Positions 1 through 64,000 of a stretch of 64,000 nt of DNA are shown here, piece by piece. Made by a program: the position numbers and the translations under genes. How positions within the stretch are numbered: the stretch's first letter is position 1; every line of letters starts with the position of its first letter. Source of the stretch: a virus; the IMG/VR virus record IMGVR_UViG_3300027782_000025, positions 210,626-274,625 of that record. One strand, given 5' to 3'. A model generated the notes under the pieces. It did no database searches, was not told where the DNA came from, and worked only from the letters and a program-made list of their open reading frames with translations.

Positions 1-1032
1 AACGGTGATATAAATTATATATCTGAAATTAATGGGTTTTGGCCTTTCGAAAGAGCCACAGCATTTATTGAAAACATGCTTAAAGATCCAACTAAAGTTA
101 GATCCGACGGCACCAGTAGGCCAGCACATTATTTTAAGCATGAAGAATCAAATCAACTAATCGTGCTTGGACGAGATGCTGAAGAATTAGCCTATTCAAA
201 GAATGATACGATGAAAAGACCAATGGCTGAAGGCGGAATTACACCAGATGAAATGTCTATGACGGTGCTGAGCAGCATCATCCATGGGATCTTAGAGACC
301 GCAGAACGCGATGTTGGTAAGTTTGATAATAATTTGACATTGTGTTATTGCACGACAGCACCGGCTTTAAATAAAACAAATAATATTGAATATCACGAAA
401 GAGTTATCGATATCATCCTTAAGAGTTATAACTCACAGAGTGCTATAAAACTTCAAAAGATAAAAGAAAGTCATGCGATAGTTCTAAACCAAAGCCCAGA
501 CGGCTCTGGGATCGGCATCAGCTGGGGAGCAGGCACGGTAACGGTGACATATGTTAAGTATGGCTTAGAAGTTTATAGTTTCTGCTGGGTTGGCGCTGGT
601 GACTGGATAGACGAGAATGTAGCGATTAGACATGGCTATGATGCACATGCTATGAAAAGCATGAAAAAGAACAGTAAGGAAACTCCAACCACAGTATCAA
701 AAGTCAAAATGGACATAGATCTTACCCCCGGCATACAGTATGCCGACAGGCTTCAGTTAGATATATCGCTGCACTATGACGTGCTTATTAATCAAGTAGT
801 GTCAGGTATCGTGGCCGGTTTTAAGGAAAATGAGGCGCAGGCAAGAATCGAAAATGGCATTAATGTTTATATGGCTGGCGGCACTAGCAGTCCGAAGGGC
901 TTTGCTGAGCGTGTGGCTTTAATATTCAATAATAATGAATTACCTTTTGTTTTAAATAAAGTATCTGTGGCAGAAAAGCCACTATTTACCGTTGCGGCAG
1001 GGTGCTTGACAGCAGCAGAGATGTTCGAATAA
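1..1032 (+). CDS. Actin-like (MreB/ParM-type) filament ATPase, 5' end outside window
   Basis: The reading frame is open from base 1, so the true start lies upstream and only about 343 codons are visible. Several features fit the actin/Hsp70 nucleotide-binding fold. A GRDAEELA...RPMAEGG segment resembles the MreB segment before subdomain IB. SWGAGTVTV stands at the second phosphate loop, followed by GAGDWIDENVA. YMAGGTSSPKGFAERV near the C-terminus matches the adenosine-binding GG motif. The usual Asp of the second phosphate loop reads as Ser. Phage actins of the ParM/Alp type form filaments that move or position phage DNA in the cell, so a similar job is inferred. The next gene overlaps its stop codon by one base. 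The fold is fairly sure; the exact subfamily is not. Confidence 0.7.
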   Translation, partial: NGDINYISEINGFWPFERATAFIENMLKDPTKVRSDGTSRPAHYFKHEESNQLIVLGRDAEELAYSKNDTMKRPMAEGGITPDEMSMTVLSSIIHGILETAERDVGKFDNNLTLCYCTTAPALNKTNNIEYHERVIDIILKSYNSQSAIKLQKIKESHAIVLNQSPDGSGIGISWGAGTVTVTYVKYGLEVYSFCWVGAGDWIDENVAIRHGYDAHAMKSMKKNSKETPTTVSKVKMDIDLTPGIQYADRLQLDISLHYDVLINQVVSGIVAGFKENEAQARIENGINVYMAGGTSSPKGFAERVALIFNNNELPFVLNKVSVAEKPLFTVAAGCLTAAEMFE

Positions 1033-1712
1033 TGAATATAATTCATGTCGATGGTAGTTTGGTAGCTATTTTAATAAAAGAAACTATATATATCATCGAC
1101 ATGGATAATTTTACGGTCCATGACCAGATTGGTGCACGGCTAGCTATCCAAAACATTGATGACTGGTTATTTAAAAACACCTTATGGGCTCATGGCATTT
1201 TTAATTTAAAGCTTTTTGTTAATTTCTTCTTACAAGGACGTGAATCTATAGTAATTAAAGACTTAGGCGTTTTACTGTCAGAATTTATCGCTCACCTTTT
1301 TAAAAATGATCAGATCGGCCAATTGTTGAAAATGTATGATGTTGAATTACTAAATTTAGAAACAATTGACAGAGTAGTCTTACCTAATCTTAGAGATAAT
1401 TTTGAAGCACACCGTCTAAAAAATGGTGAATTAGGTCTCGAATTGTTCCTTAGAAGACTAAGAGACCGAATCGCTATATTAAATCCAAACGAAACCAGAG
1501 TCATTGATAGCTTTCTAAGTAGGTTAAAAGAGCAGCATGTCGATATAAAGATGGCTATACCCGATGGCCTTTTAGAACTAGCGAATAATTTTTTATGCAC
1601 GCAAGATGTTTATACTTCTAACATAAGATACCCCAATATCATCGAATCTTTTGAGAAAATTAAAGCTCCAAAAGGTAAGAGAAATGGATTAGAAACCGTA
1701 TTATCTTCATAG
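1032..1712 (+). CDS. Conserved-looking hypothetical protein, downstream partner of the actin-like gene
   Basis: A 226-residue protein of unknown function. The ATG at 1032 overlaps the stop of the actin-like gene (TAATG). A GTG ten codons upstream is also in frame, but the coupled ATG is preferred. The N-terminus is strand-like (IIHVDGSLVAILIKETIYII), and the rest is mostly charged amphipathic helix with a basic C-terminal tail (KAPKGKRNGLE). There is no signal peptide, membrane segment or recognised motif. Actin-type segregation genes are often followed by a small adaptor gene, so an adaptor role is possible, but nothing in the sequence proves it. Confidence 0.6.
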   Translation: MNIIHVDGSLVAILIKETIYIIDMDNFTVHDQIGARLAIQNIDDWLFKNTLWAHGIFNLKLFVNFFLQGRESIVIKDLGVLLSEFIAHLFKNDQIGQLLKMYDVELLNLETIDRVVLPNLRDNFEAHRLKNGELGLELFLRRLRDRIAILNPNETRVIDSFLSRLKEQHVDIKMAIPDGLLELANNFLCTQDVYTSNIRYPNIIESFEKIKAPKGKRNGLETVLSS

Positions 1713-1725
1713 TATAGGAGATAAT

Positions 1726-3126
1726 ATGGAATATCAAGGTTCATCAGATTTTGTTCATCTTCACTCTCACACACTTTATAGCATGCTTGATGGTGTGGCC
1801 TCTCCGGCCCAATATGCCGAAGCTTGTTATAAAAGGAAGTACCAAGCGATGGCTATCACCGAACACGGCCATATGGCCAGTGTTCCTGAAGCTTACGCTG
1901 CTTTTAAACAATATGGTATCAAATACATCCCTGGGTGCGAAATATACTATAATGATTTTGAACTAAAAAGGCAAGAGCTTTTGGCAAGCGGAATAAATGT
2001 CAGATCGCTAGAATGGAGAAAAGAGAATCCAGAGCTAGCAGGAAGAATTATCAGAAATAGACATCTCACAGTAATTTGCAAAAACAAGACCGGATTTGAA
2101 AATCTCTTAAAGTTAACAACTCAAGCATATGAGACAGGCCTGTTCGGCGTATCTATTAAACAGTATAATCGCATATGGTTTGAAAAGTTATGTGAATATC
2201 GCGAAGGACTTATTATATTATCAGGATGTCTAAATGGACCTATAAGTCATGAATTGCGTACTAAATCGATAGTAAATAAAGCAGGCGATGTCATCAGAGA
2301 AATAAGCCGAAAAGAAAGGCTTGAAAACGCTATCGCCAATATAAAAAAATTTAAAGAAGCGTTTGGAGAAGACTACTACATAGAACTACAGATGCCTGGT
2401 GTTGAAGGCGACATGTTTGTGTTTCAGACATCTATTATGCTGGCAGACCATTTCAAGATTAAGACCGTGCTGGCTAATGATTCTCATTACATGGAAAGAA
2501 AAGATTTTCAAATCCAAAAGATCATGATGGCGATAGCTCAAGACGTAACTGTTGACTCTCCTGATTTATTTCATACAAACAGCGACGAGCAATACTTCAA
2601 ACAGCGTAGTGAATTATGGAGTAGATATAATGAGACTGAATATTCCAAAGGGTATACGGCTAGAGAATTCGAACTAATGTGTGATCATACTTTAGAAATA
2701 GCCGACAAATGCGAAAATATCGAATTTGATACGGATCCAAAAATACCGACCATCGTAGACGCTGATAATGAATTACGGCGCTTGGTCGCATCAAAGCTTA
2801 TATCGTTAGGACTTCATAAAAATGAACAAAAACACTTGATCGATGGTAGAGAAGTTACCTATCTAGACCAAGCTAAAATCGAATTAAATCGTTTTATAGA
2901 AAAAGGTTTCGCCAGCTATTTTCTCATTACTAAGAATATTATAGAGTACGGTAAAGAACAAGGTTGGCCGTTCACTGCTAGAGGTAGCGCTGGAGGCTCC
3001 TTAATTTGCTACTTATTAAATATTACATCAGTCGACCCTCTTTCGTGGGGTCTTTCTTTTGATAGATTTCTTGCACCGAGCCGCGGTGGCTATATGCTTA
3101 ATGTCAAGATGACTAAAGGAGATTAG
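1726..3126 (+). CDS. dnaE-N: DNA polymerase III alpha subunit, N-terminal half (PHP domain and start of palm)
   Basis: A 466-residue protein matching the first third of bacterial DnaE. The PHP domain opens with HLHSHTLYSMLDG (about residues 11-23), followed by ITEHGH (44-49), GCEIY and NDSHYM. These are metal-binding PHP motifs of bacterial replicative polymerases. The palm begins near residue 379, and the dNTP-binding Gly-Ser motif RGSAGGS is intact at 419-425, followed by YLLNITSVDPLS and FDRFLAPSRGG. The protein then stops, just before the catalytic PDIDID motif, which lies in the gene at 4393. A strong Shine-Dalgarno (TAGGAGA) precedes the ATG. No intein motifs follow the break. It presumably assembles with the C-terminal half into one replicative polymerase. 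Confidence 0.9.
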   Translation: MEYQGSSDFVHLHSHTLYSMLDGVASPAQYAEACYKRKYQAMAITEHGHMASVPEAYAAFKQYGIKYIPGCEIYYNDFELKRQELLASGINVRSLEWRKENPELAGRIIRNRHLTVICKNKTGFENLLKLTTQAYETGLFGVSIKQYNRIWFEKLCEYREGLIILSGCLNGPISHELRTKSIVNKAGDVIREISRKERLENAIANIKKFKEAFGEDYYIELQMPGVEGDMFVFQTSIMLADHFKIKTVLANDSHYMERKDFQIQKIMMAIAQDVTVDSPDLFHTNSDEQYFKQRSELWSRYNETEYSKGYTAREFELMCDHTLEIADKCENIEFDTDPKIPTIVDADNELRRLVASKLISLGLHKNEQKHLIDGREVTYLDQAKIELNRFIEKGFASYFLITKNIIEYGKEQGWPFTARGSAGGSLICYLLNITSVDPLSWGLSFDRFLAPSRGGYMLNVKMTKGD

Positions 3127-3127
3127 C

Positions 3128-3559
3128 TTGCAGAAGTATTTATTACACGCTTTGAACACACATTTAAAAGTCATGCAAAAGCCTACTGAAACATTATGTG
3201 TATTCTCGCTTAAATTCATCGATGTTCTTATAGATGACGATAAAGTCAGAGCTGAGAAAGAATCACTAGATTTGTTAATAAATATTCAAAATAATATAAT
3301 TTCTAGCATTGTCGAAACTATTGACCGCCTAGAGAAAGAAGCTACCGATTCTACTAAAGTACTGGGATCGGCGATGCTTAATACAAGAAAATCTATTTAT
3401 TCTCATACAATAAATTTAAAATTAGTAGATGTAAGTAATCTAGAAGATAGATATAACAAAGCTATAGTTGAAATCGCTAAAGCGATGAGGTTATTTAATC
3501 TTTGTGGTCTTTCTGAAGCAATTAAAATAAATGATGTAAATGGGAACCAGATATGTTAG
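3128..3559 (+). CDS. Hypothetical helical protein between the dnaE halves (TTG start)
   Basis: A 143-residue protein, not recognised. A TTG start at 3128 is chosen because AAAGGAGA lies five to six bases upstream, right at the end of dnaE-N; the first in-frame ATG, at 3173, has no comparable site. The protein is largely alpha-helical with a heptad-like central part (about residues 40-75). It has no zinc-binding, nuclease or intein motif, so it is not an obvious homing endonuclease explaining the polymerase break. It overlaps the following gene by seven bases. Its position inside the polymerase locus suggests a replication link, but this is inference from context only. Confidence 0.6.
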   Translation: MQKYLLHALNTHLKVMQKPTETLCVFSLKFIDVLIDDDKVRAEKESLDLLINIQNNIISSIVETIDRLEKEATDSTKVLGSAMLNTRKSIYSHTINLKLVDVSNLEDRYNKAIVEIAKAMRLFNLCGLSEAIKINDVNGNQIC

Positions 3560-3999
3560 AGATGCAAATAAATAGATTAGATAATTCCAAGATTAATTCT
3601 AAAATCGTCGTTACTTTAATAAAAAATAATGGCAAAAAAATGAAGACCCAACGGCGTGATATCGCTTTTAAATTGAAAATGACTGATGATACCATATATA
3701 AGTATCAAGCTATCCTAGTTGGTCTATCTGCGATAAAAGATGTTAATCAATCGATAAGAATCAGCATGTTGGGGTTTGAATCGAATGATTTATATGGTAC
3801 ATCAAACGATAAACAGCTATATTTCGACGAATTAAAAAGACGTATTATCAAAATATGCCAACGTCATAATAATGTATTTTTTGATGCTAATATGATAGCT
3901 TTAGATAATGATTATGTCAATATAATTAAAAAGTATTTAGTATCACAATCAGAGTACCATGATACCGGTACAGTCTTAATCGATAAATCTAAGGTTTAA
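3553..3999 (+). CDS. Hypothetical protein between the dnaE halves
   Basis: A 148-residue protein without recognised relatives. The ATG at 3553 overlaps the end of the previous gene, and a second ATG at 3562 is equally possible. The N-terminal part has mixed strand and helix with a basic stretch (KNNGKKMKTQRRD), then an IYKYQAILVGLSAIKD helix. The C-terminal third contains a basic helix (FDELKRRIIKICQRH). The pattern would fit a small nucleic-acid-binding protein, but no named motif is present. About 60 bases separate it from the zinc-finger gene downstream, and that short gap shows no clear terminator. Confidence 0.55.
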   Translation: MLEMQINRLDNSKINSKIVVTLIKNNGKKMKTQRRDIAFKLKMTDDTIYKYQAILVGLSAIKDVNQSIRISMLGFESNDLYGTSNDKQLYFDELKRRIIKICQRHNNVFFDANMIALDNDYVNIIKKYLVSQSEYHDTGTVLIDKSKV

Positions 4000-4061
4000 T
4001 ACTATGGCTGTTTGGCACAACACAAGCTTAGATCTTTTTATGTATATTGAGATATAAAATT

Positions 4062-4406
4062 ATGGATCATAAAGGTGAATATGATAAATATGCTTTCATT
4101 ATAATGGAAGCGCAAACCGATAATATTGTCAACATAGTACGATTAAAGTCGAACGAAGAAAGACTGAAAACCATTAAAAGCATACGTTCTAAAGGGCAAT
4201 ATTTATTTTACGCTATGACGCACCAAGACGAAAAAACCAAGAGGGTCACTATAAAAAGGCCCTTTGTCGTCGATTTTGATTCAGTTCCTTCAGCTGAGGA
4301 ATCAAAATGTATTGAAAATGATATAAAGAAGCTTAGCTGCAAAAAATGTGGCAAAAGTTTTACTTCTACTTCTGGGCTAACGAACCATCTAAATGCAAAA
4401 CATTAA
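4062..4406 (+). CDS. Small protein ending in a single C2H2 zinc finger
   Basis: A 114-residue protein whose last 22 residues form a classical C2H2 finger: Cys-x2-Cys, twelve residues, then His-x4-His (CKKCGKSF...HLNAKH), with the final His as the last residue. The ATG at 4062 is preferred over a TTG five codons upstream; neither has a strong ribosome site. The N-terminal 90 residues are unrecognised, with a basic segment KRVTIKRPF. The start of the polymerase C-terminal half lies within the zinc-finger codons (14-base overlap), so the two are likely translationally coupled. A DNA-binding role linked to the polymerase is plausible but not shown. Confidence 0.65.
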   Translation: MDHKGEYDKYAFIIMEAQTDNIVNIVRLKSNEERLKTIKSIRSKGQYLFYAMTHQDEKTKRVTIKRPFVVDFDSVPSAEESKCIENDIKKLSCKKCGKSFTSTSGLTNHLNAKH

Positions 4407-7116
4407 ATCTTGGGAAGAAATTGTCGAAAAGGCTGGAGAGTTGGTTACCGATAAACCGAAGATTTATAAAGACAGACTAAAATTCGAAATATATGAAATC
4501 GAAAAGCAAGGGGCAGAACGCTACTGGTTAGAATTAGTGACTGATGGAACGACTTTCGATGCAAACCCGAATCGTCTATTACTACCATACCTTTTAAATC
4601 TAGTTTCTGTCGACCCAATCTCCACAGACCATAGCGGCATCATGACAAGCATATCTGCCAATGATGTTTTAAAATACAAAGACCATAACAATGGTAAAAT
4701 GCCAACAGGAATCTACAGAGATTCTGACATGCCGGACATCGATATAGATTGCTTGCCTGGGGCCAGAGATCATTTAAAAGAATACGTAATTTCTAAATAT
4801 GGCCAGAATTCAGAAGATAGTTATGGATCTGTATGTAGCGTTGGCACATGGCAAACTTATAAATTCAAATCTGCAATAATCGATGTCTCTGTGGCTCTTG
4901 GAATAATGTCTAGATTTGATGCCGAAAGAACGACCACACAATTACCAGAGCACGCAGATGATTTGCCGGAAAATGGTATATCAGTCTGCAGAGGTAAATA
5001 TTTAAAGGAAGGTGTCGAGATAGAATGTGGCACTATTCACGGTGATGCTACTTGCCCATCTTGTAAGCAATCCATCACGGATGCTCCGACTATTGGTCAG
5101 CTTATTGAAGAACTACCAGTTCTCAAAGAATTCGCGATAAAAAACCCTGAGATCATAGCATCAGCGATCAAACTAGTAGGCAGAATTAGAAACATGGGCA
5201 TGCACGCCGGTGCTTTACTAATAACAGACAGAGCGTTGTTTGGCAATATACCTATGGCCAAGAGCAGTAATAAGGGCTATTGGGTAAGCATGTGGACAGA
5301 AGGTAGAAGCACCCAGCTCTCAAAATTTGGGTATGTGAAATGGGACTGGCTTGGTCTTAAAACCTTAGAATATATATTTAGGTGTTGCGAGATGGTTAAA
5401 CTTAACCGCGACATCAATTTTGGCGAAAATTTGTCTGGCTGGGAAGACATCGATCCTAAGCAACGTAAAGCCGGCTTTTTTATCGATGCTTCTGGTGTTA
5501 AACACATTATCAGCCTCGACGACGAAGGGGCTCTAAAGCTAGCAAATAAGCAGAAATGCGATGGTATTTTTCAGTTCGACACTGAATTAGCCATGTCTTT
5601 GCTGGCTCATGGCGTTAGGAATTTCGAAGACTTAATGTTAATCAATGCGATGGGCCACCCAGGGCCAATTGCCGCTCTACCAGAGACAATGGCAAATCGT
5701 GACGATCCCACGATGGCATGGAAAAAACGCATGCATCCAGAAGTCTATAATATTCTTAAAGAAACTTATGGACAACTGGTTTATCAAGAGCAATTAACGC
5801 AGCTTTGGCAGAGATTAGCTGGATTTACTGCGCCTGAAGCTCAAGAAACGAGGAAGGCCGTTGCTAAGAAATGGACACACAAATTAAGAAGCGTAGAACA
5901 GAAATGGGTCGCTGGTGCTTCTAAAACCATCGGCGAAGACGAAGCTCGCACTATTTGGTCCAAAATGGTATCATTCGGTCGTTATGCATTTAATAAATCA
6001 CATTCTGTAGCTTATTGTTTGGTAACCCTACGATGCTTGTTCCTAAAAGCGCATTTTGCGCCTGAGTTTTGGGCATCTGTCATGAATGATTGCCATCCAG
6101 ATAAGCTGGTACGTTATATGGGTGTTGCAAGATCAGAAGAATGGAAACCGACAGCAATCACTAAACTCGGTTCGAGCAGATCAGATGATCCATTGCGCTT
6201 TGAAGCTATCGACATTAACAATTTATCATTAAAGTTTATAGTAAAAGATAACACGATATTTGTTGGTGTCAGTAGCATAAAAGGCTTTGGCGAAAAAATA
6301 GCTGAGTGCTTAATCACTGCACACAAATATATAAACATGGATGATTTTATTTTAAAGACCGGGATAAAATCTAAAACAGTGTTAGAACGGTTAATTAAAC
6401 TTGGGGCCTTTAGAAATCTTGAAAGACACAATAATAGCAAGGCTTTGTGGGTTTATTATCAAACGAAGTATGGCAATGGGCCAGATGCAAAAGAGACTAA
6501 AAGCTTCATCTCCAACCTCATTATTTCTAAACAAGGATGGAATGATGGCTCTATTGCGGCTGAGAGGGAAAGACTCGCCAGTGAATACAGATTGATCTAT
6601 CCAAAGAAAAAAGTTATACCTAAAAAATTACTTAATTGGAACCCTGAACCGATCATCGATTTTGATGCCGTTCTTGGCGCTATCGGAGATGATTTTAGTT
6701 TTGAAGAAAGACTACAATTTCAGAACGATTACTTAGGATATTACATCGACTCGCCTCTAGGATTATTTAGTTGCAGGGGTGATCTAACGATTGCTGCAGC
6801 AAAGACAAATGCTAAGTCCGGCCAAGACATCATAGCTATCGAAGGAATAATTGTAAATATAGAATATGCTACATCAAAGAATAATAAACCGTACGCTAAA
6901 ATATCGACATCAGATGGTATGTTAAAAACCAGTATTATGGTGTGGTCCAAAGAATTGTCGGGGTTAGATAAAACCAAATTGATGATTGGCGCCGGAATTA
7001 GAGTGATCGTGGATTATGATGGCGAGCGAAATAGTTTTTCATTACGACGCAATACTTCGATAAACATACTGAAGAGAAAGCCAACTAATGCAACTGCCGA
7101 CGAAAGACGGGATTAA
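4393..7116 (+). CDS. dnaE-C: DNA polymerase III alpha subunit, C-terminal half with all catalytic aspartates
   Basis: A 907-residue protein carrying the catalytic part of DnaE. PDIDID supplies two catalytic Asp (D115, D117), and KWDWLGLKTL supplies the third (D318). Fingers motifs follow, including GIFQFD, a helix-hairpin-helix-like region, and a C-terminal OB-type domain (from about residue 800). Residues 25-95 form a degenerate copy of the segment that ends dnaE-N (YLLNLVSVDPIS against YLLNITSVDPLS), but its Gly-Ser dNTP motif is lost. About residues 199-224 hold an added Cys set ending in CPSCK, likely a zinc ribbon. No ribosome site precedes the ATG, which overlaps the zinc-finger gene, suggesting reinitiation. 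It should need dnaE-N for activity. Confidence 0.9.
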   Translation: MQNIKSWEEIVEKAGELVTDKPKIYKDRLKFEIYEIEKQGAERYWLELVTDGTTFDANPNRLLLPYLLNLVSVDPISTDHSGIMTSISANDVLKYKDHNNGKMPTGIYRDSDMPDIDIDCLPGARDHLKEYVISKYGQNSEDSYGSVCSVGTWQTYKFKSAIIDVSVALGIMSRFDAERTTTQLPEHADDLPENGISVCRGKYLKEGVEIECGTIHGDATCPSCKQSITDAPTIGQLIEELPVLKEFAIKNPEIIASAIKLVGRIRNMGMHAGALLITDRALFGNIPMAKSSNKGYWVSMWTEGRSTQLSKFGYVKWDWLGLKTLEYIFRCCEMVKLNRDINFGENLSGWEDIDPKQRKAGFFIDASGVKHIISLDDEGALKLANKQKCDGIFQFDTELAMSLLAHGVRNFEDLMLINAMGHPGPIAALPETMANRDDPTMAWKKRMHPEVYNILKETYGQLVYQEQLTQLWQRLAGFTAPEAQETRKAVAKKWTHKLRSVEQKWVAGASKTIGEDEARTIWSKMVSFGRYAFNKSHSVAYCLVTLRCLFLKAHFAPEFWASVMNDCHPDKLVRYMGVARSEEWKPTAITKLGSSRSDDPLRFEAIDINNLSLKFIVKDNTIFVGVSSIKGFGEKIAECLITAHKYINMDDFILKTGIKSKTVLERLIKLGAFRNLERHNNSKALWVYYQTKYGNGPDAKETKSFISNLIISKQGWNDGSIAAERERLASEYRLIYPKKKVIPKKLLNWNPEPIIDFDAVLGAIGDDFSFEERLQFQNDYLGYYIDSPLGLFSCRGDLTIAAAKTNAKSGQDIIAIEGIIVNIEYATSKNNKPYAKISTSDGMLKTSIMVWSKELSGLDKTKLMIGAGIRVIVDYDGERNSFSLRRNTSINILKRKPTNATADERRD

Positions 7117-7630
7117 ATGCGACGGCTGCGGGCTTCAGTTTCATGAAGATTTTACTTATTATTCGATAGATTTTAGAAGCGCTAAATCAAAATTTGGGCA
7201 ACACTTATCATTGAGAGATCTAGACTCAGCACCAATGGTCGACACTTTTGATTATTGCAGTATGTGTTATGAGAAACTCCAAGACAAGATAGTAGAAATA
7301 AACCAAAAAACATCTCAGAAAACTGGCTCAAGATATTGTGATCTTTCTGGACAAGATCTGATGCAGTTAAAAACATATTACTATGCTACCATAACTGGAG
7401 CTACAGTCAAACAAACAGGTGTACCATTTACTTGTGAACAGTGCGGCCTTCAAGCGCACACCCCGACAACAGTATGTAAGTGCGGGTCGGTTAAATATGT
7501 TAGGAAAGCCGACGTACATACTGATAAAAAATTAATAGAAATCTTCATAACACCAGATATATTTAATAGCTTTGCCGTTAGAAGAGAAAAGCATAAACAA
7601 GAAGGAAGTAATTGGAATGTTACCAGCTAA
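7088..7630 (+). CDS. Zinc-ribbon protein, unknown function
   Basis: A 180-residue protein overlapping the end of the polymerase gene by 29 bases. It has two likely metal sites: an N-terminal pair CDGC...CSMC (about residues 13-62) and a C-terminal ribbon CEQC...CKC (about 118-133). The middle is helical and polar. Such double zinc-ribbon proteins are common in phage replication regions and usually have no assigned role. It overlaps the next gene by 14 bases, so the genes from the polymerase to 8132 appear to be one operon. No nuclease or helicase motif is visible. Confidence 0.65.
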   Translation: MQLPTKDGIKCDGCGLQFHEDFTYYSIDFRSAKSKFGQHLSLRDLDSAPMVDTFDYCSMCYEKLQDKIVEINQKTSQKTGSRYCDLSGQDLMQLKTYYYATITGATVKQTGVPFTCEQCGLQAHTPTTVCKCGSVKYVRKADVHTDKKLIEIFITPDIFNSFAVRREKHKQEGSNWNVTS

Positions 7631-8132
7631 CCCATATGATTTGCATGAAATACTCTTAAATAACGTCTTAATGCATGCGAGACCGATAGAGTGGAATTCT
7701 CACATGGTCGATCAGCATACTAACAAGAGTGCGCTTGGCGATCAAGTAAGAGCCACAAAGGCCGTCCTTACATGTCCTGATTGTGCATCTTTAGTCGAAA
7801 TATTGGATATGTATGATCTTAATGGTTATTATTATTGCGAATGTTTTAAAGGTTATAAAAAGACTAGAGATCAGCTGCAGACAGACGAAATAAATTATGA
7901 AGACCCATTTCAGAATCCATTTTCAGAAGATCTGAATCTAGAATCCTTTCTATACCCACAGATAGCTAGTACACCGGTGAAAACTGGAACCATTAAAGCT
8001 GATAAAAAAGTAAAGCCCAAAAAATTATGTAAGGTAGATATCAAAGCTAAGAATAATGATGTCATCGCTAATGAAGATAACATCATGAAATTGGCGAGTG
8101 AACCATTCAATGACGAAGATCTATTAGAATAA
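7617..8132 (+). CDS. Hypothetical protein with an internal zinc-binding motif
   Basis: A 171-residue protein. The ATG at 7617 is chosen over an in-frame start 15 codons upstream because GAAGGAAG lies at the right distance. A Cys pair (CPDC) followed about 20 residues later by CEC suggests one metal site in the first half. The second half is acidic, then rich in Lys (KVKPKKLCKVDIKAK), and ends with an acidic tail (FNDEDLLE) like those used for protein-protein contacts in replication proteins. No family is recognised. It sits directly after the other zinc-ribbon gene. Confidence 0.6.
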   Translation: MLPANPYDLHEILLNNVLMHARPIEWNSHMVDQHTNKSALGDQVRATKAVLTCPDCASLVEILDMYDLNGYYYCECFKGYKKTRDQLQTDEINYEDPFQNPFSEDLNLESFLYPQIASTPVKTGTIKADKKVKPKKLCKVDIKAKNNDVIANEDNIMKLASEPFNDEDLLE

Positions 8133-8136
8133 GCAT

Positions 8137-9066
8137 ATGAACTACATTTTAGGGTCAGGCATAGTTGGTCTAACTGCTCGACACATCCTAGGAGCTGATT
8201 GGCAAGTAGTTCCATTTTATAAAAGCAGATTTTTTTCGAGCAATCCACCATTAGATGATAACTTCTTGTGTAGACATGAGCGGTTGGACTATATTATTGA
8301 TAAATTATTGCCAGGTAAAATAGTTAATTCTATATTTTATAAAAGATCTTGGTCGATGAATGGCATATTATCAACGAACGGCGATAAGATAGTTATTAAT
8401 GATTGGCTCGACAAAGTTTATGGCAATGATGTGCCAGGACAAAGTTTACCTTACTATTTGCAAAAAGACATATTTCAGATTTATAATAATGTCAGGATCA
8501 GCGAAATTTACAAGGCACTGTTAGACTTATACTTACCGGTCCTAAAACAGAACGCTACTGCCGGCTTGCCGACTTCAATCAGAGATGGATACATATATTT
8601 TGGCGAAGAAAGAAAGCCATATGATAATATAATTAGCACAATCCCAGCCGATGTTTTATATAACCTTACTGGACGTACAAGTTTATTAAAATCTAAGGAT
8701 ATGCATTATGTGCATTTGTTTACCGAGGAATTAGATTTTGAAGGCGCTAATCAAATGATGGTCGCTGATAGAGATATCGAATTTTTTAAAGTATCGAACA
8801 TAGCTCCAAGTCGATATTTGTTTTATTTTTTAAAAGACATGTTACACCCTGGCATATATATGCAAAATTTTCTTAAGAAATTCGAAATTATAGACGGTAC
8901 TATGGTTAAACAGGCTTTAACACTAGGAAATACGATAGATATAAGCGTATTCAAGAAAGAGAATATACATCCGATAGGTAGCTATGCTATATGGGACCCT
9001 TGCTTGGATGTTGCGAGCTGTTTTTTAAGATTATTAAATACCCTTGACACCGGATTTAAAAAATGA
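8137..9066 (+). CDS. Flavoprotein-like oxidoreductase/mutase (amine-oxidase or UDP-galactopyranose mutase type fold)
   Basis: A 309-residue protein starting with a Rossmann dinucleotide loop (ILGSGIVGLTARHIL, residues 4-18). The middle has YDNIISTIPADVLYNL, which resembles the 'D-x-V-I-x-T-x-P' strand of amine-oxidase, protoporphyrinogen-oxidase and UDP-galactopyranose-mutase flavoproteins. The C-terminus (PIGSYAIWDP) resembles the 'GRYA-W' segment of the same fold. It overlaps kdsB by four bases (ATGA), so a nucleotide-sugar function such as a mutase is the favoured inference. It is shorter than typical mutases (about 370-400 residues) and its substrate is unknown. Confidence 0.55.
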   Translation: MNYILGSGIVGLTARHILGADWQVVPFYKSRFFSSNPPLDDNFLCRHERLDYIIDKLLPGKIVNSIFYKRSWSMNGILSTNGDKIVINDWLDKVYGNDVPGQSLPYYLQKDIFQIYNNVRISEIYKALLDLYLPVLKQNATAGLPTSIRDGYIYFGEERKPYDNIISTIPADVLYNLTGRTSLLKSKDMHYVHLFTEELDFEGANQMMVADRDIEFFKVSNIAPSRYLFYFLKDMLHPGIYMQNFLKKFEIIDGTMVKQALTLGNTIDISVFKKENIHPIGSYAIWDPCLDVASCFLRLLNTLDTGFKK

Positions 9067-9779
9067 TTAAATCGAATGCTATAATAATTCCAGCAAGATT
9101 AAAATCGACTAGGCTCAAGAAAAAATTACTTATCGAAGTTAAAGGCAAACCAATTATCCAATACACTATTGAGAATGCTCTAGCGAGTAAGAAGAAAAAT
9201 CGTATTATTGTAGCGACAGAGGATTTAGATATTAAAAGATTCGTCGATAGTCTCGGATATGATGTCGACTGTGTTCGGACACCCCAATTTAATAACGGCA
9301 CGGAACGAGTGCGACACATATCAAAAGAATTACTTAATGGTTATGCTAGAGTGGTAAATCTTCAAGCTGATGAGCCATTGTTTAACGCAGATAGTATCGA
9401 CGCCGTGTTTGGTGAAATAAGCAATGACATTGTCTTGACTAGCGCATACTCCTTTATTAAGAGTGAAGCTGAATATAATGATCCGAATACCGTAAAAGTG
9501 GTATTAAACGTATTCGACATGGCGCTATATTTTAGTAGATCATCAATACCACACGGTGGTTTTACTTCAGCATGCAAACATATCGGCATATATGGTTACA
9601 AGAGAGACGTACTTGCTGATTTACCAACCAGTAGCAATTATCAAAAATCAGAAAATCTTGAACAATTGTCTTGGTTAGAGAACGGCTACGCTATAAAAAT
9701 GGTTAGAATCAATTATGAGACAATAGGTATTGACACGCCAGAAAATATCGAAGCTTTTAAGGCTACTCTTGAGAAGTAA
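9063..9779 (+). CDS. kdsB: 3-deoxy-manno-octulosonate cytidylyltransferase (CMP-Kdo synthetase)
   Basis: A 238-residue protein of the usual KdsB length. It shows IIPARLKSTRL near the N-terminus (CTP-binding loop), NLQADEPL (about 99-106, the family's NxQGDEP), YFSRSSIP, KHIGIYGYK, the NLEQLSWLENG helix and GIDTPENIE at the end. KdsB couples Kdo to CMP, making the activated sugar for lipopolysaccharide core or capsule. In the family motif the Gly of QGDEP is Ala here. No other Kdo gene is seen nearby, so the phage may use host Kdo or a related 3-deoxy sugar acid. It is coupled to the flavoprotein gene upstream and converges on a gene on the other strand (17-base overlap of 3' ends). Confidence 0.88.
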   Translation: MIKSNAIIIPARLKSTRLKKKLLIEVKGKPIIQYTIENALASKKKNRIIVATEDLDIKRFVDSLGYDVDCVRTPQFNNGTERVRHISKELLNGYARVVNLQADEPLFNADSIDAVFGEISNDIVLTSAYSFIKSEAEYNDPNTVKVVLNVFDMALYFSRSSIPHGGFTSACKHIGIYGYKRDVLADLPTSSNYQKSENLEQLSWLENGYAIKMVRINYETIGIDTPENIEAFKATLEK

Positions 9780-10173
9780 GCGTATCGCTGTCCGACGGCA
9801 TACTTTCAAGATAATAAGCAAATTCATCCTTATTTTCGACCTTGCGAAGATATTCAAACTCGCCCTTCCTTCTTAGATAATTTCCGAACCTCATAATCAT
9901 CGTCGAAAATGTTTTGAATCTAGAAGGAATATATTGCGAAAGATCGGTTTTTGATAATCTGCAATTATTATCTTTAAATAATTTATAAATGAAATCATTA
10001 TCGACATCTTTTTCTTTTTTCTTGTCTTCAACAGCGCCGGCTAAATCTTTAATGTCTTGAATTGTGTCCTTTAGGATTTCGCCGGCTTTACCGGTTAGAT
10101 GTAAAGCATTTTCTGTCGCTAATTCATCTATATTAATATTTAGATCAATGTCGATGATAGTGTACTTAGTCAT
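9763..10173 (-). CDS. Hypothetical small charged protein
   Basis: A 136-residue protein on the minus strand. This stretch has no gene on the other strand, and an AAAGGA site precedes the ATG, so it is likely real. The N-terminal half has a beta-like start (YTIIDIDLNINI) and a long Lys/Asp-rich helix. The C-terminal half (LSKTDLSQYIPSRFKTFSTMIMRFGNY, quoted in part) could form a small helical DNA-binding unit, but no defined helix-turn-helix can be called. It is divergent from the gene at 10185, with only 11 bases between the two starts. Function unknown. Confidence 0.55.
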   Translation of the reverse strand: MTKYTIIDIDLNINIDELATENALHLTGKAGEILKDTIQDIKDLAGAVEDKKKEKDVDNDFIYKLFKDNNCRLSKTDLSQYIPSRFKTFSTMIMRFGNYLRRKGEFEYLRKVENKDEFAYYLESMPSDSDTLTSQE

Positions 10174-10184
10174 GGAGGTCCTTT
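10174..10184. promoter_or_regulatory. Back-to-back ribosome binding sites of divergent genes
   Basis: Only 11 bases separate the ATG of the minus-strand gene (ending at 10173) and the ATG of the plus-strand gene (10185). The stretch reads GAGGTCCTTT-like on the plus strand, giving GGAGG for the right-hand gene. Its complement gives AAAGGA for the left-hand gene. The two transcripts must therefore begin inside each other's coding region and be complementary at their 5' ends. Confidence 0.6.
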
Positions 10185-10985
10185 ATGAAATGTTTTTTAT
10201 GTACCAGCGATGCTTTCGATAATTCTCAATTAACAATACAGATGGAAGACGGCAAGAAAGTCGATATCTATCTATGCGAAGTACATTCTGAATCCTCTAT
10301 TAAACAGCTTAAGGAAGCCTATGTCCAAAAGAAAGTAGATTTAGATAATTTAATAAAACAAGCCAAAGAGCTAGGATATAGTATAGATCTGGACAGTCTC
10401 TTGAATCCATCTAGCAGATCTATCCTGACGGCCACGGAGATACACGTAGCACCAGAAGTTTTACAGATTCCTATTAAACCGGCTACCCAGCCTGCTAAAG
10501 TACAAATTAGGCAAGAAATAATAACGGAAGACGACGAAAACATGATTCCGACCGAAATTATAGACAAAAAGGTAATGCGGTCAGTCGGTGGTAATACTGA
10601 AATGGGTAATGTGTCGGCGCATCAATCTTATGATTTTAATAGTCTCGGAGACAAGCTGCCAGAAAACGCTAGAATTGGTAAAGTAAAAATGGCTATGGTC
10701 GAAGGGCGCGGTGGCCAGCCCATCGCCATACCACAGAAGCGGGTTGATGGGCTTGGCGAAACGCATATCATGATAAATAAAGCAGAAAACGATGATAAGT
10801 TACAAGCACGATTTAAAAAGATGGCTCAGGAGAGCAAATCAGATAAATTCGCTAACTTCTCCCAGAATGGATATGCAGACACGACTAGACCTTGTCCGAT
10901 TTGCAGGGGCAGTGGGTTGGTTAGGAACGGTAAAAATGAATCAAGTTGTCCAAAATGCGCTGGCGGTGGTATGATATCTATCTAA
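10185..10985 (+). CDS. Two-zinc-site protein with a DnaJ-like CxxCxGxG ribbon
   Basis: A 266-residue protein with a zinc site at each end. The N-terminus has CFLC (residues 3-6) and CEVH about 25 residues later. The C-terminus has CPICRGSG...CPKCAGGG, the CxxCxGxG pair seen in DnaJ zinc domains but present only once. Between them lies a helical segment (about 40-75) and a long, low-complexity central part. DnaJ central ribbons bind unfolded chains. There is no J-domain here, so chaperone action is only a possibility. A GGAGG site supports the start. Its 3' end overlaps that of the minus-strand gene at 10978-11199 by eight bases. Confidence 0.6.
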   Translation: MKCFLCTSDAFDNSQLTIQMEDGKKVDIYLCEVHSESSIKQLKEAYVQKKVDLDNLIKQAKELGYSIDLDSLLNPSSRSILTATEIHVAPEVLQIPIKPATQPAKVQIRQEIITEDDENMIPTEIIDKKVMRSVGGNTEMGNVSAHQSYDFNSLGDKLPENARIGKVKMAMVEGRGGQPIAIPQKRVDGLGETHIMINKAENDDKLQARFKKMAQESKSDKFANFSQNGYADTTRPCPICRGSGLVRNGKNESSCPKCAGGGMISI

Positions 10986-11199
10986 TAGTATAAGGTCTAT
11001 TACCCATACCAAAGAATTGGCGGTGTCTTTCACTTACTGGCACCCCTGTTGAATATGAAGTATCACCCTTCTGACTATTTCCCATATCAAAACCAGACGA
11101 AGGATTAAACCCTGAAGGCTGTCGCCCAGAATTAAAATAATTCTCGCTGTTTAAGACTTCACGCATTTTTTGCCCTAGAAAGCCTTCATTCAAATTCAT
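10978..11199 (-). CDS. Small hypothetical protein, Gly/Ser/Asn-rich
   Basis: A 73-residue protein on the minus strand with AAAGGA upstream of its ATG. After a short helix (GQKMREVLN) the chain is rich in Ser, Gly, Asn and Pro and is probably disordered. It overlaps the preceding minus-strand gene by 14 bases, so the two form a two-gene operon. No motif or family is recognised. Confidence 0.5.
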   Translation of the reverse strand: MNLNEGFLGQKMREVLNSENYFNSGRQPSGFNPSSGFDMGNSQKGDTSYSTGVPVSERHRQFFGMGNRPYTIR

Positions 11200-11704
11200 C
11201 GTGTATATCCTTTACATTTTTCTTGTTAAGGTCGGTCTTGATGATGTCGAATTCAGAAGCTTGTTCTGGCTGCGATACCTCTTTAATACCATCCATATCA
11301 GAATTTAATCCTGAGTCCTGCTCTGCCCAAGCATCGCGACCATCTCTTAACTCTTCTAATAATTTGTCTGCTAGATCTAGAGCTTTTGCGATTTCAGAGG
11401 AATCAATAGCTTGGGCTGTAAGCTCTTTTTCCATAGCGCTATTAAATGTAGTTGATCCAAAATTCTTATAACTATGCGCCTTATTAAAAGCCTGCAATAT
11501 GGGCCCTATATAAATTAATTTAGCGTTAAACAATTTGTCTCGATATTTGGAATAAATATCATTATGAATAAATTCTAAGCCATTTACACGCTCTAGATCA
11601 TTAAGATCATCTTTATCATGACCTTTGAGGCCTAATTGGGCATCTTGATTCAGGTAAATATCAAGTGCTTCTAAAAAAGTCTTTTGTTTCTTATTAAGGC
11701 TCAT
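11186..11704 (-). CDS. Hypothetical helical acidic protein
   Basis: A 172-residue protein on the minus strand. Two ATGs lie two codons apart. The second (at 11704) is chosen because GAGGA sits at normal distance from it and touches the first. The protein is mostly helical and polar, with an acidic C-terminal half (KEVSQPEQASEFDIIKTDL) and no Cys or membrane segment. It is followed by the 73-residue gene, with overlap. It is divergent from the gene at 11735, so the short AT-rich gap between them probably holds promoters for both directions, although no clear -35/-10 pair stands out. Confidence 0.55.
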   Translation of the reverse strand: MSLNKKQKTFLEALDIYLNQDAQLGLKGHDKDDLNDLERVNGLEFIHNDIYSKYRDKLFNAKLIYIGPILQAFNKAHSYKNFGSTTFNSAMEKELTAQAIDSSEIAKALDLADKLLEELRDGRDAWAEQDSGLNSDMDGIKEVSQPEQASEFDIIKTDLNKKNVKDIHDEFE

Positions 11705-11734
11705 ATTCATTCCTCACTTAAATTTTAAATTTGA

Positions 11735-12076
11735 TTGTCATATATTGGTATTTATCTGATGGAAAACGAAGAAAGAATTAGCAGATTCGATCAGGTTACT
11801 ATTAATACTACCCGTAGAGTAAGTTATCTATCTGCACCTGAGGGTCAACAGCTTAATCCGAATGGTATGTGGATGGTAGCTGCAGCTATAGGAAATGAAT
11901 TATTATTAACTAAAGAATCAATAGTAATACGGATACCTGCGGCAGATGTTAAGAAAGTATTAGATTATCATAGGACATTTACAAACATCTTAGACTCTTT
12001 AGGAAAGTTTAACAATTATGAAAGCAGAAAAGAAAGACCCACCGAAGACCCTCCAAGACCTGATGAAGAGGATTGA
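11735..12076 (+). CDS. Hypothetical protein upstream of recA
   Basis: A 113-residue protein if the TTG at 11735 is used, or 105 residues from the ATG at 11759. Neither start has a clear ribosome site. It has a strand-rich core (GMWMVAAAIGNELLLTKESIVIRI) and a charged Pro-rich C-terminal tail (RPTEDPPRPDEED). The tail is encoded in the 59 bases that overlap the start of recA in another frame. That overlap is long for this genome, so the tail may be constrained by the recA reading frame. The close coupling suggests expression with recA. Function unknown. Confidence 0.5.
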   Translation: MSYIGIYLMENEERISRFDQVTINTTRRVSYLSAPEGQQLNPNGMWMVAAAIGNELLLTKESIVIRIPAADVKKVLDYHRTFTNILDSLGKFNNYESRKERPTEDPPRPDEED

Positions 12077-13130
12077 TAAGGACTTCGGCCCAGGGACAAT
12101 CATGCGTGGCAGAAGCAGCATAGTTAATGTTAGCATAGTCCCGACTGGAATCCCCTCTATCGACAAGGCATTAGGAGCTGGTGGTGTGCCTATCGGCCGT
12201 ACTTTGGAAATATTCGGGCCAGAAAGTAGCGGAAAGACAACTACATGCCTACACATCGCCTCTGCATTCCAGAAGCATTATTTCAAGGGTAAGGAACGTG
12301 ATGGTGTTGTAGCATATATCGATGCTGAACATGCCCTAGATATAGAATGGGCGAGAAGATTAGGAGTCAATACGGAAACACTTTGTATTTCTCAACCAGA
12401 TAGTGGTGAAGATGCGTTTCGACTTATAGAAGTGTTGGTAGAGTCTGGCCAAGTTGATCTAGTCGTGGTTGATTCCGTGGCTGCACTTATACCTAAGGCT
12501 ATATTAGAAGAGGATATCGGTAAAGCCACCATGGGTGCTCTAGCCCAACTCATGTCTAAAGCATTAAGCAAATTAAAGGGCAAATGCAATAATAGCGGCA
12601 CCACTTTAGTATTCGTTAATCAGCTTAGAGAGAAGGTCGGTATGGTTTTTGGAAACCCAGAAGTGACACCTGGCGGCCGTGCACTTAAATATTATGCTTC
12701 GGTGAGAGCAGAAATCAAACGCAGCACCGCTATAAAATCTTCTGATGACACTGTTATCGGACATCACACTACTATGAAAATAGTTAAAAACAAAGTCGCA
12801 GCTCCTTTTAGAGTCGCTGAGTTCGACATATTCTATGGCACAAAATCATACCCGATTGCAGGTATTGATGCAGTTTCGTCCCTTTTAGATGTCGGCCTTG
12901 ATGTCGGCGTTATATCTAAGAGCGGATCATTCTTTAATTATGATGGTAAAAGTTTGGGCAATGGTGCTCAAAACGCTTCTAAAGCCTTAAGGAATGATGA
13001 CGTTCTGTTTAAAAAGATAAAAGATGAAATATACTTAAAGGCCTTCGGCCCTGATTTCGGCCAAGTAAAGGTCGATGATGATTTAGAAGACAAATACCTT
13101 GATGATGAGGAAGACCCAAATGGCAAATAG
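12018..13130 (+). CDS. recA: RecA recombinase
   Basis: A 370-residue RecA with bacterial rather than T4 UvsX character. Walker A is GPESSGKT (67-74), Walker B is VDLVVVDS (146-153), and the L2 region and following strand read NQLREKVGMVFGNP...TPGGRALKYYASVR (201-230). The C-terminal tail is acidic (DDLEDKYLDDEED), as in bacterial RecA, where it tempers DNA binding. It forms filaments on single-stranded DNA and drives strand exchange; in phages it supports recombination-dependent replication and repair. AGGAAAG precedes the ATG. The UvsY-like and gp32-like genes about 5 kb downstream would be its partners. Confidence 0.95.
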   Translation: MKAEKKDPPKTLQDLMKRIDKDFGPGTIMRGRSSIVNVSIVPTGIPSIDKALGAGGVPIGRTLEIFGPESSGKTTTCLHIASAFQKHYFKGKERDGVVAYIDAEHALDIEWARRLGVNTETLCISQPDSGEDAFRLIEVLVESGQVDLVVVDSVAALIPKAILEEDIGKATMGALAQLMSKALSKLKGKCNNSGTTLVFVNQLREKVGMVFGNPEVTPGGRALKYYASVRAEIKRSTAIKSSDDTVIGHHTTMKIVKNKVAAPFRVAEFDIFYGTKSYPIAGIDAVSSLLDVGLDVGVISKSGSFFNYDGKSLGNGAQNASKALRNDDVLFKKIKDEIYLKAFGPDFGQVKVDDDLEDKYLDDEEDPNGK

Positions 13131-13452
13131 TCCAAAGTATGATGTAAATGACATAGTTTATTTTAAAGCCTCTGCTGCTAGAGGCTTTATAGAACCGGTA
13201 AAAATAGGTATCGTTGCAAAAATCGATACTACTTGGGTGTATGGTCTAAAATATAAGACCGCTGAGCCTAGCGCGCCTAGAGTTTTTGGCGACAGAATAA
13301 ACTTCGGAAACCTTGGGGCCCAACAGGTATACTACACTGAGGACGAATTCCAAACGTATTGTGAAGCTTTAGGGGTCGCTGAAAAATACTTGACTGGCCA
13401 ATTAACAGCGATTCAAACACTTATCGCCGCAAGTTGCGGAGTCACGGGCTGA
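13120..13452 (+). CDS. Hypothetical small protein between recA and helicase
   Basis: A 110-residue protein. The ATG at 13120 follows GAGGAAG and overlaps the recA 3' end by 11 bases. The chain is beta-rich (YDVNDIVYFKASAARGFIEPVKIGIVAKI) and looks like a small barrel, somewhat like phage proteins with KOW/SH3-type folds, followed by a helix (EFQTYCEALGVAEKYL). No exact family can be named. Its place between recA and the helicase suggests a replication or recombination accessory role. Confidence 0.55.
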   Translation: MANSPKYDVNDIVYFKASAARGFIEPVKIGIVAKIDTTWVYGLKYKTAEPSAPRVFGDRINFGNLGAQQVYYTEDEFQTYCEALGVAEKYLTGQLTAIQTLIAASCGVTG

Positions 13453-13455
13453 TAA

Positions 13456-14796
13456 ATGACACAAATCGTTTCTTATGATGCTGGCAACATAAATGATAAT
13501 GAAGATGAAAAACCATTTGGAAAATACCAAGAAGAAGCGATAATTTCATTAGCTCTTGATCACCCAGAATTCTTCTCCAACGTCGGAAGATACCTTAAGC
13601 CAGACATGTTTGGTCGAACCGAATGCAAGTATGTTATGGCTGTTCTTCTTAATTATTACGAAAAATTTAACATTATCCCCACTAGGCCACTGCTTAGAGA
13701 TATAGTCGAAAAACAATTAACGTCTGATCAGCCTTTTGAGATAGTGTTCAAATTACTTGATAGGAAATCAGACCCCAGAGAAGTTCCGATCATCAAAGAC
13801 ACTTTAATGAAGTGGGCCAAAAATCGAGCATATGGTTTAATTTATAGCGAAGAAGCTATACAAGCTTATGAATCAGGTCGTTTTGAAGAATTAGAGAAAA
13901 TAGTCTCAGAGGCAAATAAGGTAACAGACATAGGTGAAGGTGGCTTTTGGCTGCTAGAACAGTTTGAAAAATTATTCCAATCAGACGCCATAGATCATAG
14001 AACTACGGGATTTCCGAGACTTGATCGAATCCTTAATAATGGCGGACCATCACCAAAAGAAGTGTTATGTTGGTTAGCGCCGACAAACACCGGTAAATCG
14101 ATATTGTTGGTTAATAATGCGATTTCATCTCTTAAAGGCGCTAATAATGATGGGACAAATGGTCAGGACGTACTCCTTGTTACCTTTGAGCTAGACACTA
14201 TTAAAACCGCTCTAAGATGCCTTTCGGCTACGACAGGTATACCTCAAGATCAAGTAGCTAATAATCAAGATTACATTAGAAGAGTCATTAACACTATCAA
14301 AGACACCTATAATAAAAAGCTATTAATATATGAATTTCCCCCTGACGAATGTAGCGTGGATCATATATATGCTTTAATAGATAATCTTAAACGAAAAGAA
14401 GGATGGCGACCAGACGTTGTTGTGGTTGATTATCTTGATTTAATGGTCAGTCGTAATGCAGCATATAACAAGGATGATTATACCAGACAGAAGCATATCG
14501 CTACTGAGCTACGTGGTTTAGCTAAAAACGAAAACGTATTAGTCTTTACTGCTACCCAAACCAATCGTAGCGGTGGGGAAGGGTCGGAACCAATCGATCT
14601 ATCAAAAACCGCCGAAAGCTATGGTAAGCAATTTGCACTTGACTATGTAATTAGTTTAAACCAATCTATCGAGGATAAGTTGGAAAAACCGCCTAGGATT
14701 AGGTTTTATGTCGCTAAAAATAGAAATGGTCCTAAAAATGAATTAATCACCTGTGAGATTAATTATGACACTATGGTAGTTAAGGAGATGGCCTGA
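13456..14796 (+). CDS. dnaB: Replicative DNA helicase, DnaB / T4 gp41-like
   Basis: A 446-residue RecA-fold hexameric helicase. An N-terminal helical domain (about 20-150) resembles DnaB-N. TTGFPRLDRILNNGG opens the ATPase domain, Walker A is APTNTGKS (208-215), Walker B is DVVVVDYLDL (320-329), and TATQTNRSG is the H3-like motif. It unwinds duplex DNA ahead of the polymerase. The Walker A form (xPTNTGKS) is closer to T4 gp41-type helicases than to bacterial DnaB. No primase gene is seen in this window. Its stop overlaps the start of the next gene. Confidence 0.88.
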   Translation: MTQIVSYDAGNINDNEDEKPFGKYQEEAIISLALDHPEFFSNVGRYLKPDMFGRTECKYVMAVLLNYYEKFNIIPTRPLLRDIVEKQLTSDQPFEIVFKLLDRKSDPREVPIIKDTLMKWAKNRAYGLIYSEEAIQAYESGRFEELEKIVSEANKVTDIGEGGFWLLEQFEKLFQSDAIDHRTTGFPRLDRILNNGGPSPKEVLCWLAPTNTGKSILLVNNAISSLKGANNDGTNGQDVLLVTFELDTIKTALRCLSATTGIPQDQVANNQDYIRRVINTIKDTYNKKLLIYEFPPDECSVDHIYALIDNLKRKEGWRPDVVVVDYLDLMVSRNAAYNKDDYTRQKHIATELRGLAKNENVLVFTATQTNRSGGEGSEPIDLSKTAESYGKQFALDYVISLNQSIEDKLEKPPRIRFYVAKNRNGPKNELITCEINYDTMVVKEMA

Positions 14797-15005
14797 TGAA
14801 GATGCGCATCATAATTGATGTCAATGTTTCGAAAACATTGGCGCAAACGATGGAAAGGAATGGCTTTAATGTTATTCCAGAGGGAACTGGGTTAGGGATA
14901 AGAATTCCAAATAGTCCTGCGATCACCAAGAGCAAAAGCAAAATAACGTTTACAGAGATTTTTACAGAGATTACAGATGAACCAAGTACAAAGGAGATAA
15001 GATGA
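14796..15005 (+). CDS. Small hypothetical protein
   Basis: A 69-residue protein with a good ribosome site (TAAGGAGA) and an ATGA-type overlap with both the helicase gene and the following gene. It begins with a strand (MRIIIDVNVSKTLAQTME) and ends in a Thr/Glu-rich tail. It is too short to assign. The tight coupling between helicase and co-chaperonin genes argues that it is expressed. Confidence 0.5.
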   Translation: MKMRIIIDVNVSKTLAQTMERNGFNVIPEGTGLGIRIPNSPAITKSKSKITFTEIFTEITDEPSTKEIR

Positions 15006-15439
15006 TACCGAAGACTGCTAAGCTAATAAAAGAAGAAACCGCATCAAACACCAAGGCCAACGTCGATGAGCCTAAAGTATGCTCAAAAGCCAAGAAATGC
15101 TGCGATAGCGAGCCAGAAAATTACCAAGAAATAGAAATACGTGAAATCAAATGCCTTAATGATTTCGTTGCTATATTGAGATTCGAAGAAGAATCGGTAA
15201 TCGAAATACCCGATCATCAACGTCTTAAAAATGAAGGTATGGTTATTGGCGTTGGGCCTGGTGTCCCTCCAACTATAAATGCACAAGTTATAATAGGCGA
15301 TGTTGTAGCTTTTATGCCGCGTAATATAATCACCGAGATTAAAGGTACAAAATACCCCTACGAAGGCAAGACTATTACCATCGTTTCAGAACGCAATATT
15401 ATTATGACATTAGATCCAATCATCCACAGGTTCGTATAA
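15002..15439 (+). CDS. GroES-like co-chaperonin
   Basis: A 145-residue protein whose last 95 residues match the GroES/T4 gp31 fold: LNDFVAILRF, then EGMVIGVGPGV, then VIIGDVVAFM, and finally TITIVSERNIIMTL. In bacteria and T4, GroES-type caps close the GroEL chamber; phages encode their own to help fold capsid proteins. The N-terminal 45 residues are an added Lys- and Cys-rich extension (KVCSKAKKCC) not normal for GroES. The mobile loop region is short. No GroEL gene is in the window, so the host chaperonin would be the partner. CAAAGGAG precedes the ATG. Confidence 0.75.
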   Translation: MIPKTAKLIKEETASNTKANVDEPKVCSKAKKCCDSEPENYQEIEIREIKCLNDFVAILRFEEESVIEIPDHQRLKNEGMVIGVGPGVPPTINAQVIIGDVVAFMPRNIITEIKGTKYPYEGKTITIVSERNIIMTLDPIIHRFV

Positions 15440-15846
15440 TGCCAGAATACATTTATAGATGCGTTCCATGTGAAGAAAAGCTAGCTGAAGATAATTCTAG
15501 TGTCGATGCTGATACGTATGATGCTCAAGTTCTTTTTGAGACAAGTCATAGCATGTCAGCTGCTGGTAAAGAATTATCTGAAGCCCTAAAATGTCCACGC
15601 TGCGGCGCATCAAGGGCAGAAAGGTTCTATGGTTATGATAATATCATATCATATGTCAGAGGCAATGGTTATTTAGATCGCGCTGGCGCTAGAAGAGACA
15701 TGCATAAGCATACATTAGTTAATAATGACCCATACGGTCATATGCGCCAGCCAGGAGAAGTCGAAGATTTAAAGATCAAGCTAGACCAAGCAGGAAAACA
15801 CGACCCGAAACCTAGGCATTTCGTAATGGGCGCAAAAACGACATAA
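15439..15846 (+). CDS. FmdB-like zinc-ribbon protein
   Basis: A 135-residue protein with the N-terminal pattern of the FmdB family of putative regulators: MPEYIYRCVPCE, then FETSHSMS, then CPRCGAS. The two CxxC pairs form a zinc ribbon (residues 8-11 and about 53-56). The family has no firm biochemical role. The C-terminal half is polar and unique. It overlaps the co-chaperonin stop by one base. Confidence 0.65.
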   Translation: MPEYIYRCVPCEEKLAEDNSSVDADTYDAQVLFETSHSMSAAGKELSEALKCPRCGASRAERFYGYDNIISYVRGNGYLDRAGARRDMHKHTLVNNDPYGHMRQPGEVEDLKIKLDQAGKHDPKPRHFVMGAKTT

Positions 15847-15860
15847 TGTATTGATTCATT

Positions 15861-17060
15861 ATGAAGCCAATTCTATTCGCTATCAAAAGAGGAAGACAAG
15901 TCGCATATCCAGCCATCATAGGTATTAAACGCGACCAAAAGATTTACAAGCAAATCCTTTTTGATAATAGCAACGCAAAATCTATAAGCGATATAAGGAT
16001 TGACCAGTCCAAGATAAAAGCATTATTCGACCATGCGGTTAGCACCAGATGCGCGATAGTCACCAACGATCGCGCATCACTGATCGCCGCTATGGGTTAT
16101 AACAATAGAGCTATCGCCGACAACATCTTCGATCATAACGAAATAATTCATGAAACAAGTGCCCTCGATGAATTTTTAGCATCAACAGATGCTTCCGTTC
16201 AAGAACCATATAAAAAGCTATTGTTTGACGCTGGGTGCGTTTATGATAAACTCTCTGACTTGCCAATTTATGTAAATTACACTCCTCTTAAGTCATCTTG
16301 GTCACATGACACATTTACTGGCAGGAGCAAGTGCACAGGTTTTAATATTCAAGGCTATAACATGCCTGATTTTATCACAAGGGACGGGATCTTCGAAGAT
16401 AAAGTATTACTGCATTTCGACTGGATCTGCGCTGATCTAAGAATAGCATCAGTTGTATCAGGAGATGATGAATTAGAATCAGCTTTTAGGCATGGTGATC
16501 CATACGAGTATCTTTTTGATCGCGCAGGGGACATGTTTACTGATCGCAAGGATAGCAAAATAGCTCTACTTAAGGCAATAAATTCTCTGAATTTTGATAG
16601 TAGCATATTTGATATATGCTATGGAGATCTTAGAACTTGGCTTATAGAGTGCGCCCATAAGCTTACTGAGAGTGAACCCTTGGAGACATTGCTGGGCCGT
16701 AAATTTATTATCCCAAAGGAAAAGACCATATTATCAGGTATTAATGGTGTTCTGCAAGGATCTATAGCCCATGCTATGCAGAACACCATTACGAAAGTTA
16801 ATGCTTTATTTCCAAGACATATTATATGTGACATCCATGATTCTCTAGTAATGTCTTGTGAAAACGACCGAAGTAGCATACAATATATGATAAATAGTGT
16901 AAAATCGATAATGTCGAAACCGCTTGAAGGGCTGATAGATAGGGATATATATTTTCCGTTAAGATACGGCATTGGCAAGAAATGGCGAGAATATAAATAT
17001 AGTAATATACAGAGGGAACATGAACAACAAGAAACTGCAGAAGATACGTCAGAGGGCTAA
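15861..17060 (+). CDS. Divergent family A DNA polymerase domain (PolA-like relic)
   Basis: A 399-residue protein resembling the polymerase domain of DNA polymerase I, with no 3'-5' or 5'-3' exonuclease domain. Recognisable pieces are FTGRSKCTGFNIQGYN (family TGR...NLQ), LLHFDWICADLRIASVVSGD (motif A, DYSQIELR), an interrupted motif B ending in CYGDLRTW, LLGRKFIIP...QGSIAHAMQN (QGTAAD-like) and IICDIHDSLV (motif C, normally HDE). Motif C carries Ser in place of the catalytic Glu, and motif B has an insertion. It may be inactive or have an accessory role beside the split DnaE. The ribosome site is weak. The relationship is fairly clear; activity is doubtful. Confidence 0.65.
   Translation: MKPILFAIKRGRQVAYPAIIGIKRDQKIYKQILFDNSNAKSISDIRIDQSKIKALFDHAVSTRCAIVTNDRASLIAAMGYNNRAIADNIFDHNEIIHETSALDEFLASTDASVQEPYKKLLFDAGCVYDKLSDLPIYVNYTPLKSSWSHDTFTGRSKCTGFNIQGYNMPDFITRDGIFEDKVLLHFDWICADLRIASVVSGDDELESAFRHGDPYEYLFDRAGDMFTDRKDSKIALLKAINSLNFDSSIFDICYGDLRTWLIECAHKLTESEPLETLLGRKFIIPKEKTILSGINGVLQGSIAHAMQNTITKVNALFPRHIICDIHDSLVMSCENDRSSIQYMINSVKSIMSKPLEGLIDRDIYFPLRYGIGKKWREYKYSNIQREHEQQETAEDTSEG
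16992..16999 (+). promoter_or_regulatory. T4-late-like promoter motif TATAAATA (candidate)
   Basis: An exact TATAAATA lies 28 bases before the ATG at 17020, inside the end of the PolA-like gene. T4-type phages use this octamer as the late promoter. The genome is AT-rich, so chance occurrence is possible. Confidence 0.25.
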
Positions 17061-17301
17061 AGAAAAGTCTCTTTTACGAGCAAAACGCAAGATCGAAGCG
17101 GAGCGTCGATTTCAAGAAGGGCGCAAAGAACATATAAGAAAAACGATCAGGAATAGTATCGTCAATGAGATCACCAATAAATCATTTAGTAAAAGTAATT
17201 GGTCTGGAGATAAATCATCTAATAATGATGATGTATTATCAAAGCATAGGACGGTAGGTTTTAACAAGGAATTATTCAACGATGGAAAACGAGAACCGTG
17301 A
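17020..17301 (+). CDS. Small, strongly basic coiled-coil-like protein
   Basis: A 93-residue protein. The ATG at 17020 follows AGAGGGA and overlaps the PolA-like gene by 41 bases. The first half is nearly all Lys, Arg, Gln and Glu (KIRQRAKEKSLLRAKRKIEAE) and should form a long basic helix able to bind nucleic acid. The second half is Ser/Asn-rich. It overlaps the next gene by 20 bases. Function unknown. Confidence 0.5.
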   Translation: MNNKKLQKIRQRAKEKSLLRAKRKIEAERRFQEGRKEHIRKTIRNSIVNEITNKSFSKSNWSGDKSSNNDDVLSKHRTVGFNKELFNDGKREP

Positions 17302-17800
17302 TTGGGTACTGGCAAATGTACCCCGCGAGCTTATTAATTCATCATTGTTTAAATTCAATGTGAAGCTACAAGTCATAGAAAGGCTAGATGACAGCAACAA
17401 GCCAGTCTATAAAGTGATCACTGTCGACATGTTGGCAAATGTCGACATCGATTATGAGACTCTCGAAGAGAATATCTGTGATATTCCAGCCCAATTCGCT
17501 TTCTGGTCTGCTGTGTATTCAGAAGTTAGATTGGGTGTGGCGATTGCTGAACGTAAACTCAAAGTAAGGAGGGCAGAAGCGACAAAAGCGGTTCTGGAAG
17601 AAGCCAGGACAAATAATGTAAAATTGACTGTTGATCAGATTAAAAGTATCGTTGAAGCCGATACATTATTAACCAAAGCTGAGATCTCGTATAGTGAAAT
17701 ACAGATGAAAGCCGGTAAGCTGTATAACATGGTCGAAGCTATAAAAATGAAAGCCGAATTGGCAAGAACACTGGCTGGTTTTAAAAAATTAGAAAGATAA
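17282..17800 (+). CDS. Putative UvsY-like recombination mediator
   Basis: A 172-residue protein directly upstream of the gp32-like gene. The C-terminal 110 residues follow the helical plan of T4 UvsY: an FWSAVYSEVR helix, then ERKLKVRRAEA, then VDQIKSIVEADTLL, then a helix carrying GKLYNMVEAIKMKA and a short closing helix. UvsY loads the recombinase onto gp32-coated DNA. The assignment rests on helix pattern, length and gene order rather than strong identity. The N-terminal 60 residues (beta-rich, VKLQVIERLDD) are extra compared with UvsY. Confidence 0.5.
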   Translation: MENENRDWVLANVPRELINSSLFKFNVKLQVIERLDDSNKPVYKVITVDMLANVDIDYETLEENICDIPAQFAFWSAVYSEVRLGVAIAERKLKVRRAEATKAVLEEARTNNVKLTVDQIKSIVEADTLLTKAEISYSEIQMKAGKLYNMVEAIKMKAELARTLAGFKKLER

Positions 17801-17808
17801 GGTGCAAT

Positions 17809-18762
17809 ATGGCATATGATATTGATGCAATGCGCAAAAAGTTAAATCAGATGACTGGTAAGCAAATGGATGCGGATGAATTCCGCCCCAAAAAGAACGA
17901 AAGCACGACAGAACCTATTAAGTATAGATTCTATGTCTTGCCACCACTTCTTGAGGGTGATGCGCTTAAGAGCGGTGTGGTGAAAAAACCAATGGATTTG
18001 TTTTATATTAAACACGGTTCCCATTGGATCAACAACCGACCTCACCCATGTCCAAGAGCAGCAGGATCGGCTGAAAAATGCCCAGTCTGCCAGTTCGGGT
18101 TTGATCAAATGCGTGATGAAAAAGACGAGGACAAGCGACGAAAAATCCGATCTGATTGGATGCCTTCTGAGAATTATCTTGTCAACGTTTACTTCACCAA
18201 CTGGAAAGGTAATCCAGAAGAACTAAGAGGCAAAGTAAAATTCTTCAATGCCACTTCTACCTGTTTTAAGCTATGGTCACAGGCATTAGAACGTGAAGAT
18301 TGTGGCGATCCTGACGAACCAGAAGCATTTGGTGCTTTCTTCGACGAAAACAATGGTAGTCTATTCGAATTATCTGTCCTTAAACAAGGCAAGAATAATA
18401 GTTATGCTACTAGCGCTTTCAGAAAAGAAAAATCTGGGCCGATGGTTGTCGATGCCGATGGTAAGCCAAATCCAAAGGGGTTAGCAGCTCTTCTAAAGCT
18501 GAGAGTCAATCTTTGGGAAAAAGTCCAGATGCCTGACGCTGATGCTCTAAAATCACTCCTCAATAGTGTTATCAATGGTGATGAATATACCCCTCCTAGC
18601 AACAACAAAGCAGATACCAGTTTTGATGTTGATGAGTTGGAAGGTAAGGCACCAGCGAAGCCAACACTAGCGAAGGGTGCAGGGGAAAAAATAAGTAAAC
18701 CCAGCAGTGCGACTTCCGATACGGAAATCGATAATCTGCTTGGGCAGCTTAATGACGATTAA
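17809..18762 (+). CDS. gp32-like single-stranded DNA-binding protein
   Basis: A 317-residue protein, close to the length of T4 gp32 (301). The core has an OB-fold-like beta pattern with an embedded zinc site (His at about 69-72, Cys at 81, 91 and 94: HPCPR...CPVCQF), the hallmark of gp32. The C-terminal 65 residues are linker-like and end in an acidic tail (DNLLGQLNDD), as used by single-strand binding proteins to recruit partners. It coats single-stranded DNA during replication and recombination. AAGGTG precedes the ATG. It likely works with RecA, the UvsY-like protein and the helicase. Confidence 0.82.
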   Translation: MAYDIDAMRKKLNQMTGKQMDADEFRPKKNESTTEPIKYRFYVLPPLLEGDALKSGVVKKPMDLFYIKHGSHWINNRPHPCPRAAGSAEKCPVCQFGFDQMRDEKDEDKRRKIRSDWMPSENYLVNVYFTNWKGNPEELRGKVKFFNATSTCFKLWSQALEREDCGDPDEPEAFGAFFDENNGSLFELSVLKQGKNNSYATSAFRKEKSGPMVVDADGKPNPKGLAALLKLRVNLWEKVQMPDADALKSLLNSVINGDEYTPPSNNKADTSFDVDELEGKAPAKPTLAKGAGEKISKPSSATSDTEIDNLLGQLNDD

Positions 18763-18773
18763 GAGGTCCGACA

Positions 18774-19049
18774 ATGGCTATCGGTGTACATTTTGTACGT
18801 TTGGGTTTATTCACAGTTGATATCAACGGCGCTAGGATCGACAAAAGCGGTCTTGGCGCCTCTATCAATACCATGAAATCTACTAGTATGGAATTTCTGG
18901 TTATCCCTGACGCAGCTGTTCCTAATTCGTCTGGTTATCCTACGATGAAGGAATTTATAAAGCTAGAAGCAGACGATAACTTCGTAGTAAGTCACATCGA
19001 CCAATCAATTATAATCACATATAATCAGTCACAAGTTAATTCCGCTTGA
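18774..19049 (+). CDS. Small hypothetical beta-rich protein
   Basis: A 91-residue protein following the gp32-like gene by 11 bases with an AGAGG site. It is beta-rich (GVHFVRLGLFTVDINGARI) and has no Cys or membrane segment. The linkage suggests co-expression with the single-strand binding protein. It is not recognised. Confidence 0.55.
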   Translation: MAIGVHFVRLGLFTVDINGARIDKSGLGASINTMKSTSMEFLVIPDAAVPNSSGYPTMKEFIKLEADDNFVVSHIDQSIIITYNQSQVNSA

Positions 19050-19067
19050 TGTAAGTAATTAAGAATT

Positions 19068-19107
19068 AATTCCGTATTATTTCATTGGTGACACCGATGG
19101 CGGAATT
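19068..19107. other. Nested inverted repeat in the gap after 19049
   Basis: AATTCCG (19068-19074) and CGGAATT (19101-19107) flank an inner near-palindrome TTGGTGACACCGA. It may be a weak terminator or an operator between the single-strand binding operon and the nuclease gene. No T-run follows it. Confidence 0.35.
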
Positions 19108-19156
19108 ATTATATCATTTATTTAATCACGGACATCACCGAAAAGGCTAGTGCTAA

Positions 19157-19825
19157 ATGTCAGAAGAAGTGACCAAAAAACCAGATAGGTCGAGAATAGG
19201 TAAATCTAATGTTAGAAAGGGTAAGACATTAGAAAGAAGAGTAGCTCACCTTTTAACTGACTGGACAGGGGTCGAGTTCAGAAGGCGAAGAGTCGAAGGT
19301 CGAGACGCCACAGTGGTTGAGCGTGAATCGACTGCTGATGTTATACCTGTAAAAGGGATGGTACATTGCTCCATCGAGGCCAAATCTGGTCATGGCTTTA
19401 GTCTTGATGCACTGTTAAGTAGCCATGAAACTACAATTTTTACGAGTTGGTGGCACCAAGCAACATATGATTGCACGATTTTAGAAACAGTATTTAAACG
19501 CTTATTTTTTCCGATGCTTTTCTTTAAGCCGCACGCGAATTTTGATTGGGTCGCTGTTGACCAGCGATTATTCCTATATAACATCTTAAAGCCAAGTGTC
19601 ACCGCAGCTGCAAATTATGCAAAAGCAATCGAAGTCAATCAACCGATATGGTTTCCGAGTATTTCATATGGGTATTACCATATAGCGCCTAAAATATCCT
19701 TAAACGTTAGTCATTCTAAGAACAATAAAGTATTCGAATCTCTGCAGCTGCCATCTTTGTTTTTTTGCAGATGGAAAGACTTTGCTGCAAACATAGACCC
19801 CACTTCATTTTTCGTGGAAACATAA
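19157..19825 (+). CDS. PD-(D/E)XK nuclease, Holliday-junction-resolvase-like
   Basis: A 222-residue protein. The first 90 residues follow the archaeal Holliday resolvase/PD-(D/E)XK plan: KGKTLERRVAHLL (with Glu26), a strand containing FRRRRVEGRD, the catalytic Asp in TADVIPV (D61), and Glu-x-Lys in CSIEAKSGHG (E74, K76). Such enzymes cut branched DNA before packaging or during repair. The C-terminal half (aromatic, FLYNILKPS) is unlike standard resolvases. Its position after the recombination genes fits a junction nuclease. The exact substrate is inferred. Confidence 0.65.
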   Translation: MSEEVTKKPDRSRIGKSNVRKGKTLERRVAHLLTDWTGVEFRRRRVEGRDATVVERESTADVIPVKGMVHCSIEAKSGHGFSLDALLSSHETTIFTSWWHQATYDCTILETVFKRLFFPMLFFKPHANFDWVAVDQRLFLYNILKPSVTAAANYAKAIEVNQPIWFPSISYGYYHIAPKISLNVSHSKNNKVFESLQLPSLFFCRWKDFAANIDPTSFFVET

Positions 19826-19840
19826 TGTAGGAGATGCACT

Positions 19841-19990
19841 ATGGGCTGCTGCGGAAATAAAACCAGAGTTATACCGATTAATAATATTGAGAGAGTGTCT
19901 GCAGCTAAACATAAACCAGTTATTGATCGTATAAATGTTAGACAAACACCACCGAAATACCCAACTAAAATCGATAGGCATAGGGTGTAA
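19841..19990 (+). CDS. Very small MGCCG-starting protein
   Basis: A 49-residue frame with a good TAGGAGA site before its ATG. It starts MGCCGNKTRVIP and ends in a basic Pro-rich tail (KYPTKIDRHRV). The next gene, two bases later, begins MGCGCGSS, so the two are probably related small proteins. Tight packing and the ribosome site support a real gene. Function unknown; the Cys cluster may bind metal. Confidence 0.55.
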   Translation: MGCCGNKTRVIPINNIERVSAAKHKPVIDRINVRQTPPKYPTKIDRHRV

Positions 19991-19992
19991 TT

Positions 19993-20259
19993 ATGGGATG
20001 TGGATGCGGATCTAGCGGTGTACAAAGGTCACAACCAGTGACTGAACAAGTTCGGCCACAAGCTGCCGAACAAGCCAGACCGCAGAAAGTCATACAAATC
20101 AGAAGTGCTTCTCGGCCAGAAATTGCGCCGATAGCATCAGCAGCAGCTCCAAACATTATAAAGTGCCCTAAATGCGATAGCCATACAATTCGTGTAAATA
20201 TTTCTGGACGTCAAAGAATACAATGTTCTAACAGCAACTGCAGGAAAATCCTATCGTGA
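19993..20259 (+). CDS. MGCGCG-starting zinc-ribbon protein
   Basis: An 88-residue protein. It begins MGCGCGSSG, followed by a Gln/Pro/Arg-rich linker, then a zinc ribbon CPKC...CSNSNC (residues 58-83) with basic residues between the knuckles (RVNISGRQRIQ). Similar ribbons occur in transcription and RNA-processing proteins. It overlaps the next gene by four bases (GTGA). Paired with the preceding 49-residue gene, which has the same kind of Cys-rich start. Confidence 0.55.
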   Translation: MGCGCGSSGVQRSQPVTEQVRPQAAEQARPQKVIQIRSASRPEIAPIASAAAPNIIKCPKCDSHTIRVNISGRQRIQCSNSNCRKILS

Positions 20260-20642
20260 TAGCAGATATAATTAGCTTAGCACTTATAAGTGTGGCTGCC
20301 GAAAGAATAACCGAGATATTAGTAGCCAGTAAATTAGTCCAGCCTTTTAGGGACATATTAAGAGATAAAAACATAAACAGTATGTCTAATTATGGTTTAT
20401 GGTGGTTTTTAGACAGTGTATTTCAGTGTGGTTATTGTATGTCAGTCTGGGTAAGCATTTCATTGTCTTGGCTGACACCAGCTTTAATCAATGACAATTT
20501 TTATATAAATTATATATTAATGATATTTGTGGTTCATGGTTTTGCTAATTTTTATCATGTTTTTTTTGAATATGCTAGAAGAGGTCGAGCTAAATATTTT
20601 GAAGTTAATCTTGGGTACAAAAGGGTCAATGAAGATGGATGA
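20256..20642 (+). CDS. DUF1360-like membrane protein
   Basis: A 128-residue membrane protein starting at GTG, with AGGAAA upstream. It matches the DUF1360 pattern: AERITEILVASKLVQPFR, then WWFLDSVFQCGYCMSVWV. It has three likely membrane segments (about 3-20, 50-75 and 85-105). This family occurs in phages and Gram-positive bacteria and has no known role. The Cys pair CGYC sits at the membrane edge. Confidence 0.65.
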   Translation: MIADIISLALISVAAERITEILVASKLVQPFRDILRDKNINSMSNYGLWWFLDSVFQCGYCMSVWVSISLSWLTPALINDNFYINYILMIFVVHGFANFYHVFFEYARRGRAKYFEVNLGYKRVNEDG

Positions 20643-21135
20643 AATAGAACAATTAAAGAGTAGAGAAGAAAATCGGCTATCGCCCGAAGTCCTCAGGCCA
20701 ACGGTGGTTAGAACTATCGATGATATTAAAATTATATTATCAGAAATAGACCCAACAAGAGCAACAGCTAGTAAAGAATTAGATATAGTAACGCTAATGG
20801 ACGTACCAAATGGTATGCCTAACCAACGCTACCAAGTAACAGCTAAAACAAGATCTAAGACTAAACGCGAATATCTCATAGAAGGCATGGAGATAGTTAA
20901 AAAGACTATCGAATTTTCTAAAGAAGAACCGATATCAACAATGGTTAACGGTATCGAAGTAAAGCCTGCAAGGATGCTTGATCGCACTACCATGAGAGCT
21001 TGGGTAGATAATTTGATCAGTCATTGGTTAGGGGCAGCAAGAGAAGGTCTTTTGATAACTTGGAAATTAGAAGACGGTTATCAATACAACTATGAGATTT
21101 ATGGCCACAAACTCACCAGAACCAAAATCGCGTGA
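20629..21135 (+). CDS. Hypothetical protein
   Basis: A 168-residue protein. Two ATGs lie two codons apart (20629 and 20635); the first is chosen because AAAAGGG is closer to normal spacing. It is helical and charged, with no Cys and a C-terminal segment rich in Trp and Tyr (WVDNLISHWLGAAREGLLI). It overlaps the preceding gene by 14 bases. Unrecognised. Confidence 0.5.
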   Translation: MKMDEIEQLKSREENRLSPEVLRPTVVRTIDDIKIILSEIDPTRATASKELDIVTLMDVPNGMPNQRYQVTAKTRSKTKREYLIEGMEIVKKTIEFSKEEPISTMVNGIEVKPARMLDRTTMRAWVDNLISHWLGAAREGLLITWKLEDGYQYNYEIYGHKLTRTKIA

Positions 21136-21442
21136 AGTGGTTTTACCACCACTCATACAGTATCGTGATCTTGCTAATTATGTCCCAGCTTACGGTGACT
21201 TCTTAGTATGGTCGGGCTGGCTTTCAACTTGGTGCGGTGTGGTCACTAATTATAATAAAGAAACTAAAGACTTGTCGATTATTTTTAATAGCGTACCTTT
21301 TGTCCTTTTTACTCTATCTCCTTCTGAACAGGAGAAAGAAACCAAAGTCATTAAACTAGAGGCTATAAAAAATGCGCCGAAAGGGAAGTACGCCGTCCAA
21401 CAAAGAGATTATTCCTCAAGTGCGGCCATCTGGTATATCTAA
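21101..21442 (+). CDS. Hypothetical beta-rich protein
   Basis: A 113-residue protein starting at ATG 21101 (a second ATG at 21092 is in frame). The middle is beta-rich with several Trp (YGDFLVWSGWLSTWCGVV), like small barrel proteins. It overlaps both neighbours by 35 bases or more, so the frame is well bounded only in its central part. Function unknown. Confidence 0.45.
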   Translation: MATNSPEPKSREVVLPPLIQYRDLANYVPAYGDFLVWSGWLSTWCGVVTNYNKETKDLSIIFNSVPFVLFTLSPSEQEKETKVIKLEAIKNAPKGKYAVQQRDYSSSAAIWYI

Positions 21443-22049
21443 CCAGCCTAACGCTACAGCACCGATGCCAAAACCGCCAGCGGTTCTAAGGTATCCGGAA
21501 ATGCTTGGCGAAGACTACTTACCAGCCATTAAAGATACTTTGGCTTACGTTATAAAGCCATATGCTTTAGAAGGCTTATCGGTTATAATATCAAAAGACG
21601 AAAAATCTGACAATATTATGATATTATTTGCCGATTGGTTTGGAAATAAATTAGACTTATTAGAAAAAACGAATAAATTAGTGATAATGGCAGACGCATT
21701 CTTAGCTAACAATGTGCAAATTCTAATAAATTTCATGAAAATGATAAAAGTAAAACAAGCACAATACTTTTTCTCAGGTACAACTTATGAAGAAATGATA
21801 CTGGTCGATATGCAGACCTCTATAAATAAAATGTGCGGACCAGGGATGATTAGAGATTTATTCAGCAAGATAATGAAGACGCAAGAAGTTTTAAAAGTAG
21901 AACCGATCGATGAGAGGGCTATAAGCGCTATAAACACCGGCAATGGTATCTATGAAGGAGATATCATTTTAAAACCTTCTAGATTTAGACAATACCATAA
22001 TCTAGAAAAGGGGCTTTATACTCCGTTATATGTGAAAATAACCAGATGA
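21372..22049 (+). CDS. Hypothetical protein before the glycosyltransferase genes
   Basis: A 225-residue protein with AGAGG nine bases before the ATG. The first 35 residues are Pro-rich and disordered. The rest is a mixed helix/strand domain (VIKPYALEGLSVIISK; NKLVIMADAFLANNVQ). No catalytic motif is visible. Its stop overlaps the glycosyltransferase start (ATGA), making it the first gene of the glycan operon or the last of the preceding one. Confidence 0.5.
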   Translation: MRRKGSTPSNKEIIPQVRPSGISNQPNATAPMPKPPAVLRYPEMLGEDYLPAIKDTLAYVIKPYALEGLSVIISKDEKSDNIMILFADWFGNKLDLLEKTNKLVIMADAFLANNVQILINFMKMIKVKQAQYFFSGTTYEEMILVDMQTSINKMCGPGMIRDLFSKIMKTQEVLKVEPIDERAISAINTGNGIYEGDIILKPSRFRQYHNLEKGLYTPLYVKITR

Positions 22050-24010
22050 AACTATTTGTAAATAATCACCAAGATATCCAAAAATTAACAGATGCTCAGG
22101 GCAAAGTTGTTCAGGTACGACCAAATCAAAAAATCCTGTTGCCAGATTATTTTGATAAATACGTCACATCTGGGCATTTAGTTCACGCTAGAGCGCCTAC
22201 ATCAGGAACTCGCAGCGCCGCTAGCCACACTAAAAACAGACAGTCAAACAGCCTATTAGAACGAAGAAACAAAAAAACCGAAACTAACATAATAAACCCC
22301 GAAAACAATCCATCGATACCAACGACTAAAAATAATCGCCAAAATATGCAAAGAGCCGAAATCCAAAGGCCGCAAGTACGCAGCCAAAGGCAGAATGCTG
22401 TCAGGCAAAAGAAAATACACACGTCGCCAAGGCAGGTCGATAGCCAAAATAAATTTAAAGGTAAATCTATACCCAATCCAAGGGAGCAACATATTTATGA
22501 TCAATCAGACAATCTGTCTGGAATTATAAACATCAGTAATGATATCGGAGTCGGAATACTATCATATAATAGACAGCAAAGCTTAAAAAGACTAGTTGAT
22601 TCTATTATAAAAAACACTAATTTATCGAAGACCACTATCTTCATAAGCGATGATGGTAGCACAGAACCGGAAACAATAAGTTATCTAAGCAAATTAGCAG
22701 CGACGAACCGATTTTGTATCATCATGAATGATAAGAATTTAGGAATAGCCGGCAATAGCAATCGACTTTTGCAATGTCTCCAAAGATTTAAATACGGCAT
22801 TATTTTAAATGATGATGTTGAAATCACCAGTTCTGGCTGGGAATATTTCTATCCTGACGCCATGCAAATTACTCAATTTAAGCATTTCATATATAGAGAA
22901 AAAAACATATACGGCGCCACCATAGGCGACCCATATAATGTCAAAGGCATAAATCTTTTAAAAAGCGACAATCAACCACAGGGTGCTGTTCTTGCATATG
23001 AGACATCTGCAGTAGAGAAGATCGGATTCTTCAACGAGGCTTATGGGCAGTATGGCATGGAGCATGTTGATTGGTCGACTAAGTTTAATGATTTTAGTCT
23101 ACACGATGTTAATGGATTTTTTGATGTCTATGGTTCGAGTCGTTATTTCTTATTACATAATGAAAAATCATCTGTACCAGAAAGAAGCGAAAAATTGCAA
23201 TTCGCTAGAAATCTTTTCAGAAATCGAGAAATAAAGAAGTATAATCACTCTGAAGATTCTAAAACCGATTCTATTAGCGTTGTAATACCTTATAGGTCAC
23301 AAGACCGATCAGCATCAGTTATTACCGTTATAGATAGTATAAAAGGACAATTATTCCCAACGATCAATATAATATTATCAGAGCACGATCATAAAGCCAC
23401 CATTGATACGACTGCTATTTTACCATCGATATGTCTCCATATTCACGCAGAATCTGAAGAACCATTTAATAAATCAAAAGCTTTCAATGGTGGTGTCGAC
23501 ATAGCAAAAGATGATTATCTTATATTGCATGACGCTGACATGCTAGTACCAAATTATTATGTGTCAGAAGTCTATAAGACTTTATTATTTAACAGTAGTT
23601 GCCATCTAGGGAAAGATGTGAGTTACTATGATAATAATGACACAGACATAATCAATCGTGAAAAGCGTGTGTTCAAGCCGCAGAATTTTGAGCGTTACGT
23701 ATCATACTTTGAAGGTGGATCATTAGCATGTACCAAAAAATATTACAGCGAAATAGGTGGTTTTTATGAGGCCTATTCAGGATATGGCTGCGAAGATTGC
23801 GACTTTTATGCTAGATTAATCGCTGGTGGAAATTTTAAAGATGATCGTCGCATATCGCTTTACCATTTAAACCATCCAAGAAGCGATAAATGGCAAAAAT
23901 TTCACGACCAAAATGTAAAGCTAGAGACTACGCTTAAAACATTATCAAATATTGCAAGAATCGCTGATGCTAAAAATTTATTAATACGAAAAGGATATAA
24001 AACAATATGA
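22046..24010 (+). CDS. Two-domain GT-A glycosyltransferase with a phage-specific N-terminal extension
   Basis: A 654-residue protein. Residues 1-50 form a small domain (VVQVRPNQKILLPDYF), and about 50-160 are disordered and rich in Gln, Arg and Asn. The first GT-A domain (about 168-390) has GILSYNR, ISDDGST and LNDDVE. The second (about 410-640) has SVVIPYR, LHDADM and GGSLACTKKYY...GCEDCDF, the Glyco_transf_7C pattern of chondroitin-synthase-like enzymes. It probably adds two different sugars in turn. The acceptor is unknown; virion proteins encoded just downstream are candidates. It overlaps the next gene by four bases. Confidence 0.78.
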   Translation: MKLFVNNHQDIQKLTDAQGKVVQVRPNQKILLPDYFDKYVTSGHLVHARAPTSGTRSAASHTKNRQSNSLLERRNKKTETNIINPENNPSIPTTKNNRQNMQRAEIQRPQVRSQRQNAVRQKKIHTSPRQVDSQNKFKGKSIPNPREQHIYDQSDNLSGIINISNDIGVGILSYNRQQSLKRLVDSIIKNTNLSKTTIFISDDGSTEPETISYLSKLAATNRFCIIMNDKNLGIAGNSNRLLQCLQRFKYGIILNDDVEITSSGWEYFYPDAMQITQFKHFIYREKNIYGATIGDPYNVKGINLLKSDNQPQGAVLAYETSAVEKIGFFNEAYGQYGMEHVDWSTKFNDFSLHDVNGFFDVYGSSRYFLLHNEKSSVPERSEKLQFARNLFRNREIKKYNHSEDSKTDSISVVIPYRSQDRSASVITVIDSIKGQLFPTINIILSEHDHKATIDTTAILPSICLHIHAESEEPFNKSKAFNGGVDIAKDDYLILHDADMLVPNYYVSEVYKTLLFNSSCHLGKDVSYYDNNDTDIINREKRVFKPQNFERYVSYFEGGSLACTKKYYSEIGGFYEAYSGYGCEDCDFYARLIAGGNFKDDRRISLYHLNHPRSDKWQKFHDQNVKLETTLKTLSNIARIADAKNLLIRKGYKTI

Positions 24011-24960
24011 GAATTCTAATGGTACGCCGAGTTAGCGGGGCATTTGGGTATATCACAGATGGTATGGTCAATGCTTTGCGATCTAAGGGGCATGAAGTTA
24101 AGCGATTCGATGGCGAAATGAGCACTTGGAACGAGTTCGATCCTGATATCTATATTGGATGTTCAGGCCACAGAGAAAGTATTCCCATCGAAGGGCGAAG
24201 AGCTAAAGTTGCTATACATGTTAACCCTTATGGCCCTGTTTCGATACCTGGCGGAATTAATGAAAGCCAAGACAGCGTTGATTGGGTTAAAAAGCAAAAA
24301 CCAGATGTGGTCTTTGGTTATGGTTTCGATGAAGATGCTATACTTTGGAGCTATTGGCATCAAAGGGCTAACACACGTTGGATACCAATGCCCACCGCAG
24401 CAGATGCTACTATATTCTCAGATTTAGGCCAAGATAGAAGAAACCAAATCATTTACCTCGGTGGAAGATGGACATATAAAGCAAAGACTATCGATTCGTA
24501 CCTTCTACCAGTGTTAAATTCTTTTAGGGGAAAGTGGAAGTTATATGGCTGGGGCGAATGGCCAGAAGGAATGTCATCGGGTGAACTGCCGCAACATGAA
24601 GCAAATGAGTTTTATAACACCGGAAAAGTAGCTCCATGTATTTCAGAAATTCATACTCATACACATAATATAGATATACCAGAACGAGTTTTTAAAGCTT
24701 GCTTGGCTGGTTGCTTGCCGATCCACGACACCGTTCCGGTATTATCAAGAGTTATACCAGGCCTCCCAGTCGCAAAAGATCCAAATGACTTTCTTGCACT
24801 GCACGCGCATTATCTTGCTCCTATAACAGAAAAAGAACTTAAAGAAAAAAGCGCAAGATTAAGAGATTGTGTGGCTAAAAACCACACATACCACCAAAGA
24901 ATGCACAGACTATTGCACGGATTGGGTTTTCCAGCAGAGGCAAATGATATAATAATATAA
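24007..24960 (+). CDS. GT-B glycosyltransferase (CgeB/family-1-like)
   Basis: A 317-residue protein with two Rossmann-like halves. The N-terminal half starts ILMVRRVSGAFGYITDGMVNALRSKG (quoted in part: GYITDGMVNALRSKGHEV) and has DIYIGCSGHR. The C-terminal half has IIYLGGRWTYKAK, a LYGWGEWP segment and the donor-site helix IPERVFKACLAGCLPIHD. The order fits spore-coat CgeB-type and family 1 glycosyltransferases, which act in the cytoplasm on nucleotide sugars. It is translationally coupled to the gene before it. Donor and acceptor are not predictable. Confidence 0.7.
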   Translation: MRILMVRRVSGAFGYITDGMVNALRSKGHEVKRFDGEMSTWNEFDPDIYIGCSGHRESIPIEGRRAKVAIHVNPYGPVSIPGGINESQDSVDWVKKQKPDVVFGYGFDEDAILWSYWHQRANTRWIPMPTAADATIFSDLGQDRRNQIIYLGGRWTYKAKTIDSYLLPVLNSFRGKWKLYGWGEWPEGMSSGELPQHEANEFYNTGKVAPCISEIHTHTHNIDIPERVFKACLAGCLPIHDTVPVLSRVIPGLPVAKDPNDFLALHAHYLAPITEKELKEKSARLRDCVAKNHTYHQRMHRLLHGLGFPAEANDIII

Positions 24961-24961
24961 T

Positions 24962-25606
24962 ATGGCGCTCTTAACTGATAAATTTTTGTTTTTACACATA
25001 CCAAAAACTGGTGGTTCATATATAAGAAAAGTCATCGATCTTATACATATAAAATGGGTTGAAAAAAGCCACCACCATAGCTGTTTCCCTGGATTGTTAG
25101 ATCATTTATCATCGAATGATCTCTTAGGAAAAACCGTTATCTGCTTTATCAGGCATCCATTAACTTGGTATCAATCACGCTGGGCTTTTAGATTGTCGCA
25201 CCAAAGTGGTTGGCAAGGTAATGGTCTTGACCTAGCATGTGGGTCTAATGATTTTAACATGTTCGTTAACAATTGTATAGATTATACCGGTAGCGATAAG
25301 GGTTGGGCATCGTATAAAATGACTAAATTTATCGATAATATACCAAGCGGATTAAAGACCTTTATCGGCAAGCAAGAGAATCTTCGTAATGATCTTATAT
25401 CGGCTCTGATAGAATGCGGAGCGGTTATAGCTGAAACCGAACTGCCGCTATCGCCAAAATTTAACATGTCCTTGAATGATGGTAAACAGTCCCACATTAT
25501 AGCCAAATACGACATAAAGACATATGAGCGTGTAATGCAGTTTGATGGCGAATTTATGAATAAATACTATAAAGATTATAACGTTGACCATAAAATCCTT
25601 TTTTGA
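24962..25606 (+). CDS. PAPS-dependent sulfotransferase
   Basis: A 214-residue protein with both co-substrate motifs of carbohydrate sulfotransferases. FLHIPKTGGSYIRKV near residue 9 is the 5'-phosphosulfate loop. ICFIRHPLTWYQSRWAFR near residue 60 is the 3'-phosphate site. It would move sulfate from PAPS to a sugar or protein hydroxyl, and needs PAPS from the host. The protein is compact, with no membrane anchor, consistent with cytoplasmic action. It sits between glycosyltransferase genes, so sulfation of the glycan they build is the favoured inference. Confidence 0.78.
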   Translation: MALLTDKFLFLHIPKTGGSYIRKVIDLIHIKWVEKSHHHSCFPGLLDHLSSNDLLGKTVICFIRHPLTWYQSRWAFRLSHQSGWQGNGLDLACGSNDFNMFVNNCIDYTGSDKGWASYKMTKFIDNIPSGLKTFIGKQENLRNDLISALIECGAVIAETELPLSPKFNMSLNDGKQSHIIAKYDIKTYERVMQFDGEFMNKYYKDYNVDHKILF

Positions 25607-25668
25607 GTCCGGTAGCACCTGAGCTCGGTCGATGGTATGTAACCATGGCTGGACGAATAGGAGCATCC

Positions 25669-26496
25669 GTGAATAAACCCATATACAGTATAATAACGTG
25701 TGTTTCTAATTTTGACATTTATAATGAATGCGTTGTAAATTCATTTTATAATAGCAAGATCAACAAAGAACACTATGAACTAATACCAATAGACAATAGA
25801 ATGTCGATATATACAGCACCACAAGCCCTTAATTATGGTCTAATTATTGCTAAATCTGACTTAATTATATGCTGCCATCAGGATATTTCATTCCTGCCAG
25901 GATTCTTCGATGAGGTAGAAAAATCGGTAAAAAAAGCTGGAGGCGATTGGGGAATAATTGGTAGTTCAGGCCGATCAATAGAAATAGATGAAGTTAGTAA
26001 GAAACCAGATTGGGTAGGTGTGGTATACAATGGTCACCCAAATCAGCTTGGAGATGATTTTGACAATAAACTTATTAAATGCTGGGATGGTAAAAAAGAA
26101 ATGAAAGAAGTGCATTGTGTCGATGAATGCTTATTCATGATAAATAAGCGACACAATATCACATTTAATCCTGAGATAAATGGTTTTCATTTTTACGGAG
26201 CTGATTTAGCGCTCTCTATGAGATCAGCTGGGCACAAAGTATATGCCACATATCTTCCAAGCATTCACCATGGTGCTTATTCAGGCAGCCTTAAAGCGAA
26301 GGATGATTATTGGCCTTTGTTTAGAAAACTACTTAACATGTGGTCTACAATTTTTCCAGAATGCTATGGCACTCATTTCCACTGGACCACGTCCGAAGTA
26401 GGCATGGAAATAGCATCTTACATCTCAATAGAATCTGATACCGAGAGTTTTAGAGCTTCAACGACCAACATAAAAATAAGAGAAAATAGAAAATGA
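25669..26496 (+). CDS. StrF-like glycosyltransferase (Glyco_tranf_2_5 type)
   Basis: A 275-residue protein. A GTG at 25669 is chosen because ATAGGAG lies at ideal distance, whereas in-frame TTG and ATG codons upstream (25603, 25645) have none. Motifs in order are YSIITCVSNFDIYNECVV, CCHQDISFLPGF (the H-Q-D sugar-donor site), IIGSSG, VDECLFMINK and INGFHFYGADLALSMRSAGH. They match the StrF-type GT-A family. It probably continues the glycan pathway of the neighbouring genes. It overlaps the next gene by four bases. The roughly 60 bases before the GTG are uncoded and may hold a regulatory leader. Confidence 0.72.
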   Translation: MNKPIYSIITCVSNFDIYNECVVNSFYNSKINKEHYELIPIDNRMSIYTAPQALNYGLIIAKSDLIICCHQDISFLPGFFDEVEKSVKKAGGDWGIIGSSGRSIEIDEVSKKPDWVGVVYNGHPNQLGDDFDNKLIKCWDGKKEMKEVHCVDECLFMINKRHNITFNPEINGFHFYGADLALSMRSAGHKVYATYLPSIHHGAYSGSLKAKDDYWPLFRKLLNMWSTIFPECYGTHFHWTTSEVGMEIASYISIESDTESFRASTTNIKIRENRK

Positions 26497-27305
26497 TCGA
26501 TTTGTTTATTAACTGTCATACTGCAGGTTATGATTGTCTTGATGATAGCATATTTGAACATAAATCGATTAACGCCAAGAGAATCGCCTGTGGCATGACC
26601 AGGCCGCCAAAATATGATTTATCTGAAGTATCAGATTTTTTTCCAACCTATGCTTCCTTAAATTCATCGATTTTTGAAAGTTCTATAATATTGACAATCT
26701 GGGAACATATAGAAAATATTAGCGATAATGAATATATTGGTTTTTTACATACAGATATCGAACCTTACTTTACGAAAGATGAATTATGGGCTAAGATTAT
26801 CGACTCTTTATCGCCAAATGATGTAGCTTTAGGTGTTTCATTTCCAGCAGAGTACAAAATCACTCAATGCGGTGAGTGGGACTTAAAAAATGATTTTGTC
26901 CTTAGACCATCATTAGACCCAATGGTGCGCAATAAATTCGACTTAGAGAGATCGATTTGGGATACTATTAAGAGACTTGATCGTCCAATCTATGAGTTTG
27001 CAATGTCTAAAAATCCGCCAATGATTTACTCGCATATGTTTATAACCACTAGAGAGATTTTTAATAAACTTGGGATGAGAATGCGTAATATGTTAGATAG
27101 ATTATTAGCATCAGAAATGGGTCTTTGGACACCGCATTTATTCGAACGTCTTGTAGGACTTTACCTATCCGAAATATGCAGTGTAAAAAATGTCGCTGCA
27201 TTTATACATCATGCGGGATCTAGTCCTACTAAACCGGGCGCTTTAAATCTTTATGGGACTGCAGGATATAAATATTATAAAACTTCAAGAAAGATTTTTG
27301 TTTAA
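26493..27305 (+). CDS. Putative glycosyltransferase-like protein, last gene of the glycan run
   Basis: A 270-residue protein coupled to the StrF-like gene by ATGA overlap. Its plan (INCHTAGYD at the start, IWEHIENISDNEYIGFLHTDIEPY in the middle quoted in part, and a helix near LFERLVGLYLSE) is reminiscent of the DUF4422/GT-A group, where 'GxxHxD' replaces DXD. No classical DXD or Walker motif is present. Position in the cluster is the best evidence. It converges with a minus-strand gene, overlapping its 3' end by 21 bases. Confidence 0.45.
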   Translation: MIDLFINCHTAGYDCLDDSIFEHKSINAKRIACGMTRPPKYDLSEVSDFFPTYASLNSSIFESSIILTIWEHIENISDNEYIGFLHTDIEPYFTKDELWAKIIDSLSPNDVALGVSFPAEYKITQCGEWDLKNDFVLRPSLDPMVRNKFDLERSIWDTIKRLDRPIYEFAMSKNPPMIYSHMFITTREIFNKLGMRMRNMLDRLLASEMGLWTPHLFERLVGLYLSEICSVKNVAAFIHHAGSSPTKPGALNLYGTAGYKYYKTSRKIFV

Positions 27306-27590
27306 ATATTTATCAATTACAAGAGCGAAAGTCGCTTCAATATATTCAAACCATTCTGACGGTATATCGCTAAAATTGCTCATGCTATCGTTAAGCCCTG
27401 CCTTCATTGTGATAAATATCGTATTTTCTTTTATGTTTAGAACTATAGGCGTTAAATTAAGATTTAAGTCATTGGTTTTACTTTTAAAATTAATATCTGT
27501 GGCTATATTACCGATATCGACAGCTCTAACAAGAATACTTGATAATTGGCTTGATATGCGATATTTTTTGGTGATATCTGTAGTCGGCAT
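27285..27590 (-). CDS. Hypothetical small protein
   Basis: A 101-residue protein on the minus strand, directly after the 189-residue gene at 27592. It is strand-rich and soluble (LNLNLTPIVLNIKENTIFITM). The competing plus-strand frame here is hydrophobic, a common artefact of reading the opposite strand. A weak AAAGAAG precedes the ATG. Unrecognised. Confidence 0.45.
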   Translation of the reverse strand: MPTTDITKKYRISSQLSSILVRAVDIGNIATDINFKSKTNDLNLNLTPIVLNIKENTIFITMKAGLNDSMSNFSDIPSEWFEYIEATFALVIDKYLNKNLS

Positions 27591-27591
27591 T

Positions 27592-28161
27592 TTAGAATTT
27601 CTTCTTTAAAGTAGCTCCGGGGAAGTTTTTAGTAACATCTTGAGATATCTTTTTACCTTCGTCGCTTATCTTTTTTCTTACTTCTTTTAGCTGGCTTTTC
27701 GATACACCATCGGTGTTAGAAAGCATCGCCACCCAACCGCTAGGCTGTAATGCCAACATTGTTTTAGCTGTGTCTTGGGTGCTCTGCGCCAGAGATTTTA
27801 AATCAGTCTTTAATAGATATCTAGGCTCGATAGCATAAAGAGCTGATGTGATAATGCTTGGTGCATATGTTTTTAGCTCGGTCATGGATTTTTTTAAATC
27901 TTTGTACTTATTTGCGTTTTTCTTGTCGGAATCTAATATTTTTAAAAAGCCTGAGATAAAGTCATCACTAATTGTCGACCACGTATCAGAGCTAGGTTGC
28001 TTGAAATATGATCTCAATAGTTTAGCTGGCTCAGAGTCTTTATATCGGTCATCATTAAAAAGTATATCGATTAGCTGGCCAAATATCTGGCTGATATTTA
28101 AGACAGGAGTGCCGCCGCTAGAGATACTACCAGCAGCTTCATAAATATTTAATAATTTCAT
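27592..28161 (-). CDS. Hypothetical helical protein
   Basis: A 189-residue protein on the minus strand, starting one base after the stop of the dehydratase gene, so the two are co-transcribed. It is mainly helical with a Lys-rich C-terminus (KKISDEGKKISQDVTKN). It has no membrane segment or metal site. The location suggests a link to the GDP-sugar gene, but this is not supported by any motif. Confidence 0.5.
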   Translation of the reverse strand: MKLLNIYEAAGSISSGGTPVLNISQIFGQLIDILFNDDRYKDSEPAKLLRSYFKQPSSDTWSTISDDFISGFLKILDSDKKNANKYKDLKKSMTELKTYAPSIITSALYAIEPRYLLKTDLKSLAQSTQDTAKTMLALQPSGWVAMLSNTDGVSKSQLKEVRKKISDEGKKISQDVTKNFPGATLKKKF

Positions 28162-28162
28162 T

Positions 28163-29263
<1,101 letters not shown>

Positions 29264-29524
29264 ATGAAGACTTTTGTTTTGGCCTGCGTATTGCTCGGGA
29301 CTATTGGTGTGTTTGAAGCTGAGGCCGGTTGTGGTCAGCGTTCAAACGGGTCTTGTGGCAATAGCCGTGCTAAGTTATTCGAAGGGCGCACTCGCGGAGG
29401 CCTCTCCTGTGGTAAGACTCGCGTTTCTTCTTGTTTTGCGGCTCCAAAGGCTTCTGCCTGCACAGCTTGCGACAAGGCTAACGAGAAAGCCGCTCCTGCT
29501 GCGTCTAAGTCTGAAAATAAGTAA
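29264..29524 (+). CDS. Small exported cysteine-rich protein
   Basis: An 86-residue protein. The ATG at 29264 follows AAAGGGA. Residues 1-22 are a clear signal peptide (MKTFVLACVLLGTIGVFEAEAG), with likely cleavage after AEA or near Cys23. It lacks a good lipobox, so lipoprotein processing is doubtful. The mature part has six Cys (23, 31, 49, 57, 66, 69), enough for three disulfides, and a Lys/Ala-rich tail. Its base composition is more GC-rich than its neighbours. Exported cysteine-rich proteins are unusual in phages; a role in the periplasm or cell envelope is inferred. Confidence 0.6.
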   Translation: MKTFVLACVLLGTIGVFEAEAGCGQRSNGSCGNSRAKLFEGRTRGGLSCGKTRVSSCFAAPKASACTACDKANEKAAPAASKSENK

Positions 29525-29619
29525 TTGATTAATTAATCATCGCCAGATTGCGTAGACTATTACTTTCCCTTCAAATATACATTAGAAATTTGGCTACTTA
29601 TATTGAAAGGAGACAGAAA

Positions 29620-30024
29620 ATGTCTGCGCAACCTGCCAATTCTTCGATTTCGGTGTTTATGAACCTGAGGTCCTATAGGCGGGATCTCAGACATGAGTCT
29701 CTGGCTGCTATTTGCAAGAGGCTTCGTCCTCTTGTGATGACCATCCCAGGAGAAGAAATTCTCGTGGGCGTTCTTAACAGAGATACCGGCGTCAAAGACA
29801 TGAGTTCTTATATGGGCGAAGCACGTTTTAATGCTGGTCGTGGCTTCCCAATTGTAATCGGCACCTTCGGTCAAACTAGCTTCGCTGAAGCTCAGACCAA
29901 TCTTGCTGATATCAATTTTGCATTCCAAATCGGCTCTGATAAATTCTTGTCCAACACCGCAGCTGGCCTAACTGGCGATCTGTTTGGTGATGCACGAGGC
30001 CTAGCATCTGATATAACCACTTAA
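29620..30024 (+). CDS. Hypothetical virion-type protein with strong translation signal
   Basis: A 134-residue protein. The ATG at 29620 follows GAAAGGAGACAG. The chain is compact and mixed, with a Gly/Phe-rich C-terminal part (FGQTSFAEAQTNLADINFAF). Codons are richer in GC than average for the window, consistent with high expression. It is followed at once by a strong terminator. Location before the structural genes suggests a virion or head-related protein, but no family is recognised. Confidence 0.5.
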   Translation: MSAQPANSSISVFMNLRSYRRDLRHESLAAICKRLRPLVMTIPGEEILVGVLNRDTGVKDMSSYMGEARFNAGRGFPIVIGTFGQTSFAEAQTNLADINFAFQIGSDKFLSNTAAGLTGDLFGDARGLASDITT

Positions 30025-30042
30025 TAATCCTTAATCGGATTA
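30025..30042 (+). other. Small hairpin before the main terminator
   Basis: TAATCC (30025-30030) and GGATTA (30037-30042) form a six-base stem with a six-base loop just after the stop codon. It may act together with the larger hairpin that follows. Confidence 0.35.
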
Positions 30043-30053
30043 TCGAGAATTAA

Positions 30054-30092
30054 AAGAAGACGGGGAGATCGATAAAATCTCCCCGTCTTCTT
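30054..30092. terminator. Strong rho-independent terminator
   Basis: A perfect 16-base-pair stem (30054-30069 with 30077-30092) encloses a seven-base loop, with the GC-rich core CGGGGAG/CTCCCCG. A-rich and T-rich flanks on both sides mean it could work in both directions. It separates the small genes around 29.6 kb from the virion operon starting at 30157. Confidence 0.85.
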
Positions 30093-30110
30093 ATATAAAC
30101 CATATCCGAA

Positions 30111-30117
30111 TATAAAT
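30111..30117 (+). promoter_or_regulatory. Late-promoter-like TATAAAT before the virion operon (candidate)
   Basis: TATAAAT lies 46 bases before the ATG at 30157 and just after the terminator. A similar motif lies 45 bases before the gene at 41695. The T4 late promoter is TATAAATA. Low confidence in an AT-rich genome. Confidence 0.35.
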
Positions 30118-30156
30118 TAAGCCACAAATATATTATATAACTCAAGGAGACAGACT

Positions 30157-30687
30157 ATGCGCTGGGTCCCATTTACAGCCTTCATAAAAATTGTGCCATC
30201 ATTAGCGAACGGAAAAAGATTCGAAATTATAAGAAATGCTCAAAAACTATCAGTAGCATTATTCGAAGAAATCCCTAATTATGATGGTGGGAAATTCCAG
30301 CTATCGTCGCCTAGTGGCGGACAACAAAACAGCCAAACAAATGGGGCTGCGTTGAGTTCCTTCGCCAACGGCACCGCATATAAACCACAATTTGGGCAAT
30401 CGCCAGCCCAACTGACAATGTCTGGATTCTATAAATCAGAGGCTAAAAACGCATACACGCAGCCTGAAGTTATGCGATTCTCTGGCAATGAAAAATATTC
30501 AGGCATGGGCTCGCATTTAAATGAATTGATGCCAACAGGCACAGTATATTCAGAAGTATCAGACATTCTATCGATTCTTCGAGACGCTTGCGATGCAGCG
30601 TTTCCAGCATCAGTTCCTTATAGCGTATTTCGTTTAGAATACAATGGCTTAGTATTTGGGGACAGGGGATTAACCTTCCCTGATTAA
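30157..30687 (+). CDS. Probable virion protein, first gene after the terminator
   Basis: A 176-residue protein with AAGGAGACAG before its ATG. Residues 45-110 are rich in Gly, Ser, Gln and Asn (SPSGGQQNSQTNGAALSSF) and may be flexible. The C-terminal domain (SDILSILRDACDAAFPASV) is helical. No named family. The gene begins a colinear run of structural genes, three bases before the next start. Confidence 0.5.
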   Translation: MRWVPFTAFIKIVPSLANGKRFEIIRNAQKLSVALFEEIPNYDGGKFQLSSPSGGQQNSQTNGAALSSFANGTAYKPQFGQSPAQLTMSGFYKSEAKNAYTQPEVMRFSGNEKYSGMGSHLNELMPTGTVYSEVSDILSILRDACDAAFPASVPYSVFRLEYNGLVFGDRGLTFPD

Positions 30688-30689
30688 AT

Positions 30690-31472
30690 ATGGCTATTTT
30701 TGGACCAGCAGATCTACCCTCTATATTAAAACTACGTTCTGAACCAATGAAAAAGTATATCCTGACCAAATTAGGATATCCAAATGTAGATGTAGAGATA
30801 CAAGAAGATCAATTCGAAACGATTTGGAGAGTGGCTGGAGATTTTATAGCTAGCTATTTCCCCAGAGAGCAGAAATTAGCTGTTTTTTGGACCAACCCAT
30901 TGCAACCAACATACCCTCTTCCAGAAGACGCTTATTGGGTCCAAGAAGTGCATTGGGACCCAGCAACAACCAGAATAAACGATGTATTTGGGGCTGAAAG
31001 CTTTTTATTTAATGTCGGGCAGGTGTCCGGCATACAAAATATGCTTTTAGATTACCACCTTCTTCAAGCATATAGAAAATTCTCCCAAAAAATACTTGGC
31101 ACTGAAGGCCACTGGGAAGTGATTAACGAAAACAATAAATTTACACAAGGTGATTCATTAAGTTCTAAAGATCAAAAAATACGGTTATATCCGACACCAA
31201 AAGGCGCTTTCCCAGTGACTGTTCTTTACATCCCTGTCGTCAATAGTTTTAGAAGCCCGCAAGCTAGACAGCTATGCTATGATATGATGCTTGCTGAAGC
31301 TAAAACCTCGCTGGGTGCTGCAAGAAGAAAAATCTCAGGATTACCAACACCAGATGGTGGTACAATATCTTATGATGGTGATGCTCTCATGAACGAAGGC
31401 ATCAAAATGAAAGAAGAGATAATTAAATCTGCTATTGATCTCGGTGAACCATATGGAGTATGGCTATGGTAA
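30690..31472 (+). CDS. Putative neck/head-tail adaptor-type structural protein
   Basis: A 260-residue protein. It has a helical N-terminal part, then WVQEVHWDPATTRINDVFG, then RLYPTPKGAFPVTVLYIPVV, and a long C-terminal helix rich in Ala (DMMLAEAKTSLGAARRKI) ending with GEPYGVWLW. The plan resembles neck or adaptor proteins of large myoviruses, but I cannot name a T4 counterpart with confidence. It overlaps the next gene by seven bases. It lies just before the fibre genes. Confidence 0.4.
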   Translation: MAIFGPADLPSILKLRSEPMKKYILTKLGYPNVDVEIQEDQFETIWRVAGDFIASYFPREQKLAVFWTNPLQPTYPLPEDAYWVQEVHWDPATTRINDVFGAESFLFNVGQVSGIQNMLLDYHLLQAYRKFSQKILGTEGHWEVINENNKFTQGDSLSSKDQKIRLYPTPKGAFPVTVLYIPVVNSFRSPQARQLCYDMMLAEAKTSLGAARRKISGLPTPDGGTISYDGDALMNEGIKMKEEIIKSAIDLGEPYGVWLW

Positions 31473-32056
31473 TAGAACCGATTGAAATTAGCTTCCAATT
31501 ACAGGTACTACCTGACCATAGCGTCATTATACCTGGCTGTGAACCAACATCGGCAATATCAAGTGCGTCTCTGTCTTATTCTATGGCACTTAATGGATGT
31601 GAACAACCGAAAGTACCAATTAAATTAATATTAGATAAAATCCCAGGTAGCTATATAAAGTATGGGTGGAATTTTAACCTTGGCTATAACCAGACTTGGT
31701 TGGTGTTTCCTCCTTATTTGGCAGGCTGCCCATGCGATGATAGACCCGATTGGTATAACATGCTGAGATGTATAGCTAGTGAAATAACTGACCCGATTGT
31801 AGTTGAAAAAAACTGCGATGTTCTAGAACGCGAATTTTGTAACCCAGAAATAAAACCAGGGCCAAGCGGCGGCGGTGATGCTTATGTGAATCCTCCAGAA
31901 GGTCCATCTGCCTTAGGCTATGGTGGTATTTTACCACCGATTCCACCTTGGGCGCGGAAAAAAGTTAATTTCTGTAAATTAGCGGGCATGGACAAGGAAA
32001 TGAAGATGATGGCTCCGCACGATACTAATATACTGGATTCTATTTTAGGAACTTAA
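31466..32056 (+). CDS. Hypothetical virion protein with Cys- and Pro-rich segments
   Basis: A 196-residue protein. The ATG at 31466 is preferred to the one at 31460 because GGAG is then seven bases away. The N-terminal half is beta-rich. The middle has several Cys (GCPCDDRP, NCDVLEREFC), followed by a Gly/Pro-rich stretch (PGPSGGGDAYVNPPEGPS). The end has YGGILPPIPPWARKK. Its stop touches the first giant fibre gene. Perhaps a baseplate or fibre-attachment protein; inference from position only. Confidence 0.45.
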   Translation: MVIEPIEISFQLQVLPDHSVIIPGCEPTSAISSASLSYSMALNGCEQPKVPIKLILDKIPGSYIKYGWNFNLGYNQTWLVFPPYLAGCPCDDRPDWYNMLRCIASEITDPIVVEKNCDVLEREFCNPEIKPGPSGGGDAYVNPPEGPSALGYGGILPPIPPWARKKVNFCKLAGMDKEMKMMAPHDTNILDSILGT

Positions 32057-35000
32057 ATGGATATTGGAACTATATTAAGGCTGCAAGGCCCAGTACCGAC
32101 TAATTTAGCTCCAAATAAGTTTTATTCTGGAACCATCTTTTTTTTCGAAGATGACGCTTTCTTGTTTTATGCTGGCGGCAATAACGGCTACAATAGAGCC
32201 ACATATATAAGCAAAATAAATATTGGCGCCGGAAGCGTAAATGGGTTTAACTTCGATACAAACACGTTAGCCTTGAGCGGCGGCCCAATAACTAGAACTG
32301 GCACGATAAAAATAGATCTTATCGAGAATCTGGCTGTGGTGGGGCAGTACGGTTCATCGACCACGATACCAATCATAACCGCTAATTCGCTTGGATTCGT
32401 TACTAGAATGAGCGAAGTGCAAAACGATACGGCTGGCGGTACTGTCACGCTCATGGAAATGGATTCAGATGATTTAGAAATATATGGATTACCAACACAA
32501 TTACCGACATGTCCTCCACCAGCCGTGCCGCCGCCGGTCCAATGTGATGAGTTAACTGAATTAGGATTTTTAGCAACCGACACTAAGCCAGCTGACATCT
32601 GCATAAGCCCAGACGATGGTTTTTTATATGTCGCTAATAATGGTAGTATTTCAATCTATAAGCGTATAACAGGAACCGGCTTGCTGCAAGCATTAAGCCC
32701 TGTGATTATTTCTGGGATTGGTAATGCTATTATTATAAGCTCCGATGGTAAAAACATATACGTTATTAACGACACAAATAGTATCGACATGTTTTGGCGA
32801 AATACCACTAACGGCTTATTGACATCAATCGGATCCATTGCTACTGGCAACACGCCGGTTGATATGTGCATATCTGCTGATGGTAAGAATGTTTATGCTG
32901 TAAACCTTCTGGATGACACTATTTCAGTATTTGGGCGTGATGACACGACAGGCTTGCTAACATCATTAGGCGACATCGCTGCTGGCACCGAACCGAATTA
33001 CATTGCAGTAAGCCCTGATGGCAAGAATGTTTATGTTATCCACCGTGGCTCAGCGTCGCGCACGATATCTATTTATGCACGCAATACTACATCTGGTTTG
33101 TTAACTATAACAACGTCTATCGCTACTGGCGTTGCGCGTGGTATCGCGATTAGTCCAAATGGTAAAAATGTATACGTTTCTGATCTCGATAATGTCATAG
33201 TTAACTATGGTAGAAACACCACGACAGGTCTTCTGACTAAAAAAGAAACCTTTGCATCTAATGCGCCTTGGGGTATTGTGATTAGCGCTGATGGCACAAG
33301 CGCTTATATTAGCAGTATGAATAATAGCATAAGCATTTTTAGACGTAATGTCACCACTGGCTCATTCTCCGCAGTTGGGCAAATAGCAGCTAGGGGTGGT
33401 TATAACCTTTGCATTAGCTATGATGGTTTAAATGTTTATGTGCCAAATGTGAATTTAGATTCGATAACAATGTTCTCAAGGAAGAATTGCACGCCACCTA
33501 GCACTCCGACACCGACACAGGTAGATCTTAGACGCTATCTTGTTAGAGCGACTCGCGGAGGTACTGCTGAGCAAGCATCAGATGTGGAATATTGGTCGTC
33601 TGGTGATGGCTATGGAGGCACCACATGCATGATAGATCTGGTCGCCAATAATATTTATACAACTGGAGCTAATCCAGAATTCGCAGGTCTGCCGCCGTTG
33701 CCAGCTTTTAATTCGATTATAAATGCCAAAAAGGTAACGAAATATTCAGCCAAACCATATGATACATATGCTTGGAAAAAACTCGCGACTGGTCACGGCA
33801 TGGTGGCTGTAGTTAAGACCGATGGCTCTTTATGGGTCGGCGATGAAAGTATATCTAAAGGCACTGGACTTAGGAAGATTACCAGTTTTAAACGTTTAAA
33901 TAATGGGGTTGTAGTTAATGTCATTCCAGCGCCATCTAATTTTATAGATGTTAGGACCACAAAATGGCCAGATCAAAGCACAACTGATTTTGTCAAGTTA
34001 AGAGCTTTCACTTCTGATGGTGCTACATATTCTAGTTCATATGGCTGGAATACTAGCACTGCGCCAGACACTATGACTTTGGAATCCGGACCAGGCGGAC
34101 TACCAATCACGGAAGTGCCGAATTATTCCTATAATGGCTATACTCATTATTTCGAAACTTATTTAATGACACTAACATCAAGGAGGTGGGTGGCCTACGG
34201 CAATAACACTAACGGCCAATGTGGTACAAGCACTATAGTATCACCGATAAGAAATTTCTACATTAAAGATCTTGATAATGCACTGGTAGTATCAGCTGGT
34301 CAGTTGCATACAATGGCTATATTACCAGGCGGAATATTAGTTGGCTGCGGAGATAGCATTCAAGGTCAGTTGGGTAATAACTCTAAATTTACAGCTAATT
34401 CTAAATTTACCCAAATAGGCACTGATAGAGATTGGAAGTCAGTTTATGCAGGTGATAGTTTTAGCATAGCCATAAAAAATGACGGCACAGCGTATGCGAC
34501 TGGCTTTAACCCGCCAGGCTTGCCAGTATACAGCAATAAGACATTATTTAATTTCACTCAAATACCAAATATTACTGGTGCAGTGGAAGCGTTTGGCTTT
34601 AACGATCCATTTATATTCTGCAGCACTGCACCCCGACGAACTGATTGCTTTGCCGGTTGGAGCCCAAGCCTCAGCACTCTGACAATTCCATTATATAGTG
34701 GCGACACTGTTTTATCAAATAATGGAGCGGGCTTTTTCGGCTATGCATCGAGCGGCACGTCGCTATATTCGATCGTTTTAAACAATCTTGGTTCTGGTAT
34801 TTTCTCTATTGCATTCTTGAACAATGGTCAGTTGACACTTAACAGTAATATATCTGCTACTAATACAAAATTGTTTGCTAATGGCGACATTATTACGATT
34901 AACATCCCATCATTAAAAGGTGACACAACAAGTTGGGATACTGTTAATGGCAGATACCTTGTAACTGACACTAGCGATTTGAGATACGTTAAACTATTAT

Positions 35001-37363
35001 GTGCGCCGGCCCCAACGCCTGTGCCTACACCAACACCGACACCACCGACGCCAACTCCAACTTGCTTTGATCGGTGGGGTGGAGAACCGAAAGGCTTTTT
35101 CGGTCCGTTTACTTATTCGGAATATAATCCGTTTTATATCTTAGCCCCTAGGAGGCCACCATACATTCCTAGCGATCCAATACCAATGCTGCAGGCACCT
35201 TTAGCTGAAAGTACGGTAAATCCAATTAGGCCATATAATGGCGAATTAGTTATTACTAGCAGGCTTTATAATTTATACGCACGTGGGTTAATTTACGATG
35301 ATGGTCTCAGATTTTTTTGGCTAAACGACAAGAATGGTAAAGTAGAAACTACCCCATTTATTGTGGGAGACCTAGTTACTTTCCGTAATGACGCTAACAA
35401 TAATGAACGAAACCCGCCAACTAACTGGATAAACACAGAATACCTTATCACTAACATAGAGCTGGGCGTGCATACTATAATTTGCCGCCCCACGCCGACG
35501 CCAACACCGGCTCCAACGCTTGAATGCGGTAAATTAACACTAAGGCAGACTGCATCTTTTGGCGGTAATCATCAAGCTATGATAGTTTCTGAGAAATATG
35601 AGGTTAAGATTTTATGCACAGCTGATGCTGTTACTAATGCAGTATCTGTTTTTGTTATAAATTCAGATGGATCATTAACCTTTTATAATTCATATTTAGC
35701 CGGCCTAAACCCACGTGATATAGTGATGTCATCAAATAATCAATATATCTATGTGATCACACAGAGTGGTTTAGTTACCTTTCTTAGACCAGCAGGAACC
35801 TCGCCAGTTATAAATTTAATCGATACTGATACTAGATTTACTTCATTTAATGGAGCAAGGCTTTACATTTCGCCTGATAATTCATTCTTATATATTTCTA
35901 TCTTAAATGCTATAAAAATAGTTAAACTTAACGGCATACCTGATAAGACTAGCGTAGTATTAACAACACCTATCGCAGGCGAAGTATGTTATATGCTTGG
36001 GTCTAGTGATGGAAAGTATCTCTACCATGTTTCTTCAGATGCAAATAAGATATCGGCTTTCATAAGAAATTCTAGCAATGGATCGCTGATCTTAATTAGA
36101 GAATTAAATATTGAAGGCACACAACCACGACATGCGACTTTAGCTTTCTCCGAAAAGTTCATATTTATTTCTAGCATTGGTACTAGTCTAATATCAGCTT
36201 TCATGAGAGACCCAACTAGCGGAGACATTAATTATGCCTCAACACCAAGCACAAGTATCGGCTTGGCAGGCACGCGAACTAATGGGATACTTGCCACAGC
36301 CGATAACTCTTTATATATCGCCGATTTCCAATTCAGCACTTTATATGAATACAAAATAGATCCCGGCACAGGCAATATCACCTCATCGGGACAAACGTTG
36401 CCAAATGTGGTTTATGGAAATGACATAAAAATTAATGCTGCTAATAAAACGCTTTACGTCTTAAGCGGCGCTGGTGCTATTGGTGATATAATAGTTTACG
36501 ACAGAGTATATTGTCCACCGACCCCTACGCCAACACCATTAACACCTTCCCAAACACCAACGCCATTGACATTTCCTTCTTTAGGTGGCAAAAGGTTAGT
36601 GGTAAGTTATTCTGCTACTCAAGCGACTACATCTAAACTGTTTACGATCAATGAAATGAATGGTGATAAAATAGCAGAGTCAGTTATTAATCTACCATAT
36701 AACGCTTTGCGTCGTATCTCAGCATACGACGGTACATTATATGCTTCTGCTGTTCCTTCAAATAGTGCTATTGTTTTAAATAAAGAACAAATTGGTATAA
36801 TTGATACAAATGGTGTTTTTAGTTCTCTGAATGATACTTCAAGCGCATATGTTTTGTCAGGAAAGTTTTGCATGGTTGGCTACCATTCTTATATAGCTAT
36901 AATATATAACACTATCTTCCAGGCATCATATTTTGCTTCTAAAACGCAATTCTACGGTGGAGCTACAAAACTAGGCGCCAACTTTAATAATAACCAAGTA
37001 ATAAACGATTTCACCGTTAGCCCGAGTGGTGAAATATTCTTTGTAAGCCCTAGTTGGGGCAATGATCCAAAGTCGCCAACAGGTCAATTATACGTTTATT
37101 ATACGAATACATCCATCAATCCAGTCCAGATCGGACTTACCCAATATGGCGGTCTATCATTTATGTGTTGGGCTGGGAGTAGTCTTTCTTTTGATGGCAG
37201 GATGAATGACGCTATTTATTATTTAATCGGCCCACAACTACACTACCTAGAAATATTTAGAGATAATAATGGAACTCCAATTTCTGTTAAAGATTACTTT
37301 ATAGATAGAATGACAGGTTTTGACATCACAGGTGTTGGTATCACAGGTATCACAGTTATATAG
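32057..37363 (+). CDS. Giant multi-propeller virion/fibre protein (1,768 residues)
   Basis: Starts with a short module (IGTILRL...YAGGNNGYNRATYI) shared with the genes at 40001 and 41695, then the fibre repeat TNTLALSGGPITRTGTIKIDL. Next comes a seven-blade YVTN propeller (32543-33490) bounded by Cys, RCC1-like blades (GNNTNGQCGTS; DSIQGQLGNN), two Cys-bounded small domains (34646-35002 and 35063-35485), a second seven-blade propeller (35525-36514, Cys-bounded) and a final beta domain. Pro-Thr linkers near 33490, 35010, 35490 and 36520 separate domains. It is most likely an extended surface or fibre protein that binds host or environment glycans or proteins. No catalytic motif was seen. Confidence 0.75.
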   Translation: MDIGTILRLQGPVPTNLAPNKFYSGTIFFFEDDAFLFYAGGNNGYNRATYISKINIGAGSVNGFNFDTNTLALSGGPITRTGTIKIDLIENLAVVGQYGSSTTIPIITANSLGFVTRMSEVQNDTAGGTVTLMEMDSDDLEIYGLPTQLPTCPPPAVPPPVQCDELTELGFLATDTKPADICISPDDGFLYVANNGSISIYKRITGTGLLQALSPVIISGIGNAIIISSDGKNIYVINDTNSIDMFWRNTTNGLLTSIGSIATGNTPVDMCISADGKNVYAVNLLDDTISVFGRDDTTGLLTSLGDIAAGTEPNYIAVSPDGKNVYVIHRGSASRTISIYARNTTSGLLTITTSIATGVARGIAISPNGKNVYVSDLDNVIVNYGRNTTTGLLTKKETFASNAPWGIVISADGTSAYISSMNNSISIFRRNVTTGSFSAVGQIAARGGYNLCISYDGLNVYVPNVNLDSITMFSRKNCTPPSTPTPTQVDLRRYLVRATRGGTAEQASDVEYWSSGDGYGGTTCMIDLVANNIYTTGANPEFAGLPPLPAFNSIINAKKVTKYSAKPYDTYAWKKLATGHGMVAVVKTDGSLWVGDESISKGTGLRKITSFKRLNNGVVVNVIPAPSNFIDVRTTKWPDQSTTDFVKLRAFTSDGATYSSSYGWNTSTAPDTMTLESGPGGLPITEVPNYSYNGYTHYFETYLMTLTSRRWVAYGNNTNGQCGTSTIVSPIRNFYIKDLDNALVVSAGQLHTMAILPGGILVGCGDSIQGQLGNNSKFTANSKFTQIGTDRDWKSVYAGDSFSIAIKNDGTAYATGFNPPGLPVYSNKTLFNFTQIPNITGAVEAFGFNDPFIFCSTAPRRTDCFAGWSPSLSTLTIPLYSGDTVLSNNGAGFFGYASSGTSLYSIVLNNLGSGIFSIAFLNNGQLTLNSNISATNTKLFANGDIITINIPSLKGDTTSWDTVNGRYLVTDTSDLRYVKLLCAPAPTPVPTPTPTPPTPTPTCFDRWGGEPKGFFGPFTYSEYNPFYILAPRRPPYIPSDPIPMLQAPLAESTVNPIRPYNGELVITSRLYNLYARGLIYDDGLRFFWLNDKNGKVETTPFIVGDLVTFRNDANNNERNPPTNWINTEYLITNIELGVHTIICRPTPTPTPAPTLECGKLTLRQTASFGGNHQAMIVSEKYEVKILCTADAVTNAVSVFVINSDGSLTFYNSYLAGLNPRDIVMSSNNQYIYVITQSGLVTFLRPAGTSPVINLIDTDTRFTSFNGARLYISPDNSFLYISILNAIKIVKLNGIPDKTSVVLTTPIAGEVCYMLGSSDGKYLYHVSSDANKISAFIRNSSNGSLILIRELNIEGTQPRHATLAFSEKFIFISSIGTSLISAFMRDPTSGDINYASTPSTSIGLAGTRTNGILATADNSLYIADFQFSTLYEYKIDPGTGNITSSGQTLPNVVYGNDIKINAANKTLYVLSGAGAIGDIIVYDRVYCPPTPTPTPLTPSQTPTPLTFPSLGGKRLVVSYSATQATTSKLFTINEMNGDKIAESVINLPYNALRRISAYDGTLYASAVPSNSAIVLNKEQIGIIDTNGVFSSLNDTSSAYVLSGKFCMVGYHSYIAIIYNTIFQASYFASKTQFYGGATKLGANFNNNQVINDFTVSPSGEIFFVSPSWGNDPKSPTGQLYVYYTNTSINPVQIGLTQYGGLSFMCWAGSSLSFDGRMNDAIYYLIGPQLHYLEIFRDNNGTPISVKDYFIDRMTGFDITGVGITGITVI

Positions 37364-37371
37364 AGCAATAT

Positions 37372-39993
37372 ATGATCATCAATACCGTATTTAATCTGAA
37401 AACAGTTAATTTTGTGTCGCCGCCACAAAAGGATCCAAACAATCCATATTACCAGTTAGATCTTAAATGCTCTGGCGTAAATTCTGGGACATTTGGATCA
37501 ATCGGTACTGTGCCGATGATAAGAATAAACACAAAAGGATTAGTGACTCTTGCCGGGGCTACAACTGGGATCGTCATACCTCCATTTATAACAGATTTTA
37601 CGATAAAAGGACAAAACAGCTCATCGAATCCATTATACACAAACCTTGAAAATTATAATCCAAATCAAGATGAAGTCGAAAACATATCCGGATTTATTGG
37701 AAATTACGGTAAATCTTTATATTCTTCCAATAACCTTATGTATGACAAAGCATCAGGATCTATCAGTATCGGCGTTAAAAGCAACAGTACAAATGCGGTA
37801 AATGAAAATAATGTCGCTATTGGCCAAAGAGCTATGGAAGATGCTTATTCTGCAAAAACCGTAGCTATAGGAAGCTATACAGCATCTAATACTTTATTAA
37901 ACAATAATACTATATGTGTTGGTTATGGTGCTCCAGTCGTCGGTGGCAATACGCCGATTAATTCTGACAATATAGTTATAGGTAGCGGCCTATTTAATAG
38001 CTCTGGCACCAAATCGATATTTATAAATAATAATAAAGTTTTGCAAATCACAGGTAACGCGACAAGCAATTCTATAAGCATAGGTGGTTTCCCACACTTT
38101 GGGTCAGTACCAGATTATTCTGGCATCTTAATCGGTCAGACATACGGCTTTGAAGGATTAAGCATTACGCTGCAGCAATCTATATTGATTGGAAACCCGT
38201 TTACCGCTGTTAATCAAACAAGGACAAGTTTAACCTATAAAACATCTGTCGCTATCATCCAATCTGGCACGCAATCTTATAACGCCCTCCGAACCATAGG
38301 GCTAGAATCATCGGTTTTAATAAGTAACGAGGCGCCGCCGTCAAAATACTACAGAGATCAAATCGACGGTGCTGGTCATGTTATATTAGGAAACGGCGCA
38401 GGAATAGTGAAACCAAGCATAGTTAGTACAGATAATCCAACAGATTGTATAGCAATTGGCGTGTATTCTACTGGATCTTCAAAGGGCATTTCAATAGGTT
38501 ATAAATCTGGGTCTTTTCTACCGCCTCAGAATAACTCTTTACCTGGTGTTGGGACACTTGGAGGCGCATTTACTGGTGGTCCTGGGGCTTCCTTATATGG
38601 TGCCGGACCGCCTGACGGGAAGAGTAATCCGTATGGTATTATGGGTAAGATAGTACCCGATAATGAATATGTAACAGGCGATAATATAACTATCTTAGCA
38701 GGTGGTCAATCGCACAGCGCAGCCCTTGTAAACCAAGGAAGAATGTATGTATGTGGCCTTAATGATGCTGGACAATTGGGGCTTGGTGACAACACACCAA
38801 GATATACGTATACTTTGGTGCCTTGGTCTAACAGCTTTACCTTCGGGATTAAAATAACGCAAATCTGCGCTTATTATAATGGCACATTTGTCATCCTAAA
38901 CGATGGAAGACTATATGGCAGCGGACAAATAAATCCGACTTCTACCACTTCGAGTTTTACTTTAATAGATTCTGGGCCTTGGACAGTGATATCGGCGGCA
39001 CGCGATTACGTTACAGGAAAGACAACGTGGGCTGGTATCAAAGGTGGTAAGCTCTATACGATGGGTGATAACACATATGGCCAATTGGGCAATGGTACTA
39101 CCGGCGGTTCTACTAGCACTTTTGCTATGGTAGGATCTTCTACTTATACTAAGGTAGAATGCGGTAAATCTTTTGTACTAGCAGTGAGAAGCGATAATCG
39201 TTTAATAGTGTGGGGAAGAAATAATGTAGGCCAACTCGGCATGGGAAATACTAGCGATTTTAATACTCCACAAATAGTGCCGCTGTTCGTTCGTGCTATC
39301 CTTGGCGGTTCTCCGGAGTATGATACTTCTAATATAGTATCAATATCAGCTGGTCATGAATGCATAGTAGTGGTAACTGCTAATGGAAATGCTTATATGA
39401 CCGGCAAAACCGGCGATGCTTTTATTAGAGGTGTTTTATCGTCGTGGTTTAGTTCATTTTCTTTTACAAAAATGGAAATAAATGCATTCACTACTACACC
39501 TCCGTCTCTTCTATTGCCTGTCCAATGCCTAGTCATAAATGCAGTCGATATTTATTTTAAAATGAACAATAGTTCTGTTTGCGCCATAGGCACAGGCGAA
39601 GGTGGTACTTTTTTTGCAGGGGATTATCCGCTTAATACATTTACTGGCTTAAACCAACACGATAATCCGGCACGTGCTACAGAATTAAACATGCTCGGAG
39701 TAACAAACACACTTGTTAAAGGGTTTACGCCTGGTGCTCATGCTTTAATGCCGACTTTAGGTGGCGCTGGAGCAAATTATAACAGAATATGCTTGGCGGC
39801 TGATGGTTTGGTTATTCCTAACTTCTTAATCATCGGTGGTGCGGGGGGGAAGCTTCATGGCAATCCTGATGGTACTGGCGTAGAGTTTATAGCTTACTCC
39901 GGCGCAGCATCTGCCCTGCCTAGTACACCATCGGCTTATCTTTCTACTGCCATAAACGGGACAAAATATAAATTGCCACTTTACAACATTTAG
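37372..39993 (+). CDS. Virion fibre protein with YadA-head-like and RCC1 repeats (873 residues)
   Basis: The N-terminal domain has the fibre repeat (YQLDLKCSGVNSGTFGSIG). Then follow trimeric-adhesin head-like repeats (NVAIGQRAMEDAYSAKTVAIGS; NIVIGSGLF; NSISIGGF, each quoted separately). The C-terminal half carries RCC1 propeller blades (GLNDAGQLGLGDN; GDNTYGQLGNG; GRNNVGQLGMGN). The last 45 residues (GNPDGTGVEF...NGTKYKLPLYN) are nearly the same as the end of the 40001 protein, suggesting a shared trimerisation or capping module. It is probably a trimeric fibre. Confidence 0.7.
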   Translation: MIINTVFNLKTVNFVSPPQKDPNNPYYQLDLKCSGVNSGTFGSIGTVPMIRINTKGLVTLAGATTGIVIPPFITDFTIKGQNSSSNPLYTNLENYNPNQDEVENISGFIGNYGKSLYSSNNLMYDKASGSISIGVKSNSTNAVNENNVAIGQRAMEDAYSAKTVAIGSYTASNTLLNNNTICVGYGAPVVGGNTPINSDNIVIGSGLFNSSGTKSIFINNNKVLQITGNATSNSISIGGFPHFGSVPDYSGILIGQTYGFEGLSITLQQSILIGNPFTAVNQTRTSLTYKTSVAIIQSGTQSYNALRTIGLESSVLISNEAPPSKYYRDQIDGAGHVILGNGAGIVKPSIVSTDNPTDCIAIGVYSTGSSKGISIGYKSGSFLPPQNNSLPGVGTLGGAFTGGPGASLYGAGPPDGKSNPYGIMGKIVPDNEYVTGDNITILAGGQSHSAALVNQGRMYVCGLNDAGQLGLGDNTPRYTYTLVPWSNSFTFGIKITQICAYYNGTFVILNDGRLYGSGQINPTSTTSSFTLIDSGPWTVISAARDYVTGKTTWAGIKGGKLYTMGDNTYGQLGNGTTGGSTSTFAMVGSSTYTKVECGKSFVLAVRSDNRLIVWGRNNVGQLGMGNTSDFNTPQIVPLFVRAILGGSPEYDTSNIVSISAGHECIVVVTANGNAYMTGKTGDAFIRGVLSSWFSSFSFTKMEINAFTTTPPSLLLPVQCLVINAVDIYFKMNNSSVCAIGTGEGGTFFAGDYPLNTFTGLNQHDNPARATELNMLGVTNTLVKGFTPGAHALMPTLGGAGANYNRICLAADGLVIPNFLIIGGAGGKLHGNPDGTGVEFIAYSGAASALPSTPSAYLSTAINGTKYKLPLYNI

Positions 39994-40000
39994 GTGAAAA

Positions 40001-41641
40001 ATGGAATTAAGCACAATAATAAGATTAAAAGTGGTGCCGCCAGTTGGTCTAAGGCCAAGTTTATTTCCGTCTGGGGCACTAGTTTATTCTGAACCTGATA
40101 ATTCACTATATTATGCCGGCGGTGATAATGGCGATACAAGAGCAACATATATCCAATTAGTTAATAACTCATCGTTTGGCGGCACGGTCACCTCGATAGA
40201 TGTTACGTCTGGTACTTTAGCTGTATCTGGGGCGCCAGTCACTAAATCCGGAACCGTGACGATCGACTTAAAAAATACCGGAGTTGCCCCTGGGACTTAT
40301 GGTTCTGGCGGCCAAGTGCCCGTCGTAAGCGTCGATAAGTATGGAAGATTGACTAATGTACAATTAGTTCCGATTAACATAGGCGGTACTGTTAAATCTG
40401 TCACTATAGAATCTACTACATTAGAGATCGTTGGATCACCAGTTACTACTTCCGGTATTGTCAAAGTAAACCTACCAGCCACAGGTGTATTAGCTGGCTC
40501 TTACGGATCAGGATCTAAAATCCCCGTGATAACTGTCGATAGTTTTGGGCGCATTACCAGCGCTGTAAATGTGCCTGTAACAGGGGCAGCTGGAGACATC
40601 AGCCACGATTTCACCTTGGTTGGCTCAGGATCTAGTACTGATCCTCTTGGTACCAGTCTTAGATCTCAAATGGTTTTAGATAGTAGCTCGAAGTTACTTG
40701 AAAACGGTAACATAGTAATTGGTCCAACAACTGCATACACAAGCTCAGCTAACCAACGAAATATTTGCATCGGAACGAATGCTTTAACTAGTTTAAAAAC
40801 CTCAGTTACAACGTTTGATAATGTTTCTGTCGGTAATTATTCTCTTTACTCTAGCTTATCTAATACACTTAGAAACGTCGTGATTGGTGTAAATGCTGCC
40901 AAATCTGTCACTCAGCCAGCTGATAATGTAATCGTAGGCTATAATGCAATCAGCTTAGCAACCAGCATAACTAATACCGTAGCAATCGGAACAAATGTAC
41001 AGAATGATAATGCTTACTCTGTCTCCGTACGTAATGTGATCATAGGTAATGATGCCAAGGCTGGCTCGACCGGCAACGTTATAATTGGCGATAGCGCATC
41101 GAGCTATTCTCCTTCATTTACAAATGGTGTTGGCGTTGGAGCATCTTGCACAGTCGGTGATCAATCTATAGCTATAGGCGGAAATGCTCAAGCTAATGCA
41201 AAATTGTGTACCGGCATAGGATACGGCAGTTATTCGAACACAAATAGTATAGCAATCGGGCACTCTGCGGCGATAGCCGACGATCCGACCGGTGCTGCCG
41301 ATGGCGGGATAGCTATCGGTGCCGGCGCCACATCAAATACTAATAGCATAGCAATAGGTGCTAAATCAGATTCACAATTTGGCTTTTACACAACAGTTAT
41401 TGGGACTAACGCCAAATCGACAAATAAATATTGTTTTGTTATGGGAATGAACGCTATATCTGGGGCTGACTATGAGTTTTGTCTAGGTAGTTCATCATAT
41501 CCAATTGGCAATCCTGATGGCTCTGGAGTCGAATTTTCTGCATCTTCTGGTAGCGCATCGTCGCTTCCAGCCACCCCAGCCGCTTATTTTAGGCTACGAT
41601 TAAATGGCACTGTATACAAACTACCTCTGTATAATGCATAA
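40001..41641 (+). CDS. Trimeric fibre protein with YadA-head-like repeats (546 residues)
   Basis: N-terminal module MELSTIIRL...YYAGGDNGDTRATYI, as in its neighbours. Then come two copies of the fibre repeat (SGTLAVSGAPVTKSGTVTIDL and ESTTLEIVGSPVTTSGIVKVNL, both in part). About 200 residues of IAIG/VVIG head repeats follow (NTVAIGTN; SIAIGHSAAI; GIAIGAGAT; SIAIGAK), as in YadA-type trimeric adhesins. The C-terminal module is shared with the preceding gene. AGGTGA precedes the ATG. It probably makes a slender trimeric fibre; it has no propellers. Confidence 0.7.
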   Translation: MELSTIIRLKVVPPVGLRPSLFPSGALVYSEPDNSLYYAGGDNGDTRATYIQLVNNSSFGGTVTSIDVTSGTLAVSGAPVTKSGTVTIDLKNTGVAPGTYGSGGQVPVVSVDKYGRLTNVQLVPINIGGTVKSVTIESTTLEIVGSPVTTSGIVKVNLPATGVLAGSYGSGSKIPVITVDSFGRITSAVNVPVTGAAGDISHDFTLVGSGSSTDPLGTSLRSQMVLDSSSKLLENGNIVIGPTTAYTSSANQRNICIGTNALTSLKTSVTTFDNVSVGNYSLYSSLSNTLRNVVIGVNAAKSVTQPADNVIVGYNAISLATSITNTVAIGTNVQNDNAYSVSVRNVIIGNDAKAGSTGNVIIGDSASSYSPSFTNGVGVGASCTVGDQSIAIGGNAQANAKLCTGIGYGSYSNTNSIAIGHSAAIADDPTGAADGGIAIGAGATSNTNSIAIGAKSDSQFGFYTTVIGTNAKSTNKYCFVMGMNAISGADYEFCLGSSSYPIGNPDGSGVEFSASSGSASSLPATPAAYFRLRLNGTVYKLPLYNA

Positions 41642-41649
41642 GAATGGTA

Positions 41650-41656
41650 TATAAAT
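41650..41656 (+). promoter_or_regulatory. Late-promoter-like TATAAAT (candidate)
   Basis: TATAAAT lies 45 bases before the ATG at 41695, in one of the few gaps of the virion operon, at nearly the same spacing as the copy at 30111. Low confidence. Confidence 0.3.
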
Positions 41657-41694
41657 CGGTGCAAAAATTAAAGTAGACTAAGGATGACTAGAAT

Positions 41695-42153
41695 ATGGAA
41701 ATAAGCACTATAATTCGAATACTTGAAGTACCCACTGGAGGCATAGACCCAAGTGAATTACCATCTGGCTCTTTACTATATGTAGAAAACACTGGAACAG
41801 ATGGATTGGGTGCACTTTATTATGCTGGCGGCGACAATGGCTATCGAAAGTCGACGTATTTAAAACAAGTAACATCAGTCCCAGGTGGTGGCACAGAGGT
41901 CGCAGTATCTGACACTATTATCGGTAGTGGTACAATACTATCACCGCTTAAGTCGTTTATTAATACTACCGATGATTTTACTGGAAATGGTCTATCCTCG
42001 ACACCACTAGCTTTATCACCGGTTGGTTTAGCCAATTCTGTGGCCGGCATCGTCTCGGCTGGAAATAATATAATAATTAATTATGATAACATTGGCAATA
42101 GTATCACCATATCAGCAACTACACCAGGGCTGCTGGATGGCGGCTCAGCTTAA
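41695..42153 (+). CDS. Short fibre protein with the shared N-terminal module
   Basis: A 152-residue protein. The N-terminus (MEISTIIRI...LYYAGGDNGYRKSTYL) is the same module as in the 32057 and 40001 proteins. It then has a beta-rich segment with Ser/Gly (DTIIGSGTILSPLKSF; GAGNNIII-like SAGNNIIINYDN). It may be a truncated or minimal fibre that occupies the same attachment site. The short gap before it holds a possible promoter. Confidence 0.6.
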   Translation: MEISTIIRILEVPTGGIDPSELPSGSLLYVENTGTDGLGALYYAGGDNGYRKSTYLKQVTSVPGGGTEVAVSDTIIGSGTILSPLKSFINTTDDFTGNGLSSTPLALSPVGLANSVAGIVSAGNNIIINYDNIGNSITISATTPGLLDGGSA

Positions 42154-42162
42154 AGGGCAATT

Positions 42163-42738
42163 ATGGCTAATTATTTCACCACTATACAAGTCAGAAGAGA
42201 CGTTTCTGCTAATTGGTCGGTTAAAAATCCGACTTTAGCGAGCGGCGAATTCGGCTATGAATTAGACACTGTCAGGCTAAAAATCGGTGATGGCGTAACA
42301 CCATGGAACTTTTTGGATTACTTTGCTGGCAGCGGCGCTGGCGGTGGCGGCGGCAGTGGGACAGTAACTAGCGTCAATGTTACATCAGTAGATTTAGACG
42401 TGGCTGGCGCCCCAATTACTGCTGCAGGGACAATCGACCTATCACTTAAGACCACAGGGGTTTTGTCTGGAACATACGGCTCTACCGGCAGCATTCCAAT
42501 AATCACTGTAGATTCTAAGGGAAGAATCAGCAAAATCGTTACCACTAATCTGGCCAATATATTTCTAACTAACGTAATTCATGATGATACCTTGCTTGGC
42601 AGCGGCACACCATCCAGTCCGTTGGGTGTAGATCGAAACATAGATGGTGGAATGGCCCTTTCTGACTTTGGATCAGACGGTGATCTAAGCGGCATTTACG
42701 AAGGTTTCCCCGAATTCATGGATGCTGGAGGACCATAA
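42163..42738 (+). CDS. Short fibre protein with Mtd-N-like module
   Basis: A 191-residue protein. The N-terminus TTIQVRRDVSANWSVKNP...GEFGYELDT...KIGDGVTPW matches the N-terminal domain of Mtd-type receptor-binding proteins and related tail fibres. A Gly-rich joint (GSGAGGGGGSG) is followed by one fibre repeat (LDVAGAPITAAGTIDLSL...KGRISK). It lacks a large receptor domain, so it may be an adaptor or short fibre. It starts a run of four genes with this N-terminal module. Confidence 0.65.
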   Translation: MANYFTTIQVRRDVSANWSVKNPTLASGEFGYELDTVRLKIGDGVTPWNFLDYFAGSGAGGGGGSGTVTSVNVTSVDLDVAGAPITAAGTIDLSLKTTGVLSGTYGSTGSIPIITVDSKGRISKIVTTNLANIFLTNVIHDDTLLGSGTPSSPLGVDRNIDGGMALSDFGSDGDLSGIYEGFPEFMDAGGP

Positions 42739-42739
42739 G

Positions 42740-44491
42740 TTGAAAATCAGAGTACAATTCAGAAGAGCCACATCAAGCGCTTGGACATCTACAAATGTTA
42801 TATTAGCAGCTGGCGAAGTCGGTTTTGAGACCGACACAAATAAAATAAAATTTGGCGATGGACTGACAGCATGGTCTGAATTATTATATGCCAATTTGTC
42901 AAGTGTTGGTAGCGTATATTCGATTACAGCTGGAAAAGGTCTTCTAGGCGGTATTATAACCACAACGGGGACATTGTCGCTTGATAATAACTATGTCGCA
43001 ACGCTTGAAGATAAGCAGGTCTTATCTAATAAGACATTCGGATCGACTCTAGACTATCTAACTTCTATCTCGACATCAAGCAACACATTAACGTTAGACT
43101 TAACTCAAGGGCCTGACTATTATGTTTCATTAAACAGTAACATTACCACTGTCACATTCATAAATAAGCCCGACTATGGTAGATTATCATATTTTACTAT
43201 GATTATAAGAAACCCAGCTAAATACACTTTAGCTTGGCCATCATCTATACATTGGGAAAACAACACCACACCAGAATTAAGCACTGATGGAAAAGAAGAT
43301 GTATATTTCTTTATAACCACAGATGGTGGTGCGACTTTTTATGCCTCTGCTCTAGGCATCAAGTACAGTAATCCTAATTTACCAATAACTCAAGTCGCTA
43401 AGTTTACCGAGGCAAATGATGTTAAATATGGCACTGCTGTGGCGATGTCAGGTAATGGCGAATATGTAGCTGTTAGTAGTAGTTATTCGAATTCTGTTGG
43501 TTCGAAAGTTTACGTCTACAGAATTAGTAATGGTCTTTGGGAACGTCAATCGACTATCATCCCGACATCTCCAACTGCTTTGGCTTTCGGCCAATCATTA
43601 GTATTATCTTCTGATGGCGCACTATTAGTGATTGGCGATCCGCTAGACAATGCTGACGGCGCATCAGCTGGCACTTGCTACATATATCAGAGACTCTCAA
43701 TGGCTTGGAGTCTTTTAACCAAGATCGATATATCTGATCCAGCGGCTGGTAAGATGTATGGTAACACTGTGACTGTAAATGAAGATGCCACAGCAATTGC
43801 TGTCGGTTCTCCGAGTTCATTTGGCAGTGGCGTTGCTGGGTCGGTCTACGTTTTTTCCCTAAATCGGCTAACGTTAACTTGGTCTCAGAGCGCTAAGATT
43901 TCGCAGCAAGGAAACGTCCAAAATACTTTGTTCGGAAGTTCTATAGATTTTAGCGCAGATGGGCTTTATCTAGCTATCGGCGCGCCATCTTCTAACCAAG
44001 CTCATATCTATAACAACGTTAATAATGCTTGGGTGAAGCAGTTTACTCTTTTTCCGACAAATGCTCCAGCTCAATCTAGATTTGGTACTAATGTTAAATT
44101 ATCTGGAGACGGTAATTTTTGTTTAGTATGTGATCCAACAGGAGGCGTTGGTGGTTATATTATAGCTTATGGTAGGAGCGGAACTAATTGGGTCCAGCTA
44201 CAATTAATTAATGAGTCAGTGCAGAATATAGGCAATAAATTTGGACAGAGCTTGGCTATTAGCTATGATGGTACAAAATGCGTGGTTGGAGCTGATGGTG
44301 TTAATCAGAACACCGGCAGAACATATGCTTTTACTAGAAATGGCTTAGCTTATGACGAAGAAGCGGTGTTTGGGCCATCAGATGTCGCGGGTGGCATTAG
44401 ATTCGGATACGCTACGAGTATGTCTTCAGACGGCACCACTACTGTGTCTTCAGCAATTGATGCTAATTCTGCATATATATTTATCAAATAA
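42740..44491 (+). CDS. Fibre protein with Mtd-N-like module and FG-GAP propeller (583 residues)
   Basis: A TTG start at 42740 is chosen over the ATG at 42722: GGAGG lies eight bases upstream and the start then aligns exactly with the paralogues (KIRVQFRR against TIRAQFRR and SIKIQVRR). A beta-rich shaft domain (ITAGKGLLGGIITTTGTLSL) is shared with the next two genes. The C-terminal 380 residues are FG-GAP-like blades (GTAVAMSGNGEYVAVSSS; GSSIDFSADGLYLAIGAPSS; GQSLAISYDGTKCVVGADG), as in integrin-type propellers. It is likely a receptor-binding or decoration protein. Confidence 0.7.
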   Translation: MKIRVQFRRATSSAWTSTNVILAAGEVGFETDTNKIKFGDGLTAWSELLYANLSSVGSVYSITAGKGLLGGIITTTGTLSLDNNYVATLEDKQVLSNKTFGSTLDYLTSISTSSNTLTLDLTQGPDYYVSLNSNITTVTFINKPDYGRLSYFTMIIRNPAKYTLAWPSSIHWENNTTPELSTDGKEDVYFFITTDGGATFYASALGIKYSNPNLPITQVAKFTEANDVKYGTAVAMSGNGEYVAVSSSYSNSVGSKVYVYRISNGLWERQSTIIPTSPTALAFGQSLVLSSDGALLVIGDPLDNADGASAGTCYIYQRLSMAWSLLTKIDISDPAAGKMYGNTVTVNEDATAIAVGSPSSFGSGVAGSVYVFSLNRLTLTWSQSAKISQQGNVQNTLFGSSIDFSADGLYLAIGAPSSNQAHIYNNVNNAWVKQFTLFPTNAPAQSRFGTNVKLSGDGNFCLVCDPTGGVGGYIIAYGRSGTNWVQLQLINESVQNIGNKFGQSLAISYDGTKCVVGADGVNQNTGRTYAFTRNGLAYDEEAVFGPSDVAGGIRFGYATSMSSDGTTTVSSAIDANSAYIFIK

Positions 44492-44500
44492 GAGATAATC

Positions 44501-45136
44501 ATGACAATTAGAGCACAGTTCAGAAGAGGCACAGTCGCAGAATGGGATAATATAAATCCGATCTTATTGATAGGTGAAATTGGTTACGCTACTGACGCTA
44601 GTAGATTTAAAATCGGCGATGGGATTAAGAATTGGCGCGATTTACCATTCGTTTCCGCCGGTGGTGCTGGTACTTTAACGGCTATAACCGCAGGCAAAGG
44701 TTTAATAGGTGGACTGATAACTACGTCAGGCACTATAGCTGTCGATGATTCTGTAATTATGACTCTTGACACGCCACAGACCATATACAATAAAACTCTT
44801 AAATCTCCTAGCGAAATAGTTAATCGGATAGCTCATACCGGTGGAGTTTTAAATATAGACGCTAGTTTGGCTAATGATCATTATATATATCTGACTGGAA
44901 ATATAACAAACATAAATTTTGAGAACATTGACCACATTGGTAAGATGGTATATATTCGATTATTATTCGAATCGACAAGCATTCATTCGATAAATTGGCC
45001 GCCGTATGTTATGTGGCCAAATAGCCAACAGCCAATGCTTAGTGGCAGCGGCAGGATAGACATCATTGGTTTAATGACTTTCGACGATGGCGTGAATTTT
45101 TTTGGGAAAAAAGAATCTAGTAACTTAAGCGTTTGA
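44501..45136 (+). CDS. Short fibre protein with Mtd-N-like module and shaft domain
   Basis: A 211-residue protein made of the Mtd-N-like module (TIRAQFRRGTVAEWDNINP...KIGDGIKNW) and the shaft domain found in its neighbours (AITAGKGLIGGLITTSGTIAV; HYIYLTGNITNINF). It has no receptor domain after the shaft. It looks like the giant 45149 protein cut short just before its propellers, so it may compete for, or cap, the same site. Confidence 0.65.
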   Translation: MTIRAQFRRGTVAEWDNINPILLIGEIGYATDASRFKIGDGIKNWRDLPFVSAGGAGTLTAITAGKGLIGGLITTSGTIAVDDSVIMTLDTPQTIYNKTLKSPSEIVNRIAHTGGVLNIDASLANDHYIYLTGNITNINFENIDHIGKMVYIRLLFESTSIHSINWPPYVMWPNSQQPMLSGSGRIDIIGLMTFDDGVNFFGKKESSNLSV

Positions 45137-45148
45137 TAGGATCAATTA

Positions 45149-48100
45149 ATGAGCATAAAGATCCAAGTGCGTAGGGACACAGCCAGTAATTGGTTGTCCG
45201 TAAATCCAATCTTATCCTCAGGCGAAATCGGTTTAGAAACTGATACCTTGAGATTTAAATATGGTGATGGGACCCTTAAATGGGAAGATCTGCCTTATCC
45301 CTCTATCGGAGGAGGGAGTGTCCAATCGATTTCTGCTGGGTATGGGCTTCTCGGTGGTATTATAACTAGCCAAGGCGAAATAAATGTCGATGGAAATATT
45401 GCTCTTGATGTCCTAAGCGAACAAGCTCTGGCTAATAAGGCTTTTAAAAACAAATCTGGAACATTTACCAATATCTTCGTCGACAATGGCATATTGAATC
45501 TGGACCTATCCGCATCTAATAATTTTATCGTAAATTTTGAAGAAGACATCGATAGCTTTACCACTTCTAACAATCCAGAAAATGGTATGGCTTTCGTTAT
45601 AACTCTCGTGTTGAATATTACAACTGGCTCAGCCGTCACTTGGCCATCTAATATCATATGGCCAGACAACGTGTTCCCTACCAGCAGTGCTGTCGGGACT
45701 ACAGATATCTTTAAATTATTGACCATCGATGGTGGTTCGTCATTTTATGCTTACATAGTTGGCCAAGGGTATAACACTAATTCTATACCACCGAACTTCT
45801 TGGATGAATTCTTAAGTCCTAGCGATGGTAAACCAGGCGATGGCTTTGGCATATCGGCTGCTATTTCAAAGGATGGTAGAACTGCTGTGGTTGGTTCTAT
45901 ATATAATCAATATTCTGGCGCCGCATATGTGTTTAGAAGATCTGATAATAGATGGCTACAGATAGCCAAACTACTTGGCGAAGATAATGAAAGTGCTTTT
46001 GGAACGTCAGTTGCGATTTCTGAATATGGTGATGTGATAGCAGTAGGTGCACCTCAAGAAGGCACCAACGATATTGGCGCTGCTTATATCTTCACCGAAG
46101 CCAATGATTCTTGGTTAAACAATAAAATAATACCTGAAGATAGCGCCGACATAACGGCTAAAAATTTAGTTAGGCTATTTGGCTCAAGTGTCTCGCTTTC
46201 TAATGATGGTACTCTTCTCATTGTTGGAGCCCCAGACTTTGATGTTCCAGATAATCAAAACACCGGCGCGGTTTATGTGTTTAGATCCGACGGTCCGCCA
46301 ACGCCACCACCACCGCCAATTAATAATTATTATATATATGGAACCGGTAAAAACACAGATTGTGAACTTGGCCTAGGTGATAAAAACAATAGGGCACTTT
46401 TTACATTAATCAAATCAGCGACACCGCTGCAAATAGCGGTAGGTAAGAATTATGCTTTATATATAAAGCATGATGGAACATTATGGGCAACTGGTAAAAC
46501 TGGATTAGGCCTACCGTCCGATCCGATGAACCAGTCTTATCGAAATTTTATCCAATTAGGCAGTGATTATTGGCTTGATGTTAAAGCTAATAATAAAGGA
46601 ACTACATTACTCATTAATGCCGATGGATCACTTTGGGGATGTGGTTATAACCAAGATGGTAATCTTGGTATTGGCATAACGACGAATGTTAACGACCTGA
46701 TTATGCTTGATGATAATAATTGGCGAGCCATAAGCTGCTGCTCTTCTAGTTCATATGGCATTAAATCTGATGGGACCCTTTGGAGCTGGGGCGACAACAC
46801 ATATGGCCAGCTTGGACATGGAGATTTATACCCTAGACTGTATCCTGCTGAAGTCGGGGTCGACGCTGGTACCTTTGGCACTAATGTTACTGGCGGCACT
46901 GGCGGCACTGGCGGCACTGGCGGCACTGGCGGCACTGGCGGCACTGGCGGTACAAATCCTGTTTATACTGATTGGGTTTACATTTCGCAAGGAAGTTCTG
47001 CGCATCATGTGTTCGCCATACGAAACGATGGAACTAACGCTACACAAGAAGATGGTACATTGTGGGCATGGGGTAAGAATAATCTGTACCAATTGGGTCT
47101 TAATGATACTATCGATAGAAGCACACCAACACGGGTCAATTCTGAATTCTGGATTAAGGTAGAAGCTGGGACTGACAGTAGCGCTGGTATCACTTCGGCC
47201 GGAGAGTTATTTGTTTGGGGCTATAATTCTTATGGCGAGCTTGGTCTGAATGATGTTGTTGTTAGGCCAATACCTACTAGAAATGCGTTTTTTCCAGCCT
47301 TTTTTAGTGATTTGAGCTTTAATGGCCATACTTTAATCGCTCTAGACACTATAGGTTACATGTACGGCGCAGGTTTTAATTATTATGGGCAATTAAGCCA
47401 AGGCTTTTTTAGCGCTAACGATCCATCAAATCAGATAAGAATGTTAACTCAGATAACCAAATCAGGTGGTTGGATTATCGCTACTATCCTTGATTCTTTA
47501 ATAGCGTCACGTGACAGTTTACTACCACCACCGGTAGCAGGACCGACACCTACACCTGTTACGCCAACACCGACTCCAACTTCTACGCCTACGCCGACTC
47601 CTACACCTACACCAACGCCAACGCCAACCCCTGCGGAATGTGCCACAGTATGGACTGGACGCACGTTACCTGGCCTATCGATTGGCACAATCGCCGCAAG
47701 TCCAGATAAAATAGTAATCACGACTGCAGATGGCGGGACAGCTGCGGTGTCGACAGACGGGATAAACTGGTCGTTAAGCTCAATACCTAGCACGACATGG
47801 GTCGATGCGATGTATGCAAATAATTTATTCTTAGTGAGTGGCTATGATGCCGTCAATGTAGGCACGCAGCGTCTGATATCGTCACCGGACGGTATTAATT
47901 GGACACCTATAGCATTACCAATTGGCATAGCCGGAAAAATGGCGTCCGGCAATTCGATTTATTTAATCTTTAGCGTATGGGGAACATCATTTCTTCGATC
48001 TAATGACCTGATTACTTGGCTGCCTGGTACTTTACCAACTCCGATCGATTGGATTTGCGCTCAAGTGATTCATAATGGTGTCTATTTCTTAGCCACCAGC

Positions 48101-51100
48101 TCCAATTCAGACACTTATATAATATCGACCGATGGTATTAATTGGACTGTGTCATCATTTCCAAGCAGCACATCTAGAAATTGGCAAGCTACTACATTTG
48201 GCTTAGGCCTTTTTGTGGCTATAAACTATAGTGCTAATCCGCCGCTATCTTTAACCTCTAGCGATGGTGTTACTTGGGTCAGCAACACGATGCCTTTGGT
48301 TGGAAAGTATTCAAGGGTGATTTTTGGAAATGGCTTCTTCCTTGCGCTAATTGAAGAATCAACATATGGAGCTCTATCGTACGATGGTAGAACATGGTCT
48401 ACAGTAACTCTACCATACTCTTCTAGTTGGAAAAATGGTGTTTATGCTCACGATATGTTTATAGTTTCTGACCTCGGTAATAATCAGAACTATATCACAT
48501 CGCCATGTAAGAAAACGCCTACGCCTACACCGTCAGGAACATATACTTGGCATTACGTAATATCAGGTTTAAATACTAGAGGCCAACTAGGGTTAAGCGA
48601 TATAGCGGACAGAGACCAATTTATAGCCCAATCGTGGAATACATTACCAGTAAATTCAAACGATTTTCCTTGTATCAGCCATGGCTACGATCATACGATG
48701 ATGGTGAAAACTGACGGTAGTTTATACGCTTATGGTAACAATGATAGAGGCCAATTAGGCTTGCCGACATCGATGGGAGCTTATTTAAACGTTCCAGTTT
48801 TAGTGTCTGCCGGACCTTACCACACTGTTTCATGTGGATATAAATACTCTATAGCTGTTGCTGCTAACGGTGACATATTTGCAACAGGTGCGAACGAGAG
48901 TGGGCAATTAGGTGTCGGTGATTTAACAGACAAGATGGGCCTGACCCAATTGGTCGGCTATAAAGCATACATCGGCACAGATCCAAAGGTAGGCGCTACG
49001 CCATGTGTAGCCACAGGAAAAACAGCGACAGTGATGGTGTTATTAATAAGAATGACGAGTGGTGATTTAATACCAAGATACTATTCATGGGGTCTAAATC
49101 AATCTGGCCAACTAGGCCAATCTAATAGTGACTACTCTTATCAGACATCGACCCCTAGTGAGATAGCAAACCTTAACGCCTCTACACAACCTGCAGTATA
49201 TGGCGGAATATTGAATCATCATTTCTTTGCAATAGCTTTAGATTCAGACTATAATCACATCTTCTGTGGATGGGGTAATAATGACCGCGGCCAGCTGGGC
49301 AACGCCTTAATTAACATAGATAACCCTATGCTTGGGGCTGTAAGTGGATGGTCGAGTGATTCAATAAAAATATTTAATGTGGCTATCGGACAAAGTTTTA
49401 CAGCCTTTATTGCGCAGACTGGGATAGGAAGCCCCGCATCACTATTGATCTCTGGTGCTAATGACCGCGGCCAAATCGGAGTCCCAGTTGGTAATTCCAC
49501 TAATATCTTTACAGAAGTTCCATTTCCAGTGAATTACACAAGCTGGGATAAAATAAGTGCTGGTGCTGATTTTATTTATGCTACCGCCAGACAGACTGGT
49601 AGCCGAAATACTTTTGGCTGGGGCGACAACACATATGGTCAACTAGATGGCGGACCTACAGCTCCTAACAGTTATATCTCGCCAACATTATTAGATGCAC
49701 GAGAATCTGAGACATTAAACACTAACCATCTTGGTTTCGGATTTGGCGGGTATTGGGCTTATTATACCGATACACCATCAGCGAGTGCATGCGCAATACG
49801 CTTAAAATATAATGGAGTGTCGACGAGAATAGGATCAAATGGTTTATCGTTCGCTGTCGGTGATGTAATAACCGTTGCCGGTATAGGCGGCCTTGGTGCT
49901 TGGTCTTCTGTCGATGGTGTGTATAAAATAAAAGATTTTGACAACACTAATGGGATGATTGTCGAGTGCGTTTCGCCAGGGTGTTTTAATGGCTGGAATA
50001 CAGCGAGTGGTTCCTTAGCTGCCCCGATAGTCATGGGTAGAGCTATAACATCAAATGGTGGCGCTGTGGTAACATCTACAGCCACGACGGGTAACGTACC
50101 ATGGGAAGTGAATTTTTATTGCAACGTGACCCCTACTCCAACTCCTACTCCGACCCCGACGCCAACTCCGACGCCAACTCCGACGCCATCAGCCGGTGGC
50201 TCTGCTTTTGCAGCTGGTGCCGCTGGCCTTATCTCAGCCAAATTAGGAGTCATAACTCCTAAATTCACTAAATTTTCACCTGACAATACATCTTGGAAAT
50301 TCGCAGCTGTCGATAGTTTTTATGGCGCGTTCCTTATTAAATCAGATGGTACACTATGGGGCTCTGGGTATAATACTTACGGCCAACTCGGTACTGGTAC
50401 AAATAAGACCGTTACAGATATGGTTCAGATTGGTACTGACAATGATTGGAAATTCATAACCGCCGACGCAGCATCAACCATTGCTATGAAGGATGACGGT
50501 ACTATATATGGCGCTGGCTACAATGACTCTGGAACACTTGGTTTGGGTGACCGACTACCACGGATGTTCTTTACTTTAATAAATTCTGATACTTGGTTGA
50601 CGATAAAAACATATCGACACCAAACCGTGGGTGTGCGTTCAGATGGTAAACTGTTTATATGGGGCTTATTTAGTGACGTATTTTATTCTAGTAACAATAT
50701 AAATAGTCCACCTAGAGATGTGCCATTTGAACTGGTAGATGCCGGAAGTGGTTATATAAAAGCAGATTGCGGATATAATACTTTGTATGCCATAAAGTCT
50801 GATGGTTCATTATATGGTATGGGTGAAAATGGGTCAGCCCAGATAATGATGCCGCCAAGTACTATAATAGAAAGTATGACTAAATTAACTTCATCAGAGA
50901 ATTGGGTTGATATTGCAGCCAGCGACCAAGCACTACTATTGCTAAATGATATTGGTGAGATCTTTTCGTTTGGTATAGGGGAAGTATTAGGGACAGGTAA
51001 ACGGTATACTCCTAATGGTCTTGAAAAAATCGATAAGGATTTTAAATATACAAAGGTATTCGCTACAACCAATGTCGCCGGAGCATTAAAAACTAACAAA

Positions 51101-54100
51101 AGGTTAATGGTTTGGGGAAATAATTATTACAATGCGCTTTCTTTAGCCTTGGTAAATAAAATAAGCACACCACAAATATCAAGGCCAGACAATATGTATG
51201 ATCATGTGGCCTTGTCGGCGACATTTTCTATAGCCATCGGTGCTGTCAATTTAACACCTACACCTACGCCTACAATACCAAATGTTTTATATGTAAATGG
51301 TCGCAATATTTATGGTAATTTGGCTACTGGCGATACCATCGGTAGAGGTTCTTTTTATGAAATATTGAGAGATAATGCCAAAGCTGCAGCAGCCTCAGAG
51401 AGTGCTTGCGCTGTTGTAAAATCAGACGGTACATTATGGACAGCGGGAACTAATTTTAATGGCATATTGGGGCAAGGAAGCAACAATATGCTAAAACAAT
51501 ATACATTAATGCAAGTTGGAACAGATACTAATTGGGTGAATGTAGAATCAAACAGCCTCTCCGCGTTTGCAGCATACAAAGAAAATGGTGACATATATGT
51601 CTGGGGCCAGTCAGGTGTACCTGATTTAATACCTTTTAACGCGTCGAATCCGGGAATCTTTACTAGCCCAACACTTGTGGCTCTTGCAGATATTTCAAAA
51701 ATAGTGTATCTATATATAACTGATCTAATAGTTATTAAAGACAATGGGTCTTTATGGGCTCAGGGAAATAATTCTAACGGTAACCTTGGGCTTGGAGCGA
51801 ATGCAACGATTAACACCTTAACTCAAGTTAACGCCGGCCCATTTAAGACTAGTAGAACATCGTACGCCTACAATGGCTCTAATGGCATGTACATCAAAAC
51901 CGACGGAACGTTGTGGGCTACAGGAGCTAATGGCTTACAGACGCCTTGTTCTGGGTTTTTAGGAACAGGCGATACTTCAATCGTAAACGTCTTAACCAAA
52001 ATCGGCACCGACACAAATTGGGATAAAGTCACACTCATCTGGGACTACGGGGCTTATGCGATTAAAACAGATGGTACACTTTGGGGATGTGGCACACAGA
52101 TACTTAATCAAAACAATACTGCGAATTTTGGTTCTTCTTTAACATTTGTTCAGATTGGCACAGACACAGATTGGCATGATTTTGCAGGCACTAGCTATCA
52201 AGAATTATACATTATTAAAAACGATGGTAGTCTGTATGCTGCTGGAAATAATTTACTTAATAATTTTACAGGACCTATTGCTTCGATCAATCGAATTAAC
52301 GATCCGATGACATTTAATTATGTAAGCAGCGGCCTATGGGATAATGGTAACTTCTTTGTCAGCGGCATCCTTGTACCACCAGGCCCAACACCAACGCCAA
52401 CACCGACACCTACGCCAACTGGTTGCGCCATAAGCTCGTTAACCTTGACACAATTAGCGCCCGCTAATTATAATTCCTACGGTATCGCTATAAGCCCTGA
52501 TGATAAAAACATATACACATCTAGCACATCTAGCCCTCCCAATAGTTTACCTATAGTCAATATTTATCAAAGAAATATGTTTAACGGTAGTTTAACGCTA
52601 ATGCAAAATATTTCTACTCTTGTAAATCCTATCTCTATTTGTGTAAGTCCAGATGGAAAGTTTGTTTATACTGTTATTGATATTGATGCTAAGATTTTCA
52701 TCTATTCAAGAAATGCCACGACTGGTGTGCTAACCGATGTGGGATCAGTCGCAACCGAAACTGGTTACTTATATTTAAATACTACTATCCTCCTACAACC
52801 GCGTGAAATGTGCATAAGCCCAGATGGAAAAAACGCTTATGTAATTTGTTCTAGGGGCGATTCCCCAAATAATGCTATGATAGATGTCTTTACCAGAGAC
52901 ATAGTTACAGGTTTATTGACTCATTTTGAAACAGTCGAAGGCGATATAGGACCAAATAGTTATTCAATTTGTATAAGTCCTGATGGCCTTGATGTTTATG
53001 TTACAGATTATGATAGCGTCAATGGGGTACGTCTGTTCTCAAGAAATGCTTCAACAGGCAGCCTGACATTCAATGGGTCCATTGCATCGGGCTTAGATCC
53101 ACATGGAATTATCGTTAGCCCAGACGGTCTTTCCGTCTATGTCACAAGCGTCAATAATGGCGGCCTTAACGATCAAATAAGCATCTATACTAGAGATGCG
53201 GCTACAGGATTACTCACAGACGCGGGCTCAATAGCAACTGGTGATAAGCCATACCAATTATCAATAAGCGATGACGGTTATTCAGTTTATACTGCTAACA
53301 AGACAGGTCAAAAGATCTCGGTCTATTCTAGGGCCTCAGATGGATCGCTCACGGCTGATGGTTCTGTGTCAACCAGCGGCCAATATCCATATCGCAGTGT
53401 AGTGAGCCATGATGGCAAGAATGTTTATATGACGAATCTTGATTCAAATCACATATCTGTGTTTGCAAGAACATGCGGGTCTGCTCCTCCACCAAACACT
53501 AACCTTTTAGTGTCAGGCATGAGGACAAGCAGCATAGAGCTAGGCGTCCCTGCGAGCTATGTGCCTGCAGTTCCTAACAACTACACTTTCTATGGTGTCA
53601 GTAACGTTGCTACTTGGGACGGTGTCTTTGGGAACACAAATGTCTTATTTGCAACTAAAGGTGGCGAATTATGGGCATGTGGTCGAAATAACTTTGGGCA
53701 GCTTGGTATAGGTAATACTACAAATCAAGCTGAATTAGTGCAAGTCGGCAATGGCACCGACTGGAGTTATGTGGTTACATCTGGTGTCAGCACGCTAGCA
53801 TTAAAGACCGATGGTACCTTATGGGGAACAGGTTATAATAGCTTCGGCGAATTAGGTCTTGGTCATACTAACCAAGTTAACACATTCACACAAGTCGGTG
53901 TTGAGACAGACCATAATAATAATATAGCAATGAGTACGACCGGAAGCTCATATGTTTATAGAAGTGGTATACTTTACGCTACTGGCAACAATGCGAATTA
54001 TCAGCTCGGAACAGGTAATACCATTAATTTAAGCACATTTAACGCAATGGATGCGCAAAGTTGGTATAATGGTCCATGGATGATGGCGGCTCTTCCAAGC

Positions 54101-56914
54101 GCATTTATAGCGATCAAAGATGATAATACACTTTGGGGCGTCGGTAAAGGTTACGAACCACCAAGCGGTCAATTATCCGGCTACCATCGCTATGGTGGCG
54201 GTATCGATGCTTACTTTTCTTTTCTTACTCAGATCGGCACCGACACTGATTGGATAAGATGCTTCTCTACTCAATATGGCGCATCATTTGCTATCAAAGA
54301 TGATGGCACTCTTTGGGCGACAGGGTTAAATGCTTTATCGCCATCGCAGAGTTATAGCATACTTGGTTTCAACCCTGCTACAACCATCGGCTTGATGTAC
54401 TATACTCAAGTCGGGACAGATACTGACTGGAATAATATCGTTAGTATGTCGAGCACAATTGGGCTAAAGAGTGATGGGACTGTTTGGGGGATCGGGCAGA
54501 ATCAATACGGCCAATTAGGCCAAGGATCCACAAACGCTGTCGGGCCACTGTTTACTAAATTAAACAATGCGACCGATTGGACCCAAATTGCTCAGATGAA
54601 TTATGGCACTGCCTTGTTGGGCTCCTTGGTGCCTGCTCCGACACCTACTCCAACACCAACACCTACCCCAGCTTCTTATTATGTTTATGGCTCTGGTAGA
54701 AATCAAGACCATCAACTTGGTATAGACACATTTGGTGCTGATTTGAATAACATGACATTGTTGACTAGTGGCAACGCTTCATCAGTCACAATATCGAATA
54801 CTTCTAGTATGCTATTGATGAATGATGGTACGCCAACACCGACACCCACGCCCACACCTACACCCACGCCCACGCCAACGCCATCTGCTAACACAGGTGC
54901 GATTTTTGGTTTTGGTTTAACCTCGAATTCAATGAATGTAAGCATCACTAACTTAGTTAATAGCTCTGGAGTCGTAGCAGCAGATGTTACCTATATCGGA
55001 CTAGTAAGGTCAAGTATAGCGGCTGCAGCTATTGGTGGCGGTAAGGCGATTTTTGCTTATGGTGTAACTGACCAATGGTTACCTATGGTTACATTTAATA
55101 CTGTCACAAATACCGGCGATTTAGAAACAGCACAAGACCTAGTGGGAACACGCAGAAAGAATCTAGCCGCCGCCCCTTATGGTCAAGGTCAAGCAGTATT
55201 TGCCTTTGGTGTAAATGAATCAGCGGTGGCGGTTTCAATTTCTAACAAAGTATCATCGCTCGGTGTTATTGAGACAGATAGCTTCGCTGTAGGAACATCT
55301 AGATCGCTTTTGGCAGCTGCCGGTTATGGTGCAGATAAAGGCATATTTAGTTATGGGCTAACTACTGCCGGGGTTGTAACTGTCACGAATTTGGTAAGCA
55401 ATCTCGGTGATATTATTGTCGACAGTGCCGGCGTCGGTACTGCTCGGTCAGGGCTAGCGGCTTCATCTTATGGCAGCGGTAAAGCGATATTCGGCTTTGG
55501 TAACACACAGGCATATTTATCGATCACCAATTTAATAAACGAAAATGGCGTAGTAGCAACCGATACTGCTGGCGTCGGCACAGAACGTAGTAACCTAGCA
55601 GCAGCCGGCTACGGGTCAGGCAATGCGATCTTTGGTTATGGTTATAGCGGAAGCGGTTCATATGTCTCACTAAGCAATCTGGTTTCGAATGTTGGTGTGG
55701 TAGCTACAGACACTGCTGGCATTGGAATGGCACGAGTAAACTTAGCAGCTGCTAGTCTTTTAGCTGCCCCTACACCTAGCCCAACGCCGACTCCAACGCC
55801 TACACCAACGCCGACTCCAACGCCAACGCCTACACCAACGCCAACATCGACACATTGTTTATCACAGATCCAGAGAATAGCAACTCCCAATGGCATGTTT
55901 GCGCATGGAAATATAGTATCTCGTGACCAAAAATATGTCTATGCTAAAATGTATGGTTCTCAAACCGGCTTTGTCCAAGGTGTGGCTCAATATAAGATTA
56001 CAGCTTTAGGAACATTAGAATATTTATCTTTATACAGTACCGGGGGATGGGATATATATGAGTCGCAATCTGGGACACATGTCTATACTATCGATAACCA
56101 AAACGATACAATAGCGATTCTATCCAGAAATACCACAGATGGCACACTGGGGACACCGACTATATTGGCGACACCATACCCACCTGGTGAATTAATTGGT
56201 TCCGCTGATGGCAAGCACATTTATATAACTAATATCAACCGCGGTCCGGCGCCATATATGGCTAGAATAATGATATATGATATCAATAGCACTAACGGGA
56301 TGTTATCATACAATAACACGATAGATATTCCAGACTCATCACCAATCGCATTTTCAATGACTTTATCGCCAAGTGGTCTATATTTTTATGCTATAACTGG
56401 CGCTCCTTATGGTGTCACTAATGCTGGTAACAAACTAAACGTGTTCATACGGAATACGACCTCTGGGACGCTGATTCTAATCGATGCATTAGATATACCC
56501 GCAAATACCAGCGATATCCTGATATCATCGGATGGTCTATATTTATACACGATGGGCTTCCAGCAAAGTAACGGGATTAATAGTATCGAAATAAATACAT
56601 ATGCCATCGGTATAACAGGCGGTTTGACATCAACTGGGACCACATATGTTATGGAAGCCAACGGTGGTGTTGGTAAAACACAAATGATAGAAGCAACGGA
56701 TGGGACAGCCATCTATTGTACAAGAGGAAAATCTGGGATAGTAATCGATAAAAACCCAACGACAGGCATAATAACCGGAAGCACGGAGATTTTAAACTTA
56801 GTGCTTGGTGGAAGCGTGACTATAGCAGCTAAAAACTCAGATGTTAGATTTATCTATGTCGGTGAATATAGCAATAAGTCTATAGTGACTCTAAGCACGC
56901 TTTGTCCACCATAA
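45149..56914 (+). CDS. Giant modular propeller protein (3,921 residues)
   Basis: The N-terminus is the Mtd-N-like module and shaft domain, then three FG-GAP-like blades (to about 46290). After this come RCC1, Asp-box (SxDGxxW, 47639-48508, Cys-bounded), several more RCC1 propellers, a YVTN propeller of seven blades (52424-53476), RCC1, a six-blade FGFG-type array (about 54896-55765) and a final seven-blade YVTN propeller (55856-56905). Pro-Thr linkers separate many of these. No signal peptide or enzyme motif was seen. At over 11 kb this gene takes nearly a fifth of the window. It is likely a long, flexible receptor-binding or surface-decoration protein. AGGA precedes the ATG. Confidence 0.78.
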   Translation: MSIKIQVRRDTASNWLSVNPILSSGEIGLETDTLRFKYGDGTLKWEDLPYPSIGGGSVQSISAGYGLLGGIITSQGEINVDGNIALDVLSEQALANKAFKNKSGTFTNIFVDNGILNLDLSASNNFIVNFEEDIDSFTTSNNPENGMAFVITLVLNITTGSAVTWPSNIIWPDNVFPTSSAVGTTDIFKLLTIDGGSSFYAYIVGQGYNTNSIPPNFLDEFLSPSDGKPGDGFGISAAISKDGRTAVVGSIYNQYSGAAYVFRRSDNRWLQIAKLLGEDNESAFGTSVAISEYGDVIAVGAPQEGTNDIGAAYIFTEANDSWLNNKIIPEDSADITAKNLVRLFGSSVSLSNDGTLLIVGAPDFDVPDNQNTGAVYVFRSDGPPTPPPPPINNYYIYGTGKNTDCELGLGDKNNRALFTLIKSATPLQIAVGKNYALYIKHDGTLWATGKTGLGLPSDPMNQSYRNFIQLGSDYWLDVKANNKGTTLLINADGSLWGCGYNQDGNLGIGITTNVNDLIMLDDNNWRAISCCSSSSYGIKSDGTLWSWGDNTYGQLGHGDLYPRLYPAEVGVDAGTFGTNVTGGTGGTGGTGGTGGTGGTGGTNPVYTDWVYISQGSSAHHVFAIRNDGTNATQEDGTLWAWGKNNLYQLGLNDTIDRSTPTRVNSEFWIKVEAGTDSSAGITSAGELFVWGYNSYGELGLNDVVVRPIPTRNAFFPAFFSDLSFNGHTLIALDTIGYMYGAGFNYYGQLSQGFFSANDPSNQIRMLTQITKSGGWIIATILDSLIASRDSLLPPPVAGPTPTPVTPTPTPTSTPTPTPTPTPTPTPTPAECATVWTGRTLPGLSIGTIAASPDKIVITTADGGTAAVSTDGINWSLSSIPSTTWVDAMYANNLFLVSGYDAVNVGTQRLISSPDGINWTPIALPIGIAGKMASGNSIYLIFSVWGTSFLRSNDLITWLPGTLPTPIDWICAQVIHNGVYFLATSSNSDTYIISTDGINWTVSSFPSSTSRNWQATTFGLGLFVAINYSANPPLSLTSSDGVTWVSNTMPLVGKYSRVIFGNGFFLALIEESTYGALSYDGRTWSTVTLPYSSSWKNGVYAHDMFIVSDLGNNQNYITSPCKKTPTPTPSGTYTWHYVISGLNTRGQLGLSDIADRDQFIAQSWNTLPVNSNDFPCISHGYDHTMMVKTDGSLYAYGNNDRGQLGLPTSMGAYLNVPVLVSAGPYHTVSCGYKYSIAVAANGDIFATGANESGQLGVGDLTDKMGLTQLVGYKAYIGTDPKVGATPCVATGKTATVMVLLIRMTSGDLIPRYYSWGLNQSGQLGQSNSDYSYQTSTPSEIANLNASTQPAVYGGILNHHFFAIALDSDYNHIFCGWGNNDRGQLGNALINIDNPMLGAVSGWSSDSIKIFNVAIGQSFTAFIAQTGIGSPASLLISGANDRGQIGVPVGNSTNIFTEVPFPVNYTSWDKISAGADFIYATARQTGSRNTFGWGDNTYGQLDGGPTAPNSYISPTLLDARESETLNTNHLGFGFGGYWAYYTDTPSASACAIRLKYNGVSTRIGSNGLSFAVGDVITVAGIGGLGAWSSVDGVYKIKDFDNTNGMIVECVSPGCFNGWNTASGSLAAPIVMGRAITSNGGAVVTSTATTGNVPWEVNFYCNVTPTPTPTPTPTPTPTPTPTPSAGGSAFAAGAAGLISAKLGVITPKFTKFSPDNTSWKFAAVDSFYGAFLIKSDGTLWGSGYNTYGQLGTGTNKTVTDMVQIGTDNDWKFITADAASTIAMKDDGTIYGAGYNDSGTLGLGDRLPRMFFTLINSDTWLTIKTYRHQTVGVRSDGKLFIWGLFSDVFYSSNNINSPPRDVPFELVDAGSGYIKADCGYNTLYAIKSDGSLYGMGENGSAQIMMPPSTIIESMTKLTSSENWVDIAASDQALLLLNDIGEIFSFGIGEVLGTGKRYTPNGLEKIDKDFKYTKVFATTNVAGALKTNKRLMVWGNNYYNALSLALVNKISTPQISRPDNMYDHVALSATFSIAIGAVNLTPTPTPTIPNVLYVNGRNIYGNLATGDTIGRGSFYEILRDNAKAAAASESACAVVKSDGTLWTAGTNFNGILGQGSNNMLKQYTLMQVGTDTNWVNVESNSLSAFAAYKENGDIYVWGQSGVPDLIPFNASNPGIFTSPTLVALADISKIVYLYITDLIVIKDNGSLWAQGNNSNGNLGLGANATINTLTQVNAGPFKTSRTSYAYNGSNGMYIKTDGTLWATGANGLQTPCSGFLGTGDTSIVNVLTKIGTDTNWDKVTLIWDYGAYAIKTDGTLWGCGTQILNQNNTANFGSSLTFVQIGTDTDWHDFAGTSYQELYIIKNDGSLYAAGNNLLNNFTGPIASINRINDPMTFNYVSSGLWDNGNFFVSGILVPPGPTPTPTPTPTPTGCAISSLTLTQLAPANYNSYGIAISPDDKNIYTSSTSSPPNSLPIVNIYQRNMFNGSLTLMQNISTLVNPISICVSPDGKFVYTVIDIDAKIFIYSRNATTGVLTDVGSVATETGYLYLNTTILLQPREMCISPDGKNAYVICSRGDSPNNAMIDVFTRDIVTGLLTHFETVEGDIGPNSYSICISPDGLDVYVTDYDSVNGVRLFSRNASTGSLTFNGSIASGLDPHGIIVSPDGLSVYVTSVNNGGLNDQISIYTRDAATGLLTDAGSIATGDKPYQLSISDDGYSVYTANKTGQKISVYSRASDGSLTADGSVSTSGQYPYRSVVSHDGKNVYMTNLDSNHISVFARTCGSAPPPNTNLLVSGMRTSSIELGVPASYVPAVPNNYTFYGVSNVATWDGVFGNTNVLFATKGGELWACGRNNFGQLGIGNTTNQAELVQVGNGTDWSYVVTSGVSTLALKTDGTLWGTGYNSFGELGLGHTNQVNTFTQVGVETDHNNNIAMSTTGSSYVYRSGILYATGNNANYQLGTGNTINLSTFNAMDAQSWYNGPWMMAALPSAFIAIKDDNTLWGVGKGYEPPSGQLSGYHRYGGGIDAYFSFLTQIGTDTDWIRCFSTQYGASFAIKDDGTLWATGLNALSPSQSYSILGFNPATTIGLMYYTQVGTDTDWNNIVSMSSTIGLKSDGTVWGIGQNQYGQLGQGSTNAVGPLFTKLNNATDWTQIAQMNYGTALLGSLVPAPTPTPTPTPTPASYYVYGSGRNQDHQLGIDTFGADLNNMTLLTSGNASSVTISNTSSMLLMNDGTPTPTPTPTPTPTPTPTPSANTGAIFGFGLTSNSMNVSITNLVNSSGVVAADVTYIGLVRSSIAAAAIGGGKAIFAYGVTDQWLPMVTFNTVTNTGDLETAQDLVGTRRKNLAAAPYGQGQAVFAFGVNESAVAVSISNKVSSLGVIETDSFAVGTSRSLLAAAGYGADKGIFSYGLTTAGVVTVTNLVSNLGDIIVDSAGVGTARSGLAASSYGSGKAIFGFGNTQAYLSITNLINENGVVATDTAGVGTERSNLAAAGYGSGNAIFGYGYSGSGSYVSLSNLVSNVGVVATDTAGIGMARVNLAAASLLAAPTPSPTPTPTPTPTPTPTPTPTPTPTSTHCLSQIQRIATPNGMFAHGNIVSRDQKYVYAKMYGSQTGFVQGVAQYKITALGTLEYLSLYSTGGWDIYESQSGTHVYTIDNQNDTIAILSRNTTDGTLGTPTILATPYPPGELIGSADGKHIYITNINRGPAPYMARIMIYDINSTNGMLSYNNTIDIPDSSPIAFSMTLSPSGLYFYAITGAPYGVTNAGNKLNVFIRNTTSGTLILIDALDIPANTSDILISSDGLYLYTMGFQQSNGINSIEINTYAIGITGGLTSTGTTYVMEANGGVGKTQMIEATDGTAIYCTRGKSGIVIDKNPTTGIITGSTEILNLVLGGSVTIAAKNSDVRFIYVGEYSNKSIVTLSTLCPP
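46892..46945 (+). repeat. Nine-base tandem repeat coding (Gly-Gly-Thr)n inside an RCC1 propeller
   Basis: Six perfect copies of GGCGGCACT, followed by one variant, code for seven Gly-Gly-Thr units. They sit in a loop between RCC1 blades of the 3,921-residue protein. The unit is a multiple of three, so copy-number change keeps the frame. Confidence 0.9.
47543..47632 (+). repeat. Pro-Thr linker with mixed synonymous codons
   Basis: About 30 residues of Pro-Thr (with one Val and one Ser) between an RCC1 and an Asp-box propeller. CCA, CCT, CCG and all four Thr codons are mixed, so the DNA repeat is decayed while the protein repeat is kept. Confidence 0.85.
49790..50122 (+). other. Small Cys-bounded beta domain within the giant protein
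   Basis: A roughly 110-residue segment running from CAIRLKYNG to VNFYC, just before a Pro-Thr linker. It resembles two similar segments in the 32057 protein (34646-35002 and 35063-35485), each also starting and ending in Cys. Confidence 0.5.
50132..50188 (+). repeat. Pro-Thr linker
   Basis: About 19 residues of Pro-Thr joining a small Cys-bounded domain and the next RCC1 propeller. Codons are partly homogeneous (CCAACTCCGACG-like). Confidence 0.85.
52385..52420 (+). repeat. Pro-Thr linker
   Basis: Twelve residues of Pro-Thr between an RCC1 propeller and a seven-blade YVTN propeller that starts with Cys four bases later. Confidence 0.85.
54638..54670 (+). repeat. Pro-Thr linker
   Basis: Eleven residues of Pro-Thr after an RCC1 propeller. 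A short blade-like fragment (YYVYGSGRNQDHQLG) follows before the next linker at 54830, suggesting a truncated RCC1 propeller between two linkers. Confidence 0.85.
54830..54883 (+). repeat. Pro-Thr linker
   Basis: Eighteen residues of Pro-Thr leading into the six-blade FGFG array. Rich in CCC codons, unlike the other linkers. Confidence 0.85.
55769..55846 (+). repeat. Pro-Thr linker
   Basis: About 26 residues of Pro-Thr between the FGFG array and the last YVTN propeller of the 3,921-residue protein. Synonymous codons are mixed. Confidence 0.85.
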
Positions 56915-56953
56915 TTTAATTTTTTTAGATATCAAGATTTAAGCGAGAATACC

Positions 56954-59900
56954 ATGACGACAAGCAACAGTTTATTATTAGCCGGCGGTAATTTTTACGG
57001 CCAGCTAGGAGCATCAAGTACTCTTAAACCAACATTTGAATATTGGGCTTTTTCTAGTAAGTATGGTCCTTGGGCTAAAGCATCAACATCAGACAGCGGT
57101 CATACACTATTGATTAATATTGACCAGACATTGTGGGCGTCAGGGAATAACGAATACGGGCAGCTGGGGATTGGCACCACCGGCGCTGGCTATACACAAT
57201 TTACTAAAATTAATGATACTATACAATGGATGGACGTTGCTACTTCAAACTGGGGTTCTTATGGCCTCAGTACAGTAGGCAATTTATATATTTGGGGAAG
57301 ACAGGCAAGCAATAATTTTAATCCCATTGTTTCCATCACAGAGTTAGTTGTTTTAGATTATGTGGGCGGTAAGGTAAAATTCAAAAGCCTTGCTACCGGC
57401 AGTGGTACAAATCACATGCTTTTGATCGACAATGATGGTCAACTGTGGGGATGGGGTTCAAATACACGAGGACAATTAGGCTTAGGTGATACTTCAGTGC
57501 GCATAAATCCTGTTTTGATAAACGCAAATGAATGGCTATCTGCTGCAGTCGGAGATTCTTTTTCTATAGTATTAAGGAAAGATAACACACCATGGGGCAC
57601 TGGTGCTAATGATAGTTTTCAGTTAGGCCAAGGCTCATTCGACTCAAATGATAAAACAGTCTTGACAGCAATAAATACAACATCATCATCTTCTAAGATC
57701 ATTACCCAAATCGCTGCAGGAACAAAGAGTGCCCTTGCTCTAGACAACACTGGGCAGGTTTATGGCTGGGGTGGTAATACTTATGGCGAATTAGGCCTAG
57801 GACATAATTTAAAAGTGCCTGATGCAGCACTTATCCAGAACCTGCCAGGACCAGCAAGCTATATAGCTATTAAAGACCATTCTATTATAGTAGTAAGCAA
57901 CGAAATGCCAACTCCTACACCATGTGTGGCTGGAGAATTAATTATCGCCGGCACAGTGGCGACGGCCGTTAATGCCTACGATTTAGCGATATCAAGTGAT
58001 CAGAAGAATGTCTATGTGGTTCATTTAACCGGAGACATAATATCTATCTATGATCGAAATATAACCACTGGCGCACTTACAAGTGCAGGGACCATAGCCA
58101 CAGGCGAATCATCTACAGCTGTTATATTATCAAACGACGGTATCAATGTCTATGTGGTTAACTCTGCCGGCCAAACAATTTTTATCTATAATAGGAATTT
58201 AACCACTGGCGCACTTACCAGCGCCGGAACCATAGCGACAGAAGATGCACCAAGAGACATAGTCGCATCAAATGATGGTAAAAACGTCTATGTGGTTAAT
58301 AGTCAAAGCAATACAGTCTCTATTTACGATAGAAATTTAACCACTGGCGCACTTACCAGTGCTGGAACAATAGCCACTGGTGATAGTCCATTTAATATAG
58401 CGATATCAAATGATGACAAGAATGTTTATATAAATGAATCTGCTGATGAATTAGTGATTTATAATAGAGATTTAACCACTGGCTCACTTACCAGCGCTGG
58501 AACCATAGCCACGGAGCAGGGTAGTTGGGGTATAGCGGTGTCTAGCGATGATAAGAATGTTTATGTAGTGAATGGTGCAAATGGTAGTAGCAACACTATC
58601 TCGATCTATATTAGAAATTTATCAACTGGCGCACTTGCCAGCGCTGGTACCATAGCCACTGGTACTGGTTCACTCGGGATAGCTGTACCAAATGATGGCA
58701 AGAATGTCTATGTTGTAAACTCTGTTAGTAACACACTTTCGATTTATAGCAGAAATACTACTACTGGTGCTCTAACAATCGCTAGCACTATAGCCACTGG
58801 TTCAACGCCATACAATGTTATCGTGTCAAGCGATAGCAGACATGTTTATGTATGTAACGAGACGGACGACATAATTTCGGTCTTTACCACATGTGAATCA
58901 ACACCTACTCCAACACCTACTCCAACTCCAACTCCAACTCCAACACCAACACCAACACCAACACCAACACCAACACCAACACCAACACCAACACCATGTG
59001 TTGTTGGAGATTTAATAAGCGCAGGCACGATAGCTACGGGAGAATACCCAGCTAGTTTAGCTCTGTCTATCGATCAAAAGAATATTTATGTTACTGGCAA
59101 CTACGCAATTTCTATTTATAACAGAAATTTAACGACTGGCGCACTTACCAGCGCTGGGACCATAGCCGCAACATCGGGAACAGTTGATATAGTCGCAACG
59201 GTCGACAATATTAGCGTTTATGCTGTTAGTTCTGACAGTAATTCGATATTAATCTATAATAGAGAATTGACTGCTGGGGCACTTACAAACTTTGGAACCA
59301 TTGCTACTGGTACTGGACCGCTGAGCATAACTGCGACGATTGATAATATGAGCGTATTTGCGGCTAATTCTGGAGACGATACGCTTTCGGTATACGACAG
59401 AGATATAACCACCGGCGCACTCACTAATATTGGAACTTTAGCAACTGGAGACACGCCTCGGGACTTGGCAGTATCTAATGACGGGAAGAGCATTTATGTG
59501 ACTAACCAAAATAACAATTTAATATCAATTTATAGCAGAGACTTAGTTACTAGAGTAATCACCAGCATCGGCACTATCGCAGCAGGTAGCGTGCCCTGGG
59601 GTGTAGTAGTATCTAACGATAATGATAATGTTTATGTGGTGAATGGTGGTAGCAACACAATCTCGATCTATAACCGAAACTTAACTACTGGCACACTTAC
59701 TAGCGCTGGAACCATAGCTACAGGCGATAACCCGCTCAAAATAGCTATCTCAAATGATGATACAAAAGTTTATGTGACTAGTTATGGCATAAATTCACTT
59801 TCGATTTATAATAGAAATATAGTCACCGGCGCTTTGACTAGCGTCGGTTTTATAGCCGCCGGCACTACACCATACACAGTAGTAGTATCAAATAATAATA

Positions 59901-60883
59901 AAAACGTTTATGTGACTAATTCAGGTGCAGACACAATCTCCATTTTTGCTGTTTGTGAGTTAACTCCAACACCAACCACTTCAGTCGGTGCCGTATTTGC
60001 TTTTGGTAATAATAGTTCGAATATAATCAACCTAGTTTCAGATATCGGTATTATCACTGAGGATATAAGCGTTGTTGGTACAGCTAGATATTCGGGGGCT
60101 GCGGCATCGTTCGGGACCAGCGGAACTGGCAAAGCGATCTTTGCATATGGTGTTAACGCTAGCACCCAGTCTGTTTCTTTATCGAACATCATATCCAGTG
60201 GCGGAACTGTGGCTTATGATACAGCTGGAGTAGGCACAGCAAGATATGGCTTAGCAGCTGCAGGATACGGAGCCGGCAAAGCACTATTTGGGTTTGGCGA
60301 TGCTGGAAAATATTTTCAGTCATACATTCCAGTAAGTATAACTAATCATGTCACTGACAATGGCATAATATCTTCAGATACCATAGGAGTTGGAACAACG
60401 AGATACGGCTTAGCTGCGGCTTCTTATGGCACAGACAAAGCAATATTTGGCTTCGGATTTAAAAACTCTCCTAATTTACATCTCTCTATAACTAATTTAG
60501 TATCGAATACTGGTGTTGTCTCGACCGACACGACTGGTGTTGGAACTGGTCGTCGTGATCTCGCCGCCGCTGGCTACGGAGGAGACAAAGCAGTATTCGG
60601 AGGCGGTAATGGTGATTATAATTCTGGTTCATTTGGCACCTATAATCTTGTCGATAATAATGGCATAGTTTTAAACAATAACACATTCGCGACATTCAGG
60701 CAATGGTATGGTTCAGCCTCTTCTTTTGGGCAATCTGGAGCAGAGCAAGCTATCTTTTCTTTTGGTTTTGTTCCTAACACCCAGACATCATTTACGCTGA
60801 TAATAAATAATAATGGAATACCAAGCAGCGAAGTCGCTCAGATCGGATCGGAGAAGCATAGTGCGTCTGGTGCTAAGTTATAA
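56954..60883 (+). CDS. Giant propeller protein (1,309 residues): RCC1, two YVTN, one FGFG array
   Basis: Starts directly with RCC1 blades (GNFYGQLGASS; GNNEYGQLGIG; GSNTRGQLGLGD) and has no Mtd-N-like or YAGG module. Two seven-blade YVTN propellers follow (57923-58894 and 58997-59956), each beginning and ending with Cys, joined by a 32-residue Pro-Thr linker. It ends with a six-blade FGFG array (KAIFAYGVN; KALFGFGDA; KAIFGFGFK). Several blades are nearly identical in DNA (LTTGALTSAGTIATG-type), showing recent internal duplication or gene conversion. Attachment to the virion must differ from the neighbouring genes, or another protein must join it. Confidence 0.75.
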   Translation: MTTSNSLLLAGGNFYGQLGASSTLKPTFEYWAFSSKYGPWAKASTSDSGHTLLINIDQTLWASGNNEYGQLGIGTTGAGYTQFTKINDTIQWMDVATSNWGSYGLSTVGNLYIWGRQASNNFNPIVSITELVVLDYVGGKVKFKSLATGSGTNHMLLIDNDGQLWGWGSNTRGQLGLGDTSVRINPVLINANEWLSAAVGDSFSIVLRKDNTPWGTGANDSFQLGQGSFDSNDKTVLTAINTTSSSSKIITQIAAGTKSALALDNTGQVYGWGGNTYGELGLGHNLKVPDAALIQNLPGPASYIAIKDHSIIVVSNEMPTPTPCVAGELIIAGTVATAVNAYDLAISSDQKNVYVVHLTGDIISIYDRNITTGALTSAGTIATGESSTAVILSNDGINVYVVNSAGQTIFIYNRNLTTGALTSAGTIATEDAPRDIVASNDGKNVYVVNSQSNTVSIYDRNLTTGALTSAGTIATGDSPFNIAISNDDKNVYINESADELVIYNRDLTTGSLTSAGTIATEQGSWGIAVSSDDKNVYVVNGANGSSNTISIYIRNLSTGALASAGTIATGTGSLGIAVPNDGKNVYVVNSVSNTLSIYSRNTTTGALTIASTIATGSTPYNVIVSSDSRHVYVCNETDDIISVFTTCESTPTPTPTPTPTPTPTPTPTPTPTPTPTPTPTPCVVGDLISAGTIATGEYPASLALSIDQKNIYVTGNYAISIYNRNLTTGALTSAGTIAATSGTVDIVATVDNISVYAVSSDSNSILIYNRELTAGALTNFGTIATGTGPLSITATIDNMSVFAANSGDDTLSVYDRDITTGALTNIGTLATGDTPRDLAVSNDGKSIYVTNQNNNLISIYSRDLVTRVITSIGTIAAGSVPWGVVVSNDNDNVYVVNGGSNTISIYNRNLTTGTLTSAGTIATGDNPLKIAISNDDTKVYVTSYGINSLSIYNRNIVTGALTSVGFIAAGTTPYTVVVSNNNKNVYVTNSGADTISIFAVCELTPTPTTSVGAVFAFGNNSSNIINLVSDIGIITEDISVVGTARYSGAAASFGTSGTGKAIFAYGVNASTQSVSLSNIISSGGTVAYDTAGVGTARYGLAAAGYGAGKALFGFGDAGKYFQSYIPVSITNHVTDNGIISSDTIGVGTTRYGLAAASYGTDKAIFGFGFKNSPNLHLSITNLVSNTGVVSTDTTGVGTGRRDLAAAGYGGDKAVFGGGNGDYNSGSFGTYNLVDNNGIVLNNNTFATFRQWYGSASSFGQSGAEQAIFSFGFVPNTQTSFTLIINNNGIPSSEVAQIGSEKHSASGAKL
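58060..59735 (+). repeat. Near-identical blade repeats at DNA level
   Basis: A segment of about 40 bases built around ACTGGCGCACTTACCAGCG recurs with few changes near 58067, 58205, 58343, 58477, 58625, 59135 and 59687, spanning both YVTN propellers. Spacing is roughly 130-150 bases within each propeller, one blade each. Confidence 0.85.
58901..58996 (+). repeat. Pro-Thr linker with nine perfect CCAACA units
   Basis: A 32-residue linker between the two YVTN propellers. From 58940 to 58993 it is nine exact copies of CCAACA, preceded by CCAACT-type units. Frame is kept by any whole-unit change. Confidence 0.92.
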
Positions 60884-60918
60884 TCTAAAGAGTAAATAGA
60901 TTATAAGGAGAAAATAAT

Positions 60919-61542
60919 ATGGCAAGCAAGTTGAATTCGGAATTTAATTATCGTTACCAAGTCCAAGGCGAGACAGTCTGGGAAAAAATTAAAACCCTAA
61001 AGGGTTTTCTAGAGGGCCGAATAAGGGCAGCAGCTCTTGAAGAAATTAGCGAAAAGAAATACCAAGCTAAACTACTCGAATTAGAGCATCTTAAAAAGAC
61101 TAATGCTTTACCGCACGTTATCCTTAATCTCGAAGCAGAGATTATGGAAACTGAAAGCTTTTTCCAAACACAGACTGAAGCTTTTAAATTGAATCTAGAT
61201 GAAATAGCTATCTTAAATAAATTATTGGCTGAAGCTTATGAAATAGCAGAGCCGACAAGGATAGAAGGATACACCGATGAGCAGATGTTCGAGGCAAATG
61301 CGGCAAATGAGTTCACAGTGATGATTGGTAAGGATATCCAAGCTGAGATAATTGCCCATGGCCGACCAAGCGCCGCAAAGATCAGAAATGCTATGTCTAA
61401 CCCTATGACGCTATTAGCACTTCAGAACGCTGGTCTGATACCTAAAGAGGCCATCATGCTTCGTGGTAACGATAGTCCGCTGTCTATAGAACTTAAGCCT
61501 GCTGCTTTAGAAGACCGCTCTACACAACAGCTGATCCAATAA
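60919..61542 (+). CDS. Coiled-coil virion-type protein between giant propeller genes
   Basis: A 207-residue protein with an excellent ribosome site (ATAAGGAGAAAA). About residues 20-110 form long charged helices with heptad character (KYQAKLLELEHLKKT; VILNLEAEIMETESF), and the rest is mixed. The style (small, helical, soluble) differs sharply from its beta-rich neighbours. It may be a chaperone or joint protein for fibre assembly, as T4 uses gp57A and gp38 near its fibres. That is inference from position. Confidence 0.5.
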   Translation: MASKLNSEFNYRYQVQGETVWEKIKTLKGFLEGRIRAAALEEISEKKYQAKLLELEHLKKTNALPHVILNLEAEIMETESFFQTQTEAFKLNLDEIAILNKLLAEAYEIAEPTRIEGYTDEQMFEANAANEFTVMIGKDIQAEIIAHGRPSAAKIRNAMSNPMTLLALQNAGLIPKEAIMLRGNDSPLSIELKPAALEDRSTQQLIQ

Positions 61543-61621
61543 TATTATTAAATATAAATTTATTAAATCTTAACCGACAAAGATAAATAGTGATGGATTT
61601 ATCAGGTTGGAGTGAATATAA

Positions 61622-64000
61622 ATGGCATGGAAACAAGAGGCTATAATCTACCCCGGACGTAACGCTCCTCCAGCGCCAGTGCCGACACCGACACCGACTC
61701 CAACACCAACCCCAACCCCAACACCTTTCAGTGCTCTAAAATATATCGCTACGGCTGGAAAAATTGGTGGGTTCGACAGTCTTACACAAAAAGCCTGGAT
61801 AGCTAATAATCTAAATAGCTGGGTGCCTTTCGACCTGCCAGTTTCAGGCAGTTGGACCAACAGCATTTATGGTAATGGCAGATTTGTACTGGCCGATCTT
61901 AATACCAAGCGTATATCTTTATCATCCACAGACGGTATAAATTGGACGCAAGGAATAATACCGCCAGATTTTATATCAACTAACCCAAATCCGCCAAGAC
62001 CATTATTTGTCTACGCCGCATCAGCATATTCCAACGGTATCTTCATCGTCATGAGTGATGATGGTAATTCTTGCATAAGATCTACCGATGGCATAAATTG
62101 GGATTACATAATTATAAATACCGACAGACCAACCGGACCATCATCATATACCGGTATTGTTAATATTGCTGTTAATAACGTAAACACGATTGCTTGTAGT
62201 GACGGCTTTGGTGGAGTATTATACTCTACCGATAACGGTATAAATTGGACTTGGAAAAGGATACTCGGAGATGCTAATGATATTTACGGGTGGTATGGTA
62301 TCGCTTATGGAAAAGGCAAATTCGTTTTAATCCAAAATGGTGCGTCTTCTGGCACCAACACCAGAGGCAAAACCGCCATAACTAGCGATTTTATTTCTTT
62401 CACATATGGCAATATACCTAACGGTGGCTGGTATTTCGCTGGTTATAATCCTATCTTTGAAAAATATTACGCTTCTAGTTATAGCCCACGTAGCATTTAT
62501 TCTAGTGTGGATGGTTTAACTTGGTCTTTAGAAATATCTGAAGTATTAACCTCTAGTCCTTATGTCTTTGATGGTAATAATTTAATCGCGCCAAGCTATG
62601 TTTATTTGCCGCCTAATGGTGTATGGAAATATTTCAATATAGATCCAAACAATAATAGTAATGATTTTCTCGTCTCCGCTTCTTATACTGCCCCAACTCC
62701 TGCACCGACCCCAACACCAACCCCAACACCGACACCGACTCCTACACCGACACCGACACCGACTCCTACACCGACACCAACTCCTACACCGACACCAACG
62801 CCGACTCCAACGCCAACACCTACACCAACACCTACTCCTACACCAACACCTACTCCGGCATTTTCTGGTTCTAGCGTTTACATAGGAAATTCTACACAAA
62901 CACTTTCGATATTTTCGCGCGACGCTAGCACGGGGCTATTGTATGGTACATCTACAATTGCTTCAGGATCGTCAAGCGGTGCAACTATCAATGGTGTTTG
63001 TGTTTCCGCTGATGGTACAAACGTTTATGCCCTTGATGTTGATAACACTAGAATTTTAATATTTAATCGCGACATCAACACTGGAGAGTTAACAGCTAAT
63101 GGTATAATTAGCACAGGTAATGGTCTGTCTAGAGAAATTGCTATTTCTGCTGACGGCACATGCGTTTATGTGGTTAAAGTAGTTACGAGTAATGTCGAGA
63201 ATTTAGCCTTACTCTTCAATCGGAACATTAGTACAGGGGCATTATCAGCTGGGACTACAATAAGCACCGGAAACGATCCATCAGGAATATGCATTTCATC
63301 TGATGGCTCTAGTGTATATGTGGTTAATCAAACTTCTGAAACGGTTTCAATATTTTCTCGAAATACTAGCACAGGAGTATTAACTTCCAATGGCACAGTA
63401 CCCACAGATGTAAATCCTTGGAAAATCATTATTTCAGCAGATGGCGCAAGCGTTTATGTTCTTTATACAGACGCGAAAATGATAATTTTTTCTCGCAACA
63501 CTAGCACAGGAGCATTAACCGACAATGGAACGATTACATTATCGACTGGTATCAATCAGTATACATATGGTTTTTGCATTTCTGTAGATGGAAAAAACGT
63601 TTATGTGACTAATAATTATTTTAACGAAGTATTAATCTTTGATCGCAACACTTCCACAGGAGGGCTTACTTCTAATGGTAAATTAACCTTAGCAGGCTAT
63701 AATTACCCACAAAAGATTTGTATTTCAGCCGATGGGAAAAATGTTTATGTGGTTTGGTATGGTTCTAATAAAACGTCCATCTTAGACCGAAACACTAGCA
63801 CAGGGTCATTAAGCGAAAGTAGCATAATAGCGTCAGGAGATGGATTTTTAGGAATTTGCATATATCCTTTATCTAATTCACCAACGCCAACGCCAACGCC
63901 AACACCAACACCAACACCAACACCAACACCAACACCAACACCAACACCAACACCAACACCAACACCAACACCAACACCAACACCAACACCCACACCAACA
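61622..64000 (+). CDS. Giant propeller protein, 3' end outside window
   Basis: Open from ATG 61622 (TTGGAGTG upstream) to the window end, 793 codons. A short N-terminus ([16 protein letters not shown]) leads into a Pro-Thr linker, then an Asp-box-type domain ([32 protein letters not shown]; about 61727-62690), a 55-residue Pro-Thr linker, and a YVTN propeller (62861-63880). This propeller starts with half a blade and ends with the missing half, a velcro closure. It has no boundary Cys, unlike the others. The window ends inside another Pro-Thr linker of at least 40 residues. Confidence 0.75.
61682..61726 (+). repeat. Pro-Thr linker near the N-terminus of the last gene
   Basis: Fifteen residues of Pro-Thr lying only 20 residues from the start of the protein, an unusual place if linkers only join propellers. 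It may tether the whole chain to an anchor. Confidence 0.85.
62693..62857 (+). repeat. Long Pro-Thr linker (55 residues)
   Basis: The longest complete Pro-Thr linker in the window, between the Asp-box domain and the YVTN propeller. Internal 18- to 24-base patterns (CCGACACCGACACCGACT-like) repeat, indicating higher-order duplication. Confidence 0.88.
63881..64000 (+). repeat. Pro-Thr linker with fifteen perfect CCAACA units, running off the window
   Basis: Three CCAACG units are followed by fifteen exact CCAACA units (63899-63988), then CCCACA and CCAACA at the edge. It is the most homogeneous tract in the window and may continue beyond it. An assembler could collapse it. Confidence 0.92.

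Follow-up and report, generated by a model that had tools for sequence, protein, structure and literature searches.

In a huge-phage contig of IMG/VR, DnaE is encoded by two separate genes, N and C, whose products probably form a two-chain C-family DNA polymerase with one composite active site, derived by duplication and complementary loss. The window, that is, the whole stretch of 64,000 nucleotides analysed here, comprises bases 210,626-274,625 of a 274,625-base record. The break between the genes lies within the palm, and the half-palm that precedes it is found twice, once at the end of N and once, in shortened form, at the start of C.

Domain Organization of the Split DnaE

Both open reading frames lie where the first-pass annotation had placed them, and by Pfam their domain contents are complementary (Table 1). 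N matches PF02811 (E 7.2e-36) and positions 14-98 of the 260 positions of PF07733 (E 1.2e-22), while C matches PF07733 positions 99-260, followed by the finger domain and HhH. PF07733 is matched by these two genes only in the whole record. The constituents of a C-family DNA polymerase (PHP, PF07733 core, finger and HhH) are all present but divided between N and C, and in the window and its relatives alike they are encoded by two ORFs instead of a single polypeptide. As modelled, C has the same type of fold as Pol III alpha. The 1266 bases that separate N from C in the window are occupied by three ORFs.

Table 1. Features of the split dnaE region, in window coordinates.
Feature	Position	Strand	Description
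N gene	1726..3126	+	466 aa; PHP and first (dNTP-binding) half-palm of DnaE
PHP domain	1756..2391	+	N aa 11-222 (Pfam)
N copy of half-palm	2836..3045	+	N aa 371-440
Gly-Ser motif RGSAGGS	2980..3000	+	N aa 419-425
Small ORF between halves	3128..3559	+	143 aa, TTG start; no family found
Small ORF between halves	3553..3999	+	148 aa; no family above cut-off
Small ORF between halves	4047..4406	+	119 aa, C2H2 zinc finger (zf-C2H2 E 1.4e-5); overlaps C gene start
C gene	4393..7116	+	907 aa; catalytic half-palm, thumb, fingers, HhH, C-terminal OB-like part
C copy of half-palm	4441..4623	+	C aa 17-77; Gly-Ser strand and loop absent
Catalytic motif PDIDID	4732..4749	+	C aa 114-119
Catalytic motif KWDWLGL	5338..5358	+	C aa 316-322; third aspartate D318
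Finger domain	5461..5925	+	C aa 357-511; PF17657 E 5.1e-28

The Break Site and the Catalytic Residues

In C-family polymerases a Gly-Ser loop lies opposite the catalytic aspartates, and both are needed for dNTP binding and catalysis. The break falls between positions 98 and 99 of PF07733: the window N protein terminates a few residues beyond RGGYMLNVKM, and C opens with its own Met and helix. N proteins of relatives end in ...RGGYMLNVDMPDPIS, ...RGGNMLQVTM or ...RGGFMLKVDM, where the bacterial counterpart reads ...NPERVSM-PDIDID. N stops where an intact DnaE runs on into PDIDID, which places the cut within a single catalytic centre. The annotation's central claim, that one palm is broken between its dNTP-binding and its metal-binding half, thus stands, with RGSAGGS in N and both PDIDID and KWDWLGL in C.

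This division of residues is conserved in the relatives, the Gly-Ser motif being carried by N and the three catalytic aspartates by C. RGSxxG[SC] is kept in 30 of 30 N proteins, PDxDxD in all 29 C proteins and KxDxLGL in 28 of these, the remaining one being interrupted by the end of its contig; D115, D117 and D119 of C are invariant (33 sequences). None of the 29 C copies of the half-palm has a Gly-Ser motif in register, and the sole match of the pattern scan (SQRGSEC, in L041) lies elsewhere, so that the restriction of the motif to the first copy, noticed originally in the window, holds throughout. N also carries the nine metal ligands of an active-type PHP exonuclease (H13, H15, D22, H47, E72, H113, C168, D252 and H254), and all nine are likewise present in every relative whose sequence covers them; their positions were assigned from Taq Pol III (PMC3666897). 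D252 and H254 fall slightly outside the Pfam PHP envelope.

A Second, Shortened Half-Palm in C

By profile comparison, the start of C, comprising roughly 80 residues, is a genuine second half-palm, homologous to that of N, though the signal is weak from the window genome alone. BLASTP of N against C misses the overlap and returns nothing significant (best E 0.68, in another place). A BLOSUM62 local alignment of the whole proteins gives N 371-440 with C 17-77 as its single best match, with a score of 64; the maximum among 2000 shuffles is 47, so none of the 2000 reaches it. When five sequences per side are used, hhalign finds the correct location, albeit weakly (P 0.007-0.010).

Larger profiles give stronger matches. 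A bacterial half-palm profile (60 DnaE sequences, with the catalytic motif left out) matches a profile of 29 C copies with an hhalign probability of 97.1, an E of 5.5e-11 and a score of 62.9, and 100 column-shuffled decoys score 22.7 or less. N copies against C copies reach an E of 9.7e-6, a significant alignment that upholds the proposed homology between the end of N and the start of C. In six related genomes the Pfam PF07733 profile is matched by N over about positions 3-99 and by C from position 5-19 onward. Likewise, in the intact phage DnaEs L086 (362-443), L091 (338-420) and L094 (265-341), the N profile and the start of the C profile match the same residues. The profile of the C copy alone matched no solved DnaE chain.

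Aligned to bacterial DnaE (L020, L070), the C copy retains both long helices along with the ...LLxxTxxDPI segment, and the RGSxxGS strand and loop are deleted. The AlphaFold2 model, of fair confidence in this region, has helices at 23-39, 42-50 and 63-67 and no strand, whereas the N copy is modelled with the equivalent helices and a strand directly before the Gly-Ser loop. The repeat had first been recognized by the string YLLNxxSVDPxS, shared by both genes. The near-identity is partly confined to the window genome, and the relatives diverge, with FLLGIHVLDPM in N and WLLGMVEGDPI in C at the same place; homology therefore rests on the profiles instead of the string.

Distribution, Common Descent and Selection

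A further 34 IMG/VR contigs share this N and C gene pair and its order, with a gap of 442-3194 bases between the two genes (median 1254, counting the window). These 34 include a few near-identical pairs and one contig 100% identical to the window, and the independent lineages are accordingly fewer than 34. Only in one additional contig, 3300045738_002037, are the two genes distant, with N at 143.8-145.3 kb (+) and C at 85.3-88.0 kb (-), about 56 kb apart. Their position on opposite strands means that N and C are separable genes. A search of reference phages gave nothing that matches the C copy with E<=1, and the lineage is thus known essentially from metagenomes.

When intact DnaEs of phages and bacteria are included in maximum-likelihood trees, the N proteins and the C proteins each group in a single clade (SH-aLRT 100 each), and the two clades have similar inner branching orders. 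As judged from these trees, each half is shown to have one origin, and N and C to have been inherited jointly; a common closest intact relative is not resolved. A comparison of the window with L006 puts dN/dS at about 0.004 in the N overlap, 0.06 in the C overlap and 0.02 elsewhere in C, values that are rough because synonymous changes are near saturation. By this measure the C copy is more relaxed than the remainder of C, yet it is clearly under purifying selection and is not decaying debris.

Proposed Assembly of One Active Site and Alternative Readings

In every member examined the Gly-Ser motif and the aspartates are on separate chains, and the simplest reading is thus a heterodimer or larger complex. 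N would supply the PHP domain and the dNTP-binding half-palm with its Gly-Ser loop, and C the aspartate-bearing half-palm, thumb, fingers, HhH and OB parts. On binding of N to C, the Gly-Ser loop of N would face the aspartates of C, giving one composite active site. With all nine PHP metal ligands brought in by N, built-in proofreading is possible. A pseudo-fused N-C read-through model has both halves folded but is poor overall (pTM 0.52). We infer the physical assembly of N with C, the polymerase activity, the role of the extra copy and the order of events. Selection indicates that the extra half-palm in C has some role, and it was most likely kept as a scaffold or docking surface. A more specific and doubtful proposal is that the half-palm devoid of Gly-Ser is no relic but a working placeholder in the position of the dNTP-binding half-palm, so that C would be folded but inactive until N displaces or docks on it; C would then polymerize DNA only once it had assembled with its PHP-bearing partner. 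The window genome further contains DnaB-like and RecA genes as well as a PolA-like ORF of 399 aa, and given the latter, the split DnaE need not be the main replicase.

The products might instead work as two independent proteins, with C a stand-alone polymerase whose own palm is completed by the trimmed half-palm, and N a PHP nuclease or accessory factor acting by itself. The C copy is indeed conserved, under selection and modelled with a fair-confidence fold, and in one phage the genes are apart. However, every C copy is without the Gly-Ser strand and loop, it is hard to see what the N half-palm with its invariant Gly-Ser loop would do in the absence of catalytic aspartates, and the genes occur together in 34 contigs and have one history in common. 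Independent action is therefore considered unlikely.

Joining of the halves into one chain is far less probable still. Post-translational ligation of the kind that a split intein performs on cyanobacterial DnaE might be suspected from the inteins, both cis and split, that relatives hold elsewhere in their N and C genes. These, however, are internal to one gene or the other and leave the N/C break in place; in the window there is no intein half at the end of N or the start of C, and neither gene matches an intein model. The sequence thus already refutes a split intein at the break, in line with what the first-pass annotation had supposed. Joining at the RNA level through an intron, or through frameshifting, has hardly any more to recommend it. 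N and C are close together and transcribed in one direction, but three ORFs intervene, the last of them overlapping the start of C, and no Rfam intron family was found in window positions 1-20000. The opposite strands and roughly 56 kb of separation in 3300045738_002037 argue against splicing in cis. Whether made by ligation or from joined RNA, moreover, the product would contain both half-palms, in series in the case of N-C ligation. As for an assembly artefact or a decaying pseudogene, nothing was found in its favour; against it stand the same split in 34 other contigs, the kept catalytic residues, the low dN/dS and about 1.3 kb of other genes between N and C. That reading can be taken as refuted for practical purposes and its probability as negligible.

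Should N and C indeed work as one enzyme, they would represent a natural, long-lived replicative-type polymerase with a single active site built from two chains. Nature would here supply Pol III alpha with its dNTP-binding half apart from its metal-binding half, so that the way in which a split C-family palm assembles could be tested directly.

Origin of the Gene Pair

Among possible histories, duplication followed by complementary loss fits the sequences best and is the most likely. The pair would have arisen once, when dnaE (or its palm region) was duplicated; one copy would have been cut immediately before PDIDID, and the other would have lost PHP with all else ahead of the half-palm, and then the Gly-Ser loop. 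The annotation had favoured a tandem duplication; the acquisition of a second dnaE, with the two genes then trimmed complementarily, would leave the same pattern. If N and C do make up one enzyme, the genes hold a readable record of its origin, consisting of the duplication, the complementary loss at the catalytic motif and the overlapping half-domain retained. Some of the less derived N copies, such as L059 (YVDRLEFEL) and L061 (YVSRMKLEL), are still similar to C copies, as expected from a common source. A further intact, PHP-less DnaE is present in two relatives.

Comparison with Known Systems

Intact DnaE or Pol III alpha, from bacteria and from phages (e.g., L042, L086), has the same domains, order and motifs as the window enzyme. 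However, it is one chain with a single copy of the half-palm, whereas the window has two chains and two copies. Cyanobacterial DnaE is also encoded by two genes, but there the interruption falls in the fingers, ahead of CFNKSH, and a split intein ligates the parts, while the window enzyme is broken in the palm, with no intein at that point. RYAFNKSH is unbroken inside the window C, and the cyanobacterial break site is not used there, in agreement with the initial remark that the two sites differ. Some relatives additionally carry a split intein at the cyanobacterial site.

Replicative two-chain polymerases without an intein are also found in family B, in Methanothermobacter PolB and in the split gp43 of some T4-like phages, although these belong to another polymerase family and fold than DnaE. 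To our knowledge, no duplicated half-domain occurs in them.

The closest parallel is the minimal Pol III alpha that Iyer et al. (2021; PMC7824862) described in group 2.2 jumbo phages. It is divided into two proteins, an N part that binds NTP and a C part that binds Mg2+ and template, and the two are proposed to restore a single enzyme between them. Their genes are far apart, and a family B polymerase is also present (PMC7824862). Both systems belong to the C-family, occur in large phages and have their break between the NTP-binding and Mg2+-binding parts. Whereas the group 2.2 enzyme consists of the core only, that of the window has PHP, fingers, HhH and OB; its genes are 1266 bases apart, and those of relatives are mostly linked. 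In contrast to the PolB of group 2.2, no PF00136 match was found in the window record or 15 relatives, records that may be incomplete. The window lineage has the duplicated half-palm, a comparison that relies on the published description of group 2.2, as a sequence search of the phage collection recovered no member of its split polymerases. A full-length split Pol III alpha with a duplicated half-palm was not found described in a literature search that had access to a minority of subscription journals. While a split palm is already known from group 2.2 (PMC7824862), the full-length, PHP-bearing and mostly linked form with a duplicated half-palm appears to be new, and if its two chains do act as one enzyme, split Pol III would no longer be confined to a minimal side enzyme but would include full-length phage polymerases that bear PHP.

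Gene Neighborhood and Additional Polymerases

The split DnaE genes, N and C, lie between an actin-like gene of the Volactin family and genes for RecA and a DnaB-like helicase (see table; L-numbers other than L003 denote loci of relatives). A homologue occupies the equivalent position, upstream of N, in L004. Genes between N and C gave sub-threshold matches to RNase H in two relatives (L007 4224-4730, E 0.065; L020 1242-1691, E 0.02). Two related records, G002 and G011, encode an extra intact DnaE of about 560-580 aa that lacks PHP, besides the split pair. ORFs like the family A polymerase-like ORF of the window are present in 15 of the 16 related records. The window also carries two sugar-nucleotide genes and, from 32057 to 64000, a series of very long ORFs, the latter presumably structural or tail-fibre genes.

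Coordinates of features in the window and in relatives' loci
Sequence	Feature	Position	Strand	Remark
Window	Actin-like protein, Volactin family	1-1032 (L003 1-1524)		PF25216, E 1.9e-36
Window	Cytidylyltransferase	9063-9779		PF02348
Window	RecA	12018-13130
Window	DnaB-like helicase	13456-14796
Window	Family A polymerase-like ORF	15861-17060		399 aa; PF00476, E 5.6e-10
Window	GDP-mannose 4,6-dehydratase	28163-29188	-	PF16363
Window	ORF within long-ORF run	45149-56914		3921 aa
L105	Intact PHP-less DnaE	1414-3093	-
L106	Intact PHP-less DnaE	875-2626	-
L038	N, uninterrupted intein at RG/S	6983-8881
L024	N, split intein at RG/S	1232-2905 and 3799-4131
L040	N, split intein at RG/S	6944-9709 and 10549-10920
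L041	N, no RG/S intein	6944-9538		Near-identical to L040
L016	C parts, split-intein-like halves	6989-8962 and 10397-11656
L101	C parts, split-intein-like halves	6974-8806 and 11999-13249	- (second part)

Further Interruption of the Split Genes

The C gene is split a second time in L054, L055, L057 (one contig with L025), L058/L059, and L073; this break recurs in several divergent contigs. In these genes a separate small ORF encodes the half-palm copy and ends in a beta-rich tail. The main ORF restarts within the catalytic motif, which reads PDI-TAG and then DIDL, and does so in a different reading frame.

Inteins occur at several sites. In some relatives (L038, L024, L040) the insertion point is the Gly-Ser loop of N, at RG/S. 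Full inteins are found at ND/CHY in L040, L041, and L046, and at PGC/EIY in L046. In the C genes of L016, L101, L019, L041, L046, L071, and L080, GRY/AFNKSH is interrupted by split-intein-like halves in separate ORFs; in L101 the two C-gene parts are encoded on opposite strands. The C gene of L101 matches intein_Nterm above the cut-off, and both L016 and L101 match models of cyanobacterial intein-bearing DnaE. The GRY/AFNKSH interruption site is that of the cyanobacterial DnaE intein.
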